This document shows, piece by piece, positions 1 through 64,000 of a stretch of DNA of 64,000 nt. The stretch is taken from NCBI GenBank assembly GCA_903908065.1, contig CAIVQO010000098.1:1-64000 (forward strand), in the 5' to 3' direction. A program made the position numbers and the translations under genes. The notes beneath the pieces are model-generated. The model did not search any database. It had not been told where the DNA came from and saw nothing but the letters and a program-made list of their open reading frames with translations. The stretch is from an uncultured beta proteobacterium (GTDB lineage: Bacteria > Pseudomonadota > Gammaproteobacteria > Burkholderiales > Rhodocyclaceae). Position 1 is the stretch's first letter. Each line of letters starts with the position of its first letter.

Positions 1-403
1 CCGCGAGCATCACTCACGCAAAGGAAACCAACCACCCGGAAAAGCCTTACACTCACACAAGCCAACCGTCATCCGGTCGGCATTTAGCCCCGGCTCATTC
101 TAAAGTCGGCAGCACGGCTCAAAATTCACTCGGCGCGGACACGTAGAGGCCTTCAGCTTCTTTGCGACCTAAAGGATCGACCAAGCGAAGACGAAATGCT
201 CGCACTCACTGAAAAGTGGCGGCCATATCGAACCGTTGGCGCTTGGTACTTATGGCGGATGTTGGATTAACAGTATGTAGGGTGGGGTAAGATGAGCCTT
301 TCGGCCGCTTGGCGCTTCTCTTACTGTACTACTTTGTGTACTACTTATTGATTTGTGTGTACTATCCTGCTGATATTAAATAAGAAAACATATTTAACTA
401 TGT
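1..403. other. Non-coding end of a probable integrated element
   Basis: No convincing gene lies in these 403 bases. The stretch is visibly more AT-rich than the rest of the window, especially 340-400. It contains three copies of a GTACTA-type word (326-333, 338-345, 359-364) just before the tRNA fragment at 404-449. Sequence of this kind beside a tRNA 3' fragment is typical of the distal end of an integrated genomic island. A degenerate piece of the window's repeat family (AAAGTCGGC then GCACGGC) lies at 102-118. The island reading is inference, since the integrase would be outside the window. Confidence 0.5.
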
Positions 404-449
<46 letters not shown>

Positions 450-475
450 GCCACCTTTCCCAGGTCGCTGAGGCC

Positions 476-703
476 ATGGCAAAGTTCCTGCTCTTTCTGG
501 CTGTTGTTTCCGTGATCTATCTGGTGGTCCGGGCTGCCAATCGTAGTGGCAAACCTCAGGAACGGGTTCGCAGAGATTCCGGGACCGAGGAAATGACTCG
601 GTGTGCTCACTGCCAGATCCATTTTCCGCGCTCCGAATCTCACCGCCGGGATGGCAAGGATTACTGCAGCGACGAACATCGCCGCCTGGGAGCAGGTGGT
701 TGA
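476..703 (+). CDS. PP0621-family small membrane protein
   Basis: A 75-residue protein of unknown function. It has one N-terminal hydrophobic segment (about residues 3-20, AKFLLFLAVVSVIYLVV), a charged linker, and a C-terminal motif CAHCQIHFP...YCS that suggests a metal-binding CxxC element. Small proteins of this layout are annotated as PP0621 family and are commonly found just upstream of pilS. The stop codon overlaps the proposed TTG start of pilS (TTGA at 700-703), so translation is probably coupled. The start is 27 bases after the tRNA remnant, so its original promoter may have been affected by the integration. Confidence 0.8.
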   Translation: MAKFLLFLAVVSVIYLVVRAANRSGKPQERVRRDSGTEEMTRCAHCQIHFPRSESHRRDGKDYCSDEHRRLGAGG

Positions 704-2286
704 ACACGGCGGAAGCGAGGCGGCGGGAACCTGAGGCGATCGATTCATTCTGGCGTTCGCTCTGGTTCTTCTCGATCTATCGACTCTCGGTCGCCATCCT
801 TTTCCTCGCCGCGGTACTGATTTTCGGCGACACCATCAGCCTAGGTACGCAGGATGCCCGCCTGTTTGGACGGGTCGCCTCACTCTATCTGCTTGCCGCG
901 GTTGGATTTCTGGTCAGCCTCCTGCTGCGCCCCCGCTATTTCAACCTTCAGCTTTCGGTGCAGGTCGCCGCCGATATCCTGGCCCTGACCGTAATGATGT
1001 TTGCCAGTGGTGGCCAAAAGAGCGGCATTGCCGTGTTGCTGCTGGTGGTGGTCGCCGGGGCCGGACTGGTAGGCCAGGGGCGCATGACCTTGTTTTATGC
1101 AGCGCTGGCCTCGGTGGCCATGCTGCTGGAGGAAAGCTGGCGCGCGCTGACCCGCGAGGCCGACCCCGCGGATTTTGTTCGAACGGGCATGATCTGCATT
1201 GCCTTCTTCGGTACGGCCATCATTGCCCGGCTTCTGGCCCGACGGGTGGTGGCCAACGAAAACCTTGCCCGCGAACGCGGGCGGCAACTCGACGAACAAC
1301 TACGCATCAGCGAACGCATCATCCGCGACATGGATGATGGTGTCCTGGTGGTCGATGCCGAGGGCCGTGTTCGCTTGCAGAATTTGCAGGCTGGAGCAAT
1401 GCTCGATGCCTCGGTCAAAGACGGCCAAACGCTCGCCACGCTTTCAACTTCGTTGGCCGAACGCTTTCGTCACTGGCAACAGCAAAAGGTCGAAGTGGTG
1501 GAAATGCTGCGACGGCAGGACCAGCACCAGCTGCGGATACGTTACTTGCCGGCTGCCGAGTCCGGCGGGCACTCGCTGATCTATCTTGAGGACATGGAGA
1601 AGATTCAGGCCCAGGCACAGCAGATGAAGCTGGCCGCCCTGGGGCGGCTGACCGCCAACATGGCGCACGAAATTCGCAATCCGCTCGCTGCCATCAGCCA
1701 TGCCGCCGAACTGCTGGCGGAAGAGGAGCGGGATCCCCTGCATCAGCGCTTGGGCAGGATCATTCATGACAACACGCAGCGCTTGAACAGGCTGGTGACG
1801 GAGGTGCTGGAACTGGGCCGGCGCGATCGCGCACAGCCGGAGACTTTGCGCTGGTCCGCTTTTTTGTCGGGGTTCCTCGACGAGCTTGCCTTGCATGATC
1901 CCTCCTCGGCGCGGCGCGTGCAGGTGGCCGAGGGCGATGTCGACCTGCAATTCGACCGGGGGCATTTGTATCGCGTGCTTTGGAACCTCGTAGTCAATGC
2001 CCTGCGCCATGCCAGCGCGGATGACGGCGCCGTCAGACTGCAGGCCCGCATGTCACCGATCGGTACCGCCGTCGAAGTGCTCGTGAGCGATGACGGTCCC
2101 GGTGTCGATGAACCGTCTCGCAGCCAGGTATTCGAGCCCTTCTTCACCACTCATGGCGCCGGGACGGGGCTCGGCTTGTATATTGCACGTGAATTGTGCG
2201 AAGCCAATGGCGCCAGCCTGGAGTTGCTTGACGAGGCGCCCGGGGCGCACTTCCGTATTCGGGCCGAGGGTACTTCATGTCGTTGA
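700..2286 (+). CDS. pilS: PilS, sensor histidine kinase of type IV pilus regulation
   Basis: Membrane sensor kinase of about 528 residues that would phosphorylate PilR and control type IV pilin transcription. The N-terminal third has several hydrophobic segments (about residues 18-190). A PAS-like stretch follows (about 205-300, DMDDGVLVVDAEG). The histidine box MAHEIRNPLAAI places the phosphorylated His near residue 323. The ATPase domain shows DDGPGVDEP and TGLGLYIARE. The reading frame is open upstream to 601, but the TTG at 700 overlapping the previous stop fits the family's N terminus best. The last 10 bases overlap pilR, which indicates one operon. Confidence 0.9.
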   Translation: MNTAEARRREPEAIDSFWRSLWFFSIYRLSVAILFLAAVLIFGDTISLGTQDARLFGRVASLYLLAAVGFLVSLLLRPRYFNLQLSVQVAADILALTVMMFASGGQKSGIAVLLLVVVAGAGLVGQGRMTLFYAALASVAMLLEESWRALTREADPADFVRTGMICIAFFGTAIIARLLARRVVANENLARERGRQLDEQLRISERIIRDMDDGVLVVDAEGRVRLQNLQAGAMLDASVKDGQTLATLSTSLAERFRHWQQQKVEVVEMLRRQDQHQLRIRYLPAAESGGHSLIYLEDMEKIQAQAQQMKLAALGRLTANMAHEIRNPLAAISHAAELLAEEERDPLHQRLGRIIHDNTQRLNRLVTEVLELGRRDRAQPETLRWSAFLSGFLDELALHDPSSARRVQVAEGDVDLQFDRGHLYRVLWNLVVNALRHASADDGAVRLQARMSPIGTAVEVLVSDDGPGVDEPSRSQVFEPFFTTHGAGTGLGLYIARELCEANGASLELLDEAPGAHFRIRAEGTSCR

Positions 2287-3644
2287 AATCTGAAAAGCGG
2301 CCGCGTCAGCGCGGCGAGGCAACGCGCGTATTGGTGGTGGACGACGAAGCGGATATTCGCGAACTGCTCGACCTGACACTGGCCCGCATGGGTTTGCAGA
2401 CGGCCTGTGTCGGCTCCCTCGCTGAAGCCCGTGCGCTGCTCGGTACGCAGCGTTTCCAGCTTTGTCTGACCGACATGCGTTTGCCCGACGGCCTTGGGCT
2501 CGATCTGGTGCGGCATATCGCCGATACGGTCGGCGATTTGCCGGTGGCGGTGATCACTGCGCATGGCAGCGCAGAGAACGCAGTGTCGGCGCTCAAGGCC
2601 GGAGCATTTGACTACATCGCGAAACCGGTTTCGCTCGATCAATTGCGCGGCATCGTCAAGTCAGCCCTGGATTTGCCAGACCCGGAGCCGACTGCCGGAT
2701 GCAGCGTCGAAACCGGCTTGCTTGGTGATTCGCCGGCGATCCAGCAAGTTCGGGCATTGATCGAAAGGGTTGCGCGCAGCCAAGCGCCGGTACACATCGC
2801 CGGTGAGTCCGGCAGCGGCAAGGAACTTGCCGCACGCCTGATCCACAATCTTGGCGCAAGGCGTGATAAGCCTTTCGTCGCCGTGAATTGCGGAGCGATT
2901 CCGGAAAACCTGATGGAAAGCGAGTTCTTCGGCTACCGGAAGGGTGCGTTCACCGGAGCCAATGACGATCGGGAGGGTTTTTTCCAGGCGGCTAACGGTG
3001 GCACGCTGTTTCTCGATGAAGTTGCCGAACTGCCGCTGTCGATGCAGGTGAAGTTGTTGCGTGCGATCCAGGAAAAGAGGGTTCGCCAGATCGGAGCCAC
3101 TACCGAGGCTGCCGTCGATACGCGCCTAATTTGCGCGACACACCAGGATCTGAAGCAACTGGTCGAGCAAGGCCGCTTTCGCCAGGATCTTTTCTATCGC
3201 CTCAACGTGATCGAACTGCGGATGCCGTCGTTGCGCGAATGTCGGGATGACATCCCGACGCTGGCTCGCCACATCGTGTCCCGTCTGTCGCGCGCCTCGG
3301 GCGGCAGCGTGCCCCCCATAGCCTCCGATGCGCTTGGGGCGCTGCAAGCCTATACGTTCCCCGGTAATGTCCGCGAGCTGGAAAACGTACTCGAACGAGC
3401 GTTGGCGCTGATGGCCGGCGATCGCATCGAAGCTTCCGACCTGAACCTCGTCCCCGCGCAACTTGGAGGCGGGACAAACCTTGCTTCCGGTTCGTTGCAA
3501 GACCTGCTGGACCAGGTCGAGCGCCAGGCGATCGTGGACGCCCTGAAACAGTCCGACGGTAACCGCACGGCAGCCGCTCGCTTGCTGGGCGTGACCTTTC
3601 GTTCCCTGCGCTACCGCATGGCGCGCTTGAACCTCAACGATTGA
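2277..3644 (+). CDS. pilR: PilR, sigma-54-dependent response regulator
   Basis: NtrC-family activator of 455 residues. The receiver domain (about 17-130) has phospho-acceptor Asp66 in TDMRLP. The AAA+ domain (about 150-380) has Walker A GESGSGKE and the sigma-54 contact loop GAFTGA. The C-terminal Fis-type helix-turn-helix includes NRTAAARLLGVTFRSLRYRM. In other bacteria PilR drives the major pilin promoter with sigma-54. Here the pilin operon is about 50 kb away, starting at 53322. It overlaps pilS by 10 bases and shares ATTGAG with the TTG start of ampD. Nothing appears to be missing. Confidence 0.94.
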   Translation: MSLKSEKRPRQRGEATRVLVVDDEADIRELLDLTLARMGLQTACVGSLAEARALLGTQRFQLCLTDMRLPDGLGLDLVRHIADTVGDLPVAVITAHGSAENAVSALKAGAFDYIAKPVSLDQLRGIVKSALDLPDPEPTAGCSVETGLLGDSPAIQQVRALIERVARSQAPVHIAGESGSGKELAARLIHNLGARRDKPFVAVNCGAIPENLMESEFFGYRKGAFTGANDDREGFFQAANGGTLFLDEVAELPLSMQVKLLRAIQEKRVRQIGATTEAAVDTRLICATHQDLKQLVEQGRFRQDLFYRLNVIELRMPSLRECRDDIPTLARHIVSRLSRASGGSVPPIASDALGALQAYTFPGNVRELENVLERALALMAGDRIEASDLNLVPAQLGGGTNLASGSLQDLLDQVERQAIVDALKQSDGNRTAAARLLGVTFRSLRYRMARLNLND

Positions 3645-4201
3645 GTACGGTGCCGGCGGACAAGCCCGACAACGACGAGCGAGGTTGGCTGCCGGGCGTC
3701 CGGCGCGTGCATTCACCCAATAGCGATGCGCGACCAGCGGGCACCCCTGTTGACTTGATCGTGATTCACGCCATCAGTTTGCCGCCGGACCAGTTCGGCG
3801 GACCTGGGATCTTGGAACTCTTCACCAATCGCCTGGATCCCGAAGCGCATCCTTATTACGCGGCCATCGAAGGCCTGAGAGTGTCCGCCCATTTTTTGAT
3901 CCGACGTGATGGCGAAGTGGTGCAGTTCGTATCCTGTGCCCAGCGGGCCTGGCATGCCGGTGTTTCTTCCTGGCGTGGCCGAAGCGCCTGTAACGACTTC
4001 TCGCTTGGCATAGAGCTTGAAGGCTGTGACACCGTGGCATTTGCCGAGCCGCAGTACGCAGCGCTGAATCGTCTTCTGGAGCAGCTGCGCGCACGCTATC
4101 CGATTGTCGACGTGGTGGGACATAGCGATGTTGCGCCTGGGCGGAAAACAGATCCGGGCCCCTGCTTCGACTGGGCGCGAGTGAACGTCAATCCGGCATA
4201 A
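3641..4201 (+). CDS. ampD: AmpD, 1,6-anhydro-N-acetylmuramyl-L-alanine amidase
   Basis: Cytosolic zinc amidase of 186 residues in peptidoglycan recycling; it removes the stem peptide from anhydro-muropeptides. Amidase_2 features are visible: an early zinc His in VIHAISLPP, then HFLIRRDGEVVQFV, AWHAG, NDFSLGIELEG, and the C-terminal pair VVGHSDVAPGRKTDPGPCFDW carrying the other zinc and catalytic residues. The start is TTG at 3641, overlapping the pilR stop by four bases, so it is probably translated from the pilS-pilR mRNA. Length is normal for AmpD. Confidence 0.93.
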   Translation: MSTVPADKPDNDERGWLPGVRRVHSPNSDARPAGTPVDLIVIHAISLPPDQFGGPGILELFTNRLDPEAHPYYAAIEGLRVSAHFLIRRDGEVVQFVSCAQRAWHAGVSSWRGRSACNDFSLGIELEGCDTVAFAEPQYAALNRLLEQLRARYPIVDVVGHSDVAPGRKTDPGPCFDWARVNVNPA

Positions 4202-4249
4202 GTGTCGCGGCGTCGCAACGATTTATTTTGCGTTGACGAAAGAAAACTC

Positions 4250-4317
4250 TTGCAGTAGAAAAAATCACCTACTACAATTAGTTCCAGATTGGACGCGACC
4301 CACTAGATATAGTAGGT
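4250..4317 (+). promoter_or_regulatory. Sigma-70 promoter with two NrdR-type boxes 31 bp apart
   Basis: A strong promoter is visible: TTGCAG at 4250-4255, a 17-bp spacer, and TACAAT at 4273-4278. Two related partial palindromes follow, CTACTACAATTAGTTC (4270-4285) and CCACTAGATATAGTAGG (4300-4316). The aligned cores start at 4271 and 4302, so they are 31 bp apart, about three helical turns. Tandem boxes with this spacing are the hallmark of NrdR, the repressor of ribonucleotide reductase genes. The first box covers the -10 element, as expected for repression. No nrd gene follows intact. Confidence 0.65.
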
Positions 4318-4399
4318 CGTCCCAAAAATCAGGAACGGATCGGATGCTGCTGGCGTCTGGTCCATGCGGACCAAAAGAAGTACAAGACAGGAGTTCTGC

Positions 4400-4693
4400 A
4401 TGCAGGTGACTTCGGGCAGTCGCAACTACCTACCGGTTGGTTCCGCCCGAGTTAGCTTTGCAGATCCGCTACTTTTCCCTATTGAGTGTTTGCTTGGGTC
4501 CCGAATCTCGGGGGCTGGTTTCAGGATTGCGTCCGTTCGCTTGGGAAACTCGTGCATTGGTGCTGTCGAATCATTGCCGACCACGCGGCGGGCCAGTGGC
4601 CGTCACAAAGTCGCTCATCTGAAAATGACATATGATTCGTCGTGCCTTTGTCATCGAGGCGTTCAAAACGAATTGATGGACGGTGAAACGTAA
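4400..4693 (+). pseudogene. Possible 5' remnant of nrdA fused to unrelated sequence
   Basis: An ATG at 4400 has a good ribosome site (GGAG at 4390-4393) and stands where an NrdR-controlled gene should begin. The first roughly 20 codons (MQVTSGSRNY...SFAD) resemble the variable leader before the conserved start of class Ia NrdA in betaproteobacteria. The conserved NrdA core never follows. From about 4460 the frame continues through unrecognised sequence to 4693. The best reading is a deletion that removed nrdAB and left promoter, ribosome site and a few codons. A small real gene of 97 residues is possible but less likely. The nrdA link is inference. Confidence 0.4.
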
Positions 4694-4806
4694 GGAATTC
4701 TGCGCTTTCGATGCAATCGGGGCGTTGGATAATCCGTGCTAACCCAGACGGGTTGCAGTAAATGTAGTGGTGGTTCTTTCCTGTTAATTTGTTAAGGAGG
4801 TTCAAC
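4694..4806 (+). other. Leader region of the histone-like gene
   Basis: No gene is seen here. Together with 4461-4693 it forms the stretch between the orphan promoter and the histone H1-like gene. It ends with TTAAGGAGG at 4792-4800, a near-perfect ribosome site six bases before the ATG at 4807. No clear -35/-10 pair could be assigned, so the gene may use the upstream NrdR-box promoter or an unseen one. Confidence 0.4.
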
Positions 4807-5400
4807 ATGGCTGAAGAAGCTAAAGCCAAGAAGCCGGCCGCAAAGAAGGCAGCGGCCAAGCCCGCCGCTAAGAAAGCTGCGGCCCCGAAGAAGCCTGCTG
4901 CCAAGAAGCCGGCGGCGAAGAAGGCTGCACCGAAGAAGGCTGCTGCCAAGCCTGCGGCGAAGAAGGCTGCGCCGAAGAAGGCTGCTGCCAAGCCTGCGGC
5001 GAAGAAGGCGGCACCGAAGAAGGCTGCTGCCAAGCCTGCGGCGAAGAAGGCGGCGCCGAAGAAGGCTGCTGCCAAGCCGGCGGCGAAGAAGGCTGCACCG
5101 AAGAAGGCTGCTGCCAAGAAGCCGGCTGCTGCCAAGAAGCCGGCTGCTGCCAAGAAGCCCGCAGCGAAGAAGCCTGCTGCCAAGAAGCCTGCTGCCAAGA
5201 AGCCCGCTGCCAAGAAGCCTGCTGCCAAAAAGCCTGCTGCGAAGCCTGCTGCCAAGCCTGCGGCGAAAAAGGCTGCGCCGAAGAAGGCCGCTGCGAAGCC
5301 TGCTGCTGCCGCTGCACCTTCGACCGCTGCCGCTCCTGGCATCAAGTCGTCGCTGAACCCGGCTGCGGCCTGGCCGTTCCCGACCGGCTCCCGTCCCTGA
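4807..5400 (+). CDS. Histone H1-like, lysine/alanine/proline-rich DNA-binding protein
   Basis: A 197-residue, extremely basic protein made almost wholly of KPAAKKAA- and KKAAPKKAAAKPAA-type repeats. It resembles the C-terminal tail of eukaryotic histone H1 and the bacterial Hc1/AlgP-like proteins. Such proteins bind and compact DNA without sequence specificity. A short acidic start (MAEEAKAKK) precedes the repeats, and a non-repetitive tail (about residues 175-197) closes the protein. The start at 4807 follows an excellent ribosome site. At DNA level it is a 42-bp tandem repeat, and the opposite strand is also open through it, a side effect of the repeat composition. A terminator follows at 5459. 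Confidence 0.85.
   Translation: MAEEAKAKKPAAKKAAAKPAAKKAAAPKKPAAKKPAAKKAAPKKAAAKPAAKKAAPKKAAAKPAAKKAAPKKAAAKPAAKKAAPKKAAAKPAAKKAAPKKAAAKKPAAAKKPAAAKKPAAKKPAAKKPAAKKPAAKKPAAKKPAAKPAAKPAAKKAAPKKAAAKPAAAAAPSTAAAPGIKSSLNPAAAWPFPTGSRP
4921..5110 (+). repeat. 42-bp tandem repeat inside the histone-like gene
   Basis: The unit encodes 14 residues (KKAAPKKAAAKPAA) and recurs about four times in register, with only third-position differences between copies. Shorter 12- and 15-base units (AAKKP, AAAKKP) follow to about 5240. Such arrays change copy number by slippage or recombination, so protein length probably varies between strains. Confidence 0.8.
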
Positions 5401-5458
5401 CGGAAGCTCGATTCCGCATCCAGTCCTTCAGGATTGGGTGCGGGGTTCGTCGGATTGC

Positions 5459-5490
5459 AAACGCGTGTCTTTTTGGCACGCGTTTTCTTT
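5459..5490 (+). terminator. Rho-independent terminator of the histone-like gene
   Basis: AAACGCGTG (5459-5467) and CACGCGTTT (5477-5485) form a 9-bp stem with a 9-base loop. The run TTTTCTTTT follows (5483-5491). Confidence 0.85.
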
Positions 5491-5557
5491 TGATGGCGCT
5501 ACCTTGCCGAACCAATCGGCGCTCCCTACCTGTGCTCGCCGCATAGCGCAAGCTCTG

Positions 5558-6712
5558 CTACGCTAGCAAGCCTTCCATTCTGGCCAGGCCGTCGGCGATC
5601 TTTTCCTGCGCTATGGTGTACGCGAAGCGCATGTGTGCTCGTGGTTGGTTGCTGCCGAAATCCAGACCCGGCGTAGCCGCAATTCCGGCCTCCTCGAGCA
5701 GGCGCTCAGCCAGTGTTTGACTGTCTGAGGTGAGGGCGCTGCAATTGGCATAGAGGTAAAACGCACCCGCAGGTTTCGCCGCGATCCTGAATCCCAGGCG
5801 CTCCAGACCCGGCTGCAGCAGATCGCGGCGCGCCCGGAACTCCAGGCGCCGGGCCTCCAGTATCTCGATCGTCTCCGGGCGGAAAGCCGCAAGCGCGGCA
5901 TGCTGAGCCACGGTTGACGGGGCGATGTAGAGGTTCTGGGCCAGCTTTTCGATGTCGCGTACGCAGGCTTCGGGGGCGACCAGCCAGCCCAGGCGCCAGC
6001 CTGTCATGCCGAAGTACTTGGAAAAACTGTTGATGACGAAGATGTCCTCGCCCAGGCCAAGCGCGGTGTTGGCATCGCAGTCGTAGGTCAGACCATGGTA
6101 GATCTCGTCGACGATCAGGCTGCCCCGGTTTTGCCTCACGAGGCGGGCGATCCCGGCCAGTTCGCCGGGATCGATCAAGGTTCCCGTGGGATTGGCCGGC
6201 GAAGCGATCATCAGCCCCTTGGTGGTACTTCGCCAACTGCGCGCCACGGCGTCGGCGGTCGGCTGGAAGTTACCTTTTGCATTCACGGCCAGCGGCTGCG
6301 GCCTACCTTCGAGCAGGCGCACGAAATGCCGATTGCAGGGATAGCCCGGATCGGGAAGCAGCCATTCGTCGCCGGGACTGACCAGCATCCCGAGCGCCAG
6401 CAGCAGAGCACCTGAAGCTCCGGCGGTAACGACGATGCGAGCCGGAGAAACGTCGATCCCATGGCGATCCCGGTAATGGACGCTGATCGCTTCGCGCAGT
6501 TGCGGCAGGCCGAGCGCAGCGGTGTAATGCACGTGTCCGCCGCGGAGGAACTCCTGCGCAGCCCGAACGATGGGCTCTGCGGTCGCGAAATCCGGCTCGC
6601 CCACTTCGAAGTGGATGATGGATCGACCCGCAGCTTCCAGCGCAGCCGCCTTTGCCATCAGTTCCATGACATGGAAGGGCGCGATTTCCCGCATCCGTGC
6701 CGCGATATTCAT
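5558..6712 (-). CDS. PLP-dependent class I/II aminotransferase
   Basis: A 384-residue fold-type I aminotransferase of the aspartate/alanine family. Conserved pieces include HFEVGEPDF near the N terminus, the PDPGYP stretch, SPANPTGT, SLIVDEIYHG, and the PLP lysine in NSFSKYFGMTGWRLG (Lys232). The C-terminal arginine region includes ARMHFAYT-like sequence. The substrate cannot be named from sequence. Aspartate, alanine or an aromatic amino acid are all possible, and two 2-oxoacid oxidoreductase systems lie downstream in the window. It is separated from the upstream pckG by a strong terminator, so it has its own promoter or low read-through. Confidence 0.85.
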   Translation of the reverse strand: MNIAARMREIAPFHVMELMAKAAALEAAGRSIIHFEVGEPDFATAEPIVRAAQEFLRGGHVHYTAALGLPQLREAISVHYRDRHGIDVSPARIVVTAGASGALLLALGMLVSPGDEWLLPDPGYPCNRHFVRLLEGRPQPLAVNAKGNFQPTADAVARSWRSTTKGLMIASPANPTGTLIDPGELAGIARLVRQNRGSLIVDEIYHGLTYDCDANTALGLGEDIFVINSFSKYFGMTGWRLGWLVAPEACVRDIEKLAQNLYIAPSTVAQHAALAAFRPETIEILEARRLEFRARRDLLQPGLERLGFRIAAKPAGAFYLYANCSALTSDSQTLAERLLEEAGIAATPGLDFGSNQPRAHMRFAYTIAQEKIADGLARMEGLLA

Positions 6713-6724
6713 TTCCGCCTCCAG

Positions 6725-6762
6725 AAAAAAAGCGGCCGCCGTGCGCAGGGCAGGGCGGCCGC
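6725..6762 (-). terminator. Rho-independent terminator of pckG
   Basis: On the minus strand, GCGGCCGCC and GGCGGCCGC form a perfect 9-bp GC stem (6754-6762 with 6732-6740). A run of seven T residues follows (6725-6731). It lies just after the pckG stop and before the aminotransferase start. Confidence 0.9.
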
Positions 6763-6776
6763 CATTTCGGCGTGTT

Positions 6777-6791
6777 GCCAGCGCCGACTTT
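6777..6791 (-). repeat. REP-like repeat copy (core AGTCGGCGCTGGC)
   Basis: On the minus strand this reads AAAGTCGGCGCTGGC. It sits between the pckG stop codon and its terminator. The 13-base core is identical to copies at 8882, 18178 and 40225. Confidence 0.6.
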
Positions 6792-8623
6792 TAATCCACC
6801 AGCGTCAGCTCGAACAATTCCTTCTTGAGCGTCAGCGAGCGCGGCAGGCGCGACTTCAACTTCTCGAACCATTCGCCGTGCAGCTTCAGCTCTTCGCGCC
6901 AGGCGTCGGTATCGATCGTGGTCAATTGGTCGAACTGCTCGCGGCTGACATCGTCGCTGCCGCTCCAGTCGAGGTCTTCGAAGCGTGGCATCCAGCCCAG
7001 GGCGGTCTGGCGTGCGTCCGCCTTGCCGCCGCAACGGCCGACGATCCACTTCAGCACCCGCATGTTGTCGCTGAAGCCCGGCCACATGAAGTTGCCCTCG
7101 GCATCCTGGCGGAACCAGTTGACCGTGAAGATGCGCGGCGCGTGCTCGACCTGATGGCCGATGCGCAGCCAGTGATTGAAGTAATCGCCCATGTGGTAGC
7201 CGCAGAAGGGCAGCATGGCGAAGGGGTCGCGGCGCACCACACCCTGGGCGCCAACCGCGGCCGCGGTGGTTTCCGAGCCAAGGGTGGCGGCCATATAGAC
7301 GCCGTAATTCCAATTGAAGGCCTCGAACACCAGCGGCACCGTGGTGGAGCGTCGGCCGCCGAAGATGAAGGCCGAAATCGGCACGCCGGCCTGGCTTTCC
7401 CAGTCCTTGTCGATCGACGGGCATTGCGCCGCGGGAGCGGTGAAGCGCGAGTTCGGGTGTGCCGCCTTGCGCCCGGTTTCCTTGGCGATCGCGGGTGTCC
7501 AGTCCTGGCCCTGCCAGTCGATGCAGTGTGCGGGCGGCTCCTTGCTCATGCCTTCCCACCAGACGTCGCCGTCATCGGTCAGGGCCACGTTGGTGAAGAT
7601 CACGTTTTCCTTCAGCGTGGCCATGGCGTTGAAGTTGGTCTTCTCGCTGGTGCCCGGGGCGACGCCGAAGAATCCGGCCTCGGGGTTGATTGCATACAGG
7701 CGGCCATCCTTGCCGGGCTTGATCCAGGCGATGTCGTCGCCGACCGTGGTGACCTTCCAGCCACCCAGGCTTTGCGGCGGGATCAGCATGGCGAAATTGG
7801 TCTTGCCGCAAGCCGAGGGAAAGGCCGCGGCGACATAGGACTTCTCACCCTGCGGGGATTCGACGCCGAGGATCAGCATGTGCTCGGCCAACCAGCCTTC
7901 GTCGCGCGCCATGGTCGAGGCGATGCGCAGCGCAAAGCACTTCTTGCCGAGCAGGGCGTTGCCGCCGTAACCAGAACCGAAGGACCAGATTTCGCGCGTC
8001 TCGGGGAAGTGGCAGATGTACTTGGTCTTGTTGCAGGGCCACTTGACGTCCTTCTGACCAGGCTCCAGCGGATGGCCGACACTGTGCAAGCAGGGCACGA
8101 AGGTGCCGTCTGCGCCGAGCTGGTCGAGAACGGCACGACCCATGCGGGTCATGATGCGCATGTTGACCACGACATAGGGGCTGTCGGACAGCTCGACGCC
8201 GATATGCGCGATGGGCGAGCCGATGGGCCCCATCGAGAAGGGAACCACGTACATGGTGCGACCGCGCATGCAGCCCGTGAACAGGCCGCGCAGCGTTTCC
8301 TTCATCTTGTCCGGATGCTCCCAATTGTTATTGGGGCCGGCGTCGTCGGCGTCCGGCGTGCATACGAAGGTACGGTCTTCGACCCGGGCCACGTCGGACG
8401 GATCGGAAAGCACCAGGTAGGAGTTCTTGCGCTTGGCCGGGTTGAGCCGGGTCATGCTGCCACCGGCGATCATCAGTTCGCACAAGCGGTCGGATTCTTC
8501 CTGCGAGCCATCGCACCAGACGATCGCATCGGGTTGGGTGAGCGCGGCCACCTCGGCAACCCAGGCGATCAGCCTGGCGTGCTTGACATGGGCGGGTGCG
8601 GGGAATTGTTTGGGCTGGTTCAT
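6791..8623 (-). CDS. pckG: Phosphoenolpyruvate carboxykinase (GTP)
   Basis: A 610-residue cytosolic enzyme that converts oxaloacetate and GTP to PEP, CO2 and GDP, the first committed step of gluconeogenesis. Length and motifs fit the GTP-dependent family rather than the ATP family. The nucleotide P-loop stretch [13 protein letters not shown], the metal-site region TTVGDDIAW, and the EGMSKEPP / GRRSTT segments are all visible. ATG at 8623 follows a GGAG ribosome site; the frame runs further upstream but that part has no family similarity. It is divergent from maeB, whose product also works at the PEP-pyruvate-oxaloacetate node. Confidence 0.95.
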
Positions 8624-8948
8624 GACGAAAAAGTCTCCAGGCGAAAAGTGAGTTTGTGTTGGCCGGGCGGTCGATCTACGGGTGGCGATCGACGGGTCTG
8701 GTGGCCGTCCGCTACGGTTCGACGGGTAGTCGTTTCGCGGATCTGGTGAGCCTAGAATTATCCCACATTCGACCGCCAGACGCCCGACCGGCGGCGATCG
8801 AGGGCGTTCGCGGGCATTGCGCAATTTCCGATTTCCCCATGTTTTTAGGGAATTGCACTGGAAATTGCAGGCTTGCCCGAAAGTCGGCGCTGGCGGCACG
8901 GCGCTACAATCGGACGTACATCCCCAAATACAACATTCGGAGCAGAAC
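8624..8948. promoter_or_regulatory. Divergent control region of pckG and maeB
   Basis: These 325 bases contain no gene. A -10-like TACAAT lies at 8905-8910, upstream of maeB. The 25 bases directly before it (8880-8904) are a REP-like repeat copy, so no matching -35 can be found at the usual distance. The repeat may have replaced or moved the original -35. No clear operator was recognised. Confidence 0.5.
8880..8904 (+). repeat. REP-like repeat copy upstream of maeB
   Basis: AAAGTCGGCGCTGGCGGCACGG shares 20 consecutive bases with the copy at 40225-40244. It lies immediately before the putative -10 of maeB. Confidence 0.75.
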
Positions 8949-11231
8949 ATGGACGAACGCCTGCGCGCCGCCGCGCTTGAATATCACCTCCTTCCCCAGC
9001 CCGGGAAGATCGCGGTCACGCCCACCAAAGCACTCACCAATCAGGCGGACCTGTCACTCGCCTACTCCCCGGGCGTGGCGGCCGCCTGCGATGAAATCGT
9101 GCGCGACCCGGCCACTGCCGCCCTCTACACCTCACGCGGGAACCTTGTCGCCGTGATCAGCAATGGCACGGCGGTACTGGGCCTGGGCAACATCGGCCCG
9201 CTGGCCGGCAAGCCGGTGATGGAAGGCAAGGGCGTGCTGTTCAAGAAGTTCGCCGGCATCGACGTGTTCGATATCGAAGTCGCCGAGAACGACCCCGACA
9301 AGCTGGTCGACATCATCGCCTCGCTGGAGCCGACCTTCGGCGGCATCAACCTGGAAGACATCAAGGCGCCGGAGTGCTTCTATGTCGAGGCCAAGCTGCG
9401 TGAGCGCATGAAGATCCCGGTCTTCCACGACGACCAGCATGGCACCGCCATCATCGCCAGCGCCGCGGTACTCAATGGCTTGCGTGTGGTGAACAAGGAC
9501 ATTGCCAAGGTCAAGCTGGTGTGCTCCGGAGCGGGTGCGGCGGCCATCGCATGCCTTGACCTGCTGGTCAGCCTGGGTCTAGATCCGAAGAACGTGTTCG
9601 CGGTCGATAGCAAGGGCGTGATCCATACCGGGCGCGAGAATCTCGATCCTTCCAAGGCGCGCTATGCGCAGAAGACCGATGCGCGAACCCTGGGCGACGC
9701 GATGCCCGAGGCCGACGTTTTCATGGGCCTGTCAACCGCAGACGTGCTGAAACCGGAAATGGTCAAGACCATGGCGCGCGACCCGATCATCCTCGCCATG
9801 GCCAATCCCGACCCCGAGATTCGTCCCGAGGAGGCCAAGGCCGTGAGGCCCGATGCCATCATCGGCACCGGCCGTTCGGATTATCCGAACCAGGTCAACA
9901 ACGTGTTGTGCTTCCCCTTCATGTTCCGCGGCGCGTTGGATGTCGGTGCCACCACCATCAACGAGGCGATGAAGGTTGCTGCCGTGCGCGCCATCGCCGA
10001 GCTGGCGCATGCCGAGCAGTCGGAAGTGGTGACCGCGGCTTATGGCACGGAAGATCTGGCCTTTGGTCCTGAATACCTGATTCCGAAGCCTTTCGATCCG
10101 CGCCTGATCCTGAAGGTGGCGCCGGCGGTGGCCAAGGCGGCGATGGACTCCGGGGTTGCCACGCGACCGATCGAGGACATGGAGCGTTACCGCGACAAGC
10201 TCAATGATTTCGTCTATCACACCGGCCTCTTGATGCGTCCGGTGTTCGCCGCGGCGAAAAAGGCGCCTGCGCGCATCGTCTTTTGCGAAGGCGAGGATGA
10301 GCGCGTGCTGCGCGCGGTCCAGGCCGTGGTCGATGAGGGCTTGGCCAGGCCGATCCTGATCGGCCGTCCGGAAGTGGTGAGCCAGCGCATCGCGCGCTAC
10401 GGCCTGCGCATGCGCGCCGACGACCATTTCGAACTGGTCAACCCCGATTCCGATCCGCGCTACAAGGAGTTGTGGCAGGACTATTACGAACTGACCTGCC
10501 GCAAGGGCGTCGGCATCGAGTACGCCAAGCGCGAAATGCGCCGCCGCACCACGCTGATCGGTGCCATGCTGGTGCGCCACAATTACGCGGATGGCATGCT
10601 GTGCGGCACTTTCGGCAAACATTCGCAGCACCTGCGCTACGTTGCCGACGTGATCGGGCGCAAGCCGGGGATCGAGCATTTCTACGCGATGAACATGCTG
10701 GTGCTGCCCAAACGAACACTGTTCATCGGCGACACCTACATCAATTACGACCCGACCGCCGAGCAATTGGCGGAGCTGACGCGCCTCGGCGCCGAAGAGG
10801 TGCGCCGCTTCGGCCTCACGCCCCGGGCCGCGCTGCTCTCGCATTCGAACTTCGGTGCCGAAGACACACCGACCGCGATCAAGATGCGGCGCGCGCTGGA
10901 GATCCTGCGCCGGACTGCTCCGGACCTCGAAGCCGACGGCGAAATGCACGGCGACACGGCGCTCTCGGCCGAGATCCGCCGCCAGGTGTTCCCCAACTCG
11001 ACGCTGACTGGCCAGGCCAACCTGCTGATCATGCCGACACTGGATGCCGCAAACATTGCCTTCAACCTGCTCAAGACGTCGGCCGGCGATGGGCTCACCG
11101 TCGGCCCGATGCTGCTTGGCGCGGCGCGTCCGGTGCATATCCTGACGCCGACGGCGACGGTGCGGCGCATCGTCAATGTCACCGCCCTGCTCTCGGTGGA
11201 AGCGCAGCAGCAGGCCAGGGCTGCCGTCTGA
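8949..11231 (+). CDS. maeB: NADP-dependent malic enzyme with phosphotransacetylase-like domain
   Basis: A 760-residue MaeB-type protein. The N-terminal malic enzyme domain (about 1-410) oxidatively decarboxylates malate to pyruvate; it shows [22 protein letters not shown] and a Rossmann stretch [13 protein letters not shown]. The C-terminal half (about 430-755) is a phosphate acetyltransferase-like domain. It usually lacks transacetylase activity and regulates the enzyme through acetyl-CoA. ATG at 8949 follows GGAG; the open frame upstream is not conserved. With pckG it forms a divergent pair controlling carbon flow between the TCA cycle and gluconeogenesis. Confidence 0.94.
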
Positions 11232-11280
11232 AACGGGGACGCCACCGTGTGCCTGCCATGCGCCTGAGCGCCGTCAGCCG

Positions 11281-12417
11281 ATGAACGGCCCGCGCACTGC
11301 CCTGATTCTTACCGGGGGCGGTGCGCGGGCCGGTTATCAGGCCGGCGTGCTCAAGGCGATCCGCGAGATCCTGCCCGCGGGTAGCCCCAACCCCTTTCCC
11401 ATCCTCTGCGGCACCTCCGCCGGTGCGCTCAACTCTGCCATGCTGGCGGTGTGGGCCGAGGATTTCGACGCCGCGGTAGCCAACCTGCTTCAGGTCTGGG
11501 AGAACTTCAGCGCCCATCAGGTGTATCGAGCCGACGCCGCGGGGATAGGCGTTGCCGGAGCGCGCTGGCTGGCGACTCTGGCCATCGGCTGGATTACCCG
11601 CCGCGCGCCGCGGTCGCTGCTCGACAACGCACCATTGCGGCACCTGTTGCAGACCAGCCTCGACCTGGATCGCATCGGGCGCGCTATCGACAACGGCGCC
11701 CTGCATTCGCTGAGCATCACCTGTTCCGGCTATTCCTCGGGCCAGAGCGTGAGCTTTTTCCAGGGCCGCGCCGGCCTCGACGCCTGGCGCCGCAGCCAGC
11801 GTGTCGGCGTACCGGCGCGGATCACGCTCGACCACCTGATGGCGTCGAGCGCGATCCCCTTCATTTTCCCCGCCGTGCATATCCATCGCGAGTGGTTCGG
11901 CGACGGGTCGATGCGCCAGGTCGCCCCGGTGTCCCCGGCGATCCACCTAGGTGCCGACCGCATCTTGGTGATCGGCGCCGGGCGCATGTCGGAGGAGAAC
12001 CTGCGCCCGGAGGGCAGCAGCTATCCTTCGCTGGCGCAGATCGCCGGCCACGCCCTGTCGAGCATCTTCCTTGACAGCATGTCGGTCGATCTGGAGCGCA
12101 TGAACCGGATCAACCGCACCCTGGCCTTGATTCCCCAGCAGGCCCGCGAAGATTCAGCGCTTGCGCTGCGGCCGATCGAGCTGTTGGTCATTGCGCCTTC
12201 GCAGCGTCTCGACCACCTTGCGGCCAGTCATGCCGACGCACTGCCCTGGCCCGTGCGCACACTGTTGCGTGGGGTCGGTGCCATGAACACGAATGGCGGC
12301 GCATTGACCAGTTATTTGTTGTTCGAACGCGACTACACCCGCGCCCTGATTGCCTTGGGCCATGCCGATACCATGGCGCGAAGCGACGAAGTGCGCAGAT
12401 TCTTCCGCTTGAATTAA
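11281..12417 (+). CDS. Patatin-like phospholipase family protein
   Basis: A 378-residue serine hydrolase of the patatin family, presumably a lipid acyl hydrolase. The oxyanion loop GGGARAGYQ is near the N terminus. The nucleophile Ser lies in CGTSAGALN (GxSxG). The catalytic Asp is in WFGDGSMRQ, completing the Ser-Asp dyad. No signal peptide is visible, so it is probably cytosolic or membrane-associated. It begins 50 bases after maeB on the same strand and may be cotranscribed. The substrate is unknown. Confidence 0.88.
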   Translation: MNGPRTALILTGGGARAGYQAGVLKAIREILPAGSPNPFPILCGTSAGALNSAMLAVWAEDFDAAVANLLQVWENFSAHQVYRADAAGIGVAGARWLATLAIGWITRRAPRSLLDNAPLRHLLQTSLDLDRIGRAIDNGALHSLSITCSGYSSGQSVSFFQGRAGLDAWRRSQRVGVPARITLDHLMASSAIPFIFPAVHIHREWFGDGSMRQVAPVSPAIHLGADRILVIGAGRMSEENLRPEGSSYPSLAQIAGHALSSIFLDSMSVDLERMNRINRTLALIPQQAREDSALALRPIELLVIAPSQRLDHLAASHADALPWPVRTLLRGVGAMNTNGGALTSYLLFERDYTRALIALGHADTMARSDEVRRFFRLN

Positions 12418-12480
12418 TCTTCTAGCTCATGTTTGCATGGCAAGTGACTTATTCATAACGTGAAGTTCGCGAATAACCGC

Positions 12481-12508
12481 TTGCAGACCAGGTTTGCTCT
12501 GCTAGAAT
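12481..12508 (+). promoter_or_regulatory. Sigma-70 promoter of the PBP7 gene
   Basis: TTGCAG (12481-12486), a 16-bp spacer, and TAGAAT (12503-12508), ending 26 bases before the preferred start at 12535. Confidence 0.6.
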
Positions 12509-12534
12509 CGAACGATTAAGGAATGGGCCTGCAC

Positions 12535-13476
12535 ATGAAAAATCTGCTCATGATCTTGCTGGCTGGGGCGTTGTTCGGCGTAGGAGCGATGCCGACAGAC
12601 GCGCTGGCGGCCAGCAAAAAGAAAGCCGTCACGCCCAAGAAGCACACGGCACCGCGCGCCAAGGCGCCGCGCAAGGCCAAGGCCGTACAGCACGGCGCGA
12701 CCATGGACGACGCACATCGGCTTGCCCTGCAATCCTCGGCGGTGTTGGTGCAGGACCAGGCCACGGGCGCCGTCCTGCTGGAGAAAAATCCCAACGCGGT
12801 GCTGCCGATCGCGTCGATCACCAAGCTGATGACCGCCATGGTCGCGCTCGATGCGCAGCCCGACCTCAACGAAACCCTGACCATCAGCGATGAAGACGTC
12901 GATATCCTGAAGGGCACCCGCTCGCGGCTCAAGGTCGGTACCCAGCTTTCGCGCGAAGAGATGTTGCGCCTGGCGCTGATGTCCTCGGAAAACCGTGCCG
13001 CCTCGGCACTGTCGCGCCACTATCCGGGCGGACGCGAGGCCTTCATCGCGGCGATGAACCAGAAGTCGCAGGCCCTGGGCCTCAGCGACACGCGCTTCCA
13101 GGATCCCACCGGGCTCACGGCCGCCAACGTTTCCAGTCCGCGCGATCTCGCCAAAATGGTCGATGCGGCCCATCGTTATCCGCTGATCCGCGAATTCTCC
13201 ACCACCTCGGAAGGCGAATTCAGCATTGCCGGTCGCGCTCAGCAATTCCGCAACACCAATACCTTGGTCAAGAGCCCGACCTGGGAAATCGGCCTTTCCA
13301 AGACCGGTTACATCAGCGAAGCGGGCAAGTGCCTGGTGATGCAGGCCTGGCTCAACAACAAACCGACCATCATCGTGCTGCTCGACTCCTGGGGCAAGAT
13401 GACGCGCATCGGCGATGCGAATCGCATCAAGCGCTGGGTTGAAAGCGCCTCACTGAATCGACCCACGGCGGGTTGA
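12535..13476 (+). CDS. pbpG: D-alanyl-D-alanine endopeptidase, PBP7/8 type
   Basis: Periplasmic penicillin-binding protein of about 313 residues that cuts peptidoglycan cross-links. A signal peptide (MKNLLMILLAGALFGVGAM...) is followed by a basic, low-complexity linker. The catalytic triplet is complete: SxxK in ASITKLMTAM, SxN in SSENRAAS, and KTG in LSKTGYIS. An ATG at 12523 is also in frame, but the AAGGA ribosome motif touches it directly, so 12535 is preferred. It has its own promoter and a strong terminator. Confidence 0.9.
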   Translation: MKNLLMILLAGALFGVGAMPTDALAASKKKAVTPKKHTAPRAKAPRKAKAVQHGATMDDAHRLALQSSAVLVQDQATGAVLLEKNPNAVLPIASITKLMTAMVALDAQPDLNETLTISDEDVDILKGTRSRLKVGTQLSREEMLRLALMSSENRAASALSRHYPGGREAFIAAMNQKSQALGLSDTRFQDPTGLTAANVSSPRDLAKMVDAAHRYPLIREFSTTSEGEFSIAGRAQQFRNTNTLVKSPTWEIGLSKTGYISEAGKCLVMQAWLNNKPTIIVLLDSWGKMTRIGDANRIKRWVESASLNRPTAG

Positions 13477-13491
13477 CGCCGCCCCTGCTTG

Positions 13492-13523
13492 ACGGGCCAC
13501 TCAGCGGTGGCCCGTTTTGTTTT
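13492..13523 (+). terminator. Rho-independent terminator of pbpG
   Basis: ACGGGCCAC (13492-13500) pairs perfectly with GTGGCCCGT (13507-13515), followed by TTTTGTTTTTGG. Confidence 0.88.
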
Positions 13524-13666
13524 TGGCCCCTCGACGCCGCTGCACAGCAAGCCGCGAGGCCCCGCCGGCTGATAGAATCACCAGCGAAATCATGCGGCTG
13601 CAAGGTCGCTGCCAGCGGCCGGAACCACCCTCCGGCCGGTTCCGCCAACGTCCAATGGGCTGACCC

Positions 13667-14614
13667 GTGAATCCAGTTTCCCCCGTTTCTCCGCCGCAAC
13701 GCATTGTCATAGCCACCCGTGAATCGCGCCTGGCCCTTTGGCAGGCCGAACATGTGCGCGATTTGTTGCGCGCGCTCTACCCGGCGTGCAGCGTGGAACT
13801 GCTGGGCATGACCACCCGCGGCGACCAGATCCTCGATCGGCCGCTGGCCAAGGTGGGCGGCAAGGGCCTGTTCGTCAAGGAGCTGGAAACCGCCCTGCTC
13901 GACGGTTCGGCCGACCTGGCCGTGCATTCGATGAAGGACGTGCCGATGCAGATGGAGCCGGAGTTTGCCCTGGTCGCGATCGGGCCGCGCGAGGTTCCGC
14001 TCGATGCCTTCGTTTCATCCAAGTACGCCAGCCTCGACGACCTGCCGCCGGGTGCGGTGGTCGGCACCTCGAGCCTGCGCCGCGAAGCCCAGTTGCACGC
14101 CCGCTATCCCTATCTGGCGGTGACGCCACTGCGCGGTAACCTCGACACGCGCCTGCGCAAGCTGGATGAAGGCCAGTTCGACGCCATCATCCTGGCGGCC
14201 GCCGGGCTCAAGCGGCTTGGCCTCGGCGCGCGCATTCGCTCGGTTTTGCCAGCTGCCGATTCCCTTCCGGCCGCCGGGCAGGGCGCGCTGGGCATCGAGG
14301 CCCTGAGTTCGCGGCCCGAGGTCGCTGCCTGGGTCGCTCCGCTCAATGATCCGACCACCGCCGCTTGCGTGCGTGCCGAACGTGCCGTCTCGCGCGCGCT
14401 CGCCGGCAGTTGCGAAGTGCCTTTGGGGGCCTATGCCGAGATGCAGGGCGGCCAGGTTTTCCTGCGCGGCTTCGTTGCCTCGCCCGACGGCACGCGCATG
14501 GCGCGTGCAGAACTGACCGGCAACGGTACCGATCCGGAAGCGCTCGGCCTGCAACTCGCCGACGAATTGCGGTGCCAGGGCGCCAGCGAGATCCTGGCGT
14601 CCCTCGGCTCCTGA
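13667..14614 (+). CDS. hemC: Porphobilinogen deaminase (hydroxymethylbilane synthase)
   Basis: A 315-residue cytosolic enzyme that joins four porphobilinogen units into hydroxymethylbilane. The early motif [14 protein letters not shown] is typical. The dipyrromethane cofactor cysteine is Cys249 in AGSCEVPLG. Other family pieces are [10 protein letters not shown] and AVHSMKDVP. The start is GTG at 13667. A TAGAAT -10-like element lies at 13573-13578. It is the first gene of hemC-hemD-hemX-hemY. Confidence 0.96.
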
Positions 14615-14616
14615 GC

Positions 14617-15399
14617 GTGTCCCTCGCCGGCCGCCATGTCGTGGTGACTCGCCCGGCGGGGCAGGCCGCGCACTTTGCCACCGCCCTGACCGAAGCCGGA
14701 GCGATCCCCGTGCTCTTTCCGGTTCTCGAGATCAGCGACATCGAAGACCCTTCGCCCCTCCTGGACGCCGCGATCCGGCTCGACGGTTTCGACCTGGCCG
14801 TATTCGTCAGCCCAAATGCGATCCAGAAGGCGTTGGCGGTGATCCTGGCGCGCCGGAGCTGGCCCGTCCACCTGCGCGTGGCCACCATAGGCAAGAGCAG
14901 CGAACGCGAACTGGCGCGTCACGGCATCGTCGATGTCCTATCGCCGCCGCTGCGCTTCGATTCCGAGGCATTGCTGGAACTTCCCGAACTGATGGACATG
15001 GCGGGCAAGCGCGTGATCATCTTCCGCGGCGACGGCGGGCGTGAAGTCCTCGGCGATACGCTGAAGGCACGCGGGGCGAGCATCGAATACCTGAGCTGCT
15101 ACCGGCGTGGGCGTCCGCAGCTCGACCCGGCACCCTTGCTCAAGCTCTGGGAACAGGGTCGGCTTGACGCCGTCACGCTCACCAGCAGCGAAGGCCTGCG
15201 CAATTTCTTCGACATGGTCGGGAGGCTCGGCCAGGCCTGGCTGCGCAAGACGCCCGCCTTCGTGCCGCATGCGCGCATCGCCGAGCAGGCGCAGGCGCTG
15301 GGCCTTGGACGGGTGATCCCGACCGGCCCCGGCGACGACGGATTGATGGCTGGTCTCATGCAATACTTCGCATCCAATGGAAACTCCGCAACAAACTGA
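14617..15399 (+). CDS. hemD: Uroporphyrinogen-III synthase
   Basis: About 260 residues; cyclises hydroxymethylbilane with inversion of ring D to uroporphyrinogen III. The family is poorly conserved, but GRHVVVTRPAGQA at the start, FVSPNAIQKAL, and VTLTSSEGLRNFF near the C-terminal half fit it well. GTG at 14617 lies two bases after the hemC stop. The last 23 bases overlap hemX. Position between hemC and hemX supports the call strongly. Confidence 0.92.
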   Translation: MSLAGRHVVVTRPAGQAAHFATALTEAGAIPVLFPVLEISDIEDPSPLLDAAIRLDGFDLAVFVSPNAIQKALAVILARRSWPVHLRVATIGKSSERELARHGIVDVLSPPLRFDSEALLELPELMDMAGKRVIIFRGDGGREVLGDTLKARGASIEYLSCYRRGRPQLDPAPLLKLWEQGRLDAVTLTSSEGLRNFFDMVGRLGQAWLRKTPAFVPHARIAEQAQALGLGRVIPTGPGDDGLMAGLMQYFASNGNSATN

Positions 15400-16432
15400 A
15401 GTTCAGCCGGAACAAGGTGGATGGCGCGCAGCCCTGCGTCGGCCCGTGGTGCGTGTCGCCCTCGTCGCGCTGGTGGTGATCGTCGCCCAATGGGTCGATA
15501 CGCGAATGCAGGTGTCCGGCTTGCAGCACGAAGTCGCGCGCCGTTCCGCCGACGTGGACGCAACGGCAAAGGCCGGGCGTGCCCAGTTGCAGCAGATGCA
15601 GGAAGCGCTCGCCGCGCAGCAGGCCAAGGTCGGCGTGCTGGAGGCCCGCTTGGCCGAAACCCAGAGCCAGGCCGTGGCGCTCGAGGCCATGTACCAGGAG
15701 TTGTCGAGCAGTCGCGATGAGCGCCTGTTGGCCGAAGTCGAGCAGGCGGTCGTCATCGCCATGCAGCAGCTGCAGTTCTCCGGCAACGTCGAGGCGGCGC
15801 TGATCGCGCTGCAGGGTGCCGAGGCACGCTTTGGCCGCTCGGTGCAGCCGCAGTTCCTACTGGCGCGCAAGTTGATTGCGCGCGACATCGAGCGGCTGAA
15901 GGGCATCCCGGGCGCCAACATCAGCGGACTTTCGCTCAAGATCGAAAGCGTGGTGGCCGCCGTCGATGGCCTGCCGCTGGCCTTTGAGCAACGGCCGATC
16001 GCATCCGCAAAGCGGCCGGCCGCGGAACCCAGGCCGGCGAGCGTCGATTTCTGGCGCGAGCTGGGCGCTGACCTCTGGCGCGAGCTCCGCCAGCTGGTGC
16101 GTGTCGAGCGCATCGAGCATGGCGATCCGGCGCTGCTGGCGCCGCAGCAGAGCTATTTCCTGCGCGAGAACCTCAAGCTGCGCCTGCTCAACGCGCGGCT
16201 GGCGTTGCTGCAGCGCGACGGGCGCGTATTCCGTGAGGAAATCCGCCAGTCGCGCGAACATCTCGATCGCTACTTCGACAGCCGCGCCAAGTCGGTGCTG
16301 GCGGCGCAATCTACCCTGGGAACGCTGGCCGCAACCGATGTCAGCTTCGACCTGCCGGGCATGACCGAAACGCTCAATGCCCTGCGCAATCTCAAGCTGG
16401 CGCGCGAACGTCGCGGCACCGGCGGCAAGTAA
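15377..16432 (+). CDS. hemX: HemX-like membrane protein
   Basis: A 351-residue protein of the HemX family, historically called uroporphyrinogen-III C-methyltransferase although it lacks the methyltransferase fold. A short cytosolic N terminus is followed by one transmembrane segment (about residues 29-45, VALVALVVIVAQWV) and a coiled-coil stretch rich in Ala, Gln and Glu (about 50-115). The rest is probably periplasmic. Its role is not established; it may organise heme-pathway enzymes at the membrane. It overlaps hemD by 23 bases and is followed directly by hemY. Confidence 0.88.
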   Translation: METPQQTEVQPEQGGWRAALRRPVVRVALVALVVIVAQWVDTRMQVSGLQHEVARRSADVDATAKAGRAQLQQMQEALAAQQAKVGVLEARLAETQSQAVALEAMYQELSSSRDERLLAEVEQAVVIAMQQLQFSGNVEAALIALQGAEARFGRSVQPQFLLARKLIARDIERLKGIPGANISGLSLKIESVVAAVDGLPLAFEQRPIASAKRPAAEPRPASVDFWRELGADLWRELRQLVRVERIEHGDPALLAPQQSYFLRENLKLRLLNARLALLQRDGRVFREEIRQSREHLDRYFDSRAKSVLAAQSTLGTLAATDVSFDLPGMTETLNALRNLKLARERRGTGGK

Positions 16433-16439
16433 GCCAGCC

Positions 16440-17624
16440 ATGCGCGCGGTGTTCTGGTTGCTGCTGCTCGCCGCGTTGGCCGTGGGCCTGGCGCTGGCGG
16501 CGCGCTACAACGAAGGCTACGTCTTGCTGGTGCTGCCGCCGTGGCGTGCCGAGGTGTCGCTAAACCTGTTCCTGCTGCTGAGTGCCGCCGGCTTCTTCGT
16601 CATCTACCTGCTGGCGCGCGCTGTCAGCCACACCCTCTCGTTGCCGCGCGCGGTGGCCGAATTCCGGCGTCGGCGCCAGCAGGACAAGGCATCGCAGGCC
16701 CTGCGCGATGCCTGGCGCCTGCTGCAAGAAGGCCGCTATGGCCATGCCTTGCGCGCCGCCGAAAAGATTCCCGCCGACGATCCATCCGCCGGCATCCTGG
16801 CTCTGGCCGGCTGGAAGGCGGCCCATGCCATGCGCGACACAGCGCGTCGCGATGAATGGGCGGCGCGCCTGCGTGCGGCGGGCGATCCGAAGCTGGAAGC
16901 CGCCCGACTGATGACCGAGGCCGAGTTTGCCCTCGATGACAGGCGCTTCGAGGATGCACGCGCCGCCTTGCAACAGTTCGCCGCCCGCGAGGGGCGCCAC
17001 ATCGCCGCGCTGCGCCTTTCCCTGCGCACCGAGCAGGGCCTGAACAACTGGCGTGAAGTCGCGCGCCTGGTGCGCCTACTGGAAAAGCACCAGGCGCTGA
17101 CGGCCGAGCAGGCGGTGCCGATTCGCGCCCGTGCCCTGCGCGAAGCTTTGCGCGGATTGCGCGACGATGCCACCGGGTTGATGCGCTATTGGCGCGAACT
17201 TGACGAGGCCGATCGCGCGCACCCGGCGCTGGCACTGGAGACCGCCCGGGCATTGATGGCGGCGGGCGATTGCCGCGAGGCACAGCGTGTGATCGAAGAC
17301 GCGCTGGAGGAGAACTGGGACGCTTCGCTGGTACTGGCCTATGGCGACTGTGGCAAGCCCGGCGAACCTGCCGGCGATGTACTGGGGCGCATCGCGCGTG
17401 CCGAGAAATGGTTGCAGCGCTTGCCGCGCGACGGCGAGCTGCTGCTGACGCTGGGCCGTCTGTGCCGCCAGCAGCAGTTGTGGGGCAAGGCGCGCAGCTA
17501 CCTGGAGGCAGCGCTGGCCATCGCCCCGTCACGCGCCGCGCATGTCGAGCTGGCGCAATTGCTGGAGCAGCTTGAAGAGTCGGCGCTGGCGGCACGCCAC
17601 TATCGCAGCGCAGCGGTGCTCTAG
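16440..17624 (+). CDS. hemY: HemY-like TPR membrane protein
   Basis: A 394-residue protein with two N-terminal membrane segments (about residues 3-20 and 40-60). The helical, Ala/Arg/Leu-rich repeats that follow are of TPR type. This is the proteobacterial HemY, not the Bacillus protoporphyrinogen oxidase of the same name. It is linked to heme synthesis by constant genomic position after hemX; its biochemical role is unclear. It starts seven bases after hemX and ends the hem operon, facing nudC. Confidence 0.88.
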   Translation: MRAVFWLLLLAALAVGLALAARYNEGYVLLVLPPWRAEVSLNLFLLLSAAGFFVIYLLARAVSHTLSLPRAVAEFRRRRQQDKASQALRDAWRLLQEGRYGHALRAAEKIPADDPSAGILALAGWKAAHAMRDTARRDEWAARLRAAGDPKLEAARLMTEAEFALDDRRFEDARAALQQFAAREGRHIAALRLSLRTEQGLNNWREVARLVRLLEKHQALTAEQAVPIRARALREALRGLRDDATGLMRYWRELDEADRAHPALALETARALMAAGDCREAQRVIEDALEENWDASLVLAYGDCGKPGEPAGDVLGRIARAEKWLQRLPRDGELLLTLGRLCRQQQLWGKARSYLEAALAIAPSRAAHVELAQLLEQLEESALAARHYRSAAVL

Positions 17625-17647
17625 CCGCCTGTCATCGCTTCAGGCGG
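17625..17647. terminator. Hairpin between convergent hemY and nudC
   Basis: CCGCCTG (17625-17631) and CAGGCGG (17641-17647) form a 7-bp stem with a 9-base loop. No long T tract is present on either side. It may serve as a weak bidirectional terminator. Confidence 0.5.
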
Positions 17648-18170
17648 GGTCCATCCACATCGGCGTGATGCCTTTCGCGCTGAGCCAGTCGGCCAGCGCA
17701 TAGCCGGTGCCGGCGCGCCAGCAACGAATGCCTTCCGGGCGAAAAAGCTTGTATTCGGCCAGCTCCGGCGACAACACGATCTCGCCTTGCGCCTGCACGT
17801 GGTAGGCGACGATCAGCTGGTTCATGCGCTGGAAGTCGTAGACGCCGACCAGCGTCGGGATTTCGGTACGCAGGCCGGTTTCCTCAAATACCTCGCGCAC
17901 GATGCCTTCCTCGGCGGTTTCGCCGGCCTCCATGAAACCGGTGATCAGCGCGAACATACGGCCCTGCCATGCGGCGTTGCGTGCCAGCAGCACCTGACCG
18001 TCGCGGTCGGTCATTTCGATGATCGCCGCCAGTACCGGGGTCGGATTGTTCCAGTGCGTCCAGCCGCAGGCGGCGCAGCGCAGGCGCTGTTTCGGCCCGC
18101 CATCCTCGACCTGGGTCAGCAGGCGTAGCGGCGAGGCGCAATGCGGGCAGTAGTTGTAGCTGTGCGTCAT
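17640..18170 (-). CDS. NUDIX hydrolase, NudC-like with zinc ribbon
   Basis: A 176-residue protein. The N terminus carries two CxxC pairs (CPHCASP and CAACGW) forming a zinc ribbon. The Nudix box follows (about residues 75-97, GFMEAGETAEEGIVREVFEETG). Zinc ribbon plus Nudix is the layout of NudC NADH pyrophosphatase/RNA decapping enzymes, but the protein is much shorter than E. coli NudC (about 257) and lacks its N-terminal domain. A related NDP-sugar or nucleotide pyrophosphatase is possible. It is last in the minus-strand run after hemF, with a repeat element in the 68-base gap. Confidence 0.85.
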   Translation of the reverse strand: MTHSYNYCPHCASPLRLLTQVEDGGPKQRLRCAACGWTHWNNPTPVLAAIIEMTDRDGQVLLARNAAWQGRMFALITGFMEAGETAEEGIVREVFEETGLRTEIPTLVGVYDFQRMNQLIVAYHVQAQGEIVLSPELAEYKLFRPEGIRCWRAGTGYALADWLSAKGITPMWMDPA

Positions 18171-18176
18171 TGACAA

Positions 18177-18240
18177 GAGTCGGCGCTGGCGTCGCTGTGC
18201 GTGCTTGGGATTCCGCTTCGCGGGCAAGCAACGGCGACTC
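18177..18240 (+). repeat. Full-length REP/BIME-like element, about 62 bp
   Basis: The element is bounded by GAGTCG (18177-18182) and CGACTC (18235-18240), a perfect inverted pair. An inner inverted pair is TGCTTG / CAAGCA. Nearly the same 62 bases, inverted, occur at 31730-31791 with about five differences and one gap. It fills the gap between hemF and nudC and just touches the hemF stop codon. Confidence 0.8.
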
Positions 18241-19159
18241 AGAGCCAGTCGCGCGGTGGCAGGAAGTCGGTGTAAAGCCTGGCCTCGGCGCTGTCTGCCT
18301 CCGGCTGCCAGTCGTAACGCCATTTGACGATGGGCGGCAGCGACATCAGGATCGACTCGGTACGACCGCCGGATTGCAGGCCGAACAGTGTGCCCCGGTC
18401 CCAGACCAGGTTGAATTCGACATAGCGGCCGCGGCGGTAGGCCTGGAAGTCGCGTTCGCGTTCGCCGTAGGGCATGTCACGACGGCGCGCGATGATCGGC
18501 AGGTAGGCGGCGGTGAAACTGTTGCCGACTGCTTGCGTGAGCGCAAAGCAGCGCTGAAACGCGGTTTCACCGCCCTGGCCGGCCTCGTTCAAGTCGTCGA
18601 AGAACACGCCGCCGACGCCGCGCGCTTCCTTGCGATGCTTGAGGTAGAAGTAGTCGTCACACCATTTCTTGTAGCGTGCGTGGACCTCGGCGCCAAAGGG
18701 CGCGAGGGTATCGCGGCAGCAGCGGTGGAAATGCCGGGCATCTTCCTCGAAGCCGTAGTAGGGCGTCAGGTCCATGCCGCCGCCGAACCACCAGATCGGC
18801 TGCCCTGCTTCGGCGGTGGGCAGGGCGACGAAGAAGCGCACGTTCATGTGCGCGGTGGGGCAGTACGGATTGCGCGGGTGCAGCACCAGCGAAACGCCCA
18901 TCGCTTCCCAGCGCCGGCCGGCGAGTTCGGGCCGGTGGGCGGTGGCCGAGGCCGGCATTTGCTCACCCATGACATGTGAGAAATTAACGCCGCCGCGCTC
19001 GAACAGTTTGCCTTCCTCGATCAGGCGGGAGATTCCGCCGCCGCCTTGCGGGCGATCCCAGGCGTCGCGCAGGAAGGGGCTGCCGTCGGCGGCTTCCAAT
19101 TCGCCGACGATGCGATCCTGCAGGCCGGTGAAGTAGTCCCGGATCGGGGCTATGTCCAT
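18239..19159 (-). CDS. hemF: Oxygen-dependent coproporphyrinogen-III oxidase
   Basis: A 306-residue cytosolic enzyme that uses O2 to convert coproporphyrinogen III to protoporphyrinogen IX. Conserved stretches include [50 protein letters not shown] and [11 protein letters not shown]. The protein has the standard length. The start ATG shares one base with the purE stop (TGATG at 19157-19161), so translation is coupled. An O2-requiring enzyme suggests aerobic or microaerobic heme synthesis. Confidence 0.96.
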
Positions 19160-19664
19160 CAGGCGTCTTTGGGATCCGGCAGCTTCATCGCCATCACCTT
19201 CTCGCTCTGGCGGCTGCGGAATTGTTCCAGCTTGAGCGTGAGGGCGCGGCCATAGTCGTCGTTCGCGGTAGCGATGATGGCGATCGCCGTCAGCGCGGCA
19301 TTTGCGGCGCCGGCCTCGCCGATGGCGAAGGTGGCGACCGGCACGCCCTTGGGCATCTGCACGATGGAGAGCAGGGAATCGAGGCCGTTGAGGTGCTTCG
19401 AGGGCACGGGCACGCCGAGCACCGGGACGATGGTCTTCGAGGCCAGCATGCCGGGCAGGTGGGCGGCACCGCCGGCGCCGGCGATGATGGCGCGCAGGTC
19501 GCGCTCCTGGGCAGCGGCGGCGTAGTCGAACAACAGGTCCGGCGTGCGGTGGGCGGAGACCACGCGCGCCTCGTAGGGCACGCCGAATTCCTTGAGCATG
19601 GCGGCGGCGGCCTGCATCACCGGCCAGTCCGAATCCGAGCCCATGACGATGCCGACCAGTGGTT

Positions 19665-19668
<4 letters not shown>
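19159..19668 (-). CDS. purE: N5-carboxyaminoimidazole ribonucleotide mutase PurE
   Basis: A 169-residue class I PurE that moves the carboxyl group of N5-CAIR to make CAIR in purine synthesis. The signature [10 protein letters not shown] opens the protein, and SAHRTPD and [11 protein letters not shown] follow. ATG at 19668 has GAGAGG eight bases upstream and overlaps the folD stop (ATGA); a GTG at 19677 is the alternative. No purK is nearby, so the pair is split in this genome or purK lies elsewhere. Confidence 0.96.
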
Positions 19669-20516
<848 letters not shown>

Positions 20517-20533
20517 GAATGGGCTCGTGATTG

Positions 20534-21154
20534 TTAGGCCGGCGTGGCGGCAAGTTGTTTTGCCACGGCATCGCGGCCGGCGGCGAAGGCCTGGCGGTTG
20601 GCCTCGACCACCTTCTCGCCCTTGCGCGCGAAGCGCTTGTCGATGCAGGCCATCAGCACGTCGGGCGAGAACGGCAGGTAATCGGCGATGGCGCCCAGCA
20701 TCACGGTGTTGCCGAGGCGGATTTCGCCGAGGTCGCGGGCGATGCTCATGGCGTCGAAGGCCACGACTTTGTGTCCCGCGTCGCGCATCTTTCCGGTGGG
20801 ATCGTCCGGGTAGTCGAACAGGCCGAGCTCGACCACCGGCGGCACCAGGCGCGCGGTATTCACCAGGGCCAGGCCGTCGGGCCGCAAGTAGTGCGACCAG
20901 CGTAGGGCCTCCGCGCCCTCGAATCCGAGCAGCACCTGCACCGTGCCCGGCTCGATTTGCGGCGACAGCACCTTGCGCCCGAAGCGCAGGTGCGAGGTGA
21001 CCACTCCACCGCGCTGGGCCATGCCGGCGACTTCGGTTTTCTTGACGTCGTGTCCTTGGGCGATGGCCGCCTCGGCGAGGATCTCGGTCGCCGTCATGAC
21101 GCCCTGGCCGCCGATGCCGCAAACCAGGATGTTGGTGATGTCGTTCGCACTCAT
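20534..21154 (-). CDS. iorB: Indolepyruvate ferredoxin oxidoreductase, beta subunit
   Basis: A 206-residue gamma-domain subunit of a 2-oxoacid:ferredoxin oxidoreductase. The N-terminal [18 protein letters not shown] motif is typical of this domain. With IorA it would oxidise aryl-pyruvates (indole-, phenyl- or hydroxyphenylpyruvate) to the aryl-acetyl-CoA and reduce ferredoxin. The start overlaps the iorA stop by four bases. Downstream genes folD, purE, hemF and nudC follow with little or no gap. Confidence 0.93.
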
Positions 21155-23031
21155 GAGCTGCTCGTGGTCTTGACGATGTGGATCGGGATGTCGCGGCGCG
21201 AGACGTGCTGGATTGCATCCGGCGCACAGGGCTGGACGCAGAGGCCGCAGCCGGTACAGGCCTGGCTGTCGATCTCAACGAAGGCCAGTTCGACTTCCTT
21301 GCCGGACGGCTTGACCACCTTGTCGCGCTTGGTGACGTGGATCGCCGGGCAGCCGACTTCGACGCAGTTGCCACAGCCGGTGCACTTGTCTTCCTCGACC
21401 AGGTAAGGGCGGGTCGGCTTGAATTCATCGATCAGCACGCAGGGGCGGCGGGCGATGATCACCGATGGCCCCTCGATCTTGATTTCCTCGCGCACCGTCT
21501 TGAACAGCACCGGTAGCTCGTAGGGGTCAACTACCTTGATACGCTCGTTGGGCACGCCCAGCGCCTCGACGATCTTGAACAGGTCGACCTTGGGTGCTTC
21601 CTTGCCGTGGATGTCCTTGCCCGAGGCCGGCGTCGCCTGGCCGCCGGTCATACCGGTGGTGTGGTTGTCGAGCAGCAGCACCGTGACATTGCCATGGTTG
21701 TAGGTGATGTCGAGCAGGCCCTGCATGCCCATGTGCATGAAGGTCGAGTCGCCGATCACGGCCAGGATGCGCTTGTTCTTGTCGACCGCGCCGCGTCCCT
21801 TGTCGATGCCCAGCGCCACGCCCATGGTGGCGCCCATGCAGATGGTGGTGTCGAGCGCGTTCCATGGGTGGCCGGCACCCAGGGTGTAGCAGCCGATGTC
21901 GCCAGAGATGATCAGGTTCTTGATCTGCGACAGCGTGTAGTACATGCCCATGTGCGGGCAGGACGCACACAGCGTCGGCGGCCGCGGGAAGAGCTTGGGC
22001 GGCGCGGCGGCCGGCGCCGGCGGCGGTACCGGCTTGCCCAGCAGGCGGTCGATCGCCGGCGTCAGCACCTGTGGCGAGAGTTCGCCCAGGCTGGGCAGGA
22101 AGTCCTTGCCGTGGCAGGCGATGCCGGCGGCCTTGAGTTCGGTTTCGAGGATCTTTTCGGTCTCCTCGACCACCACCAGCTTGTCGCACATCGAAGCGAG
22201 CTCGCGCAGCTTCTGGGGCGGCCAGGGGTAAGAGAGGCCGAGCTTCAGCACCGGCGCATCGGGGAAGGCTTCCCGGACATGCATGTAGGCCGGGCCCGAG
22301 GTGACGAAGCCGACGCTGCGGTCGCTGCCGGCTTCCAGCACGTTGAGCGGCGTGGTTTCGGCAACTTCGCGCAGCGTCTCGTCGCGCTGGAACAGGGCGG
22401 GGATGCGCACCTTGGCGTGCGCCGGCACCATCACCCAGCGCTGCGGATTCTTCACAAAGCCGGCCGGCTCGTGCGCCTCGCGCTCGCCGACGGTGACCAG
22501 GCCCTTGACGTGGCAGATGCGCGTAGTCAGGCGCAGCAGCACGGGGGTTTCGTATTTCTCCGAGAGTTCGAACGCGTGCTTCGCCATCTCGTAGGCTTCC
22601 TGCGAGTCAGCCGGCTCCAGCACCGGGATGTGGGCGAAGCGGCCCCAAAAGCGCGAGTCCTGCTCGTTCTGCGAGGAGGACATGCCGACGTCGTCGGCCA
22701 CCGCGATCACCAGGCCGCCATAGGCGCCGGTGATGGTCATGGTCATCAGGCAGTCGCTGGCGACGTTGAGACCGACGTGCTTCATGGCGCAGAAGGCCCG
22801 CGCGCCGGTCATCGAGGCGCCAAGGGCGACTTCCATCGAGACCTTTTCGTTCACCGACCATTCGGCGTGCAGGTCGGGGAAGCGCGACAGGGTTTCCAGG
22901 ATCTCGGTTGCCGGCGTGCCGGGGTAGGCGGCAGCGACGCGGGTACCGGCTTCCCAGACACCGCGCGCGACAGCCTCGTTGCCGGAAAGGAGGAGCCGCT
23001 GGGCGGCAGGATTGGGCATGACAGCGGCCAT
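21151..23031 (-). CDS. iorA: Indolepyruvate ferredoxin oxidoreductase, alpha subunit
   Basis: A 626-residue thiamine-diphosphate enzyme subunit. The N-terminal pyrimidine-binding half starts with [16 protein letters not shown]. The TPP-binding half has GDIGCYTLG and the [13 protein letters not shown] stretch. The C terminus carries two [4Fe-4S] ferredoxin motifs, [12 protein letters not shown] and [11 protein letters not shown]. The domain order and length are those of IorA. ATG at 23031 follows GGAG. In Azoarcus-type bacteria such enzymes serve phenylalanine and tryptophan breakdown. It is the first gene of a six-gene minus-strand run. Confidence 0.94.
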
Positions 23032-23134
23032 AAATACTCCAGAGAAAAAAGTGACCTGTGCGGGGATGCCCCCTGCACAGGCCATCGCAACGAATTATCC
23101 GGATTTGCAGCAGGGACGTCCATAGCGGTGGGGG

Positions 23135-23187
23135 TTTACAGGCGTTTAAGGATTTGCTTATAATCCGACAAAATTACTCAAGTAATT
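23135..23187 (+). promoter_or_regulatory. tusE promoter with a perfect palindrome at the start site
   Basis: TTTACA (23135-23140), an 18-bp spacer, and a consensus TATAAT (23159-23164) lie upstream of tusE. A perfect inverted repeat AATTACT-CA-AGTAATT follows at 23172-23187, right over the expected transcription start. That is a classic repressor position. The regulator is unknown. Confidence 0.7.
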
Positions 23188-23224
23188 GCTTGCGCTCTCA
23201 CCTCAACCCCAACGGAGAATCCAC

Positions 23225-23554
23225 ATGATCAACGTCAATGGCCGCGAGATCGAAACCGATGCTGAAGGCTACCTGCAGACCCTGGACGACTGGAGCGAGG
23301 ACGTCGCCAGCTTCCTCGCCGAGCGCGACGAACTGACGCTCGGCGACGAGCACTGGCAGGTATTGCGCTGGATTCGCGAGTACTACTCGGAATACGGCAC
23401 CGCACCCAACCTGCGCGTCATGTCGAAGACCATCGGCGAATCGCTGGGCGAACAATTCGCCGACAAGAAGTACCTGTTCGACCTATTCCCCTACGGCCCG
23501 GCCAAGCAGGCCGCGCGTTACGCGGGCATGCCCAAGCCGACCGGCTGCGTCTGA
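23225..23554 (+). CDS. tusE: TusE/DsrC-family sulfur carrier protein
   Basis: A 109-residue cytosolic sulfur carrier. The C terminus GMPKPTGCV carries the conserved penultimate cysteine. The second cysteine of true DsrC, 11 residues earlier, is replaced by alanine (QAARYAG). That pattern fits TusE, which passes sulfur in tRNA 2-thiouridine synthesis, or a DsrC-like paralogue, rather than the DsrC of dissimilatory sulfite reductase. No dsr or tus genes are adjacent. Confidence 0.9.
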   Translation: MINVNGREIETDAEGYLQTLDDWSEDVASFLAERDELTLGDEHWQVLRWIREYYSEYGTAPNLRVMSKTIGESLGEQFADKKYLFDLFPYGPAKQAARYAGMPKPTGCV

Positions 23555-23589
23555 GCGGTTTTAACCGCGCCGGTCCGAAAGTCGGCGCG
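23555..23589 (+). terminator. Paired hairpins after tusE
   Basis: GCGGTT-TT-AACCGC (23555-23568) begins right after the stop codon. CGCGCCG (23566-23572) and CGGCGCG (23583-23589) can form a second stem that overlaps the first. The second arm is a partial copy of the repeat family (AAAGTCGGCGCG at 23578-23589). No T tract follows, so termination efficiency is uncertain. Confidence 0.5.
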
Positions 23590-23626
23590 GGTGACACAGC
23601 GAGCCGTGCCGGCTAGGATTGCGCCC

Positions 23627-24631
23627 ATGCGCATCGCTGACATCCGATCCCGCCTTGCCGCTGCCGGTGCCCGGCCGGTCCATGCCGAACGCATCCTGCG
23701 CGCGTGGACGCAAGGCCACCCGCTTGATCATGGGCCGGTGGCGCCCGAACAGTTCCTGCCGGCGTCGCTGCGCGCCGACTTGCCCGTGCTGGCAGCGGAA
23801 CTCGATGGCCTGGTGCGCCTGCGCAGCGAGCACTCGGCAGAGGATGGCTCGTCCCGCCTCTTGCTCGAACTCGCCGACGCGCAAATGGTGGAAAGCGTGC
23901 TGCTGCCGCGCGATGGCGTGTGCGTCTCGACCCAGGTTGGCTGCGCGGTCGGCTGCCGCTTCTGCATGACCGGGCGCAGCGGCCTGCTGCGCCAGGTCGG
24001 CAGCGCCGAGATCGTTGCCCAGGTAGTGCTGGCGCGGCGCCGACGCAAGGTGGCCAAGGTGGTATTCATGGGCATGGGCGAACCTGCGCACAACCTGGAC
24101 AACGTGTTGGATGCCATCGAACTGCTCGGCACTGCCGGCGGCATCGGCCACAAGAACCTGGTGTTTTCCACGGTCGGCGACCGCCGCGTGTTCGAACGCC
24201 TGCCACAGGCTGGCGTGAAGCCGGCCCTGGCACTATCGCTGCACACGACACGCGCCGAGCTGCGCGCGCAGCTGCTGCCCAAGGCGCAGGCCATCGCGCC
24301 GGAGGAACTCGTGGCACTCGCCGATGCCTATTCGCAGGCCACTGGCTACCCGGTGCAATACCAATGGACCCTGCTGGCAGGCGTCAACGATACGGACGAT
24401 GAACTCGACTCCATCGTGCGCCTGCTCAAGGGCAAGTATGCGGTGATGAACTTCATCCCCTTCAACGAAGTCGAGGGCGAGGGCTATCGTCGTCCTTCGC
24501 GCGAACGCTGCGAGGCCATGACCCTGCACCTGTACCGCCACGGCATCCTGGCCAAGCTGCGCCAATCCGCGGGGCAGGACGTGGCAGGCGGTTGCGGGCA
24601 GTTGCGGGCACGCAGCCTGGCGTCGGCCTAG
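23627..24631 (+). CDS. RlmN/Cfr-family radical SAM RNA methyltransferase
   Basis: A 334-residue radical SAM enzyme. The cluster motif GCAVGCRFC (CxxxCxxC) is characteristic of RlmN, which methylates C2 of A2503 in 23S rRNA and of A37 in some tRNAs. GMGEPAHN, STVG and LALSLH follow as in RlmN, and a C-terminal cysteine (AGGCGQLR) matches the mechanism's methyl-carrying Cys. It is 30 to 50 residues shorter than usual RlmN and lacks the normal ndk/pilF neighbours, so it may be a second paralogue. ATG at 23627 is preferred over an upstream start. Confidence 0.82.
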   Translation: MRIADIRSRLAAAGARPVHAERILRAWTQGHPLDHGPVAPEQFLPASLRADLPVLAAELDGLVRLRSEHSAEDGSSRLLLELADAQMVESVLLPRDGVCVSTQVGCAVGCRFCMTGRSGLLRQVGSAEIVAQVVLARRRRKVAKVVFMGMGEPAHNLDNVLDAIELLGTAGGIGHKNLVFSTVGDRRVFERLPQAGVKPALALSLHTTRAELRAQLLPKAQAIAPEELVALADAYSQATGYPVQYQWTLLAGVNDTDDELDSIVRLLKGKYAVMNFIPFNEVEGEGYRRPSRERCEAMTLHLYRHGILAKLRQSAGQDVAGGCGQLRARSLASA

Positions 24632-24640
24632 GCGTCATCT

Positions 24641-25138
24641 ATGCGCAGTCTGGGCCTGCTGCTTTTGGCACTGCTGGCGGCCTGTGCTTCCTACGACGGG
24701 CGCGGCCTCAGGCCCGGAGAATCGCGTGGCGAAGACGTCATCGCGCTGATGGGCGAACCCGCGCTGCGTTGGCAGGATGCCGACGGCGCGCAGCAGTTCG
24801 CCTATCCGCGCGGTCCGGCCGGCTTCCATACCTTCATGGTGATGCTGGCGCCTGATGGCCGCCTGCGCTCGATTGAAAACGTGCTTTACCAGGTTCACCT
24901 GGCCAGGGTTCGCCCGGGCATGAGCAAGGAGCAGGTCTTGCGTACCCTCGGCCCACCCGACGAAAGGCTCAGCGCCTACTTTCCGGCACGCGACGAACTG
25001 GCCTGGGACTGGCGTTTCATCGAGGGCTTCGCGTCGCCGATGCGCATGATCGTGCTGTTCGACGCTGCGGCTGGTACCGTGCGCAGCACCATGATCCAGC
25101 CCGAGCAATCAGCCTTCGCCGATCCGCCAACACCTTGA
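24641..25138 (+). CDS. BamE/SmpA-like outer membrane lipoprotein
   Basis: A 165-residue protein with a lipoprotein signal peptide ending in LLAAC (Cys15 would be lipidated). The rest resembles the BamE/OmlA fold: a first half with GMSKEQVLRTLGPP-like sequence, which is the typical small-protein-A motif. Two such motifs seem present (ESRGEDVIALMGEP and GMSKEQVLRTLGPP). The canonical BamE sits near fur, so this is more likely a paralogue of unknown role. It starts nine bases after the RlmN-like gene and may be cotranscribed. Confidence 0.75.
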   Translation: MRSLGLLLLALLAACASYDGRGLRPGESRGEDVIALMGEPALRWQDADGAQQFAYPRGPAGFHTFMVMLAPDGRLRSIENVLYQVHLARVRPGMSKEQVLRTLGPPDERLSAYFPARDELAWDWRFIEGFASPMRMIVLFDAAAGTVRSTMIQPEQSAFADPPTP

Positions 25139-25242
25139 ACATCGCCGGTGACCCGAAGACCTGTCGCTCCACCAACGTCTCGAAGGCAATGTCCATTCAA
25201 AATCGCATTCGCATACCGCCGTCCCTCAGGCTCTGACTCTCC

Positions 25243-26868
25243 TTAGATCTCCTCCGCCACCATCTTGATCGCGCCGCAGGGGCATTCGGCGACGCAGACG
25301 CCGCAGCCCTTGCAGTAGTCGTAGTTGAACTGGAAGCGCTTGCCAGGACCGAGCTTGATCACGGCGTTGTCGGGGCAGACGCCGTAGCAGTTGTCGCACT
25401 CGAAGCAGTTTCCGCAACTCAGGCAGCGGCGCGCCTCGAACAGCGCGTTGCCTTCGTCCAGCCCGCCCTGCACCTCGTCAAAGGTGGACTGGCGGCGGAT
25501 GATGTCGAGCATGGGGCGCACGGTCTTCGGCGCGTCCATGTAGTACCAGGGATTGAGCTTTTCGAACTGGGCGACTTCGGGCTTGGGCGGCGGCGCGTAG
25601 CTTGCGCCGCGCAGCCAGGCGTCGATGTGGCGCGCGGCCTTCTTGCCGTGGCCGACGGCGACTGTAACGTTACGCTCTGCGGGCACCATGTCGCCGCCGG
25701 CGAAGATGCCAGGGTGGCCTGTCATCAGGTCCTGGCCGACCTTGACCACGCCGTCTTTCGTTACTTCGAGTCCAGGCACGCCGTTGAGCAGGCCGAGATC
25801 CACGTCCTGGCCCAGCGCCAGCACCACGGAATCGGCTTCGAGTGTTTCGAATTCGCCGGTGGGTTGCGGGAAGCCCTTGTCGTCGAGCTGCATCTTCTCG
25901 ACCGTGATCTGGTGGTCGCCGGCCTGCTTGATGGTGGACAGCCACTTGATCATGACGCCTTCCTGCAGCGCCTCCTCGATCTCGAAGTCGTGGGCCGGCG
26001 CCTTATCGCGGGTGCGGCGGTAGACGATGATGGGTTCGGCGCCCATGCGCTTGACCGTGCGGGCGACGTCGACCGCGGTGTTGCCGCCGCCATAGACCAC
26101 CACGCGGCGGCCGAGCATGGGCTTGTCCTCGCCTTCCATGCTGCGCAGGACGGAGATCGCGTCGACGATCTTGGCCGCGTCGCCGGAGGGGATCATCGCC
26201 CGCTTGCCGATGTGGGCGCCGACAGCAAGGAAGGCGGCGTCGAAACTTCCGGCCTTCATCTGCTCGAGGATGTTGTCGACCTTGCTGTTGAGCTTTACGC
26301 TGACGCCCATGTCCACGATGCGCTGCATCTCGGCGTCGAGCGCTTCGCGCGGCAGGCGGTACTTGGGAATGCCGAAGCGCATCATGCCGCCCATGAAGGG
26401 GCCGGCATCCATCACGGTGACGGCGTGGCCGAGGCGACGCAAATGGTAGGCGGCCGACATCCCCGAGGGGCCGGCGCCGACGATCAGCACCTTCTTGCCG
26501 GTCTCCATCGCCGGTGCGGCGAACTTCCAGCCGCGCTTGATCGCCTCGTCGCCGAGGAAGCGTTCGACCGAGTTGATGCCGACGGCCTCGTCGATCTTGC
26601 CGCGATTGCAGGCCGACTCGCAGGTGTGATAGCAGACGCGGCCCATGATGGCGGCGAAGGGGTTGTCGCGCGTCAGGTGCCGCCAGGCAGCCTCGTAGTC
26701 GCCGGACTCGGCGTGGAACAGCCACCCCTGGATGTCCTCGCCGGCCGGGCACTGGTTGTTGCAGGGTGGCAGGCGGTCGAGGTAGACCGGGCGCGCGGTG
26801 CGCCAGGAGCCGGTGTGGTTAGCCAGCGAGGAGCCGGGGTTCAGCGTGATGGCAAAGGGCTTGTCCAT
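25243..26868 (-). CDS. GltD-like NAD(P)H:acceptor subunit with C-terminal ferredoxin domain
   Basis: A 541-residue flavoprotein. The N-terminal cysteine-rich region (CNNQCPAGEDIQ, CYHTCESACNRG) and two dinucleotide folds (VLIVGAGPSGMSAA and VVVYGGGNTAVDVA) match the glutamate synthase small subunit family. The C terminus adds CLSCGNCFECDNC and CKGCGVCVAECPC, binding two or more [4Fe-4S] clusters. In phenylglyoxylate:NAD oxidoreductase of Azoarcus a similar subunit passes electrons from ferredoxin-like clusters to NAD. It is last in the four-gene run, 10 bases after the TPP subunit. Confidence 0.85.
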   Translation of the reverse strand: MDKPFAITLNPGSSLANHTGSWRTARPVYLDRLPPCNNQCPAGEDIQGWLFHAESGDYEAAWRHLTRDNPFAAIMGRVCYHTCESACNRGKIDEAVGINSVERFLGDEAIKRGWKFAAPAMETGKKVLIVGAGPSGMSAAYHLRRLGHAVTVMDAGPFMGGMMRFGIPKYRLPREALDAEMQRIVDMGVSVKLNSKVDNILEQMKAGSFDAAFLAVGAHIGKRAMIPSGDAAKIVDAISVLRSMEGEDKPMLGRRVVVYGGGNTAVDVARTVKRMGAEPIIVYRRTRDKAPAHDFEIEEALQEGVMIKWLSTIKQAGDHQITVEKMQLDDKGFPQPTGEFETLEADSVVLALGQDVDLGLLNGVPGLEVTKDGVVKVGQDLMTGHPGIFAGGDMVPAERNVTVAVGHGKKAARHIDAWLRGASYAPPPKPEVAQFEKLNPWYYMDAPKTVRPMLDIIRRQSTFDEVQGGLDEGNALFEARRCLSCGNCFECDNCYGVCPDNAVIKLGPGKRFQFNYDYCKGCGVCVAECPCGAIKMVAEEI

Positions 26869-26878
26869 GTCGTCGTCC

Positions 26879-27898
26879 TCACTGTCCCTGCGCGGCCAGA
26901 AGGCCGTACTTGCGGATGTTCTTGTCGGCAATGGCCTGGATGCGGGCGATGGTGGCGACTGCCGGCTGCTTGCCGAAGAGGTGGGCGTAGCGCTTCTGCG
27001 GCCGCAGGTACTCCTCCACCGGCAGCTGCCGCCGTATCGCCAGCGCCGACTTTATTTCGCCGTATTCCGCCTCGAACACCGGGAAGATTCCGGTTTCCTT
27101 GGCCAGCCGCGCCATGCGGATGGTGTCGTGCGAGGCCGTGCCCCAGCCCAGCGGGCAGGGCACCAGGATGTGGATGTAGCGTGCGCCGCGCATGCCCATG
27201 GCCTTGGTGACCTTGGCTTCGAGGTCGCGCAAGTCGGCCACCGTGGCGGTGGCGACGTAGGGAATCTCGTGCGCCATGGCGATGGCGGGGACGAACTTGC
27301 CCTGGCCGAAGGGGTTGCCCGGCTCGGGCCCGACCGGCATGGTGGTTGCCGTGCGCGCCGCCGGCGGCGTGGCGGAACTGCGCTGCACGCCGGTGTTCAT
27401 GTAGCCGCCGTTGTCGTAGCAGATGTACAGCACGTCGTCGTTGCGCTCGAACATGCCGGAGAGGCAGCCGAAGCCGATGTCGGTGGTGCCGCCGTCGCCG
27501 CCCTGGGCGACCACGCGCACGTCCTCCTTGAGTTCGCCCTTCTGCCGCTTGACCTTGATCGCGGCGGCAATGCCGGTGCCCACCGCCGCCGTGTTGCCGA
27601 ACAGCGAGTGGATCCAGGGGATCTGCCACGAGGTCTCGGGGTAGGGCGTGGAAAAGACTTCGAGGCAGCCGGTGGCGTTGGCGGCGATCAGCTGCCGGTT
27701 GGTGGCGTTCATCGCCGCGTCGATCGCATAACGCGCGCCCAGCGCCTCGCCGCAGCCCTGGCAGGCGCGGTGGCCGGAGTTGATCGAGTTGGTGCGCTGC
27801 ATGTTGGCCTGCACGCTGCGCTCCTCGGGAGCGAGCAGGCGGTTGCCCACGGTGAAGGTGCCGGTCTGGTAGAACTTGACGGTTTGTTGTGCGCTCAT
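26879..27898 (-). CDS. 2-oxoacid:acceptor oxidoreductase, TPP-binding beta subunit
   Basis: A 339-residue PorB-type subunit. It shows HRACQGCGEALGAR with cluster cysteines, the TPP motif around GDGGTTDIGFGCLSG, and YDNGGYMNTGVQRS. It would hold thiamine diphosphate and one [4Fe-4S] cluster and cleave a 2-oxoacid to acyl-CoA. The substrate could be pyruvate, a branched-chain oxoacid or phenylglyoxylate; sequence alone does not decide. A 16-base match to the repeat core lies within the gene at 27039-27054, but the protein reads normally there. Confidence 0.87.
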   Translation of the reverse strand: MSAQQTVKFYQTGTFTVGNRLLAPEERSVQANMQRTNSINSGHRACQGCGEALGARYAIDAAMNATNRQLIAANATGCLEVFSTPYPETSWQIPWIHSLFGNTAAVGTGIAAAIKVKRQKGELKEDVRVVAQGGDGGTTDIGFGCLSGMFERNDDVLYICYDNGGYMNTGVQRSSATPPAARTATTMPVGPEPGNPFGQGKFVPAIAMAHEIPYVATATVADLRDLEAKVTKAMGMRGARYIHILVPCPLGWGTASHDTIRMARLAKETGIFPVFEAEYGEIKSALAIRRQLPVEEYLRPQKRYAHLFGKQPAVATIARIQAIADKNIRKYGLLAAQGQ

Positions 27899-27911
27899 CG
27901 TCCTGTCCTTT

Positions 27912-29165
27912 TCAGTAGTTGCGCGCGCCGACGATGCCGGCGTGGCGCAGCAGGGCCTCGGCCACCGGGCCGCTGCGGCGCTTGGTCTTTTCGAGTTCGA
28001 GCTGCTTGTTCACTGCCTTCCAGTCGAGGTCGAGGAAGGTCACCAGTTCCAGCGCGTCCGCGTGGGCCTTTTCAAGCATGCCGCCCAGCGACTTGACGGT
28101 GATGGCGCGGCCGCCGAGGCCGGCGATCACGGTGTAGCCCTTGAGCCCCATGCCGGTGACCGCCATGCGCACGTTGGTGGCGACGATGCCGCCGATACCG
28201 ACGGCGAGGCTCTTTTCCAGTACCACGAAGCGCTTGCAGTTCTTCAGCGCGGCGGCCACGGCCACCAGCGGGAAGGGCCGGAAGCTGGTGATGCCCAGCA
28301 CGCCAATCTTTTGCCCCGCGTCACGCAGCTGGTCGACGGTGTCCTTCAACGTGCCCAGCACCGAGCCCATGGCGATGACGATGGTCTCGGCATCCTCGCA
28401 GCAGTAGGGGCGCACCAGGCCGCCGGCCTCGCGGCCGAAGACCGATTTGAATTCGGCGGCCAGCTGCGGGATGCGTTCCAGCGCCTGCATCTGGCGGGCA
28501 TGGGCGAGGTAGCGCACTTCCATGAAGGCCTCGGGGCCGACCATGGCGCCGATCGACACCGGCTCGGCGGTGTCCAGCACTTGCCGTGGCTCGTAGGGTG
28601 GCAGGTAGGCGTCGACCTGTTCCTGCGTCGGCATGTCCACGCGCTCGTAGGCGTGGGTGAGGATGAAGCCGTCCATGCACACCATCACCGGCAGCGAGAC
28701 TTCCTCGGCAAGCTTGAACGCCTGGATGTGCAGGTCGAGCGCTTCCTGGTTGGTTTCGGCGAACAACTGAATCCAGCCGCAATCGCGCTGCGAGAGCGAA
28801 TCGGAGTGGTCGTTCCAGATGTTGATCGGCGCGCCGATGGCGCGGTTGGCCACGGTCATCACGATCGGCAGGCCGAGGCCGGAGGCGTTATAGACAGCCT
28901 CGACCATGTAGAGCAGGCCCTGCGAGGCGGTAGCGGTATAGGTGCGGGCGCCGGCGGCGGAGGAGCCGATGGCCACCGACATGGCGGCGAATTCGGATTC
29001 GACGTTGATGAACTCGCAGTCCTTCAGCGAGCCGTCCTTGACCATCTCGCCGATGCCCTCGACGATGTGGGTCTGCGGCGAGATCGGGTAGGCGCAGATC
29101 ACCTCGGGCCGGCACAGGGCCACGGCTTCGGCGACGGCGTGGGAACCTTCGCATTGCTTAAGCAT
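27912..29165 (-). CDS. 2-oxoacid:acceptor oxidoreductase, alpha subunit
   Basis: A 417-residue PorA-type subunit. The N-terminal part has AYPISPQTHIVE and the FINVESEFAAMSVAIGSSAAGAR pyrimidine-domain signature, split here by no gaps. Together with PorB it forms the active site. It overlaps the gamma subunit by eight bases and lies 13 bases before beta, so one operon is clear. The order gamma-alpha-beta-GltD-like resembles NADH-linked enzymes such as PadEFGHI. Confidence 0.88.
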   Translation of the reverse strand: MLKQCEGSHAVAEAVALCRPEVICAYPISPQTHIVEGIGEMVKDGSLKDCEFINVESEFAAMSVAIGSSAAGARTYTATASQGLLYMVEAVYNASGLGLPIVMTVANRAIGAPINIWNDHSDSLSQRDCGWIQLFAETNQEALDLHIQAFKLAEEVSLPVMVCMDGFILTHAYERVDMPTQEQVDAYLPPYEPRQVLDTAEPVSIGAMVGPEAFMEVRYLAHARQMQALERIPQLAAEFKSVFGREAGGLVRPYCCEDAETIVIAMGSVLGTLKDTVDQLRDAGQKIGVLGITSFRPFPLVAVAAALKNCKRFVVLEKSLAVGIGGIVATNVRMAVTGMGLKGYTVIAGLGGRAITVKSLGGMLEKAHADALELVTFLDLDWKAVNKQLELEKTKRRSGPVAEALLRHAGIVGARNY

Positions 29166-29745
29166 GATGGGTCAGGGCCTCCTTCATTTCGGCCACCACG
29201 ATGTTGTAGGCCTCGGTGGCGGCGGCGATGTTGCCCTCGGCCACCTTGCCCGAAAACTTGTCGCGGATGGCCATCGCCACCGATTCCAGCTTGATCATTC
29301 CCGACACCGCGGCGAAGCCGCCCAGCAGAGGCACGTTGGGCACCGGGCGGCCAACATGCTTGATGCCGAGCTCGGTGGCCGACACGGTGCAAAGGCGCTC
29401 GGGGTGCCAGTCGCGGACGAAATCGCCCAGGCCCAACTGCTCGAAGGTCTTGGTGGTGTTGATCAGGATGTAGCCGTCCTTCTTCAGGCCGGCGAAGCAA
29501 TCGACCTGGTGCAGCAGGGTCGGGTCCTGGATGATGATCGCGTCGGGCTCCATGATGGGCTCGCGCAGCCGGATTTCCTTGTCGGCGATGCGGCAGAAAG
29601 CCACCACCGGCGCGCCGGTGCGCTCGGAACCGAAACTGGGAAAGGCCTGCGCATGGCGGCCCTCCTCGAAGGCCGCGATGGAGAGCATTTCGGCCGCCGT
29701 GACGACGCCCTGACCGCCCCGGCCGTGAATTCGAACCTGGAACAT
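29158..29745 (-). CDS. 2-oxoacid:acceptor oxidoreductase, gamma subunit
   Basis: A 195-residue subunit with the diagnostic RIHGRGGQGVVTAAEMLS start and FPSFGSERTGAPV. ATG at 29745 follows a purine-rich GGGGGA; the longer open frame upstream is not conserved. It leads the operon and overlaps porA by eight bases. The operon is divergent from the DAHP synthase gene, with 151 bases between them. Confidence 0.88.
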   Translation of the reverse strand: MFQVRIHGRGGQGVVTAAEMLSIAAFEEGRHAQAFPSFGSERTGAPVVAFCRIADKEIRLREPIMEPDAIIIQDPTLLHQVDCFAGLKKDGYILINTTKTFEQLGLGDFVRDWHPERLCTVSATELGIKHVGRPVPNVPLLGGFAAVSGMIKLESVAMAIRDKFSGKVAEGNIAAATEAYNIVVAEMKEALTHHA

Positions 29746-29896
29746 GATTCCCCCTTGGTTTTTTTGCTTGCGCGACGACTTTACCCCCAGCGCGGCCGGA
29801 TGGGAACTGCGGAAAACCGCAGCGCCGGCGATGTGCGGCCCGTCGGGCCTGCCGGGGCCGGTAGAATCACGGTTTTGACCGCTTCCAGGCTGCCGC

Positions 29897-30964
29897 ATGA
29901 AACACATTACCGACGACGTCCGCATCCGCGAGATCAAGGAACTCTCGCCCCCCGCCCACATCCTGCGCGAGTTTCCCACCACCGATGCGGCGGCGGAAAC
30001 CACCTGGCAGGCCCGCCAGGCCATGCATCGCGTGCTGCACGGCGCCGACGACCGCCTAGTGGTGGTGATCGGCCCCTGCTCGATCCACGACTACGACGCG
30101 GCGATGGAGTATGCGCGGCGCCTGCGCGAGACCGCAACGCGCTTTGCCGACGACCTGCTGGTGGTGATGCGCGTGTATTTCGAGAAGCCGCGCACCACCG
30201 TGGGCTGGAAGGGCCTGATCAATGACCCGCGCATGGACGGCAGCTTCCGCATCAACGAAGGATTGCGCCTGGCGCGCAAGCTCCTGTGGGAGATCAACGA
30301 ACTGGGCCTGCCCTGCGGCACCGAGTTCCTCGACACCATCACACCCCAATACACTGCCGACCTGATCAGCTGGGGCGCGATCGGCGCCCGCACCACGGAA
30401 TCGCAGGTGCACCGCGAACTGGCCTCGGGCCTGTCCTGCCCGGTCGGTTTCAAGAACGGCACCGACGGCAATATCCGCATCGCGGTCGACGCGATCAAGG
30501 CAGCGGCCAGCCCGCACCACTTCCTGTCGGTGACCAAGGCGGGCCACTCGGCCATCGTCTCGACCAACGGCAACGAGGACTGCCACGTCATCCTGCGTGG
30601 TGGCAAGGCGCCCAACTATGACGCGACGGCGGTTGAGGCTGCCTGTTCCGAGCTGGCCAAGTCCGGCCTCGCCTCCCGCGTGATGATCGATTTTTCGCAC
30701 GCCAACAGCAGCAAGCAGTTCAAGAAACAGCTCGACGTTGCGCGCGACGTCGGCGCGCAGATGGCGGCGGGCGAGGATCGCATCTTTGGCGTGATGATCG
30801 AGTCCCACCTCAAGGAAGGGCGCCAGGATCTCAAGCCCGGCAAGCCTCTCGACTACGGCGTTTCGGTCACCGATGCCTGCATCGGCTGGGAAGATAGCCT
30901 CGCCGCGCTGGAGATACTCGCCGACGCGGCGCGCTCGCGTCGCGTCGCCCTCGCAGAAAAGTAA
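29897..30964 (+). CDS. aroG: 3-deoxy-7-phosphoheptulonate synthase, class I
   Basis: A 355-residue enzyme joining PEP and erythrose-4-phosphate, the first step of the shikimate pathway. It has the AroF/G/H-type pieces GPCSIHDYDAAMEYA, VMRVYFEKPRTTVGWKG, and SHANSSKQ and GVMIESHL in the C-terminal half. The N-terminal extension that senses Phe, Tyr or Trp is present, but which amino acid inhibits it cannot be read. It is followed nine bases later by the glycosyltransferase gene. Confidence 0.95.
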   Translation: MKHITDDVRIREIKELSPPAHILREFPTTDAAAETTWQARQAMHRVLHGADDRLVVVIGPCSIHDYDAAMEYARRLRETATRFADDLLVVMRVYFEKPRTTVGWKGLINDPRMDGSFRINEGLRLARKLLWEINELGLPCGTEFLDTITPQYTADLISWGAIGARTTESQVHRELASGLSCPVGFKNGTDGNIRIAVDAIKAAASPHHFLSVTKAGHSAIVSTNGNEDCHVILRGGKAPNYDATAVEAACSELAKSGLASRVMIDFSHANSSKQFKKQLDVARDVGAQMAAGEDRIFGVMIESHLKEGRQDLKPGKPLDYGVSVTDACIGWEDSLAALEILADAARSRRVALAEK

Positions 30965-30973
30965 AACCCGCTC

Positions 30974-32515
30974 ATGACCGGCCGCCTGTTTGCCGCGCTG
31001 CTGGTCCTTACGCTGGCCTTCCGCTTCTGGCTGGGCGCGGCCTTCCCCATGACGGGGGACGAGGCCTATTTCGTCTGGTGGGGCTGGATGCCTGACTGGG
31101 GCTTTTACGACCACCCGCCGATGATCGGCTGGTGGCTCGCCGCCCTGTCGACGGTCAGCAAGCTCGAATGGTGGCTGCGCCTACCAGTGATCGTGCAGCC
31201 GGCGCTGCTGGCGCTGGCCGTGTATTGGGCCTTGCCCCGGTTGGTTGACGGGGTAGGCGAGCCGCGCCGGCTGTGGGCGGCGACCCTGGTATTGCTGGCG
31301 CCGGTGAATGTCTGGAACGTCTTCATCACCACCGACACGCCGCTGATCTACTTCAGTGTCCTGTCTGGGCTGGCCTGGATCCGTGCGGCGCGCGACGACA
31401 GTCCGCGCTGGTATGCCGTGGCCGGCCTGTTGCTGGCCGGGGCAGTGCTCTCCAAGTACTTCGCCGCCATCCTTGGCTTCGCCTACCTGGTCGATGCCCT
31501 GCGCCGGCGCCGCGTCGGTGCGGTGGCCGGTGTCGCCATCGCCTACGCCTGCACCCTGCCGGCACTGGCGCTGATGGCCTGGTGGAACAGCGCCAATTGC
31601 TGGCCGAACTACATGTTCAACTTCGTCAATCGCCACGGCGATGCCGGCTGGTCCTTGAAGACGCCCCTGCTCTATGCCGTGACGCTGATCTATGTGCTGG
31701 GGCCACCGGTGCTGTGGCTGGCCTTGAAAAATCGCCGTTGCTCGCCCGCGAAGCGGAATCCCGGGCACGCAGAGCGAGCCAGCGCCGACTCCGACCTGCC
31801 GGCTTCCCTGGGTACCCTGGCCTGGCTGCCCTTCCTGCTGTTTGCCCTGCTCTCGGGCGTCAAGCAGATCGGCCTGCACTGGCTGCTGTCTTTCGTGCCC
31901 TTCACCCTGATCTGGCTGACACTGTGCCTGCAACCCGCAACCCTGCAAAAGCTTGGCCTGTTCTTTGCCGGCTTCGCCACCCTGCACATCGCCGCCATCC
32001 TCGTGGTTTCGCGCCTGCCGCTGGAAACCTGGCAGAAGACCCGGCTCTATGACGGCATCGTGCTGACCTTCGAGCACCAGGCCATCGCAGGCGAACTGGA
32101 ACCCTACAGGAAGGACTGGGTGCTGGCGATGGACGGCTATTCCAATGCCGTTACCCTGGGCTACAACCTGCGCCAGTACGTGGCCGTGTTCGGCCCGGCA
32201 TCGAGCCATGCCCGCCATGACGACCTGGTCACCGATTTCCGCGCCCTGCAGGGACGCAATTTCGTCATCCTGCGCAAATCCGAACCGAATCCGGAGGATT
32301 ACCGGCGCTATTTCCGCAGCGTTGCCAGCGACAGCTTCGAAGTTCGCGGCGCCCGCTTCTGGCGCGTCAGGGGCGAAGGCTTCGACTACGCGGCGTATCG
32401 CGAGGGGGTACTCGCCGAAGCGCGGCGCAAGTACTATGCGATTCCGAGCTGGTTGCCGCAACGTGCCTGCTATATGTGCGACCGCTATTTCCCGGGAGAG
32501 CCATGCCGCCGCTGA
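30974..32515 (+). CDS. GT39/ArnT-family membrane glycosyltransferase
   Basis: A 513-residue integral membrane protein with about ten hydrophobic segments. Near the N terminus, TGDEAYF (about residues 27-33) provides the catalytic acidic pair of GT-C enzymes. Such proteins transfer sugars from polyprenyl-phosphate donors outside the membrane. A UbiA-family decaprenyl-phosphate phosphoribosyltransferase-like gene overlaps its end by 13 bases, which suggests a lipid-linked sugar pathway. Residues about 252-273 are encoded by an inserted repeat element, in frame, in a hydrophilic loop between membrane segments. Confidence 0.82.
   Translation: MTGRLFAALLVLTLAFRFWLGAAFPMTGDEAYFVWWGWMPDWGFYDHPPMIGWWLAALSTVSKLEWWLRLPVIVQPALLALAVYWALPRLVDGVGEPRRLWAATLVLLAPVNVWNVFITTDTPLIYFSVLSGLAWIRAARDDSPRWYAVAGLLLAGAVLSKYFAAILGFAYLVDALRRRRVGAVAGVAIAYACTLPALALMAWWNSANCWPNYMFNFVNRHGDAGWSLKTPLLYAVTLIYVLGPPVLWLALKNRRCSPAKRNPGHAERASADSDLPASLGTLAWLPFLLFALLSGVKQIGLHWLLSFVPFTLIWLTLCLQPATLQKLGLFFAGFATLHIAAILVVSRLPLETWQKTRLYDGIVLTFEHQAIAGELEPYRKDWVLAMDGYSNAVTLGYNLRQYVAVFGPASSHARHDDLVTDFRALQGRNFVILRKSEPNPEDYRRYFRSVASDSFEVRGARFWRVRGEGFDYAAYREGVLAEARRKYYAIPSWLPQRACYMCDRYFPGEPCRR
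31730..31791 (-). repeat. REP/BIME-like element inserted inside a coding region
   Basis: The reverse complement matches the element at 18177-18240 over about 62 bases with about five differences and one gap. It lies in frame inside the GT39 gene and supplies about 20 residues of a polar loop (CSPAKRNPGHAERASADSD). Confidence 0.82.
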
Positions 32516-33381
32516 TTCGCCTGTTGCGCCCGCACCAGTGGCTGAAGAACGGCTTCGTCTTTCTCGGCCTGCTGTTCGGCCATGCCTGGGCCGACCCGGT
32601 CAAGTTGGCGCAGGCGCTGTGGGCCTTCGCCGCGTTCAGCCTGCTGGCCTCGGCTGTGTATGTGATGAACGACCTGGTCGATCGCGAGCAGGACCGCCTG
32701 CACCCGAAAAAGAAGGACAGGCCGCTGGCCGCCGGTACCGTCGGACCGGGCGCGGCCAAGGCACTGGCCGTCGCCTGCCTGCTGGGCGGCGGCGCGATCG
32801 CCTGGTTCCTGGCGGGCTCGGCGCCCTGGGTCTTCCTCGCCTATGTGCTGCTCAACGTTGGCTACAGCTTCGGCCTCAAGCACGTGGTGATCCTCGACGT
32901 CTTCATCATCGCCGCCGGCTTCATGCTGCGCATTCTGGCCGGCACACTGGGAATCGGCATCGCGCCTTCGCAATGGCTGCTGCTGTGCGGGCTGATGCTG
33001 ACCCTGTTCCTCGGCTTCGCCAAGCGCCGCGCTGAGTTGACGGCGCTGCAGGCCGACAGTGCCGGCCATCGCCGTGTGCTGGAGCACTACACGTCGTCGA
33101 TGCTCGACCAGTTCATCGGCATTGCTGCGGCTGGCACGCTGATCTCCTATGCGCTCTATACCGTCAGTGCCGAGACTGTCGCCCTGCACGGCACGCGCGC
33201 CCTGATCGCGACCGTGCCCTTCGTGCTCTACGGCATGCTGCGCTACCTGTGGAAACTGCATGCCCGCGGCGGCGGCGGCGATCCGGCCCAGGAACTGCTG
33301 CGCGATCCGCACCTGCTGGCGGCGACAGCCGGCTGGCTGGCCCTGGTGATTCTGTTGCTGGGCGGCCTTAGGCTACAATGA
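32503..33381 (+). CDS. UbiA-family prenyltransferase, decaprenyl-phosphate phosphoribosyltransferase-like
   Basis: A 292-residue membrane protein with about nine hydrophobic segments. The first polyprenyl-binding Asp motif is NDLVDREQDRLHPKK (about residues 57-71), and the second is near HVVILDVFIIAAGF. The start RLLRPHQWLKN is typical of the subgroup that makes decaprenyl-phosphoryl-5-phosphoribose or related lipid carriers rather than ubiquinone precursors. It overlaps the glycosyltransferase gene, so lipid-linked sugar synthesis is the likely context. The exact product is uncertain. Confidence 0.82.
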   Translation: MPPLIRLLRPHQWLKNGFVFLGLLFGHAWADPVKLAQALWAFAAFSLLASAVYVMNDLVDREQDRLHPKKKDRPLAAGTVGPGAAKALAVACLLGGGAIAWFLAGSAPWVFLAYVLLNVGYSFGLKHVVILDVFIIAAGFMLRILAGTLGIGIAPSQWLLLCGLMLTLFLGFAKRRAELTALQADSAGHRRVLEHYTSSMLDQFIGIAAAGTLISYALYTVSAETVALHGTRALIATVPFVLYGMLRYLWKLHARGGGGDPAQELLRDPHLLAATAGWLALVILLLGGLRLQ

Positions 33382-33388
33382 CGTGACC

Positions 33389-33922
33389 ATGGAAAGTGCG
33401 ATCGAAAGGATCCCGGATATCAAAACACTCGGCGATGCCGTACCGTATGTCGGCCGTATCCGCGAGATCATCGAGGTCATCCAGCTGTTCGAGGATTTCG
33501 AGCCGCAGGAACTTGAGGCCCTGGCCCGCTACATGCGGTGTTATCGCGCGCCGCTGGGCGCCGAAATCATCCGCGAGGGCGACCAGGGCGATTTCATGCT
33601 GCTGGTCCTCGAAGGCAGCGTCGAGATCGTCAAGAAAGATGTTCGCGGACAGGCGCAGATCATGGGTTCGGCCGGGCCCGGCAAGACCCTCGGCGAGATG
33701 TCCCTGATCGACGGCGAGCCGCGCTTTGCCAGTTGTGTGGCCTTGGAGCCGGTGACCTTCGCCGTACTCGATCGCGAAGCCCTGTCGCGCATCCTCACCG
33801 AAGAGCCGCGCGTCGGCGTCAAGCTGATGATGGAACTGCTGATGCTGTTGAACCAGCGCCTGCGCAGCGTCAGCGCGCAGCTGATGGAGTGCATGGAAGC
33901 GCGCCGCTCGCGCATCCGCTGA
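33389..33922 (+). CDS. Cyclic-nucleotide-binding domain protein
   Basis: A 177-residue protein with one cNMP-binding (Crp-like sensor) domain, about residues 40-145. Visible pieces are IIREGDQGDFMLLVLEGSVEI, GPGKTLGEMSLIDGEPR and a C-helix. No DNA-binding helix-turn-helix follows, so it is not a Crp/Fnr transcription factor. It may sense cAMP or c-di-GMP and act through a partner. ATG at 33389 is used; GTG at 33383 is an alternative. It follows the UbiA-like gene by seven bases. Confidence 0.85.
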   Translation: MESAIERIPDIKTLGDAVPYVGRIREIIEVIQLFEDFEPQELEALARYMRCYRAPLGAEIIREGDQGDFMLLVLEGSVEIVKKDVRGQAQIMGSAGPGKTLGEMSLIDGEPRFASCVALEPVTFAVLDREALSRILTEEPRVGVKLMMELLMLLNQRLRSVSAQLMECMEARRSRIR

Positions 33923-33925
33923 ACT

Positions 33926-33945
33926 CGGCCGGCTTACACCGGCCG
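33926..33945. terminator. Hairpin between convergent genes
   Basis: CGGCCGG (33926-33932) pairs with CCGGCCG (33939-33945) around a 6-base loop. It overlaps the stop of the minus-strand gene. There is no T tract on the plus strand, so function is uncertain. Confidence 0.4.
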
Positions 33946-34542
33946 CATAAAAAACACCTCCGGATCATTGCCATACTCGAGCAGCAGGGTGCGCACCCTG
34001 GCCTGCCAGTTGGCCTTGAACTCGGCAGCCTCCTTGGTGCTGGCGGTGCCGGCGAGGCATTTCTGCATTAGGTCGGGCGTCCCGGGCGCGAAGGGTACTT
34101 TCTGCGGATCGCAGCGGACGTCTACCGCTGCGCCGGTATCGAGGCGCGTGAAACGGATTTCGTCGCGGATATCGGCCAGGAAGTACATCAGTTTGCGCCG
34201 GTCGAACTGTCCGGCCAGGCCCTTGAAGCCGGTATCGTGGGTGGCGCCGGTGAGCAGCGTCACCACGCTGGAAATCACCCCGGTGACGCCGGACAGGCGG
34301 TCGGCACGAAAATCGGCGCGGATGTTGCCGCGCTGCGGCAGCGCACCGGGATAGAGGAATTCCAGTGCCTTCAGCGTCATCCAGTAGGCCGAGGCCACGG
34401 TCGGGCAGGAGTGCCCGGCCAGCCTGACCGCATCGGCATAACCGTACTCGATGCGGCCGCCCTCGGCGGCACCGAGGAAGTCGGCCAGCGGGTCGTAGAC
34501 GACGAGGCGGCGAACCTCGTCATAGAAGGCCGGAAAGGCCAT
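33934..34542 (-). CDS. Conserved hypothetical protein, FmdE-like
   Basis: A 202-residue protein not recognised with certainty. An N-terminal motif AGHSCPTVASAYW resembles the GHxCP signature of FmdE-type proteins (formylmethanofuran dehydrogenase subunit E family), which bind metal through the His and Cys. No signal peptide or membrane segment is seen. It ends after a DUF2249 gene with an eight-base gap, so the two are probably one operon. DUF2249 proteins are often near nitric oxide or nitrate respiration genes. Function is unknown. Confidence 0.6.
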   Translation of the reverse strand: MAFPAFYDEVRRLVVYDPLADFLGAAEGGRIEYGYADAVRLAGHSCPTVASAYWMTLKALEFLYPGALPQRGNIRADFRADRLSGVTGVISSVVTLLTGATHDTGFKGLAGQFDRRKLMYFLADIRDEIRFTRLDTGAAVDVRCDPQKVPFAPGTPDLMQKCLAGTASTKEAAEFKANWQARVRTLLLEYGNDPEVFFMRPV

Positions 34543-34550
34543 CGGCGGCG

Positions 34551-34802
34551 TTATTGCTTCTTGACGAAATCGATCACGATGCTGCCCGGCTCGCGCTGGC
34601 GATAGCCGATCTCCACCGCCTCGCCGTAGCGCTGGCTTAACTGGTCGAGCAGCGGCAGCGGGTCGTGGTCATTGACGAAGCGCATGGTTTCGCCGGCGCG
34701 CAGGGCATCCAGTGCGCCGAAGATTGCGGCGTGGCGAAAGCGCTTGGCGATGCCACGGGCATCGAAGGGGTAGATCGAATCGGGTGAGAGGTGGATGTGC
34801 AT
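34551..34802 (-). CDS. DUF2249 domain protein
   Basis: An 83-residue protein with the DUF2249 pattern: HATIFGALDALRAGETMRFVNDHDP-like sequence in the middle (here the start reads RHAAIFGAL) and LLDQLSQRYG after it. The fold is TusA-like (IF3-C superfamily), but the sulfur-carrying cysteine of TusA is absent. Function is unknown; relatives occur beside denitrification and hemerythrin-like genes. ATG at 34802 is chosen because the upstream part is not conserved. Confidence 0.78.
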   Translation of the reverse strand: MHIHLSPDSIYPFDARGIAKRFRHAAIFGALDALRAGETMRFVNDHDPLPLLDQLSQRYGEAVEIGYRQREPGSIVIDFVKKQ

Positions 34803-34914
34803 GGTGGGCTTCCGTGCTGTCGAGGGGGAAGCCGCACTATGCGCAATCATCGCCGCGAAAAAATTGACTCGGATCAGCTTTCGCCGATCTTGTGCGCCGC
34901 ATCAGCGCTGCGGG

Positions 34915-35466
34915 TCAGGCATTCACGCCCTTTTGCCAAAGTACGTCGCCGCTGCCGGCAGCCTTGTTGATCCAGCGGGCGAGGACGAACAGCAGATCGG
35001 AGAGGCGGTTCAGGTACTGGCGCGAAGCATCGGACACGGCCTCGTTGTGCGCCAGCGATACCACCGCCCGCTCGGCGCGGCGGCAGACCGTACGGGCGTG
35101 ATGGGTCAGCGCGGCAGCGCGGGTGCCACCCGGCAGGATGAATTCCTTCAGCGGTTCAAGATCGGCGTTGAACCGGTCGATGGCGGCTTCCAGCCGGCCG
35201 GGCTGGCTCTCCTTGAGGAAGTTCCCGCCGGGGACGGAAAGTTCGCCGCCGAGGTCGAACAGGTCGTGCTGTATGCCTGTCATCAGCAGGTGCACCTCGT
35301 CCGGAAGCGGTTCGCAAAGCAGCAGGCCGAGCACCGAGTTGAGTTCATCCACGTCACCCAGGGCGCTGACGCGCGGGGCGTCCTTGCCGACGCGCGAACC
35401 GTCGCCGAGGCCAGTGGTGCCGGCGTCGCCGGTGCGGGTGTAGATCTTGGAAAGGCGGTAGCCCAT
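34915..35466 (-). CDS. cobO: PduO-type ATP:cob(I)alamin adenosyltransferase
   Basis: A 183-residue enzyme that makes adenosylcobalamin from cob(I)alamin and ATP. KIYTRTGDAGTTGL at the N terminus is the ATP-binding signature. DELNS, GGTRAAALTHHARTVCRRAER and LNRLSDLLFVLAR complete the PduO/MMAB pattern. It is of PduO type rather than CobA/BtuR type. It lies 44 bases after the transporter-USP gene on the same strand and may share its transcript. Confidence 0.94.
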   Translation of the reverse strand: MGYRLSKIYTRTGDAGTTGLGDGSRVGKDAPRVSALGDVDELNSVLGLLLCEPLPDEVHLLMTGIQHDLFDLGGELSVPGGNFLKESQPGRLEAAIDRFNADLEPLKEFILPGGTRAAALTHHARTVCRRAERAVVSLAHNEAVSDASRQYLNRLSDLLFVLARWINKAAGSGDVLWQKGVNA

Positions 35467-35510
35467 GGCGGGTGGTCCTGTGCGGAAACGATCCGCCGAT
35501 TATTCCAGAA

Positions 35511-38117
35511 TCAGCCGGTTTCGCCCTCGATCCGGTCGGCGTTTCCGCTGAGCAACACGGGGACCGTGGCGCGCTGCATCACGTCGCGGCTGACGCTTCC
35601 CAGCAGGCCGCGCCCGAGTTGGCCCCGGGTATGGCGATAAAGCACGATCAGGTCGGCGCCGTGTTCCGCCGCCGCGGCCAGGATGGCGCCGGCGATGTGG
35701 CCGCCGGCGTGGCGGAACTCCGCATCCACGTTTTCCATCTGCGCGGCGGCGACTGCCAGAGCGGCCTCCTCGGTGATTGATGGTGGCAACTTGCCGTCGC
35801 GATCCGTGACGGAAAACAGCATTACCGGCGTGCGTCCCGGCTTGGCCAGTTGCACGGCGAAATCGAAGGCAGCGCGCGCGGCGGGACTGCCGTCGAAGGC
35901 GACCAGGATGCGGCGCATCCACAGGCTGGCGCCGGGCGGCACCAGCAGAACGCTGCAAGGCGCACTGCCGAGGATGCCCTGAGTCAGGGGATCGAGCGGC
36001 GCCGCGGATTTCGGCTCGCCGCGCCGTTCCAGCACCAGCAGTTGGGCGGCCGCCTCGCGCGCCACGGCTTTGATCTCGGCGGCGGTGTCGCGACCTTCGC
36101 GGCGGTGGAATTCGGTCGGCACGTCGGCCACCATGGCCGCGCGTTGCAGCGCCGCGAGTCGGTCGCCGAAGGACTCGTCGGCTTCGCCCTGGCCGCGTGT
36201 CGCCACCACGTCGAGGGCCACGCCCAGGCGACGGGCGAGGGCGATCGCCGTTGTCGTCGCCGGTCCCGTCGCTTGCCCGGCGTCGGCCGCCAGCATCAGG
36301 CGCAGGCGCCGTTCCCCGTCGGGCAGTCGGCCGGAACTGCAGGCGGCGAAGATGCGCGTGCGGCAGTGGCGGCAGATGTCCGGATCGAGCGTCCAGTAAA
36401 GCGCCTCGGTCGGTTTCGACTTGACGGGGAAGAAGGCCCCTTCGCCGATTTCATGGACGTAGTTTCCCTGGCGCAGCAGGCGCCAGGGCTCTTCCTTGAG
36501 GCGATAGAAATACAGGCCGCCACCCATGCGCTTGCGCCGCCGCGCTTCCTGGGCAAACATTTCGGCACCGGCAACGTCGATGAAGTTCATGCCCAGCGAA
36601 ATCACCAGCACCGATTTCTGGCGCGGGTTGTCGACGTCGATCTGCTGCAGGCTGTTCTGGATGTGGTCCACCGCACCGAAGTAGGCCGAGCCGTTGATGC
36701 GGACCACCCGCAGCTGCGGGCATTCCGGCTTGCCGCGCGCGTCCTCGAAGTGATAGCCCGAGGCGTCCTCTACGGGGACCATCGGTTCGATGCCGGGCTT
36801 CGATGTGCGGTTGAGGTACAGCAGCAGGGAGAGCAGCACGCCGGCGACGATGCCGGCTTCGAGGTTGAGCAGGGTGCCGAGGATGGTCACCCACAGCACG
36901 GCGGATTCCTGGTGGCTGGTGCGCCAGATCGAAGCGATGTGGTGGAAGTCGATCAGGCCCCAGGCGACCAGAAACAGGATGCCGGCCATTGCCGCATGCG
37001 GCAGGTAGGCGGCGAGCGGCGCGACGGCCAGCAGGATCAGCACCAGGAAGCCCGAGGCGAAGATGGTGGCCAGCGGCGTGCGCGCGCCGGCCTCGTAATT
37101 CACCCCGGAGCGATTGAAGGAACCCGACGAGGCATAGCCTGAAAAGAAGGCGCCGGCGATGTTGGACAGGCCCTGGCCGATGAACTCCTGGTTGCCGTCG
37201 ATGCGCTGCTCCGAGCGCACGGCGATGGCGCGGGCAATCGACACTGCCTCGGTGAGCGCCAACATGGTGATCACCAGGGCCGGGACAAAGGTCTTCTTCA
37301 GCGCGGCGAAGGAGAAGTCTGGCAGCGACAGCGGCGGCAGCCCGGCTGGCAGGGCGCCGACGCTGCGGATGCCGGTGGCCTCCTGGCCAAACAGGCTGTT
37401 CAGGGCCACCGCGGCAAGGCTGCCAACCAGCATCGCGGCGATCATGTAGGGGAATTTCTTCCACCAGCGGCGGGTGGCGATGCCCGCGGCCAGCGTGGCG
37501 ATGCCGACGCCGGTGGCCCAGGGGTTGATCCGGTCGAATTGCAGGCCGAACTGGTGCAGTACCTCGTAGAACGGCAGGCCGCGCGCGATCTCGATGCCGA
37601 AGAAATTGCGGATCTGGCTGGCCGCGATCAGCACCGCGGCGCCGGTGGTGAAGCCGATCACCACCGTATGCGAGATGAAGTTCACCAGCGCACCCATGCG
37701 CGCCAGGCCCAGGGCCATCTGGAAGATGCCGACCTGCAGCGTCAGGGTCAGGATCAGGCCCACGTACTGGGGCGTGCCCGGCTCTGCCAGGTGGTGCACG
37801 GCGCCGTAGATGGCGATCGAAATCGCCGTCGTCGGACCGGAGACGAGATGCCAGCTGGAGCCGAACAGGGCGGCCACCACGGCCGGCAACATCGCCGCGT
37901 AGAGGCCGTATTCGGGCGGCAGGCCGGCGATGGTGGCGAAGGCGACGCCCTGCGGCAGGACGATCAGCGCGCCGGTGAGGCCGGCCAGCAAGTCGTCGCG
38001 CAGGCTGTTACGGTTGACCAGTGGCCACCAGCGCAGGAAGGGGAGCAGGCGAATGAGCCAGCCGGTGGTCGGTGTCATGGATTGGGACGGTAGAGGTCCG
38101 GAGGCGGACAGGGGCAT
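35511..38117 (-). CDS. SulP-type anion transporter fused to STAS and two universal stress domains
   Basis: An 868-residue membrane protein. Residues about 20-430 form a SulP/SLC26 transporter (GVAFATIAGLPPEYGLYAA, NIAGAFFSGYASSGSFNRS). A STAS domain follows (about 455-570). A short linker has CRHCRTRIFAAC, a possible metal-binding motif. Two tandem universal stress protein (Usp) domains end it (about 600-725 and 725-868; the last has VAFDGSPAA). Substrate could be bicarbonate, sulfate or another anion. ATG at 38078 is an equally good start. A second SulP gene lies 2.3 kb away on the opposite strand. Confidence 0.87.
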   Translation of the reverse strand: MPLSASGPLPSQSMTPTTGWLIRLLPFLRWWPLVNRNSLRDDLLAGLTGALIVLPQGVAFATIAGLPPEYGLYAAMLPAVVAALFGSSWHLVSGPTTAISIAIYGAVHHLAEPGTPQYVGLILTLTLQVGIFQMALGLARMGALVNFISHTVVIGFTTGAAVLIAASQIRNFFGIEIARGLPFYEVLHQFGLQFDRINPWATGVGIATLAAGIATRRWWKKFPYMIAAMLVGSLAAVALNSLFGQEATGIRSVGALPAGLPPLSLPDFSFAALKKTFVPALVITMLALTEAVSIARAIAVRSEQRIDGNQEFIGQGLSNIAGAFFSGYASSGSFNRSGVNYEAGARTPLATIFASGFLVLILLAVAPLAAYLPHAAMAGILFLVAWGLIDFHHIASIWRTSHQESAVLWVTILGTLLNLEAGIVAGVLLSLLLYLNRTSKPGIEPMVPVEDASGYHFEDARGKPECPQLRVVRINGSAYFGAVDHIQNSLQQIDVDNPRQKSVLVISLGMNFIDVAGAEMFAQEARRRKRMGGGLYFYRLKEEPWRLLRQGNYVHEIGEGAFFPVKSKPTEALYWTLDPDICRHCRTRIFAACSSGRLPDGERRLRLMLAADAGQATGPATTTAIALARRLGVALDVVATRGQGEADESFGDRLAALQRAAMVADVPTEFHRREGRDTAAEIKAVAREAAAQLLVLERRGEPKSAAPLDPLTQGILGSAPCSVLLVPPGASLWMRRILVAFDGSPAARAAFDFAVQLAKPGRTPVMLFSVTDRDGKLPPSITEEAALAVAAAQMENVDAEFRHAGGHIAGAILAAAAEHGADLIVLYRHTRGQLGRGLLGSVSRDVMQRATVPVLLSGNADRIEGETG

Positions 38118-38225
38118 GACGTGAACTTGAATATTAGCAGATGATGATTTTGAATTCGATGCGAAGCCGCGCAGGGCATTGCCTGCCGGGAAGCCGATCC
38201 TAGCGGGACCAGCGTGAAGCCAGCG

Positions 38226-39497
38226 TCAAGATCGGGTGAAGCGCAAATTCGCCGTCGTTCCCCGCGCGGGATCGCTCTCCAGGGCTACCTGCCATCCAAG
38301 GCGGTCGCAGATCCGCTTCACGAGGAACAGGCCAATGCCGCTGCCCTGGCTATCCGCGCCCCGATAGTGGCGCTCGAATACGCGCTGCAGCGCATGATCG
38401 TCCATCCCGCTGCCGCTGTCCCGCACGCTGAGGCCCGTGTGATCCAGTTGCAGGCGTATTTCTCCGTCGCGCGTGTGGGCTACGGCGTTCTGCACCAGAT
38501 TCGTCAGCACCATGGCAAACAAGGCCGGCGGTGCTGGCAGCGGCAGGGAGGGCGGTGACTCGATGCTGAGCCGGGTGTTGCGGGACGCGGCCAGGGGGCG
38601 ATAGCGCTCGACGCATTCCACGGCAAGCCGTGCGCCGTCGCAGCTTTCCGCGTCACTTGCCGGTTCCTCACGGGACAGCGTGAGCAGCGCAGCAGTGAGC
38701 TGTGTCATCTCCTCGGCGGCGCGCTGGATGCGGGCAATCCTTTCGCGCTGGGACGGGTCCAGGCCAGGGTCGTCGGCCAGCACTTCCGCCGCTCCGCTAA
38801 TTACCGCCAGTGGCGTGCGCAGCTCGTGGCTGGCGTCAGCGGCGAAGTTGCGCTCGCGTTCGACAAAAGCGTCCAGCCGTGCGACATAGCGGTCAAAGGC
38901 CCGCGCAAGTTCGTCGATTTCGTCGCCAGAACCGGTTCCGGCAGCGATGCCGGCGAGTTGGGGTGGGCGTTCCGGGGCGGCGCGCGCCACGGCCTGCGCG
39001 AGATCGGAGACGGGCGCGATGACGCGCCCGGCCAACCACCAGCCGCCAAGTGATGCAAGCAGCGTCATCAGGCCGCCAGCCACCAGCAGGTAGGCCAGAA
39101 AGCGTCGCTCGCGATGCCGCTGCCGGGCTTCGTCAAAGAGGACGAGGTAGCGCCGGCCCTCTTTTTCGGCGACGGCCGCCCGCCAGGGCAGGCCGTCCAG
39201 AGTGATCTCGTGCTGCCCCGGCGGCAGCGTGCGCAGCTCCGGAGGCAGGTTGTCGAGCGGGGCATCGGGGCCGGCGTAGTAGCCCCGCAAGCTGGCGGTG
39301 GCCGGCGGCAGCGAAAGGGGATTCCTGGCGCGGCGCGCCATGTAGTCCTCCAGTTCCGCCTTCAGCGTTTGGTCCATCAGGCGTTGCGACACATCGTGGG
39401 CGGCAAACCAGATGCCCACGATCAGCAGCAACCCGAGCGCCGCGCCCATCACGGCGAAGGCAATCGCAACGCGAAGGCGCAGCTTAGGACGCCGCAT
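38226..39497 (-). CDS. Sensor histidine kinase (QseC/PmrB type)
   Basis: A 423-residue membrane kinase. Two transmembrane segments (about residues 10-30 and 145-165) bracket a periplasmic sensor region. HAMP-like sequence precedes the dimerisation domain with DASHELRTPLAVISG, where His is the phosphorylated residue. The ATPase domain ends with DSGSGMDD and GSGIGLFLVK. The start at 39497 overlaps the response regulator by 14 bases; an upstream ATG extends into unconserved sequence. Its signal is unknown. Confidence 0.9.
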   Translation of the reverse strand: MRRPKLRLRVAIAFAVMGAALGLLLIVGIWFAAHDVSQRLMDQTLKAELEDYMARRARNPLSLPPATASLRGYYAGPDAPLDNLPPELRTLPPGQHEITLDGLPWRAAVAEKEGRRYLVLFDEARQRHRERRFLAYLLVAGGLMTLLASLGGWWLAGRVIAPVSDLAQAVARAAPERPPQLAGIAAGTGSGDEIDELARAFDRYVARLDAFVERERNFAADASHELRTPLAVISGAAEVLADDPGLDPSQRERIARIQRAAEEMTQLTAALLTLSREEPASDAESCDGARLAVECVERYRPLAASRNTRLSIESPPSLPLPAPPALFAMVLTNLVQNAVAHTRDGEIRLQLDHTGLSVRDSGSGMDDHALQRVFERHYRGADSQGSGIGLFLVKRICDRLGWQVALESDPARGTTANLRFTRS

Positions 39498-40197
39498 CGC
39501 CGGTTTCGGTGCGAGGTTGGGCGAGTTGCCAACCCAGGCCGCGCAGGGTATGCAGCAGGGGTATCGCGAATGGCTTGTCGATGGCGCTGCGCAGCAGGTG
39601 CAGGTGGCTGCGCAATGCATCCGAATCCGGCGGCCGGTCCTGCCAGACGACCCGCTCCAGTTCCTCGCGGGAGACCACGCGGGGCGAGGCGCGCATTAGG
39701 ACTTCCAGCAAACGCAAAGGAATGGGCGGCAGGGTGATCTCGTGGTCGCCGCGTTGCACGCGCAAGGCCGTGGTATCGAATCGCAGATCGGCCACCACCA
39801 GGACCCGCGGCACCACGTTGGCCCGCGCGCGCCGCACCAGGGCCTGCACGCGCGCGGCGACTTCGCGCATGGCAAAAGGCTTTACCAGATAGTCGTCGGC
39901 GCCGGCCTGGAGCCCGAGTATCTTGTCGTCGAGGGTATCGCGGGCCGTCAGCATCAGTATCGGCGTCGCCTTGCCGAGATCTTCGCGCAGCATCCGGCAA
40001 AGTGCGATTCCATCAATCCCCGGCAGCATCAGGTCGAGCAGGATCAGATCGAAGTCGGTACGGGATGCCAGTTGCAAGCCCCCGATGCCGTTGCCGACGA
40101 TATCGACCAGGTGTCCCTGCGCCGTTAGGTAATCGGCGAGGTTGGCGGCAAGATCGGGATTGTCTTCGACGACGAGGATCTTGAGGCGGGTGTTCAT
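39484..40197 (-). CDS. OmpR-family response regulator
   Basis: A 237-residue regulator. The receiver domain (1-120) has ILVVEDNPDLAANLA and phospho-acceptor Asp in LILLDLMLPG. The winged-helix domain follows (about 130-225, ending LHTLRGLGWQL). It is divergent from the SulP-Ehr block, with 207 bases between the start codons, so it may control that block. A REP-like copy sits 28 bases upstream of its start. Confidence 0.92.
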   Translation of the reverse strand: MNTRLKILVVEDNPDLAANLADYLTAQGHLVDIVGNGIGGLQLASRTDFDLILLDLMLPGIDGIALCRMLREDLGKATPILMLTARDTLDDKILGLQAGADDYLVKPFAMREVAARVQALVRRARANVVPRVLVVADLRFDTTALRVQRGDHEITLPPIPLRLLEVLMRASPRVVSREELERVVWQDRPPDSDALRSHLHLLRSAIDKPFAIPLLHTLRGLGWQLAQPRTETGDAAS

Positions 40198-40224
40198 CCT
40201 CGGATTATCTGCCAGCAAACGAAT

Positions 40225-40246
40225 AGTCGGCGCTGGCGGCACGGTG
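40225..40246 (+). repeat. REP-like repeat copy in the TCS/SulP divergent region
   Basis: AGTCGGCGCTGGCGGCACGG is identical over 20 bases to the copy at 8882-8901. Confidence 0.75.
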
Positions 40247-40404
40247 TTTTGCAAAGGAAGTCGGCATGCTCGCCTTCCGGATGTGCCCGGCGGGATTGGA
40301 AGGGCTGATTGAAGAATAAAAAGCTTGTTGTCGCGCGGGTATTTGGCGCTGTTACCATCCCCTTTTCGTGAAGAGAGCGTGAAGAGCGGAGGTGCCACCT
40401 GCCT

Positions 40405-42567
40405 GTGGCGCAATTCGCCATGCCCGAGATGAGCTTTCCGCCGTTACTGCAACGATTCCTGCCCTTCCTGCGCTGGTTTCCCTATTCCGGCGCCAACCTG
40501 CGCGCCGACTTCCTCGCCGGCCTCACCGTGGCTCTGGTGCTGGTGCCGCAGTCCATGGCCTACGCCCAACTGGCCGGCATGCCGGCCTACTACGGCCTGT
40601 ACGCCGCCTTCCTGCCGGTGGCGGTAGCGGCCCTGTGGGGATCCTCGAACCAGCTCGGCACCGGCCCGGTGGCGGTGGCATCCTTGCTCACGGCCTCCTC
40701 GCTGACGCCGCTGGCGGCGCCGGGTTCGGAAAACTTCATCGCCCTGGCGATCCTGCTGGCACTGCTGGTCGGGGTCATCCAGCTCACGCTGGGGGTATTC
40801 AAACTGGGCGTGGTGGTTAACTTTCTTTCCCATCCAGTGATTGTCGGCTTCACCAATGCGGCTGCCATCATCATTGCCCTGTCGCAGGTGAACAAGCTGA
40901 TCGGCGTGCCCATGGGCCGTTCCGAATCCTTCATTGCCGACATCTGGGGCGTGGCCTTGCTGGTCGGCGATACCCATTGGCCAACCCTGGCGATGGGCGC
41001 GACGGCGATTGCGCTGATCTGGGTGATACGCAAGAAGGCGCCCAGCTTGCCGGGCGTGCTGATTGCCGTGGCGGTGACCACCGTCGCGTCCTGGCAGCTT
41101 GGATTCGAGCGCAATGCCACGGCGACGCTGGAACAGATTGGCGACAGCGAGGCGCAGGCGCTTCTGGTCGAGTTCGTCCGTACCGAAACGCGCATCCGCG
41201 AGATCAACCAGCAGATGCTGGACAAGGGCAATGAGCTCAAGGCGCTGCGCAAGGGTGGAAGCGAGTCGGCGCATGAGGTCGCAACGCTGAACTATGAGAT
41301 CGAATTGCTGCGCCTCCAGTTGAAGGACCGTGAAGACGAGAACCGCCGTCGCAACCGCGCCGTGCGCAGCATCGTCTTCGAGCAGATTGCGGTGGACGGT
41401 GGACCGGTGGCCTACTACGCCAGCGGCCGCCTGCCGGCCGGAGCGAAATCCGATGGTCGCCACTGGCGCATCGCCCGTGCCGCCAGCGGCAGCCTCAAGC
41501 TGACCGGTGGCGGCGAAGTGGTGGGCAAGGTGCCGGAAGGCCTGCCGTCCATCGGCTTGCCCAAGTTCTCGTGGGACATGCTTGGCAGCCTGCTGGGCGC
41601 GGCGATCGTGATTTCGCTGGTTGGCTTCATGGAGGCGATTTCCATCGCCAAGGCGATCGCCGCCAAGACCAAGCAGAAGATCGATCCCAACCAGGAACTG
41701 ATCGGCCAGGGCCTAGCCAATCTGGTGGGGGCGGCAAGCCAGGCCTTTCCGGTTTCGGGCTCATTTTCGCGCTCTGCGGTAAACATCAATGCCGGGGCCA
41801 AGACGGGCATGTCGTCGGTGATCACGGCAGTATTCGTGCTGCTCACCCTGCTCTTCCTTACGCCCCTGCTGTACCACCTGCCGCAGGCGGTGCTGGCGGC
41901 GGTGATCATCATGGCGGTGATCGGCCTAGTGAATTTCGCGGCGGTCAAGCATGCCTGGCAGGCCAATCGCCACGACGGCATCGCTGCGGTGGTGACTTTC
42001 CTGGCGACACTGGCCTTTGCACCCCATCTCGACAAGGGCATCATCGTCGGCGCCGGGCTGGCCATCGGCCTCTACCTCTATCGCACCATGACGCCGCGGG
42101 TGGCCATCCTCGGCCGCCATCCCGACGGCACGCTGCGCGATGCGAAAGTGCATGACCTGCCGCCCTCGAAGGTGGTCACTGCGGTGCGCTTCGACGGCCG
42201 CCTTTATTTTGCCAACGTCGCCTATTTCGAGGACGCCATCCTCGAAGCCGTGGCGGCCAACCCCGAGGCACGCGCGGTGCTCGTGGTGGGCGAGGGCATC
42301 AACGAGATCGATGCCTCGGGCGAGGAGGTGATGCACCACGTGGTGCAGCACCTGCGCGATGCCGGCATCGAGGTGGCCTTTTCCGGGTTGAAGAAGCAGG
42401 TGGTGGATGTCATGCGTGCCACCGGCTTGCTGGCCTTCATCGGCGAGGCGCGCCTCTTCCCCACGGCGGATACCGCGCTGGAAGCGATCCATGCCGAGGC
42501 AGCGGCGCGTGGCGAGGACCATGCCGCCAGCCCGCTGCGTCCCGTGCCGCAGGAGCGCTTTGCCTGA
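40405..42567 (+). CDS. SulP-family anion transporter with a large charged insertion
   Basis: A 720-residue transporter. The SulP core is clear (VPQSMAYAQLAGMPAYYGLYAA, NLVGAASQAFPVSGSFSRS) and a STAS domain ends it (about 570-700). Between the seventh and eighth membrane segments, residues about 232-373 form an unusual insertion. It is rich in Glu, Arg and Gln with heptad-like coiled coil (EFVRTETRIREINQQ, ATLNYEIELLRLQLKDR) and then a small Gly-rich part. By SLC26 topology the insertion should face the periplasm; this is inference. GTG at 40405 or ATG at 40420 may be the start. Six Ehr-type genes follow after about 110 bases. Confidence 0.87.
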   Translation: MAQFAMPEMSFPPLLQRFLPFLRWFPYSGANLRADFLAGLTVALVLVPQSMAYAQLAGMPAYYGLYAAFLPVAVAALWGSSNQLGTGPVAVASLLTASSLTPLAAPGSENFIALAILLALLVGVIQLTLGVFKLGVVVNFLSHPVIVGFTNAAAIIIALSQVNKLIGVPMGRSESFIADIWGVALLVGDTHWPTLAMGATAIALIWVIRKKAPSLPGVLIAVAVTTVASWQLGFERNATATLEQIGDSEAQALLVEFVRTETRIREINQQMLDKGNELKALRKGGSESAHEVATLNYEIELLRLQLKDREDENRRRNRAVRSIVFEQIAVDGGPVAYYASGRLPAGAKSDGRHWRIARAASGSLKLTGGGEVVGKVPEGLPSIGLPKFSWDMLGSLLGAAIVISLVGFMEAISIAKAIAAKTKQKIDPNQELIGQGLANLVGAASQAFPVSGSFSRSAVNINAGAKTGMSSVITAVFVLLTLLFLTPLLYHLPQAVLAAVIIMAVIGLVNFAAVKHAWQANRHDGIAAVVTFLATLAFAPHLDKGIIVGAGLAIGLYLYRTMTPRVAILGRHPDGTLRDAKVHDLPPSKVVTAVRFDGRLYFANVAYFEDAILEAVAANPEARAVLVVGEGINEIDASGEEVMHHVVQHLRDAGIEVAFSGLKKQVVDVMRATGLLAFIGEARLFPTADTALEAIHAEAAARGEDHAASPLRPVPQERFA

Positions 42568-42680
42568 ATCCTTGTGCCCAACAGGGCTATCGAACGTTAA
42601 AATATCAACGATGTATTCAATCTTGCCGCGCCCCCTGATCCGGCCGCAGAACCGGAAGCCGCGTGGCTCCAACTGATCCG

Positions 42681-44690
42681 ATGTCCGGCCTCCTGACCCT
42701 CGACCTGCTGATTCTGGCCGCCTGCGCCTGGCTGGTGACCGGCCTGCTCGGCGTGTTTGCCGGTCGCGCGACCGGCTTCATCGCCGGCCTGCTGTTTCCG
42801 CTGGGTGCGGTGATCGGCATCGGTGTCGGCCTGCTCGGCCTCAATGCGCTGGGTGCGCCAACGCAAACGGCGGTGCTCGCCATCGGACTGCCCGACCTGC
42901 CTTTCCACCTGCGCCTGGACAATCTATCGGCGGTATTCACCCTGTTGCTGGGCTTCGCCGGCGCGGGGATCTCGATCTACGCCGCCGGCTATTTCGCCAA
43001 GGGCGACACACCGGGCCTGGGGCCGCTGTGTTTCGAATACCACGTGTTCCTCGGCAGCATGCTGATGGTGCTGCTGGCCGACGATGCCTATGCCTTCATG
43101 GTGGCCTGGGAATGCATGGCCTTGTCGTCCTTCTTCCTGGTCACCACCGACCACAAGCATGAAGAGATCCGCCGTGCCGGCTTCCTCTACCTGCTGATCG
43201 CCCATATCGGCGCGATCGCCATCCTGCTTTCCTTCGGCGTGATGACCGGTGGCGAGGGCGACTACAACTTCGCCGCAATGCGCACGGTGGAACTGACGCC
43301 GACCTGGACTTCAGCCGCGTTCCTGCTGGCGCTGGCCGGCTTCGGCGCCAAGGCCGGCCTGGTACCCCTGCATGTCTGGCTACCCGAGGCCCACCCGGCG
43401 GCGCCGTCGCCGGTGTCGGCAATGATGTCCGGTGTGATGCTGAAGACGGCGATCTATGGCCTGCTGCGCGTCAGCTTCGACCTGCTGCACACGACGATCT
43501 GGTGGTGGGGCGTGGTCGCCCTGGTCATCGGCCTGCTCACCGCGATTTTCGGCGTGCTCTACAGCACGGTGCAAAGCGACATGAAGCGCCTGCTGGCGTA
43601 TTCCTCGATCGAGAACATTGGCCTGATCGCCGTCGCGATCGGCCTGACCCTGATCTTCCATGCCTATGGCATGGATGCGCTGGCGGCGCTGGCGCTCACC
43701 GCGGTGCTCTACCACTGCCTGGCCCATGCCGGCTTCAAGAGCCTGCTGTTCCTGTGCACCGGCTCGGTGCTGCACGCCACCCATGAGCGCAGCCTTGGCA
43801 AGCTGGGCGGCCTGATCCATCCCATGCCCTGGGTGGCCTGGCTGGCACTGGCCGGCATCATCGCCGGCGCCGGCCTGCCGCCGCTTTCGGGCTTCGTTTC
43901 GGAATGGCTGTTGCTGCAAGGCTTCCTCTTCTCGCCCGGACTGCCGCATCCCTGGCTCAACATGGTGGTGCCGGTGGCGGCCGCGCTGGTGGTGCTGGTG
44001 GCGGCGCTGGCCGGCTTCGCCATGGTCAAGTTCTACGGCATCATCTTCCTTGGCCAGATGCGCGAACCGGCCTTGAAGGACGCCCACGATGCCGGCCCCT
44101 GGGAGCGGGCCGGGCTGGTCTGGCTGGCGCTGATCACGGTGCTGCTCGGCGTGCTGCCCTCGACGGTGATCCTGCGCCTCGATGCCGCGACACAACAACT
44201 GCTGGGTGCCGGCCTCGCCAATACCTTGCAACAGCAAGGCTGGTGGATGCTGGCGCCGATTTCGGCCGAGCGCGCCAGCTACGAGCCGCTGATCGTCCTG
44301 GTGAGCATCGCGGTGACCCTGCTCGCCTCGCGCTGGCTGGTGCGCAGCCTGTTCCACGGCCGCGTACGGCGCAGTTCGCCCTGGGACTGCGGTTACCACT
44401 TCGAGGGGCCGCGCGCCCAGGACACGGCCGAGGGCTTCAGCCAGCCGATCCGCCGCATCTTCGAGCCAATGTTCCGCATGCAGCGCCATTTCCCCGCCGC
44501 CCGCGACAAGCAGCCCTATTACAGCGTCAAGGTCGAGGATCATTTCTGGTACTGGTGCTACCTGCCGATCGCGCGCCTGGCGAACTGGATTTCCGCCATG
44601 ATCGTGGCGCTGCAGGGCGGGCGCATCGCGGTGTACCTGATGTACAGCTTCATCACGCTGCTGTTGCTGCTCCTGGTGGCCAGGCCATGA
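42681..44690 (+). CDS. hyfB: HyfB-like proton-pumping membrane subunit (NuoL/M/N family)
   Basis: A 669-residue antiporter-like subunit with about 14-16 membrane segments. Key charged residues of proton pumping are present: Glu in VAWECMAL, and Lys in GFGAKAGLVPLHVWLPEAHPAAPSPVSAMMSGVMLKTA. The long C-terminal part (after 600) has the soluble tail typical of HyfB. ATG at 42681 is preferred; GTG at 42663 is possible. The start of the next gene overlaps its stop by four bases. Confidence 0.87.
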   Translation: MSGLLTLDLLILAACAWLVTGLLGVFAGRATGFIAGLLFPLGAVIGIGVGLLGLNALGAPTQTAVLAIGLPDLPFHLRLDNLSAVFTLLLGFAGAGISIYAAGYFAKGDTPGLGPLCFEYHVFLGSMLMVLLADDAYAFMVAWECMALSSFFLVTTDHKHEEIRRAGFLYLLIAHIGAIAILLSFGVMTGGEGDYNFAAMRTVELTPTWTSAAFLLALAGFGAKAGLVPLHVWLPEAHPAAPSPVSAMMSGVMLKTAIYGLLRVSFDLLHTTIWWWGVVALVIGLLTAIFGVLYSTVQSDMKRLLAYSSIENIGLIAVAIGLTLIFHAYGMDALAALALTAVLYHCLAHAGFKSLLFLCTGSVLHATHERSLGKLGGLIHPMPWVAWLALAGIIAGAGLPPLSGFVSEWLLLQGFLFSPGLPHPWLNMVVPVAAALVVLVAALAGFAMVKFYGIIFLGQMREPALKDAHDAGPWERAGLVWLALITVLLGVLPSTVILRLDAATQQLLGAGLANTLQQQGWWMLAPISAERASYEPLIVLVSIAVTLLASRWLVRSLFHGRVRRSSPWDCGYHFEGPRAQDTAEGFSQPIRRIFEPMFRMQRHFPAARDKQPYYSVKVEDHFWYWCYLPIARLANWISAMIVALQGGRIAVYLMYSFITLLLLLLVARP

Positions 44691-45640
44691 GTTTTTCCGG
44701 CGCCCTTGCACAACTGTTCGCCATCGCCCTGGCGCTGGTGTTGGCACCGCTGCTTTCGGGCTGGGTCGGCCAGTGCCGCGCCTGGCTGCAAAGCCGCACG
44801 GCGCCGCCGCTGCTGCTGCCCTATTACATGCTGCGCAAGCTGTTCGAAAAGGACGTGGTGCTGGCGCACAACGCCTCCTCGCTGTTTCGCGCCGCGCCCT
44901 TCGTCATCTTCGGTTGCATGCTGCTGGCCTGCGCCATCGTGCCTACCCTGTCGACCGACCTGCCATTTGCCCCGGCGGCCGATGCGCTGGCCCTGGTCGG
45001 CATCTTCGGCCTGGCGCGCATCTTCATCGCCCTGGCCGGCATGGATGTCGGCACGGCCTTTGGCAGCCTCGGCGGGCGGCGTGAGATGCTGGTCGGCTTC
45101 CTCGCCGAACCGGCGCTGCTGATGGTCTTCTTCACCTTGGCGATGATCGCCCAGTCGACTTCGCTGGCGACCATCGTCGAGACCCTGGCCCATCGCGAGC
45201 TGATCATCTATCCCAGCCTGGCCTTCGCCGGCGTTGCCTTCACCTTCGTCTCGCTGGCCGAAAACGCCCGTGTGCCGGTGGACAACCCGGCCACCCACCT
45301 CGAACTGACGATGATCCACGAGGCCATGATCCTCGAATACACCGGCCGCCACCTGGCGCTGATCGAGTGGGCTGCCAGCCTCAAGCTGTATGCCTATTCC
45401 TGCCTTGGCCTGGCCCTGTTCTTCCCCTGGGGCATTGCCCCCGGCGACAACATCCTTGCCCTTGCGGCGGCGATCCCGTTGCTGCTGCTCAAGCTCGCCA
45501 TCGGCGGCTTCCTGCTGGCCGCCATCGAGACGGTGAATGCCAAGATGCGCATCTTCCGCGCGCCTGAATTCCTTGGTACCGCCTTCATGCTGGCGGTACT
45601 TGGCCTGTTGGTGAGGCTGTTGCTGGAGGTGAAGGTATGA
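44687..45640 (+). CDS. hyfC: HyfC-like membrane subunit (NuoH family)
   Basis: A 317-residue membrane protein with about eight segments. It matches NuoH/HyfC: LLPYYMLRKLFEKDVV, a cytosolic loop with glutamates, and AENARVPVDNPATHLELTMIHEAM in the middle. In complex I the equivalent subunit links the redox module with the pumping module. ATGA overlap with hyfB shows tight coupling. A 115-base gap with a palindrome follows. Confidence 0.87.
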   Translation: MSFSGALAQLFAIALALVLAPLLSGWVGQCRAWLQSRTAPPLLLPYYMLRKLFEKDVVLAHNASSLFRAAPFVIFGCMLLACAIVPTLSTDLPFAPAADALALVGIFGLARIFIALAGMDVGTAFGSLGGRREMLVGFLAEPALLMVFFTLAMIAQSTSLATIVETLAHRELIIYPSLAFAGVAFTFVSLAENARVPVDNPATHLELTMIHEAMILEYTGRHLALIEWAASLKLYAYSCLGLALFFPWGIAPGDNILALAAAIPLLLLKLAIGGFLLAAIETVNAKMRIFRAPEFLGTAFMLAVLGLLVRLLLEVKV

Positions 45641-45755
45641 CCACCTATCCCCCGGCCCCTTTCCCGTGGAAAGGGGTGACTTCGGTTCAGTCGCGCGTTG
45701 CGCGAGTTCCGGTCGATGGCTCGCTGCCTCCTTGGGGCGGCCCTACGGAGGCAGC
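45641..45755 (+). repeat. Palindromic intergenic element inside the Ehr operon
   Basis: This is the only sizeable gap in an otherwise overlapping operon. It holds CCCCTTTCC-CGT-GGAAAGGGG at 45656-45676, a perfect 9-bp hairpin, and GCGCGTTGCGCG nearby. The pattern of GC-rich palindromes suggests an inserted mobile palindromic element or an RNA-processing site. Its family was not identified. Confidence 0.55.
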
Positions 45756-46424
45756 ATGAACGCCGCGATCCCCCTGTCCGCCCAGCTGATTAACCTGTTC
45801 GCGGCCGTCATCCTGCTGCTGGCCTTCGCCATGCTGGCGCAGCGCCGCATGCTGTCGCTGGTCAACCTGTTTGCCGCGCAGGGCTTCTGCCTGTTCCTGG
45901 CGACGCTCACCGCCGCCGTGACCACCGGGCAGAGCCACCTGTTCTATTCGGCAGGGCTGACGCTGCTGCTGAAGGTGATCGCCCTGCCCTGGATCCTTTA
46001 CCGCCTGGTGCGCCAGCTCAACATCAAGGGCGAGGTCGAAGCCCTGATCAACATTCCCACCACCATGCTGGTCGGCATCGTGCTGGTGATGGCGGCCTTC
46101 AATGTCGCGCTGCCAATTTCCGAGTTGTCGCACACCATCACCCGCGGCACCCTGGGCATTGCGCTCGCCGTGGTGATGCTGGCCTTCCTGATGATGATCA
46201 CGCGGCAGAAGGCGATCAGCCAGGTGGTCGGATTCCTTTCCATGGAAAACGGCCTGTTCCTTGCCGCGACCAGCGCCACCTACGGCATGCCCATGGTGGT
46301 CGAACTCGGCATCGCGCTCGATGTGCTGGTCGGCATGATCATCCTCGGCGTGTTCTTCTTCCAGATCCGCGACCAGTTTGACAGCCTGGACATCCGCCAC
46401 ATGGAAAAACTGAAAGACAACTGA
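45756..46424 (+). CDS. hyfE: HyfE-like membrane subunit
   Basis: A 222-residue membrane protein with about seven segments, matching HyfE (NuoK-like N-terminal half). The last part, DQFDSLDIRHMEKLKDN, is a short soluble tail. ATG at 45756 has GGAGG eight bases upstream. HyfF starts five bases after its stop. Confidence 0.83.
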   Translation: MNAAIPLSAQLINLFAAVILLLAFAMLAQRRMLSLVNLFAAQGFCLFLATLTAAVTTGQSHLFYSAGLTLLLKVIALPWILYRLVRQLNIKGEVEALINIPTTMLVGIVLVMAAFNVALPISELSHTITRGTLGIALAVVMLAFLMMITRQKAISQVVGFLSMENGLFLAATSATYGMPMVVELGIALDVLVGMIILGVFFFQIRDQFDSLDIRHMEKLKDN

Positions 46425-46428
46425 GGCG

Positions 46429-47880
46429 ATGGACTTCTTCATCCTCATGCTCGCGATTCCCCTCGTCAGCGGTGCGCTGCTGACGGTGGTGGGCGAGCGC
46501 GACTGGGCGCCGAACCTGAATGTCGTTGCCAGCCTCGGCACTTTCCTCGCGGCCGTTGGCCTTACCGCCGAGATCGTCGCCAACGGGCCGCGCTTCGCCT
46601 TCGGCGAGCAGTTCTTCATCGACTCGCTGAACGTGTTCTTCGTCAGCCTGACGGCATTCGTCGGCCTCACCACCAGCATTTTCTCCGGCCCCTACATGCG
46701 CAACGAGCGTGATCGCGGGCGCCTTTCCAAGCCACGCCTGCGCCTCTACAAGAGCATGTACCAGCTCTTCATGTTCACCATGCTGGCGGCGCTGACCACC
46801 AACAACCTCGGCATCCTCTGGGTGGCGATGGAAGCGGCGACGCTGACCACGGTGCTGCTGGTTTCGCTCTACCGCACGCCGGCCAGCCTGGAAGCCGCCT
46901 GGAAGTACTTCATCCTCTGCGGCGTTGGCATTGCCCAGGCGCTGTTCGGCACCGTGCTGCTCTACTTCGCCGCCGAGCGCGTGCTCGGCGCCGCCGGCAA
47001 TGCCCTGCTGTGGACCCACCTGGTCGACGTCAAGGCCCAGCTCGAACCGACCATCATGGCGCTGTCCTTCATTTTCCTGCTGGTCGGCTACGGCACCAAG
47101 GTCGGCCTGGCGCCCTTGCACAACTGGCTGCCCGACGCCCACGCCGAAGGCCCGACGCCGGTGTCGGCGGTGCTCTCCGGCCTGCTGCTGAACGTTGCCC
47201 TGTACGCCATCCTGCGCTGCAAGGTGCTCGCCGACGGCGCGCTGCCGGAGGGCTACGCCGGCCAGCTGATGATCGGCTTCGGACTATTCACGCTGCTGGT
47301 CGCGGCCTTCTTCCTGTCGCGGCAGAAGGACGTCAAGCGCATGTTCGCCTACTCGTCGATCGAGCACATGGGCCTGATCACCTTCGCCTTCGGCATGGGC
47401 GGGCCGATCGCCAACTTCGCCGGCCTGCTGCACATGACCATGCATTCGCTGACCAAGTCGGCGATCTTCTTCGCCGTTGGCCATGCCACGCAGAAGACCG
47501 ACACCCAGCTCATGGAGCAGATCCGCGGTCTGATCCGCATCAACCCGCTGATCGGCTGGGGACTGATGCTGGGCACCCTGGCCATCCTCGGCATGCCGCC
47601 CTTCGGTGTCTTTGCTAGCGAGTTCATGATCCTGACCCACGCCATGAAGCACTACCCCTGGGCGATCCCCATCCTGCTGCTGGCGCTGGGGGTGGCCTTC
47701 GCTTCGATCTTCGGCAAGGTGCAGCCCATGGTCTTCGGCGAGACCACGGCCAAGCGCCTGCCGCACGCGCCGGCGATCACCCCGGTGTTCCTGCATCTCG
47801 GGCTGGTGCTGATGTTGGGCCTTTACATTCCCCCTTACCTGACGCGCTGGTTCCACGAAGCCGCGCGCATGCTGGGCTAG
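46429..47880 (+). CDS. hyfF: HyfF-like proton-pumping membrane subunit
   Basis: A 483-residue antiporter-like subunit of the NuoL/M/N family. The pump residues are visible: Glu in VAMEAATL, Lys in GYGTKVGLAPLHNWLPDAHAEGPTPVSAVLSG. It ends three bases before the next gene. With hyfB it gives the complex two antiporter-like subunits. Confidence 0.88.
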   Translation: MDFFILMLAIPLVSGALLTVVGERDWAPNLNVVASLGTFLAAVGLTAEIVANGPRFAFGEQFFIDSLNVFFVSLTAFVGLTTSIFSGPYMRNERDRGRLSKPRLRLYKSMYQLFMFTMLAALTTNNLGILWVAMEAATLTTVLLVSLYRTPASLEAAWKYFILCGVGIAQALFGTVLLYFAAERVLGAAGNALLWTHLVDVKAQLEPTIMALSFIFLLVGYGTKVGLAPLHNWLPDAHAEGPTPVSAVLSGLLLNVALYAILRCKVLADGALPEGYAGQLMIGFGLFTLLVAAFFLSRQKDVKRMFAYSSIEHMGLITFAFGMGGPIANFAGLLHMTMHSLTKSAIFFAVGHATQKTDTQLMEQIRGLIRINPLIGWGLMLGTLAILGMPPFGVFASEFMILTHAMKHYPWAIPILLLALGVAFASIFGKVQPMVFGETTAKRLPHAPAITPVFLHLGLVLMLGLYIPPYLTRWFHEAARMLG

Positions 47881-47883
47881 GCC

Positions 47884-49446
47884 ATGCAGCTCTGTTCCTT
47901 CCCCGCCATCGACTTCAACCGCCAGCCGGGTGTCGGCGCACCGGTGTGGCGCGGCCGGGCGGCGAACGGCGACGAGTTGCACTCCTTCGCCCGGGCCGCC
48001 CGGGAAGTCGGCGCCCGCATTACGGCGATCTGGGGCAGCGACCGTCGCGCCCAGGGCCAGGGTTACCGGCTGCAATGCGTGTTCGGCATCGAGTCCGGCC
48101 ACGCCTGGCTGAGCCTTGACCTGCCGGCCGAGGCGCCGAGCTATCCCGACCTGGCCGACCTCTTCAGTACCGCCAACCGCATGCAGCGCGCCACGCGCGA
48201 CATGGTCGGCATCGCCACTATCGGCGGCGACCAGCGCCCCTGGCTGCGCCACGGCGGCTGGCCGGAGGGCTGGTATCCGCTGCGCCACGACGCTGGCGAG
48301 CCGCCGACGTTCCAGAACCGGCCGACCGACTACGAGTTCGTCCAGGTCGGCGGCGAGGGCGCGCATGAGATCCCGGTCGGCCCCATCCATGCTGGCATCA
48401 TCGAGCCGGGCCACTTCCGCTTTTCGGTGGTCGGCGAACGCGTGCTCAAGCTGGAGCAGCGCCTTGGCTACCAGCACAAGGGCGTTGAACGGCTGTTCGT
48501 CGGCGCTGACTTTGCGCGCGGTGCGCAGCTCGTCGGCCGTGTTTCCGGCGATTCGAGCTGCGCCTATGCCTGGGCTTACGCCGACGCCGTCGAGGCCGCC
48601 TGCGAAACTGCCGCGCCGCCGCGCGCGCTGGCCCTGCGCGCCCTGATGCTGGAGCGCGAACGCGTCGCCAACCACCTCGGCGACCTCGGTGCGCTGGGCA
48701 ACGACGCCGCCTTCGCCTTCGGCCTGACCCAGTTCCTGCGCCTCAAGGAGGACTGGGTGCGGCTCAACGCCCGGCTCTTCGGCCATCGCTTCCTGTTCGA
48801 TCGCATCGTGCCCGGCGGCGTCGCCGTCGACGTCGACGCGGCTGGCCTGGCCGCCATCGTCGAGCAATGCGGCGCGATCGAAACTGCGGTAAAGGAATTG
48901 CGCGGGCTCTACGACGAACATCCCGGCCTGCAGGATCGCTTCGTCACCACAGGCATCATTGATCGCGACCTGGCGCAGGAGTTGTCGCTCTCCGGCTTGG
49001 CGGCGCGTGCTACCGGTATGCTGCTCGACGGCCGCGCCCATCGCCAGGGCTACACCCCGCCCCCGCCCTATATGGCACTGGGCGTGCGTCCGGCCACCGA
49101 CGAGCGCGGCGACGTCGCCGCGCGCGTCGCGGTGCGCTTCGACGAAATTTTCGAATCCCTGCGCCTGTTGCGCTTGCTGGCGGTCGACCTGCCGGGCGGC
49201 GCACTGCGCGTCGAGGTCGCCCCGGTAGCCGGCGGTGCGGGCCTTGGCGTGATCGAAGGCTGGCGCGGCGAGGTTGCAGTCGGGGTCGAGATCGATGCCG
49301 CAGGCCGGCTGGCGCGGGTCCATCCCCATGATCCCTCGTGGCAGGCTTGGCCGGCGCTGGAGTTTGCCGTGCTGCGCGACATCGTTCCCGACTTCCCGCT
49401 GATCAACAAGTCCTTCAACCTGTCCTATTCGGGGGTAGACCTGTGA
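47884..49446 (+). CDS. HyfG-like large subunit without NiFe-binding cysteines (Ehr type)
   Basis: A 520-residue protein related to NuoCD and the group 4 hydrogenase large subunit. In hydrogenases the first motif is RxCGxC; here it reads GRVSGDSSC, with Ser in place of both cysteines. The second motif DPCxxC is replaced by DPSWQAW. All four Ni ligands are therefore lost, so H2 chemistry is very unlikely. GPIHAGIIEPGHF is conserved. This is the pattern of Ehr (energy-converting hydrogenase-related) complexes, whose substrate is unknown. The small subunit overlaps its stop. Confidence 0.85.
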   Translation: MQLCSFPAIDFNRQPGVGAPVWRGRAANGDELHSFARAAREVGARITAIWGSDRRAQGQGYRLQCVFGIESGHAWLSLDLPAEAPSYPDLADLFSTANRMQRATRDMVGIATIGGDQRPWLRHGGWPEGWYPLRHDAGEPPTFQNRPTDYEFVQVGGEGAHEIPVGPIHAGIIEPGHFRFSVVGERVLKLEQRLGYQHKGVERLFVGADFARGAQLVGRVSGDSSCAYAWAYADAVEAACETAAPPRALALRALMLERERVANHLGDLGALGNDAAFAFGLTQFLRLKEDWVRLNARLFGHRFLFDRIVPGGVAVDVDAAGLAAIVEQCGAIETAVKELRGLYDEHPGLQDRFVTTGIIDRDLAQELSLSGLAARATGMLLDGRAHRQGYTPPPPYMALGVRPATDERGDVAARVAVRFDEIFESLRLLRLLAVDLPGGALRVEVAPVAGGAGLGVIEGWRGEVAVGVEIDAAGRLARVHPHDPSWQAWPALEFAVLRDIVPDFPLINKSFNLSYSGVDL

Positions 49447-49955
49447 TCCCCTTGCTGCGCCACATCTTTCGCACCGGCATCCTGACCGAGCCGCTGCAAG
49501 CCCCGGACGAGGGCCCGCAACGCGAGCTTGAGCGCCTGCACGATGAACTGCTTGGCATCCTTGGCCGTGCCCTGACCATCCGCGAAGTCGATGCCGGCTC
49601 GTGCAATGCCTGCGAGCTGGAAGTGCATGCGATGAATAATCCCTATTACAACCTCGAAGGGCGCGGCATCAAGTTCGTCGCCAGTCCGCGCCATGCCGAC
49701 ATGCTGCTGGTCAGCGGGCCGGTGACCAAGAACATGGAAAACGCGCTGTTGCGCGCTTACGAATGCACGCCCGATCCCAAGCTGGTAGTGGCGATCGGCG
49801 ACTGCGGTTGCGATGCCGGCGTGTTCGGCAAGAGCTACGCCAGCTGCGGCGCGATCAGCGACGTGTTGCCAGTCGATGTGCGGGTGCCCGGCTGCCCGCC
49901 GACCCCGTTGGCGATGATGCAGGGAATCCTCGCCGCAGTGCGCCAGGCGAAGTAG
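49443..49955 (+). CDS. hyfI: HyfI/NuoB-like iron-sulfur small subunit
   Basis: A 170-residue subunit with ligands for one [4Fe-4S] cluster: DAGSCNACELE, GDCGCDAG and the closing VPGCPPTP. It corresponds to NuoB/HyfI, which holds the cluster nearest the catalytic site. GTG at 49443 overlaps the previous stop (GTGA). Thus the iron-sulfur site is kept although the NiFe site is lost. No HyfA/HyfH ferredoxin-like subunit is nearby. A repeat hairpin follows. Confidence 0.87.
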   Translation: MIPLLRHIFRTGILTEPLQAPDEGPQRELERLHDELLGILGRALTIREVDAGSCNACELEVHAMNNPYYNLEGRGIKFVASPRHADMLLVSGPVTKNMENALLRAYECTPDPKLVVAIGDCGCDAGVFGKSYASCGAISDVLPVDVRVPGCPPTPLAMMQGILAAVRQAK

Positions 49956-49967
49956 GGCGCAAGGCCA

Positions 49968-49996
49968 AAAGTCGGCGCCGACGGCACGGCGACTTT
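49968..49996. repeat. REP-like hairpin between convergent hyfI and lldD
   Basis: AAAGTCG (49968-49974) and CGACTTT (49990-49996) form the outer stem of a 29-base palindrome that contains the family core variant AAAGTCGGCGCCG. It sits between two convergent stops and may act as a bidirectional terminator. Confidence 0.7.
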
Positions 49997-51165
49997 CATT
50001 CCAGCAGGGCGTTGCGCGTGAGGGTACGCACATCGGTGCTGCCGGTCAGCGCCAGCGCCACTTCCATTTCCTTCCTCATCGTCGCCAGCACGTGCGCGAT
50101 GCCGGTCTCGCCGCGCGCGGCAACGGCATAGGCCCAAGCGCGGCCGATCAGGCAGGCCTTGGCGCCAAGCGCCAGCGCCTTGACCACGTCGAGCCCACTG
50201 CGTACGCCGCCGTCCATCAATATGTCGAGATGATCGCCGACCGCGTCGGCGATGCGGGGCAGGGCACGGATGCTCGCCTCCACGCCATCGAGCTGGCGCC
50301 CGCCGTGATTGGACACGACGATGCCATCGGCGCCGACTGCGGCGGCCTGGCGTGCATCCTCGACATCGAGTACCCCCTTGAGCAGGATTTTCCCCGGCCA
50401 GTTCTCGCGCACCCAGGCGATGTCATCCCAGGTCACGGCAGGATCGAACTGGCTGTCCACCCAGGCCTTGAACTGCGGCAGGCTGCGCGCATTCGGCACC
50501 GCCTGCATGAGGTTGCCGAACGTTAGCGGCTGGCCCTTGATCGCCACGTCGAGCAGCCAGCGCGGATGGGAAAGGACGTCCCAGGCCTTGCACAGCGCAC
50601 CGCTGGTCGATAGTCCGCCCGCCATGCCGTTGCGGATGTCGCGGTAACGCGCGCCCATCACGGCGAGGTCGACCGTCAGCACCAGCACCGGACAGCCGGC
50701 GGCTTGGGCGCGCTGCATCAGCTCGCGGGCATAGCCGCGGTCGCGCATGACATAAAGCTGGTACCAGAAGGCTGCCTTGGTCGCAGCGCGCACCTCGTCG
50801 ATGGAGCAGATCGACACCGTCGATTCGCAGAACGGAATGCCGGCAGCTTCGGCCGCGCGTGCGGCCTGCACCTCGGCACGCCGGGCAAAGGCGCCGGCGA
50901 TGCCGATCGGGGCCAGCACCAGCGGCAGCGCCAGGTCCTGCCCCAAAACGCGGGTGGTCAGCGCCAGCCGCGACACATCGCGCAGCACGCGCTGGCGCAG
51001 CGCCAGGCGCTGGAAGCCGCGCAGGTTTTCGCCGGCCGTGACTTCGTCGTAGGCGGCGCCGTCGATATAGTCGAAGAGGTGGCGCGGCAGGCGCTGTCGT
51101 GCCAGCTCGCGGTAGTCGGCGGCGGTGGCCGGGGCCAGTCCGAGGCCGCGGGTATCTGGGTTCAT
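49996..51165 (-). CDS. lldD: LldD-type FMN-dependent L-lactate dehydrogenase/alpha-hydroxyacid oxidase
   Basis: A 389-residue flavoprotein of the alpha-hydroxyacid oxidase family. The catalytic His is in SNHGGRQLDGV, FMN residues in YQLYVMRDR and GGVRSGLDVVKALALGA, and the N-terminal FDYIDGAAYDE stretch is typical. It would oxidise L-lactate or a related 2-hydroxyacid and pass electrons to the quinone pool. The upstream two-component genes are 24 bases away, so they may be cotranscribed. Confidence 0.88.
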   Translation of the reverse strand: MNPDTRGLGLAPATAADYRELARQRLPRHLFDYIDGAAYDEVTAGENLRGFQRLALRQRVLRDVSRLALTTRVLGQDLALPLVLAPIGIAGAFARRAEVQAARAAEAAGIPFCESTVSICSIDEVRAATKAAFWYQLYVMRDRGYARELMQRAQAAGCPVLVLTVDLAVMGARYRDIRNGMAGGLSTSGALCKAWDVLSHPRWLLDVAIKGQPLTFGNLMQAVPNARSLPQFKAWVDSQFDPAVTWDDIAWVRENWPGKILLKGVLDVEDARQAAAVGADGIVVSNHGGRQLDGVEASIRALPRIADAVGDHLDILMDGGVRSGLDVVKALALGAKACLIGRAWAYAVAARGETGIAHVLATMRKEMEVALALTGSTDVRTLTRNALLE

Positions 51166-51189
51166 GTGCGGTCCTCCGGTGCGCCGGAC

Positions 51190-51822
51190 CTAGCCGGCCA
51201 GCTTGTGCTCGACGGCATACCGAATCAGGTCGGCATTGTTCTCGATGCCCAGCTTTTCCATCAGATGGGCCTTGTGCGTGGTTACCGTTTTCGGGCTCAG
51301 GTGCAATTGCTCGGCGATCTGCGCCAGCGCCAGGCCCTTGGCGATCAAGGCCAGCACCTGCCATTCGCGCGGACTCAAGAGCTTCTGCGGATCGTCGCGG
51401 TCGAGCGCGATCGATTCCAGCGCCAGGGACTCGGCCAGCGTCGGATCGACGAATCGCTCGCCGCCGGCGACGCGGCTTACCGCCATGAACAGCACGTCGG
51501 GACTCGAGCCCTTGGTGATGTAACCGGAGGCGCCGGCTTGCAATGCCCGCCTCACGGTTCCGGGTTCATCGTGCATGCTCAGCACCAGTATCGGCAGGGT
51601 CGGGCAGGCGTGGCGGATCTGTTCGATCAGGCTGGTGCCGGTAGCGCCCGGCATGGTCAGGTCGAGGATGATGATTTCGGCGCCGCCGCGTTTCGCCGCC
51701 GCAAGCGCCTCGCTCGCATCGGTTGCTTCCTTGACCACTTCCAGCCCGGCGAAGGAATGCAGCATTTGCCTCAGTCCGAGCCGGAACAGGGTATGGTCGT
51801 CGGCCGTGATGATCCGGATCAC
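51190..51822 (-). CDS. NarL/LuxR-family response regulator
   Basis: A 210-residue regulator. The receiver domain starts with IRIITADDHTLFRLGL and has phospho-acceptor Asp in IILDLTMPG. The C-terminal LuxR-type helix-turn-helix is SPREWQVLALIAKGLALAQIAEQ. It overlaps the kinase gene by four bases. The target genes are unknown; the adjacent lldD is the obvious candidate. Confidence 0.92.
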   Translation of the reverse strand: MIRIITADDHTLFRLGLRQMLHSFAGLEVVKEATDASEALAAAKRGGAEIIILDLTMPGATGTSLIEQIRHACPTLPILVLSMHDEPGTVRRALQAGASGYITKGSSPDVLFMAVSRVAGGERFVDPTLAESLALESIALDRDDPQKLLSPREWQVLALIAKGLALAQIAEQLHLSPKTVTTHKAHLMEKLGIENNADLIRYAVEHKLAG

Positions 51823-53069
51823 GGGGCGGCCCCTTCTGCCTGGTCGGATTGCGCGACGCTTAGCGGCAAGCTGACGGATAGCCGGGTGCCGTTGCCGGGA
51901 CTGCTGTCGATCTCCAGGCTGCCCCCCAGAGCAGTGACGCGTTCCGCAATGCCGAGCAGCCCGAAGTGGGCCGCGTGGTCGACTCCGCTTGCATCGAATC
52001 CCCGGCCGTCGTCTTCCACCAGTAGGTGCAACTCGGCGTCGATCCGTCCCAGCGTGATATGCACTTGTTTTGCCCCGGCGTGGCGCACGACATTGTTCAA
52101 GGATTCCTGGACGATGCGAAAAAGGCCAATGGCATGACTGTCTTCAAGATGGTCCGCCGCTGCGGTGATCGACACCTGGTAGCCGACGCTAGCCGGCGCG
52201 AGCATGCGCCCCGCCAGCCATTCGACCGCAGCGGCGAGCCCGAGGTTGAGTGCCGCCGGCCGCAGGTCGGATGCAATCGCCTTGACGCTGCGACTGGCCT
52301 CGCCGATCATGGCCTCGATCTCCTGTGCGGCAGTACGTGCGGCCTCGGCCTCGACCGGCAACTGGCGGGCCAGCAGTTGGGCATGCATCCGTGCCGTGGT
52401 CAGCACCTGCCCCAGTTCGTCGTGAAACTCCCGCGCCAGGCGCGCGCGCTCCTGTTCCACGCGTTCCTCGCGGTGGCTGGCCAGTCGGCGCAACTCCTCG
52501 CGCGAGCGCTCGAGGTCCTGCTGGGCCTGCTTCAGTGCCGTGACATCGAGCATCGCGCCGTGGATTGCCCGCTCGCCATTGGCCGTGACGCCTGTGGTGG
52601 CGCGGATCTGCAACCAGCGCTGGCCGGCGCCGTTAGCCACGGTGCGCCCTACCCATTCGAAATCGGCAAGCCCTTGCCGCGAGGGATCGCGCCAGAAAAG
52701 GCCCGATCGGTCGGCAACATCGATCCCGGAAAAAAAGGCCTCCGGATCCTCGAGGATCTGTTCCGGAGTGGTCGCCAGCAACCGGGCGATGCCTTCGCTG
52801 ATGGTTGCGAAATGCGGCGGGGGGCCAGGCAGGTACTCGAAGATCGCCAGCGGCAGCTGGCTCGTGACCTGGCGCAGCCTGTCTTCCGAGGCGCGCAAGG
52901 CAATCTCGGCCTGGCGCCGTTGCGAAGCGAGCCCCTGGCGTCGTCGCCACGACCAGAAAGCAAAGCCCATCGTCAGCGCCAGCATGACCGCAATCAGGAC
53001 CATGGCCGACAGGGTCAGCTGCCTTGACGAGGCGATGGTGATGTTCTCGGCGGCGTGGGCGATCGACAA
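51819..53069 (-). CDS. PAS-containing sensor histidine kinase of the NarX/HisKA_3 type
   Basis: A 416-residue kinase. A short N-terminal hydrophobic segment (about residues 22-45) anchors it. A PAS/PAC region follows (about 70-195, with a ligand site not identifiable). The HisKA_3 motif REFHDELGQVLTTARMHAQLL contains the phosphorylated His. The ATPase ends with EDDGRGFD. It is paired with the NarL-type regulator and starts about 250 bases from the pilE gene, divergently. Confidence 0.9.
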   Translation of the reverse strand: MSIAHAAENITIASSRQLTLSAMVLIAVMLALTMGFAFWSWRRRQGLASQRRQAEIALRASEDRLRQVTSQLPLAIFEYLPGPPPHFATISEGIARLLATTPEQILEDPEAFFSGIDVADRSGLFWRDPSRQGLADFEWVGRTVANGAGQRWLQIRATTGVTANGERAIHGAMLDVTALKQAQQDLERSREELRRLASHREERVEQERARLAREFHDELGQVLTTARMHAQLLARQLPVEAEAARTAAQEIEAMIGEASRSVKAIASDLRPAALNLGLAAAVEWLAGRMLAPASVGYQVSITAAADHLEDSHAIGLFRIVQESLNNVVRHAGAKQVHITLGRIDAELHLLVEDDGRGFDASGVDHAAHFGLLGIAERVTALGGSLEIDSSPGNGTRLSVSLPLSVAQSDQAEGAAP

Positions 53070-53321
53070 GTGCGGGATCTTCCGAAAATAAGCCGACTGA
53101 TTATAGACAGCGGAAATTGGAGGCCATGGCAGATGCCGGCAGAAATACAGCTTCTGTTTGTGTAGTAGGAAATCTACTGCCTTATCGATCTGGCCGCAAT
53201 TGAATCGGCTTTGCCCTATGGATGCCGATCAACTCGATTCCTAAACTGCAATCGTACGCGGAAGGAAATGATCGCCATTCCCTGTTCCGTCCGTCCGATA
53301 CCAGCACAGGAGTTAGTTGCC
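53070..53321. promoter_or_regulatory. Divergent region between the sensor kinase and pilE
   Basis: No gene is seen. AGTAG-GAAAT-CTACT (53164-53178) is a perfect 5-bp inverted repeat that could be an operator. A TGGCAG...GGCA element near 53125 resembles a sigma-54 promoter, but its GG-GC spacing is one base short, so PilR control of pilE was not confirmed from sequence. CAGGAG lies 10-15 bases before the pilE ATG. Confidence 0.45.
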
Positions 53322-53762
53322 ATGTCATTCAAGCTGCGCGCCAACCGGGGTTTCACGTTGATCGAAATCATGGTGGTCGTTCTGATCATCGGCGCACTTG
53401 CGGCGATTGCCGTACCCCAATACGACGCCTACATTGCGCGCGGACGCATTGCCGAAGGAATTTCCATGCTTTCCGAATTGCAGGTGCGCCAGGAGCAGTA
53501 TTACCAGGACAATAGGGCCTACGTCAGTGGCATGACGCCGCGCACTACCGGGCAGTACTGGACCGCGACCTGTACTACCGCGAATGCCAACCAGACCTTT
53601 ACCTGCACGGCTACGCCGGCGGCCACCTCGGGCCTTGGCTATGTCTTTACCGTCGATCAGTCTGGTGCCAAGACGACTGCGGCGACGGCGACCCCGGTGT
53701 CGGGCTGGACTGTTCCCTCCCCGGCAACCTGCTGGGTTAAGACCAAGGCGGGAACTTGCTGA
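53322..53762 (+). CDS. pilE: PilE-like type IV pilin
   Basis: A 146-residue type IV pilin. The prepilin peptidase site is ANRG|FTLIEIMVVV with Glu at +5, followed by the usual hydrophobic helix. After it come a soluble alpha-beta domain and C-terminal cysteines (CTTANANQTFTC and CWVKTKAGTC) that may form the D-loop disulfide. The TQ-like QYYQDNRAYV stretch is common in PilE/minor pilin PilE of betaproteobacteria. It is the first gene of the pilus operon. Confidence 0.9.
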   Translation: MSFKLRANRGFTLIEIMVVVLIIGALAAIAVPQYDAYIARGRIAEGISMLSELQVRQEQYYQDNRAYVSGMTPRTTGQYWTATCTTANANQTFTCTATPAATSGLGYVFTVDQSGAKTTAATATPVSGWTVPSPATCWVKTKAGTC

Positions 53763-54460
53763 TGCGCCCACGCGGCTTCAGCCTGATCGAAATGCTGCTG
53801 GTGGTGGCTATCGCCGGCATCATTTTGGCGATTGCCGTTCCCTCATTCCAGGAAACTTTGGTGAATAGCCGCTCGCGGGGTGTCGCCGAGTCGATACAGT
53901 TCGGCTTGATCAAGGCGCGTTCGGATGCGATCAACCGCAATGCCCCGATGCGGTTTCAACTGGTCAGTAACCTGGATGCAAGCTGCACAGCCAGTTCTAC
54001 TTCGCGCTTGTGGGTGGTTACGCAGTACACCGGCCTCACTTCACCGGCAAACACCCGAGGGGTTCCTGCCGGTGCCTGCAATGTTGCGGCCTATGTGCCT
54101 CCGGATCAGGAGGAACCCTGTCCAGCCTCTCCTGCCTATACAGTAAATACGTCGGCCACCCCGCCCACGGCCGCAAGTTGTGTGACCGATCCTTTCATTG
54201 CCTACAAGAGTCCGGCAGACCGGGTGCCGGACATCAATGTCACCGCGACGCCGACCATGGGAACCCCTGCCGGCTTTATTGTTACCTTTGGCGCGCTCGG
54301 GCAACTGCTGGCCAACCTCGAAGGTGCGGTGCCCGCGGGCTCGCCCGCGTATTCGGTATTGATTGCTCCCGCCACCGGGGTTACCGGCCGTAGCTACTGC
54401 GTGCAGGTCAATTCCAATGGCACCACCCGGATGTGCACCTCGGCCTGCCCCTGCGCATAG
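53762..54460 (+). CDS. fimT: FimT/GspH-like minor pseudopilin
   Basis: A 232-residue minor pilin. The prepilin site is MRPRG|FSLIEMLLVV with Glu at +5. The soluble part has a FimT/GspH-like beta-rich domain with paired cysteines (SYCVQVNSNGTTRMCTSACPC). The ATG shares one base with the pilE stop (TGATG), so translation is coupled. It probably helps initiate pilus assembly or bind DNA. Confidence 0.87.
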   Translation: MRPRGFSLIEMLLVVAIAGIILAIAVPSFQETLVNSRSRGVAESIQFGLIKARSDAINRNAPMRFQLVSNLDASCTASSTSRLWVVTQYTGLTSPANTRGVPAGACNVAAYVPPDQEEPCPASPAYTVNTSATPPTAASCVTDPFIAYKSPADRVPDINVTATPTMGTPAGFIVTFGALGQLLANLEGAVPAGSPAYSVLIAPATGVTGRSYCVQVNSNGTTRMCTSACPCA

Positions 54461-54474
54461 AGCGGAACGACGCC

Positions 54475-54921
54475 ATGAAGCATCGCCTATTCCAGCAAGG
54501 TTCCTTCATCATCGAGGCCATCATCAGCCTGATCCTGTTTGCCGTGGGGCTGATCTCGCTGATGTCGCTCTCCGCACAGGCACTCAACCAGGTCGGCCAA
54601 TCCAAGGCCAGAAACGATGCCAGCTATCTGGCCGGCGAACTGCTGTCAGAAATGTGGGTAAGCGGTACCGTGGATATCAATACTTGGAGCACGCGCCTGG
54701 GAACGGTGCTGCCGGATGCCACGGCATCGGTGTTTTACGCGAACTGTGACTGTCTCGCCACGAGTGGCGCTGATGTGTGCTCCGGTGCCGTGACCGGATC
54801 TTCCGTCGCGGTCGGGACCTCCCAGCCCGTTACGGTATGCATCAGTTGGACTGATCGCCGCGATTCTGCATATCCGCGCCGTTATCAGGTGAGCAGCATG
54901 ATCTCGAGAAACTCCCAATGA
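54475..54921 (+). CDS. pilV: PilV-like minor pilin
   Basis: A 148-residue minor pilin. The prepilin site QQG|SFIIEAIISLILFAVG has Glu at +5. The short soluble part has cysteines (CDCLATSG, CSGAVTG). The ATG follows AACGACGCC with weak ribosome signal; position between fimT and pilW supports the call. Its stop overlaps the pilW start by four bases. Confidence 0.85.
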   Translation: MKHRLFQQGSFIIEAIISLILFAVGLISLMSLSAQALNQVGQSKARNDASYLAGELLSEMWVSGTVDINTWSTRLGTVLPDATASVFYANCDCLATSGADVCSGAVTGSSVAVGTSQPVTVCISWTDRRDSAYPRRYQVSSMISRNSQ

Positions 54922-55961
54922 GTCGGAATCTGTTTCGGGGCGAGCTTATCGCCCGGCGCAGCCGGGGGTTCACTTTGATCGAACTGATGATCGGCGTGGT
55001 TATCAGCTTGATGGGTCTGGCGGCTGTGGCCACCATGATGATGACCTTTTCCAAGAAGCGCACCGGCATCACGCAGACCCTCGCCGCCCAGGACAACGGA
55101 GTGATGGCGCTATACCGGCTCGAGCGTGATGCAGGGCAGGCCGGCTATGCGTTGATGCCCTTGCTTTCTTGCGCGACGATCGCCAATGGTGCCAGCCCGT
55201 CGTTTACACCGTATCCCCTGGTGATTACCGACGGCGGTACCGGGGCGTCGGATGTCATCACGGTCAAGGGCGTGAATTCGACATCCGGAATCCCCGGTAC
55301 CGAGCTCGACAACAATGGCGGCCTTTCGGCGTCGATGACTGGCAGCCAGTACAACGTTCGATCAACGCTTGGGTTTTCGGTGAACGATATCGTCGCTGCC
55401 ACCCTTACCTGCGCCATGACTTCTGTGACCAGCGTTTCCGCTACCGCGCTCGGTTACAGCTATACCAGCGCGCTGCCGAGCTCCACATCGGCTGGCTTCC
55501 TGGTGTCCTTCGGTCAGCCGGGCGAATTTTTCAACCGCCAGTACGCGATCGGAACGACAGGATTGACGGTGGCGGACTATCCGGGGTTTGCGACCAACAC
55601 CCTGGTGGACAACATCGTATTCATGAAGGCGCAATACGGGCTGGCGAGTTCGATCACCGGCAGTCCGGCAACCGTGACCAGCTGGGTCAGTGGCGCCACT
55701 GCGCTGACAGGCAGCAGTTGCTCGGGTGCGGCAGTCCATCCTGCCTGCGTGGTCGCCGTGCGAATCGGGGTAGTAGCTCGTAGTTCCCAGTCCGCCAAGG
55801 AATCCGTGGATCAGCCAAATCCGCTTACGGTTCTGCCCCAGATCGGAAGCGGCAGTCCGCCCACCGGTGCGGCGGTCACCTATACGCTGCCTGATACCTC
55901 CATGCGCTACCGTGCCTACTCGACCATCATTCCATTGAAGAACGTGATATGGGGCCGCTGA
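54918..55961 (+). CDS. pilW: PilW-like minor pilin
   Basis: A 347-residue minor pilin. The prepilin site is RSRG|FTLIELMIGVVISLMG with Glu at +5, followed by a long soluble domain typical of PilW (ITQTLAAQDNGVMALYRLERD). The C-terminal MRYRAYSTIIPLKNV is also typical. It overlaps pilV by four bases and pilX by 13 bases. Confidence 0.89.
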   Translation: MSRNLFRGELIARRSRGFTLIELMIGVVISLMGLAAVATMMMTFSKKRTGITQTLAAQDNGVMALYRLERDAGQAGYALMPLLSCATIANGASPSFTPYPLVITDGGTGASDVITVKGVNSTSGIPGTELDNNGGLSASMTGSQYNVRSTLGFSVNDIVAATLTCAMTSVTSVSATALGYSYTSALPSSTSAGFLVSFGQPGEFFNRQYAIGTTGLTVADYPGFATNTLVDNIVFMKAQYGLASSITGSPATVTSWVSGATALTGSSCSGAAVHPACVVAVRIGVVARSSQSAKESVDQPNPLTVLPQIGSGSPPTGAAVTYTLPDTSMRYRAYSTIIPLKNVIWGR

Positions 55962-56713
55962 CCAACAACCGATCCGGTGCCACGCGACCCATGCGCCGGC
56001 GTGTTCCCACGTTGCCGCGCACTCAGGGCGGCTTCATGTTGATCGTTGCATTGATCATCATGATCATCATGACTTTGTCTTCGATAGCGATGGTTGTCAG
56101 CCTGCGAGGCGGGATATCGGCATCGGCCAATATCGCCTTCCGCCAGGCGGCAACACGGACGGCGGACGTGGCAGTGGATACTGCCTACCAATGGGTTGCC
56201 AACCAGATCCTGAGCGTATCCGCGACGGCGCTCAACAACAATCTTGCTCCGGCCACTACTGCTGCCGCGACCACCACTCCGCGGTATTACGCGACCATGA
56301 ATGGCGCCGATTCGGGATGCAAGAAGGATGGCGCCGCCGATGCCTTCACGCCGACTTCCTATCGATTCAGCGACACGATCACCGGTGCCGACGGGTTCCC
56401 ATGTGCCGGGCGGGTGCCAGGCAATCCGGCGGGCTATACCCTGTACTACGTGGTCCATCGCATGGCGAATACCACCGAGACGGCATGCCTTGCGGCGGGA
56501 GGCTCGGCAGGCTGCGGAACCTGCCCGACCGCCGGTTGCATTGCCCCCGCTGTTTCCGCGACATCATCTTCGCAGACCGGGTCCTCTCAGGACGCGACGG
56601 CCGCGATCCTTTCGTCAAGCAGCAGCACCAATTCTGCCGTGTATTACCGAATCACCGTCAAGGTGGCAGGACCGCGCCAGAACAATCGCTACATTCAGGG
56701 CTTCATTTTCTAG
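55949..56713 (+). CDS. pilX: PilX-like minor pilin
   Basis: A 254-residue minor pilin. The N-terminal segment TQGGFMLIVALIIMIIMTL is a hydrophobic helix after a Gly-rich site, but residue +5 is Val rather than Glu, as is common for PilX. The soluble domain is Ser/Thr/Ala-rich with cysteine pairs. ATG at 55949 overlaps pilW; ATG at 55991 is an alternative. Last minor pilin before pilY1. Confidence 0.83.
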   Translation: MGPLTNNRSGATRPMRRRVPTLPRTQGGFMLIVALIIMIIMTLSSIAMVVSLRGGISASANIAFRQAATRTADVAVDTAYQWVANQILSVSATALNNNLAPATTAAATTTPRYYATMNGADSGCKKDGAADAFTPTSYRFSDTITGADGFPCAGRVPGNPAGYTLYYVVHRMANTTETACLAAGGSAGCGTCPTAGCIAPAVSATSSSQTGSSQDATAAILSSSSSTNSAVYYRITVKVAGPRQNNRYIQGFIF

Positions 56714-56743
56714 GCTGGCCCGGAAATATCCAGAGGTGTCGTC

Positions 56744-59700
56744 ATGAACAGCCAATCCATGCGCAAATCGATCGCCTGGCTCCTGATTTTCCTGCTCAGT
56801 TTAGGCAATGTCGTACAGGCGGCGACGCTGAACCTGGCGGCAACGCCCCTTGCCGCCACGACCACCAGCGTGGTTCGTCCGAACCTGATGTATGTGCTTG
56901 ATGACTCCGGGTCGATGGGCTGGGACTATACGCCCGACTACATCAACGACAATCCGATTACCGATCCGACCAATGTACTCTATGGTCCGAACGGCTCATC
57001 CGGCGACATCGGCAACGTGACTATCGTCGGTGGCGTCATCACGGCGATCTCTGCCGTAGGCGGCAACATCTATGAACATGCGACGCCGACTGTACTTATC
57101 CAGGGCGATGGCAATGGCGCTGCGGCAACCGTGACCATGAACGCAAACCGCACCATCGCGTCGGTGAACATCACCAGCGGCGGCACCGGATATACCGCAG
57201 CCAGTACCTATGTCACCTTCCTGGGTGGACTCAAAACCTCGGGTTGGGGCATGTGCTGGGGCACCACAGGGGCCAGCAATCAAGGGGGTTCGCCCAAGGA
57301 CTCGTCATCCAATCCGCTTTGCAGCACACGTTCCCAGATGCCCTATTCGACGGCCAAGGTGAATTATCAGTACTACGACCCGACCGTGCGTTACCAACTG
57401 CCGTTGCGTGCCGATGGTACGACCTATACGGCGAGTGTCTCCACCGCGGCCAAGACTGACGGATTTGCGGGTACCGGCTCCACCAATCTGACGACATCCT
57501 ACGAGCATGAAATCTGGTGCAGTGTCGCGACGCCCAGTCCGACACCGACGGCGGCGAATATCGCAACCCATACCCAGTGCAAAGAAAACTCGGATACCAG
57601 CAACAACAACATGTATCCGAACGTCACCTATACCTTCCGCAAGACCTACAGCGGTGCAGCCTATTACCACACCATGGAGCCGTCCGAGTATTGCACCAGT
57701 ACCGACTATACCAACTGCATTTCTGCCAGCTCGGCACTTAGTGCGGTTCCCGCTTTCGTCGTCGGTGGCGTTACGTTCAACGTCCCTTCCTACTATCGCT
57801 GGTGCTCGTACTACAACCCGAAATCCAAGACCTTCGGCGCCTGCCAGGGACGACGCGATCTGGATCACTACATTCCGAACTACCTGGGCGGCTGGGTCAG
57901 TCCCGCCGGCGCGACGGGGGTGCAGGCTACGGCGAATCTCGTGATCAACGCTACTACTGCAGGACAGCAATTGAATTCGGTGACCGTTGGTGGCGTCAGC
58001 GTTGTCGGATCCACCACGTTTACGTCGGCCGCCAATGGTGACCAGAATACGGTTGCTAGCAATATCTGTACCGCCATTCAGGCCAATACCGCCAGCACCG
58101 GTTATAGCTGCGCGGTGACTACCAACACGGTCACGATCCAGGCTGCTGCGGTAGGAGAGACGGCAAACGGCCTGCCGGTGCTCGCCACCGGTCCCGCAGA
58201 TGGAGCCGCGGTCAACTCCACGGGCGAGATTCGTGTTACCACCGCCACGGCCGGACTCTCCATTACCTCCATCACCATCCATGGCAATCAATTGCTGAAT
58301 GCCAATATCACGGCGGACGGCAGCCAGGCCAATACCGCACGCATGATTTGCGAGGCGATCAACTCCGGAGCCCAGCAGGGGGTCTATATCGCGCGTTCCG
58401 GTTCCCAGGCCGGCGCTGCCGCCAACACTTATGCTTATGGAGTTTGCGGAACCGATGCCGACGCTTATGTGCAGATCAAGCGCATTCCGGCTGACACCAC
58501 GGACAATGGCCAGGCCATCGCGGTCACGGGGCCGGCCACAGCAACCATCAGTTCCGGCTCGATCCAGATCAATTCAACTGCGGGCGCCACCAGCATCACC
58601 AACGTCACCAAGGACGGCGTCTCGATCATGACTTCGCCTCCGCTATCGATCGCGGACGGGACACAGACGACCTCGATTGCCACTTCCCTGGCCGCCAAGC
58701 TCACCGGCAACGGTGGTTGCACCGCCACCGCCTCCGGCAACCTTGTGACCATTACCGGTTGCACCGGCACGCTAGCGGTGAGTTCCAGCAGCACACAGGC
58801 CACGGGTACCCTCAAGGTGACCAGTACCGGCCATACCTATGGCGCGGATCTTGGCGGCATTCAGGTCGGCGGTACCAGCGTGGCAGGCCAAGTCACGTCC
58901 GGTACACTCACAAATGGAACTTCGGTTTCGGCAAATGCAACGTCGTTGCGTACTGCGATCAACAACGGCACCGGCACTCATGGCTTTACTGCCGCGGCCC
59001 CCACGGCAAATGGCGATGGCACCTACAACATGGTTGTCACTGCACCGGCCGGCACGACCTACAACGGACAGTCATTTACCTTCCAGAACGGCACCGCCAC
59101 CGTTGGCGGTGTGGCCACCAGCCCGACCTGGGGCTTCAACATCACGGCAGCCACCGCGGATAACGCTACGATTGACTACATTCGTTGCGATGCGTCGGAC
59201 AGCAACAGCGGTGACGAGATCTACGTTCTCAGTTCCGACGCAAGCACAGGCACGGCCTATACCTCGGCTCGCCAGCGTACCAACAACCTGGCGACCGGAC
59301 TGAACGCAAACTACACCAACGGGTTTACCTATAGTTGCAGTTATGTGGGTGGCACTGCTGATGACCAGCGCTGCAATATTACCGGGCCGACTGGCGTCAG
59401 CGCCTGCACCGGGGACCTGAGCTTCACCAAGGACGCCACCATCACCACCAAGAACTACGTCAAAACCGCTGCGGCGGCCTTGACCTGCCCGGCGATTACC
59501 GCTCCGACCTGGACCTTCCGTTTAAGCGGTAGTGTTGATGGCGATACCATCAGCAGCATTACCTGCGGCGGTACCAACACGATCAGCCCAAATACCGTGG
59601 ATGCGGGGAATGGCAATGGCGACGACCGGCGCTCCCAGCTTGCCACGAAACTGAATGCCAACGATACCAACGGCTACACCTACAGTTGTACCGCTGATAG

Positions 59701-62700
59701 TTCCAACAATTGGCTGACCTGTACCGTTACCGGACCGACCGCTGCTGCCGCCTGCACCACGCTCAGCATTACCAAGTCGTCTTCGATCAATACTGAATAT
59801 AACAATAACGTTTCGCAAACCTGCTCCGCCGTCAGCCCTGCCAATTCCGCTACCTGGCGTTTCGATATCGATTCCGCGACGGCCGACAGCAAGTTGTTCA
59901 ACTCGATTACCTGCGGCGGGGTAAATACCATCACGGTGGATACCGTTAACACGGGTACGGCTACGAGCAGCGACGTTGATCGCATCAACAATCTGCGTAC
60001 GGCATTGCAGTCCAATGCGCAGGGCGGCTACACAATTTCCTGTTCGACAGCTACTACCGGAACCCCTTCGTCTGCGTGCACCATCACGGGACCTGCCGGA
60101 ACCAACGCTTGTCAGGGGACCGATACCGACGACAGCAATAACTGCGGCGTTGGGTCGTTGAGCTTCAAATACAACGGCAACGAAGATGGAAGCGGCATAG
60201 CGCTGAGCGCCACTGGCATGACCAGTCCGGACAACAGCGGAACCTGGCGCTCTTGCATTCCTGCCACGAGCAATGGCAGTTCCGGAAGCACCGCCGTAGA
60301 TGACTTTGCACCCTACCTTTACACCGTAAGCGCGTTCTCTGGCGGTGCCCCGAGCCAGGGCACGACGATTACCCAGATTTCCAGCACGAACGTCGGCACC
60401 ATCGGCACCACGACCGTGGCAATGACCAACGGCGCCTCCTCGTCGATTAACGCGATTTCGACCAATGCCACCGGTACGGCACCCAATGTGCTGACCATGG
60501 GCGGCGGGTCGAATGCGAATACGAGCACCAATCGCTGGACCGATCTCGGGATCTTCAAGCGGGTCGACATCATCAACGATGGCCGCACTTTTACCCGCGG
60601 GTCGGGACGTACCGATTGCGCCGGGGCGACCTGTACCTATACCGAAGAGATGCAAAACTTCACCAACTGGTACAGCTACTATCGCACCCGCATGCTGATG
60701 ATGAAGTCGGCGACCACGCTGGCCTTTACCCAGCTTGACGGCAACTATCGAGTTGGCTTCGACAACATCTGCCAGGCCACGGGAACGACCGTTGATAACC
60801 CGGTCGCCCAGTTCGAAGGCGCCGCGCGCAGCTCCTGGTGGACCAGTCTGACCAGTGCCAATCCTTCTTGTGCGACGCCGCTTCGTGCCGAAACCGCGAA
60901 AATCGGCCGCTACTTCGCGCGCAAGCTGAATACCACGCAGGCTGATCCGATGGAGTACTCCTGCCAACAGAACTACATGCTGCTGGTGACAGACGGTTAC
61001 TGGAACGAAACCGACAGCAGTTCCATCAAGCGGGTGGACGGAACCGATATTGGGAACACGGACAACAGCCTTACGACAGCTGGTCGTCCATATTACGATG
61101 GCGCGCAGTCGTCAACCACGTGCCCAACGGTCGGCAATACCCGTAGCGCGGCATCCTCCTGCCGTACCCTGGCGGACATTGCCTATCATTACTACAGTAC
61201 CGACTTGCGGACCACGGCGCTGGGCAACGAGACCAATACGGCATTGAGCCGTGATGTGGCCACCAACAACGTGCTGACCACGGTCGACGACAAGAATACC
61301 GCGCAGCACATGAACTTCTTTGCCATGGGTCTGGGAATCGATGGCAAGCTCGCCTTCCGGTCGGACTACTTGACCGCCGGGCTCGGCGACTACGCCGACA
61401 TCATCGCAGGCAGCAAGAATTGGCCGGCGGTGGCGAACCTCGATCCGACCGGTGTCGATGACCTGTGGCATGCCACTGTCAATGGTCGTGGCAAGTACTT
61501 CAGCGCACGCAATGTGCCCAACGTGGTCGCAGGTCTTCGCGAAGCCTTGAACAAGATCGGTGCCCGTGTCGGATCGGCGGCGGCGGCGGCGACCTCAAAC
61601 CTTGAGCCTGTGCCGGGCGACAACTTTGCCTATGTCGCCAGCTATACGACCCTGGACTGGACCGGCGACCTGCAATCCCGCTCGATCAATGTCAGTACCG
61701 GCGATGTCTCGCCGCTGACCGACTGCAGCAATCCGGGAGTGCAGACAACGATTTCGGGCACTGCTGGCTCGAACACGATTACGGTTGGCAGCTCGACCGA
61801 TCTGGTGGTCGGTGCAGCGGTGAGCGGAACCGGGATTGCCACCGGTGCCGTCATCACGGCCATTACTGTTGGCGGTATTACCTTGTCGGCGGTCAATACC
61901 GGTGCCGTCTCAGGTACCGGCACCTTCAAGTACGGATGCCAATGGTCAGCGCAAAGCAAGGTCGACAACATGACCTGGTCGGCGCGGCGCATCTATGTCA
62001 AGCCGAGTTCAGGTGCCTCTGGTGACCCACTCCGTGCGTTCACCTACGCCAATCTGAGCGGCGCCGAACAAGCTTGGTTCAACCCTGGGCCGGACGCGTG
62101 CGTTGGTGCTGCCAATCCCACTCCGACCACCAATCTGAGCCAGTACTGCTCGTTGGGGGGCGTTACCGCCGTACCGGAGATGTCGGCAACCAACCTGGTC
62201 AATTTCCTGCGCGGAAACCGTGGCCTGGAACAGGACGGTGAAGTGGGGCATGCCCAGGTATGGCGCCGTCGTTCGCATGTGCTGGGCGATATCGTCAATA
62301 CCCAGCCTATCTTCGTCAAGAAGCCAAGTGCTTCCTATATCGATACTGGTTACGACGCGTTCAAGACGGCGCAGGCTGGGCGTAAGCCCCTGGTGCTGGT
62401 ATCAGGCCAGGATGGCATGCTGCATGCCATAAATGCCTATTCCGGTACTGTCACCGTGAATGGCACTTCGGTGGGTCCAGGCGAGGAAATGTGGGCCTTC
62501 ATACCCACCGAGGCGATGCAGAGTCTGAAATGGTTGGCTGATGCGAATTACGCCCACCGTTTCTATGCCGATGGCCTTATTTCCGTGGGCGACGTCGACT
62601 TTGGTAGCAATAACTGGCGGACCATCGCCGTGGGGGGGCTTGGTTCCGGTGGCAATTCGTATTACGCCCTGGATATCACCGATCCCACCGATCCGAAGTT

Positions 62701-63892
62701 CCTCTGGGAGTTCAGTCATGCCAACCTCGGCAAGACCTTCAGTAACGCGGCCATCACCAAGCTGCCGAGCGGTGAATGGACGGTGCTGTTCACCTCAGGC
62801 TACAACAATACGGCCAGCGGAGGCGATGGCGTGGGGTATCTATATGCCGTCAATCCCCAGACTGGCGCGCTGATCACCGGCTTCCCGATGACCAACCTGT
62901 CCGGCACGAGCGCTACGCCCAGCAACCTGGGCCGGCTGACGCCGTGGGCTGACCATCCGGCGACCAACAACCTCACCGAGGTTGTATATGCAGGCGATAC
63001 CAACGGCGACCTATGGCGTTTCGACCTGAATCCGTCGGCAACCGGGCATAGCGGTACGGCGGTATTCAAGTTGGCGCATTTCGAAACCGGGGGCGTGGCC
63101 CAGCCGATCACCACCAAGCCAGAGGTAACGCTGCTGGAAGGCAATGTTCGGCTCGTCATGGTTGGTACCGGGAAGTATCTCGAGGTCAGCGACCTGACCA
63201 ACACCTCGGTACAGTCTATCTACGCCATCAAGGACACCATGGGCGCGGCCAACAAGGGAGGCGCAGGCCAGGAAACCTGGGATCCGGTAGCGGATACATT
63301 GCCTAGCGACCCGACCAAGAAGACGTTCTACAAGCGCAAGCTGATCAGTTTCGATACCGATGGTAACCAGATTACCCGCACCGACAGTTTCGGGGTGGTA
63401 ACCGATTACCGGATGGTATGTGCCGGAGCCACATCTACGGTCAGTGCCTCCGGTACCGCCCCGAACAAAACCTACGCCTGCAACAACACTGACCCGGTAA
63501 CGATTGATTATGGAATCTACGGGGGCTGGTATGCCGAGTTGCCTGACTCCGGTGAAAGGGTCAACGTCGATCCCCGCATCGTCCGCGGCACCCTGATCTT
63601 TGCCTCCAACATACCGGGTGCCAGCAGTTGCACCGTGGGCGGTACCGCGTGGTTCAACTTCCTGGATGCGGCGAACGGCATGGCAATCGAGCAGTTCGCA
63701 TCATCCAAGATTTCAGGCGCGCTGGTGGTTGGCCTGACGGTCATTCGCCTGAGTACGGGGGAGTACAAAGCCATCGCCACACGTTCAGACTACAAGCAGG
63801 AAACGCTGTCAGTACCGGTATCGGCAGTCACTGCGGGATCTACCACCTTCCAGAGCAAGCGGGGCCTGTGGCGCGAATTCGAGGCGTACTGA
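56744..63892 (+). CDS. pilY1: PilY1-like type IV pilus tip adhesin, greatly enlarged
   Basis: A 2382-residue secreted protein with signal peptide (MRKSIAWLLIFLLSLGNVVQA). Near residues 45-60, RPNLMYVLDDSGSMGWDY is a VWA/MIDAS motif. The usual PilY1 continuation (NWYSYYRTRMLMMKSATT) appears only at about residue 1306. Between them, residues about 385-1165 are a tandem array of about seven Ig-like modules. The C-terminal beta-propeller (about 1820-2360) keeps the calcium motif in AGDTNGDLWRFDL. Typical PilY1 proteins are about 1000-1500 residues. A second small insertion lies at about 1665-1730. Confidence 0.85.
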   Translation: MNSQSMRKSIAWLLIFLLSLGNVVQAATLNLAATPLAATTTSVVRPNLMYVLDDSGSMGWDYTPDYINDNPITDPTNVLYGPNGSSGDIGNVTIVGGVITAISAVGGNIYEHATPTVLIQGDGNGAAATVTMNANRTIASVNITSGGTGYTAASTYVTFLGGLKTSGWGMCWGTTGASNQGGSPKDSSSNPLCSTRSQMPYSTAKVNYQYYDPTVRYQLPLRADGTTYTASVSTAAKTDGFAGTGSTNLTTSYEHEIWCSVATPSPTPTAANIATHTQCKENSDTSNNNMYPNVTYTFRKTYSGAAYYHTMEPSEYCTSTDYTNCISASSALSAVPAFVVGGVTFNVPSYYRWCSYYNPKSKTFGACQGRRDLDHYIPNYLGGWVSPAGATGVQATANLVINATTAGQQLNSVTVGGVSVVGSTTFTSAANGDQNTVASNICTAIQANTASTGYSCAVTTNTVTIQAAAVGETANGLPVLATGPADGAAVNSTGEIRVTTATAGLSITSITIHGNQLLNANITADGSQANTARMICEAINSGAQQGVYIARSGSQAGAAANTYAYGVCGTDADAYVQIKRIPADTTDNGQAIAVTGPATATISSGSIQINSTAGATSITNVTKDGVSIMTSPPLSIADGTQTTSIATSLAAKLTGNGGCTATASGNLVTITGCTGTLAVSSSSTQATGTLKVTSTGHTYGADLGGIQVGGTSVAGQVTSGTLTNGTSVSANATSLRTAINNGTGTHGFTAAAPTANGDGTYNMVVTAPAGTTYNGQSFTFQNGTATVGGVATSPTWGFNITAATADNATIDYIRCDASDSNSGDEIYVLSSDASTGTAYTSARQRTNNLATGLNANYTNGFTYSCSYVGGTADDQRCNITGPTGVSACTGDLSFTKDATITTKNYVKTAAAALTCPAITAPTWTFRLSGSVDGDTISSITCGGTNTISPNTVDAGNGNGDDRRSQLATKLNANDTNGYTYSCTADSSNNWLTCTVTGPTAAAACTTLSITKSSSINTEYNNNVSQTCSAVSPANSATWRFDIDSATADSKLFNSITCGGVNTITVDTVNTGTATSSDVDRINNLRTALQSNAQGGYTISCSTATTGTPSSACTITGPAGTNACQGTDTDDSNNCGVGSLSFKYNGNEDGSGIALSATGMTSPDNSGTWRSCIPATSNGSSGSTAVDDFAPYLYTVSAFSGGAPSQGTTITQISSTNVGTIGTTTVAMTNGASSSINAISTNATGTAPNVLTMGGGSNANTSTNRWTDLGIFKRVDIINDGRTFTRGSGRTDCAGATCTYTEEMQNFTNWYSYYRTRMLMMKSATTLAFTQLDGNYRVGFDNICQATGTTVDNPVAQFEGAARSSWWTSLTSANPSCATPLRAETAKIGRYFARKLNTTQADPMEYSCQQNYMLLVTDGYWNETDSSSIKRVDGTDIGNTDNSLTTAGRPYYDGAQSSTTCPTVGNTRSAASSCRTLADIAYHYYSTDLRTTALGNETNTALSRDVATNNVLTTVDDKNTAQHMNFFAMGLGIDGKLAFRSDYLTAGLGDYADIIAGSKNWPAVANLDPTGVDDLWHATVNGRGKYFSARNVPNVVAGLREALNKIGARVGSAAAAATSNLEPVPGDNFAYVASYTTLDWTGDLQSRSINVSTGDVSPLTDCSNPGVQTTISGTAGSNTITVGSSTDLVVGAAVSGTGIATGAVITAITVGGITLSAVNTGAVSGTGTFKYGCQWSAQSKVDNMTWSARRIYVKPSSGASGDPLRAFTYANLSGAEQAWFNPGPDACVGAANPTPTTNLSQYCSLGGVTAVPEMSATNLVNFLRGNRGLEQDGEVGHAQVWRRRSHVLGDIVNTQPIFVKKPSASYIDTGYDAFKTAQAGRKPLVLVSGQDGMLHAINAYSGTVTVNGTSVGPGEEMWAFIPTEAMQSLKWLADANYAHRFYADGLISVGDVDFGSNNWRTIAVGGLGSGGNSYYALDITDPTDPKFLWEFSHANLGKTFSNAAITKLPSGEWTVLFTSGYNNTASGGDGVGYLYAVNPQTGALITGFPMTNLSGTSATPSNLGRLTPWADHPATNNLTEVVYAGDTNGDLWRFDLNPSATGHSGTAVFKLAHFETGGVAQPITTKPEVTLLEGNVRLVMVGTGKYLEVSDLTNTSVQSIYAIKDTMGAANKGGAGQETWDPVADTLPSDPTKKTFYKRKLISFDTDGNQITRTDSFGVVTDYRMVCAGATSTVSASGTAPNKTYACNNTDPVTIDYGIYGGWYAELPDSGERVNVDPRIVRGTLIFASNIPGASSCTVGGTAWFNFLDAANGMAIEQFASSKISGALVVGLTVIRLSTGEYKAIATRSDYKQETLSVPVSAVTAGSTTFQSKRGLWREFEAY
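57890..60245 (+). repeat. Tandem module array inside pilY1
   Basis: About seven modules of 80-125 residues. Starts are near 57890, 58225, 58558, 58804, 59128, 59508 and 59851. The last three share a pattern TWxF...SITCGG.NTI...R...LA..LNAN..NGYTYSC...CTVTGP. The first four share I...GI..I.VGG. They are homologous but diverged. Confidence 0.7.
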
Positions 63893-63915
63893 GGAAGCTG
63901 CCATCGGTGTGATGA

Positions 63916-64000
63916 ATGCTGTTCATTGACAATGAGGAGGAACAACGCTTTGCGCATGCGCTGCTCGCTTCGATCCTGGTTCATGTCCTGGTGCTCGGCT
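63916..64000 (+). CDS. Truncated TonB/energy-transducer-like protein (N-terminal part)
   Basis: The frame from ATG 63916 reads MLFIDNEEEQRFAHALLASILVHVLVLG and runs off the window. A short charged start followed by a hydrophobic helix with HALLASILVHVLVLG is typical of TonB-family or similar single-pass proteins. Only 28 residues are visible, so this is tentative. It starts 23 bases after pilY1. Confidence 0.45.
   Translation, partial: MLFIDNEEEQRFAHALLASILVHVLVLG

Follow-up and report, generated by a model that had tools for sequence, protein, structure and literature searches.

What does a complex built like hydrogenase 4 do once its NiFe site is gone? The question is raised by a genome of the genus Sulfuritalea. 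There, six intact ORFs on the + strand form an intact HyfBCEFGI-like operon at positions 42681-49955 of the window, by which we mean the whole stretch of 64,000 nucleotides analysed. A preliminary description called the driving reaction of such Ehr complexes unknown, and excerpts of three published reports agree (PMC10284858, PMC4378227, PMC10432482). A cytoplasmic redox reaction coupled to charge movement has been suspected (PMC6349859, in part). For Ehr of ammonia-oxidising archaea, comammox Nitrospira, Sulfobacillus and Geobacter, no function is established in the excerpted literature.

An Ehr-type operon with hydrogenase-4 architecture

Judged from its sequence, the operon is an Ehr complex and thus of an already known kind: group-4/complex-I-like membrane and hydrophilic subunits are encoded together, the NiFe ligands are missing and the proximal [4Fe-4S] ligands are kept. 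Profile matches and solved relatives agree with the initial assignment of the six subunits to HyfBCEFGI (Table 1). NCBIfam matches above cut-off identify B as 'hydrogenase 4 subunit B' and F as 'hydrogenase 4 subunit F'; the match of E to 'hydrogenase 4 membrane subunit' falls below the cut-off. Among solved structures, G, B and C come closest to subunits of E. coli formate hydrogenlyase (7z0s_E, E 2.8e-88, for G; 7z0s_C; 7z0s_D), and 7z0s_E is also the top Foldseek match of G (TM 0.87). Purifying selection is seen in five within-genus pairs (dN/dS 0.11-0.25). A promoter and terminator scan gave nothing above chance, the next ORF downstream lies on the opposite strand, and no NADH module (NuoEFG) is present among the annotated ORFs of 35511-49955.

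Table 1. Features of the Ehr locus, in window coordinates.
Feature	Position	Strand	Evidence or remark
SulP2, second SulP fused to Usp domains	35511..38117	-	PF00916 8.9e-96; PF00582 5.8e-32
Histidine kinase + response regulator, divergent from SulP1	38226..40413	-	such pairs are also present at several other SulP-Ehr loci
SulP1, SulP-family anion transporter + STAS domain	40405..42567	+	113 bp upstream of B; PF00916 3.1e-105; PF01740 6.6e-14
Ehr subunit B (HyfB/HycC-like, antiporter-like)	42681..44690	+	ATG 42681; NF005086 3.6e-262, over cut-off; 7z0s_C 1.3e-55
Ehr subunit C (HyfC/HycD/NuoH-like)	44687..45640	+	PF00146 1.6e-33; 7z0s_D 8e-35
Ehr subunit E (HyfE-like)	45756..46424	+	NF008556 7.9e-25, below cut-off
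Ehr subunit F (HyfF-like, antiporter-like)	46429..47880	+	NF005045 1.9e-259, over cut-off
Ehr large subunit G (NuoC+NuoD fusion, HycE/HyfG-like), no NiFe cysteines	47884..49446	+	PF00346 1.1e-25; PF00329 1.5e-09; HycE alignment
RVSGDS (G residues 219-224), place of RxCGxC	48538..48555	+	alignment; D223 88/88
DPSWQAW (G residues 483-489), not the DPCxxC site	49330..49350	+	faces HycE RAATYANWP
NLSYSG (G residues 512-517), true place of DPCxxC	49417..49434	+	alignment; N512 and Y515 88/88
Ehr small subunit I (HyfI/NuoB-like), four [4Fe-4S] cysteines	49443..49955	+	PF01058 6.1e-29; MbhJ 6.7e-36; HycG 7.9e-35

The former NiFe site and the remaining cluster

The two motifs of group 4 [NiFe] hydrogenases, RxCGxC and DPCxxC, are replaced in G by RVSGDS and NLSYSG. 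The change of the first to RVSGDSS had been recognised correctly, this motif facing RVCGICG of HycE. The second had been placed wrongly at DPSWQAW, which is also opposite 'RAPSF' of Thermus Nqo4; it is NLSYSG that faces DPCYSC of HycE, the C-terminal end of G being SYSGVDL, and a true hydrogenase (L036) aligns likewise. Among 88 large subunits, Cys is found at 221 in eight and at 514 in one (L078, with Ala at 221), and at 224 or 517 in none, one row being gapped at 517. Thus, no sequence retains more than one of the four NiFe cysteines. This set excludes L108, which has a frame break, and the partial L049, L113 and L123 (among 80 named loci); later large-subunit alignments were made without the same-genus rows L006 and L009. 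As read from these alignments, no NiFe site remains in G, and the HycE comparison together with the 88 sequences bears out the view of an Ehr-type complex with hydrogenase-4 architecture. Neither of the two objections raised in advance holds. Sequencing error is ruled out because the altered motif is conserved across the 88 sequences, and no second, intact large subunit was found on the window's contig, other NiFe-hydrogenase-family large subunits sitting on contigs C10, C21 and C54.

It is highly improbable that the complex evolves hydrogen as a hydrogenase or formate hydrogenlyase, the annotation given in Acidithiobacillus and the suggestion made for Geobacter. Fold and composition are consistent with such an enzyme, and in Geobacter sulfurreducens Ehr subunits reach higher abundance with formate (PMC7894505, in part). 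However, the loss of the NiFe cysteines argues against it, as do the absence of a C-terminal extension in all 134 loci whose match reaches the end and the classification of the A. ferrooxidans cluster as non-hydrogenase, undetected on H2 (PMC7735108, in part).

An AlphaFold model of G, built with 47 sequences (mean pLDDT 83.1), falls below pLDDT 50 in the former active-site region (almost all of 149-196, and 499-520) and for this reason shows no cavity. Thermus His38 and Tyr87, which we take to be the quinone ligands of NuoD in complex I, have no equivalent in G: by manual column count I173 and L216 stand there (I in 88/88, L in 83/88).

The claim that the proximal iron-sulfur ligands are kept is confirmed by four invariant cysteines of subunit I (54, 57 and 121 in 89/89, 151 in 88/88). 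A similar claim had been made for proton-pump residues, which we take to be E144 (71/72), K224 (72/72) and E408 (72/72) of B and E135, K224 and E398 (82/82 each) of F. It stands for most of those compared, as in the solved-chain alignments HycC has glutamates opposite E144 and E408 of B, and MbhH has E and K opposite E135 and K224 of F; it does not for B K224, which faces a leucine of HycC, nor for F E398, which faces a K of MbhH.

Gene neighbourhoods and co-occurrence

The SulP gene directly upstream of B, unused in the preliminary description, points to a role in inorganic-carbon uptake that can be tested. The closest solved relative of SulP1 is the plant chloroplast sulfate transporter 4.1; cyanobacterial 6ki1, presumably BicA, is far weaker, and SulP1 reaches 141.5 bits against an NCBIfam BicA cut-off of 880. 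Relatives of SulP2 adjoin gamma-carbonic anhydrase (gammaCA) at other loci. Membership of the kinase/regulator pair in the Ehr system is uncertain. Neither gammaCA nor a CsoSCA-like protein was matched in the window's own genome, and DabA (PF10070) had no match there at E 1e-30.

Neighbourhoods were counted at 84 of 139 Ehr loci, those with short flanks being excluded. SulP is present at 22/84 loci with both flanks and at 0/40 control stretches taken from 15 of these genomes. One locus was counted twice within the 84 (as L043 and L046), and the figure becomes 21/83 without the duplicate and 17/77 also without six loci chosen for sharing a RuBisCO contig. Ehr loci were the source of every query protein. 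Control stretches sat at fixed fractions of long contigs or, where contigs were shorter, at positions chosen manually. At 60/84 loci the stretch contained none of the ten queries. Of the 88 rows of the tree, the 62 without short flanks were counted; 14 of these loci have SulP upstream on the same strand, a state that requires at least six changes on the Ehr tree, and sister Thiobacillus loci have swapped two SulP types.

The gammaCA has gamma-type carbonic anhydrases and then CcmM as best solved matches, and keeps the catalytic residues. It occurs in 32 of 205 genomes, 14 of them among the 62 with Ehr, and in eight of these 14, from four families, it lies on the Ehr contig, on the same strand and 5.1-11.7 kb upstream of G. 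In L086, L167 and L168 it overlaps or adjoins B, and in L055 it directly follows SulP2. A CsoSCA-like protein adjoins Ehr in six loci (L027, L052, L165, L167, L169, L223), RuBisCO lies within about 8 kb in four (L027, L051, L055, L165), and cbbM-Q-O is directly downstream in L104. Some linked loci are close kin, L027 and L165 belonging to one genus and L167 and L168 to another. Spermidine-synthase-like, MetG and ScpA genes are also recurrent neighbours, left out as a functional lead, and ORFs of 335 aa (L080) and 341 aa (L108) beside Ehr, with no Pfam match, were discarded as probably spurious reading frames.

Behind a SulP2-gammaCA-SulP1 cassette, L218 and L219 have DabB-like and DabA genes, and L215, from another family, has Ehr (ORF gaps of 60, 43 and 61 bp); the DAB exchange comes from two genomes of a single genus, g77. 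G itself could hydrate CO2 in the former NiFe cavity, driven by a proton gradient through the antiporter-like subunits as in DAB, with a structural iron-sulfur cluster. The shared cassette and the invariant polar residues specific to Ehr would fit, but we consider this improbable: some loci encode separate carbonic anhydrases next door, G has no conserved Cys set, and a purely structural cluster is an extra assumption.

Genome-wide counts were based on 62 Ehr genomes, that is, 67 matches minus five (G028, G156, G188, G201, G218; E near 1e-81 to 1e-86), G028 having a real hydrogenase by its cysteines, and on 93 RuBisCO genomes, that is, 108 family matches minus 15 RuBisCO-like ones (about 220 bits or lower). 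Odds ratios with Ehr were 9.1 for NifH, 7.7 for RuBisCO, 4.8 for SoxY, 4.7 for NiFe hydrogenase and 0.98 for DabA. As NifH, SoxY and NiFe hydrogenase are near the RuBisCO value and DabA is not, co-occurrence mainly tracks lifestyle, and we reject it as proof, all four associating with Ehr. RuBisCO is absent from 17/62 Ehr genomes. Ehr and DabA show some mutual avoidance among the 93 RuBisCO genomes, a tendency too slight to build on (OR 0.40, p 0.05).

The SoxY association, the chloroplast relative of SulP1 and a TauE-type gene by Ehr in L217 are what would be expected if SulP1 carried sulfate and Ehr powered sulfate or sulfite traffic in sulfur oxidisers. We give this little credence, since it leaves the gammaCA, CsoSCA-like, RuBisCO and DAB neighbours unexplained. 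Ehr could also be a general redox ion pump, for example a ferredoxin:quinone oxidoreductase, or run in reverse to supply nitrogen fixation or autotrophy with low-potential electrons; SulP and carbonic anhydrase would then adjoin it only because low-CO2 lithotrophs group such genes. The invariant cluster ligands and the NifH association point to this, and so do 4Fe-4S domains fused to the NuoB-type subunit of a related Variovorax complex, a pyruvate:ferredoxin oxidoreductase-type gene close to a second Ehr type in L030, and a pyridine-nucleotide-disulphide oxidoreductase near Ehr in four loci. Moreover, heterotrophs carry a bare Ehr operon. In five annotated plasmid regions (61 plasmid records matched), from Burkholderia, two Rhizobium, Variovorax and a methanotroph, Ehr is present while SulP, anhydrase and RuBisCO are missing from the annotation. 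We nevertheless think a general pump rather unlikely, given the repeated SulP, the two kinds of carbonic anhydrase, the cbb linkage and the DAB exchange; nor is there a ferredoxin-type gene among the annotated recurrent neighbour clusters, about half of those listed.

A possible carbon-uptake module and its known relatives

We hypothesize, giving it an even chance, that SulP1 and BCEFGI form a module for uptake and retention of inorganic carbon, in which Ehr is a redox-driven ion pump. The proposal draws on genomic evidence: gene content, residue conservation, selection, linkage in a minority of relatives, and the occurrence of DAB behind the shared cassette in one genus. Ehr would be a complex-I-like ion pump: a soluble carrier would deliver electrons to subunit I, with its single [4Fe-4S] cluster, and they would leave through the rebuilt former NiFe cavity of G, where E174, R219, D223, D267, N508, K509, N512 and Y515 are candidate residues. 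Electron flow would move H+ (or Na+) outward through C, B and F. The pump could clear the protons freed when carbonic anhydrase hydrates CO2, or set up an ion gradient that SulP uses to import bicarbonate; either way, bicarbonate would accumulate for carboxylation. Ehr would then fill the role of DAB and operate in the manner of cyanobacterial NDH-1MS, though assembled from hydrogenase-4 components. Carbon as the substrate, the SulP specificity, the donor, the acceptor and the direction are what we infer, and likewise the named residues of G may line one cavity and the proteins may be in physical contact.

If true, this would be a first function for Ehr complexes and would have turned a hydrogenase scaffold to carbon concentration; it would explain one Ehr lineage and name its partner genes. 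It is tempting to propose, at slightly less than even chances, a third complex-I-derived carbon-concentrating machine besides NDH-1MS and DAB: hydrogenase-4-derived and redox-driven, present in chemolithoautotrophic Betaproteobacteria and possibly Acidithiobacillus, working with SulP and gammaCA and interchangeable with DAB. DAB-type complexes and SulP transporters have already been assayed by rescue of carbonic-anhydrase-free E. coli (PMC12628692, in part).

Published Ehr complexes share with ours the group-4-type subunits, the large subunit free of NiFe cysteines and the small-subunit cluster, but linkage to SulP, gamma-carbonic anhydrase or DAB is unmentioned in the excerpts of those reports. 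What is new here is this genomic context (SulP, gammaCA, RuBisCO and DAB linkage), not Ehr itself. The hyf clusters of Acidithiobacillus, likened here by their description, are also near carbonic anhydrase or cbb genes. In A. caldus one hyf lies beside a beta-carbonic anhydrase and another with carbon-fixation genes (PMC3826726, in part), and in A. ferrooxidans the cluster AFE2149-54 (PMC2621215, in part) would neighbour AFE_2155, which is cbbM (PMC6458275, in part), if both reports use one numbering. Their authors, by contrast, read hydrogen-evolving hydrogenases (PMC3826726, PMC2621215, in part).

E. coli formate hydrogenlyase-1/hydrogenase-4 (7z0s) provides the closest solved B, C and G and has the same fused NuoC-NuoD large subunit, but the window operon lacks the NiFe cysteines and a HyfH- or HyfA-type ferredoxin subunit. 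It presumably has one antiporter-like subunit, F, more than Hyc. DAB (DabA-DabB) stands behind the same cassette in g77 and, to our knowledge, has no NuoD/NuoB-type subunits. DabA is zinc beta-CA-like (PMC13144422, in part). In cyanobacterial NDH-1MS (CupA), redox-driven pumping pulls CO2 hydration (PMC6981117, in part), which is the working mode we propose for Ehr, whereas the Ehr large subunit is hydrogenase-type instead of NdhH-type and its carbonic anhydrases are separate proteins.

The large subunit and the kept ligands

A profile of 12 Ehr large subunits (HyfG) found HycE as its top solved match (7z0s_E, E 2.8e-88), followed by MbhL and Nqo4. The preliminary description had read RVSGDSS and DPSWQAW as replacements for the two NiFe-binding motifs. 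In the profile alignment RVSGDS does lie opposite RVCGIC of HycE, in place of RxCGxC. The second equivalence is wrong, since DPSWQAW faces RAATYANWP and it is NLSYSG that faces the C-terminal DPCYSC. The conclusion that this subunit has no NiFe site nevertheless stands. Among 88 large subunits, position 221 is S (75), C (8) or A (5), position 224 is S (81) or T (7), position 514 is S (76), A (7), N (3), C (1) or other (1), and position 517 is G (86), A (1) or a gap (1), while D223, N508, K509, S510, N512 and Y515 are invariant. Four loci from some Lysobacterales and other gammaproteobacteria (L098, L105, L114, L118) retain the first cysteine, as RxCGDS.

Of 139 loci, 134 gave a match extending to the last query residue, and in all 134 the large subunit ends at residue 520, three past the motif. 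Its dN/dS ratio against five same-genus sequences is 0.11-0.25. The large subunit has been maintained and its site rebuilt; it is not a decayed hydrogenase. Geobacter Ehr has been termed nonfunctional (in a passage of PMC13194489), and the conservation seen here argues against that label for this lineage.

The four cluster cysteines of the small subunit were kept in every sequence compared (89/89, 89/89, 89/89 and 88/88), as first described. The claim for the proton-pump residues held for most of those compared: the antiporter-type Glu and Lys vary little or not at all within the family and most are matched by the same kind of residue in solved chains, the exceptions being B K224, opposite a leucine of HycC, and F E398, opposite a lysine of MbhH.

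Transporters and carbonic anhydrases beside Ehr

The genome carrying the window (3.84 Mb) has a RuBisCO-family gene on a different contig and gave no match to DabA. Intergenic gaps measure 113 bp ahead of B and 115 bp ahead of E; elsewhere in the operon genes are a few bases apart or overlap.

Features of the window and of related loci (L) and genomes (G)
Feature	Source	Coordinates	Strand	Remark
SulP2	window	35511-38117	-	upstream of SulP1; C-terminal fusion to Usp domains (two matched stretches)
Response regulator, histidine kinase	window		-	upstream of SulP1
SulP1	window	40405-42567	+	
SulP1 insert	window	41119-41562		about 130-150 residues; divides PF00916 match in two; partly coiled-coil-like by eye
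Ehr B, C, E, F, G, I	window	42681-49955	+	directly after SulP1
Type IV pilin-like ORFs	window	53211-55961		downstream of Ehr; by eye
Other Ehr-like operon (some same-genus genomes)	L028	131-7435		large subunit about 45-47% identical to the window's
Same	L030	1216-8775		
Tandem second Ehr-like operon	L126 (Variovorax plasmid)	1-5434		NuoB-type subunit with N-terminal 4Fe-4S domains
SulP	L151 (distant class)	15796-17529		kinase/regulator pair divergent from SulP, as in the window
CitMHS/DASS-type transporter	L167	16902-18842		between SulP and Ehr; also in L168, L043/L046, L045; relatives in the window's family
Gamma-carbonic anhydrase linked to Ehr	G044, G059, G074, G086, G117, G154, G166, G193			
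Spermidine-synthase-like gene	L066, L055, L059, L062, L064, L069, L074, L079, L082, L087, L102, L126, L129, L130			recurrent near Ehr, heterotrophs included

We sampled the best 80 named loci from one scan of genome contigs, plus stretches from further relatives; many are the bare six Ehr genes. Any SulP was present within the fetched stretch at 22 of 84 Ehr loci versus 0 of 40 control stretches (15 of the same genomes), loci that are not independent, as one genus supplies many. The count becomes 21/83 without one duplicate locus, and 17/77 after further removing six loci picked for RuBisCO on the same contig. Among loci with enough flank and on the tree, 14 of 62 carry a same-strand SulP upstream of Ehr, a state that changed at least six times on the Ehr tree. 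Sister loci of Thiobacillus differ in SulP type (L051 and L052 versus L055), and two types of Ehr in the window's genus, with large subunits 56-57% identical, lie behind SulP1. In a separate set, mostly of other classes, SulP was upstream of B in 1 of 20 loci (L151). The SulP substrate is not deducible from the sequence comparison made here. Eleven loci of other classes have a small-gene family upstream of B (L134, L135, L137, L139-L143, L145, L159, L160); the two tested are HTH regulators (L140, L137), L140 also with a cupin domain.

Between SulP and B, four loci (L055, L086, L167, L168) encode a 186-aa hexapeptide protein whose top solved matches are gamma-carbonic anhydrases (dGCA1, followed by the 1thj group) and CcmM-type proteins. 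Their Arg, Asp, Gln and three His, the catalytic residues of these enzymes, are kept in the alignment. The family is present in 32 of 205 genomes of the order searched; 14 of the 32 are among the 62 Ehr genomes, an unspecified number of which belong to the 205. In 8 of the 14 (four families) the gene is on the Ehr contig, on the same strand and 5.1-11.7 kb upstream of the large-subunit gene; in the other six, draft genomes, it is on another contig. It also lies between CbbO and CbbQ (G067, L051). A 352-aa protein adjoining Ehr in L027, L052, L165, L167, L169 and L223 shows a weak, consistent likeness to carboxysome shell carbonic anhydrase (TIGR02701, 1.4e-9 to 9.9e-12 in three tested, below cut-off; PF20686 above cut-off in the one tested).

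RuBisCO and counter-evidence

In L027, L051, L055 and L165 the genes for form I-type RuBisCO and CbbQ/O are no more than about 8 kb from Ehr, and in Thiomonas (L104) the gene for I is followed by cbbM-cbbQ-cbbO. When 250 genomes of the order were compared, RuBisCO was found in 45 of 62 with Ehr versus 48 of 188 others; NifH, SoxY and NiFe hydrogenase are likewise associated with Ehr, and DabA is not. None of the sought genes is nearby in 60 of 84 Ehr loci. Five plasmid regions with annotation contain Ehr but no annotated carbon genes; the plasmid annotation is incomplete, and a sixth region has none. A pyruvate:ferredoxin oxidoreductase-type gene near another Ehr type, the operon of L030 listed in the table, favours a redox reading.

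In passages of earlier papers, the function or advantage of Ehr is described as unknown (PMC10284858, PMC4378227, PMC10432482), coupling of redox to charge is suspected (PMC6349859), Geobacter Ehr is more abundant on formate (PMC7894505) and the hyfBCEFGI cluster of Acidithiobacillus ferrooxidans is classed as non-hydrogenase by HydDB (PMC7735108). A. ferrooxidans AFE2149-54 is named a group 4 hydrogenase in part of PMC2621215 and AFE_2155 is cbbM in a table of PMC6458275; from their locus tags, we infer that they are neighbours. Among the open-licence papers covered, a connection between Ehr/Hyf and carbon uptake was remarked on only for A. caldus, where one hyf cluster adjoins carbonic anhydrase and another lies with carbon-fixation genes, both read by the authors as hydrogenases (part of PMC3826726). 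The words 'hydrogenase' and 'hyf' do not occur in the main text of a minireview of the inorganic-carbon toolkit (PMC10880623).

Comparison with known carbon pumps

We give about an even chance to our leading reading, in which Ehr of this lineage is an ion pump driven by redox chemistry and helps the cell to accumulate inorganic carbon. Of its two halves, the involvement in carbon has more support. The invariant cluster, together with what is established about complex I and NDH-1MS (mechanism in part of PMC6981117), suggests that electrons would drive the complex.

DAB2 is described in an excerpt of PMC13144422. DabA adjoins Ehr in Accumulibacter (L080), and Ehr lies downstream of a related SulP-gammaCA cassette in G193, from the genus of G128 and G222. 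The gene order is SulP2-gammaCA-SulP1-BCEFGI in G059 versus SulP2-gammaCA-SulP1-DabB-like-DabA, plus more antiporter-like genes, in G128 and G222; counted from the first possible start codon, the gap behind SulP1 is 61 bp versus 60 and 43 bp. This placement of Ehr or DAB behind the same cassette is the most telling of the RuBisCO and DAB neighbourhood evidence.
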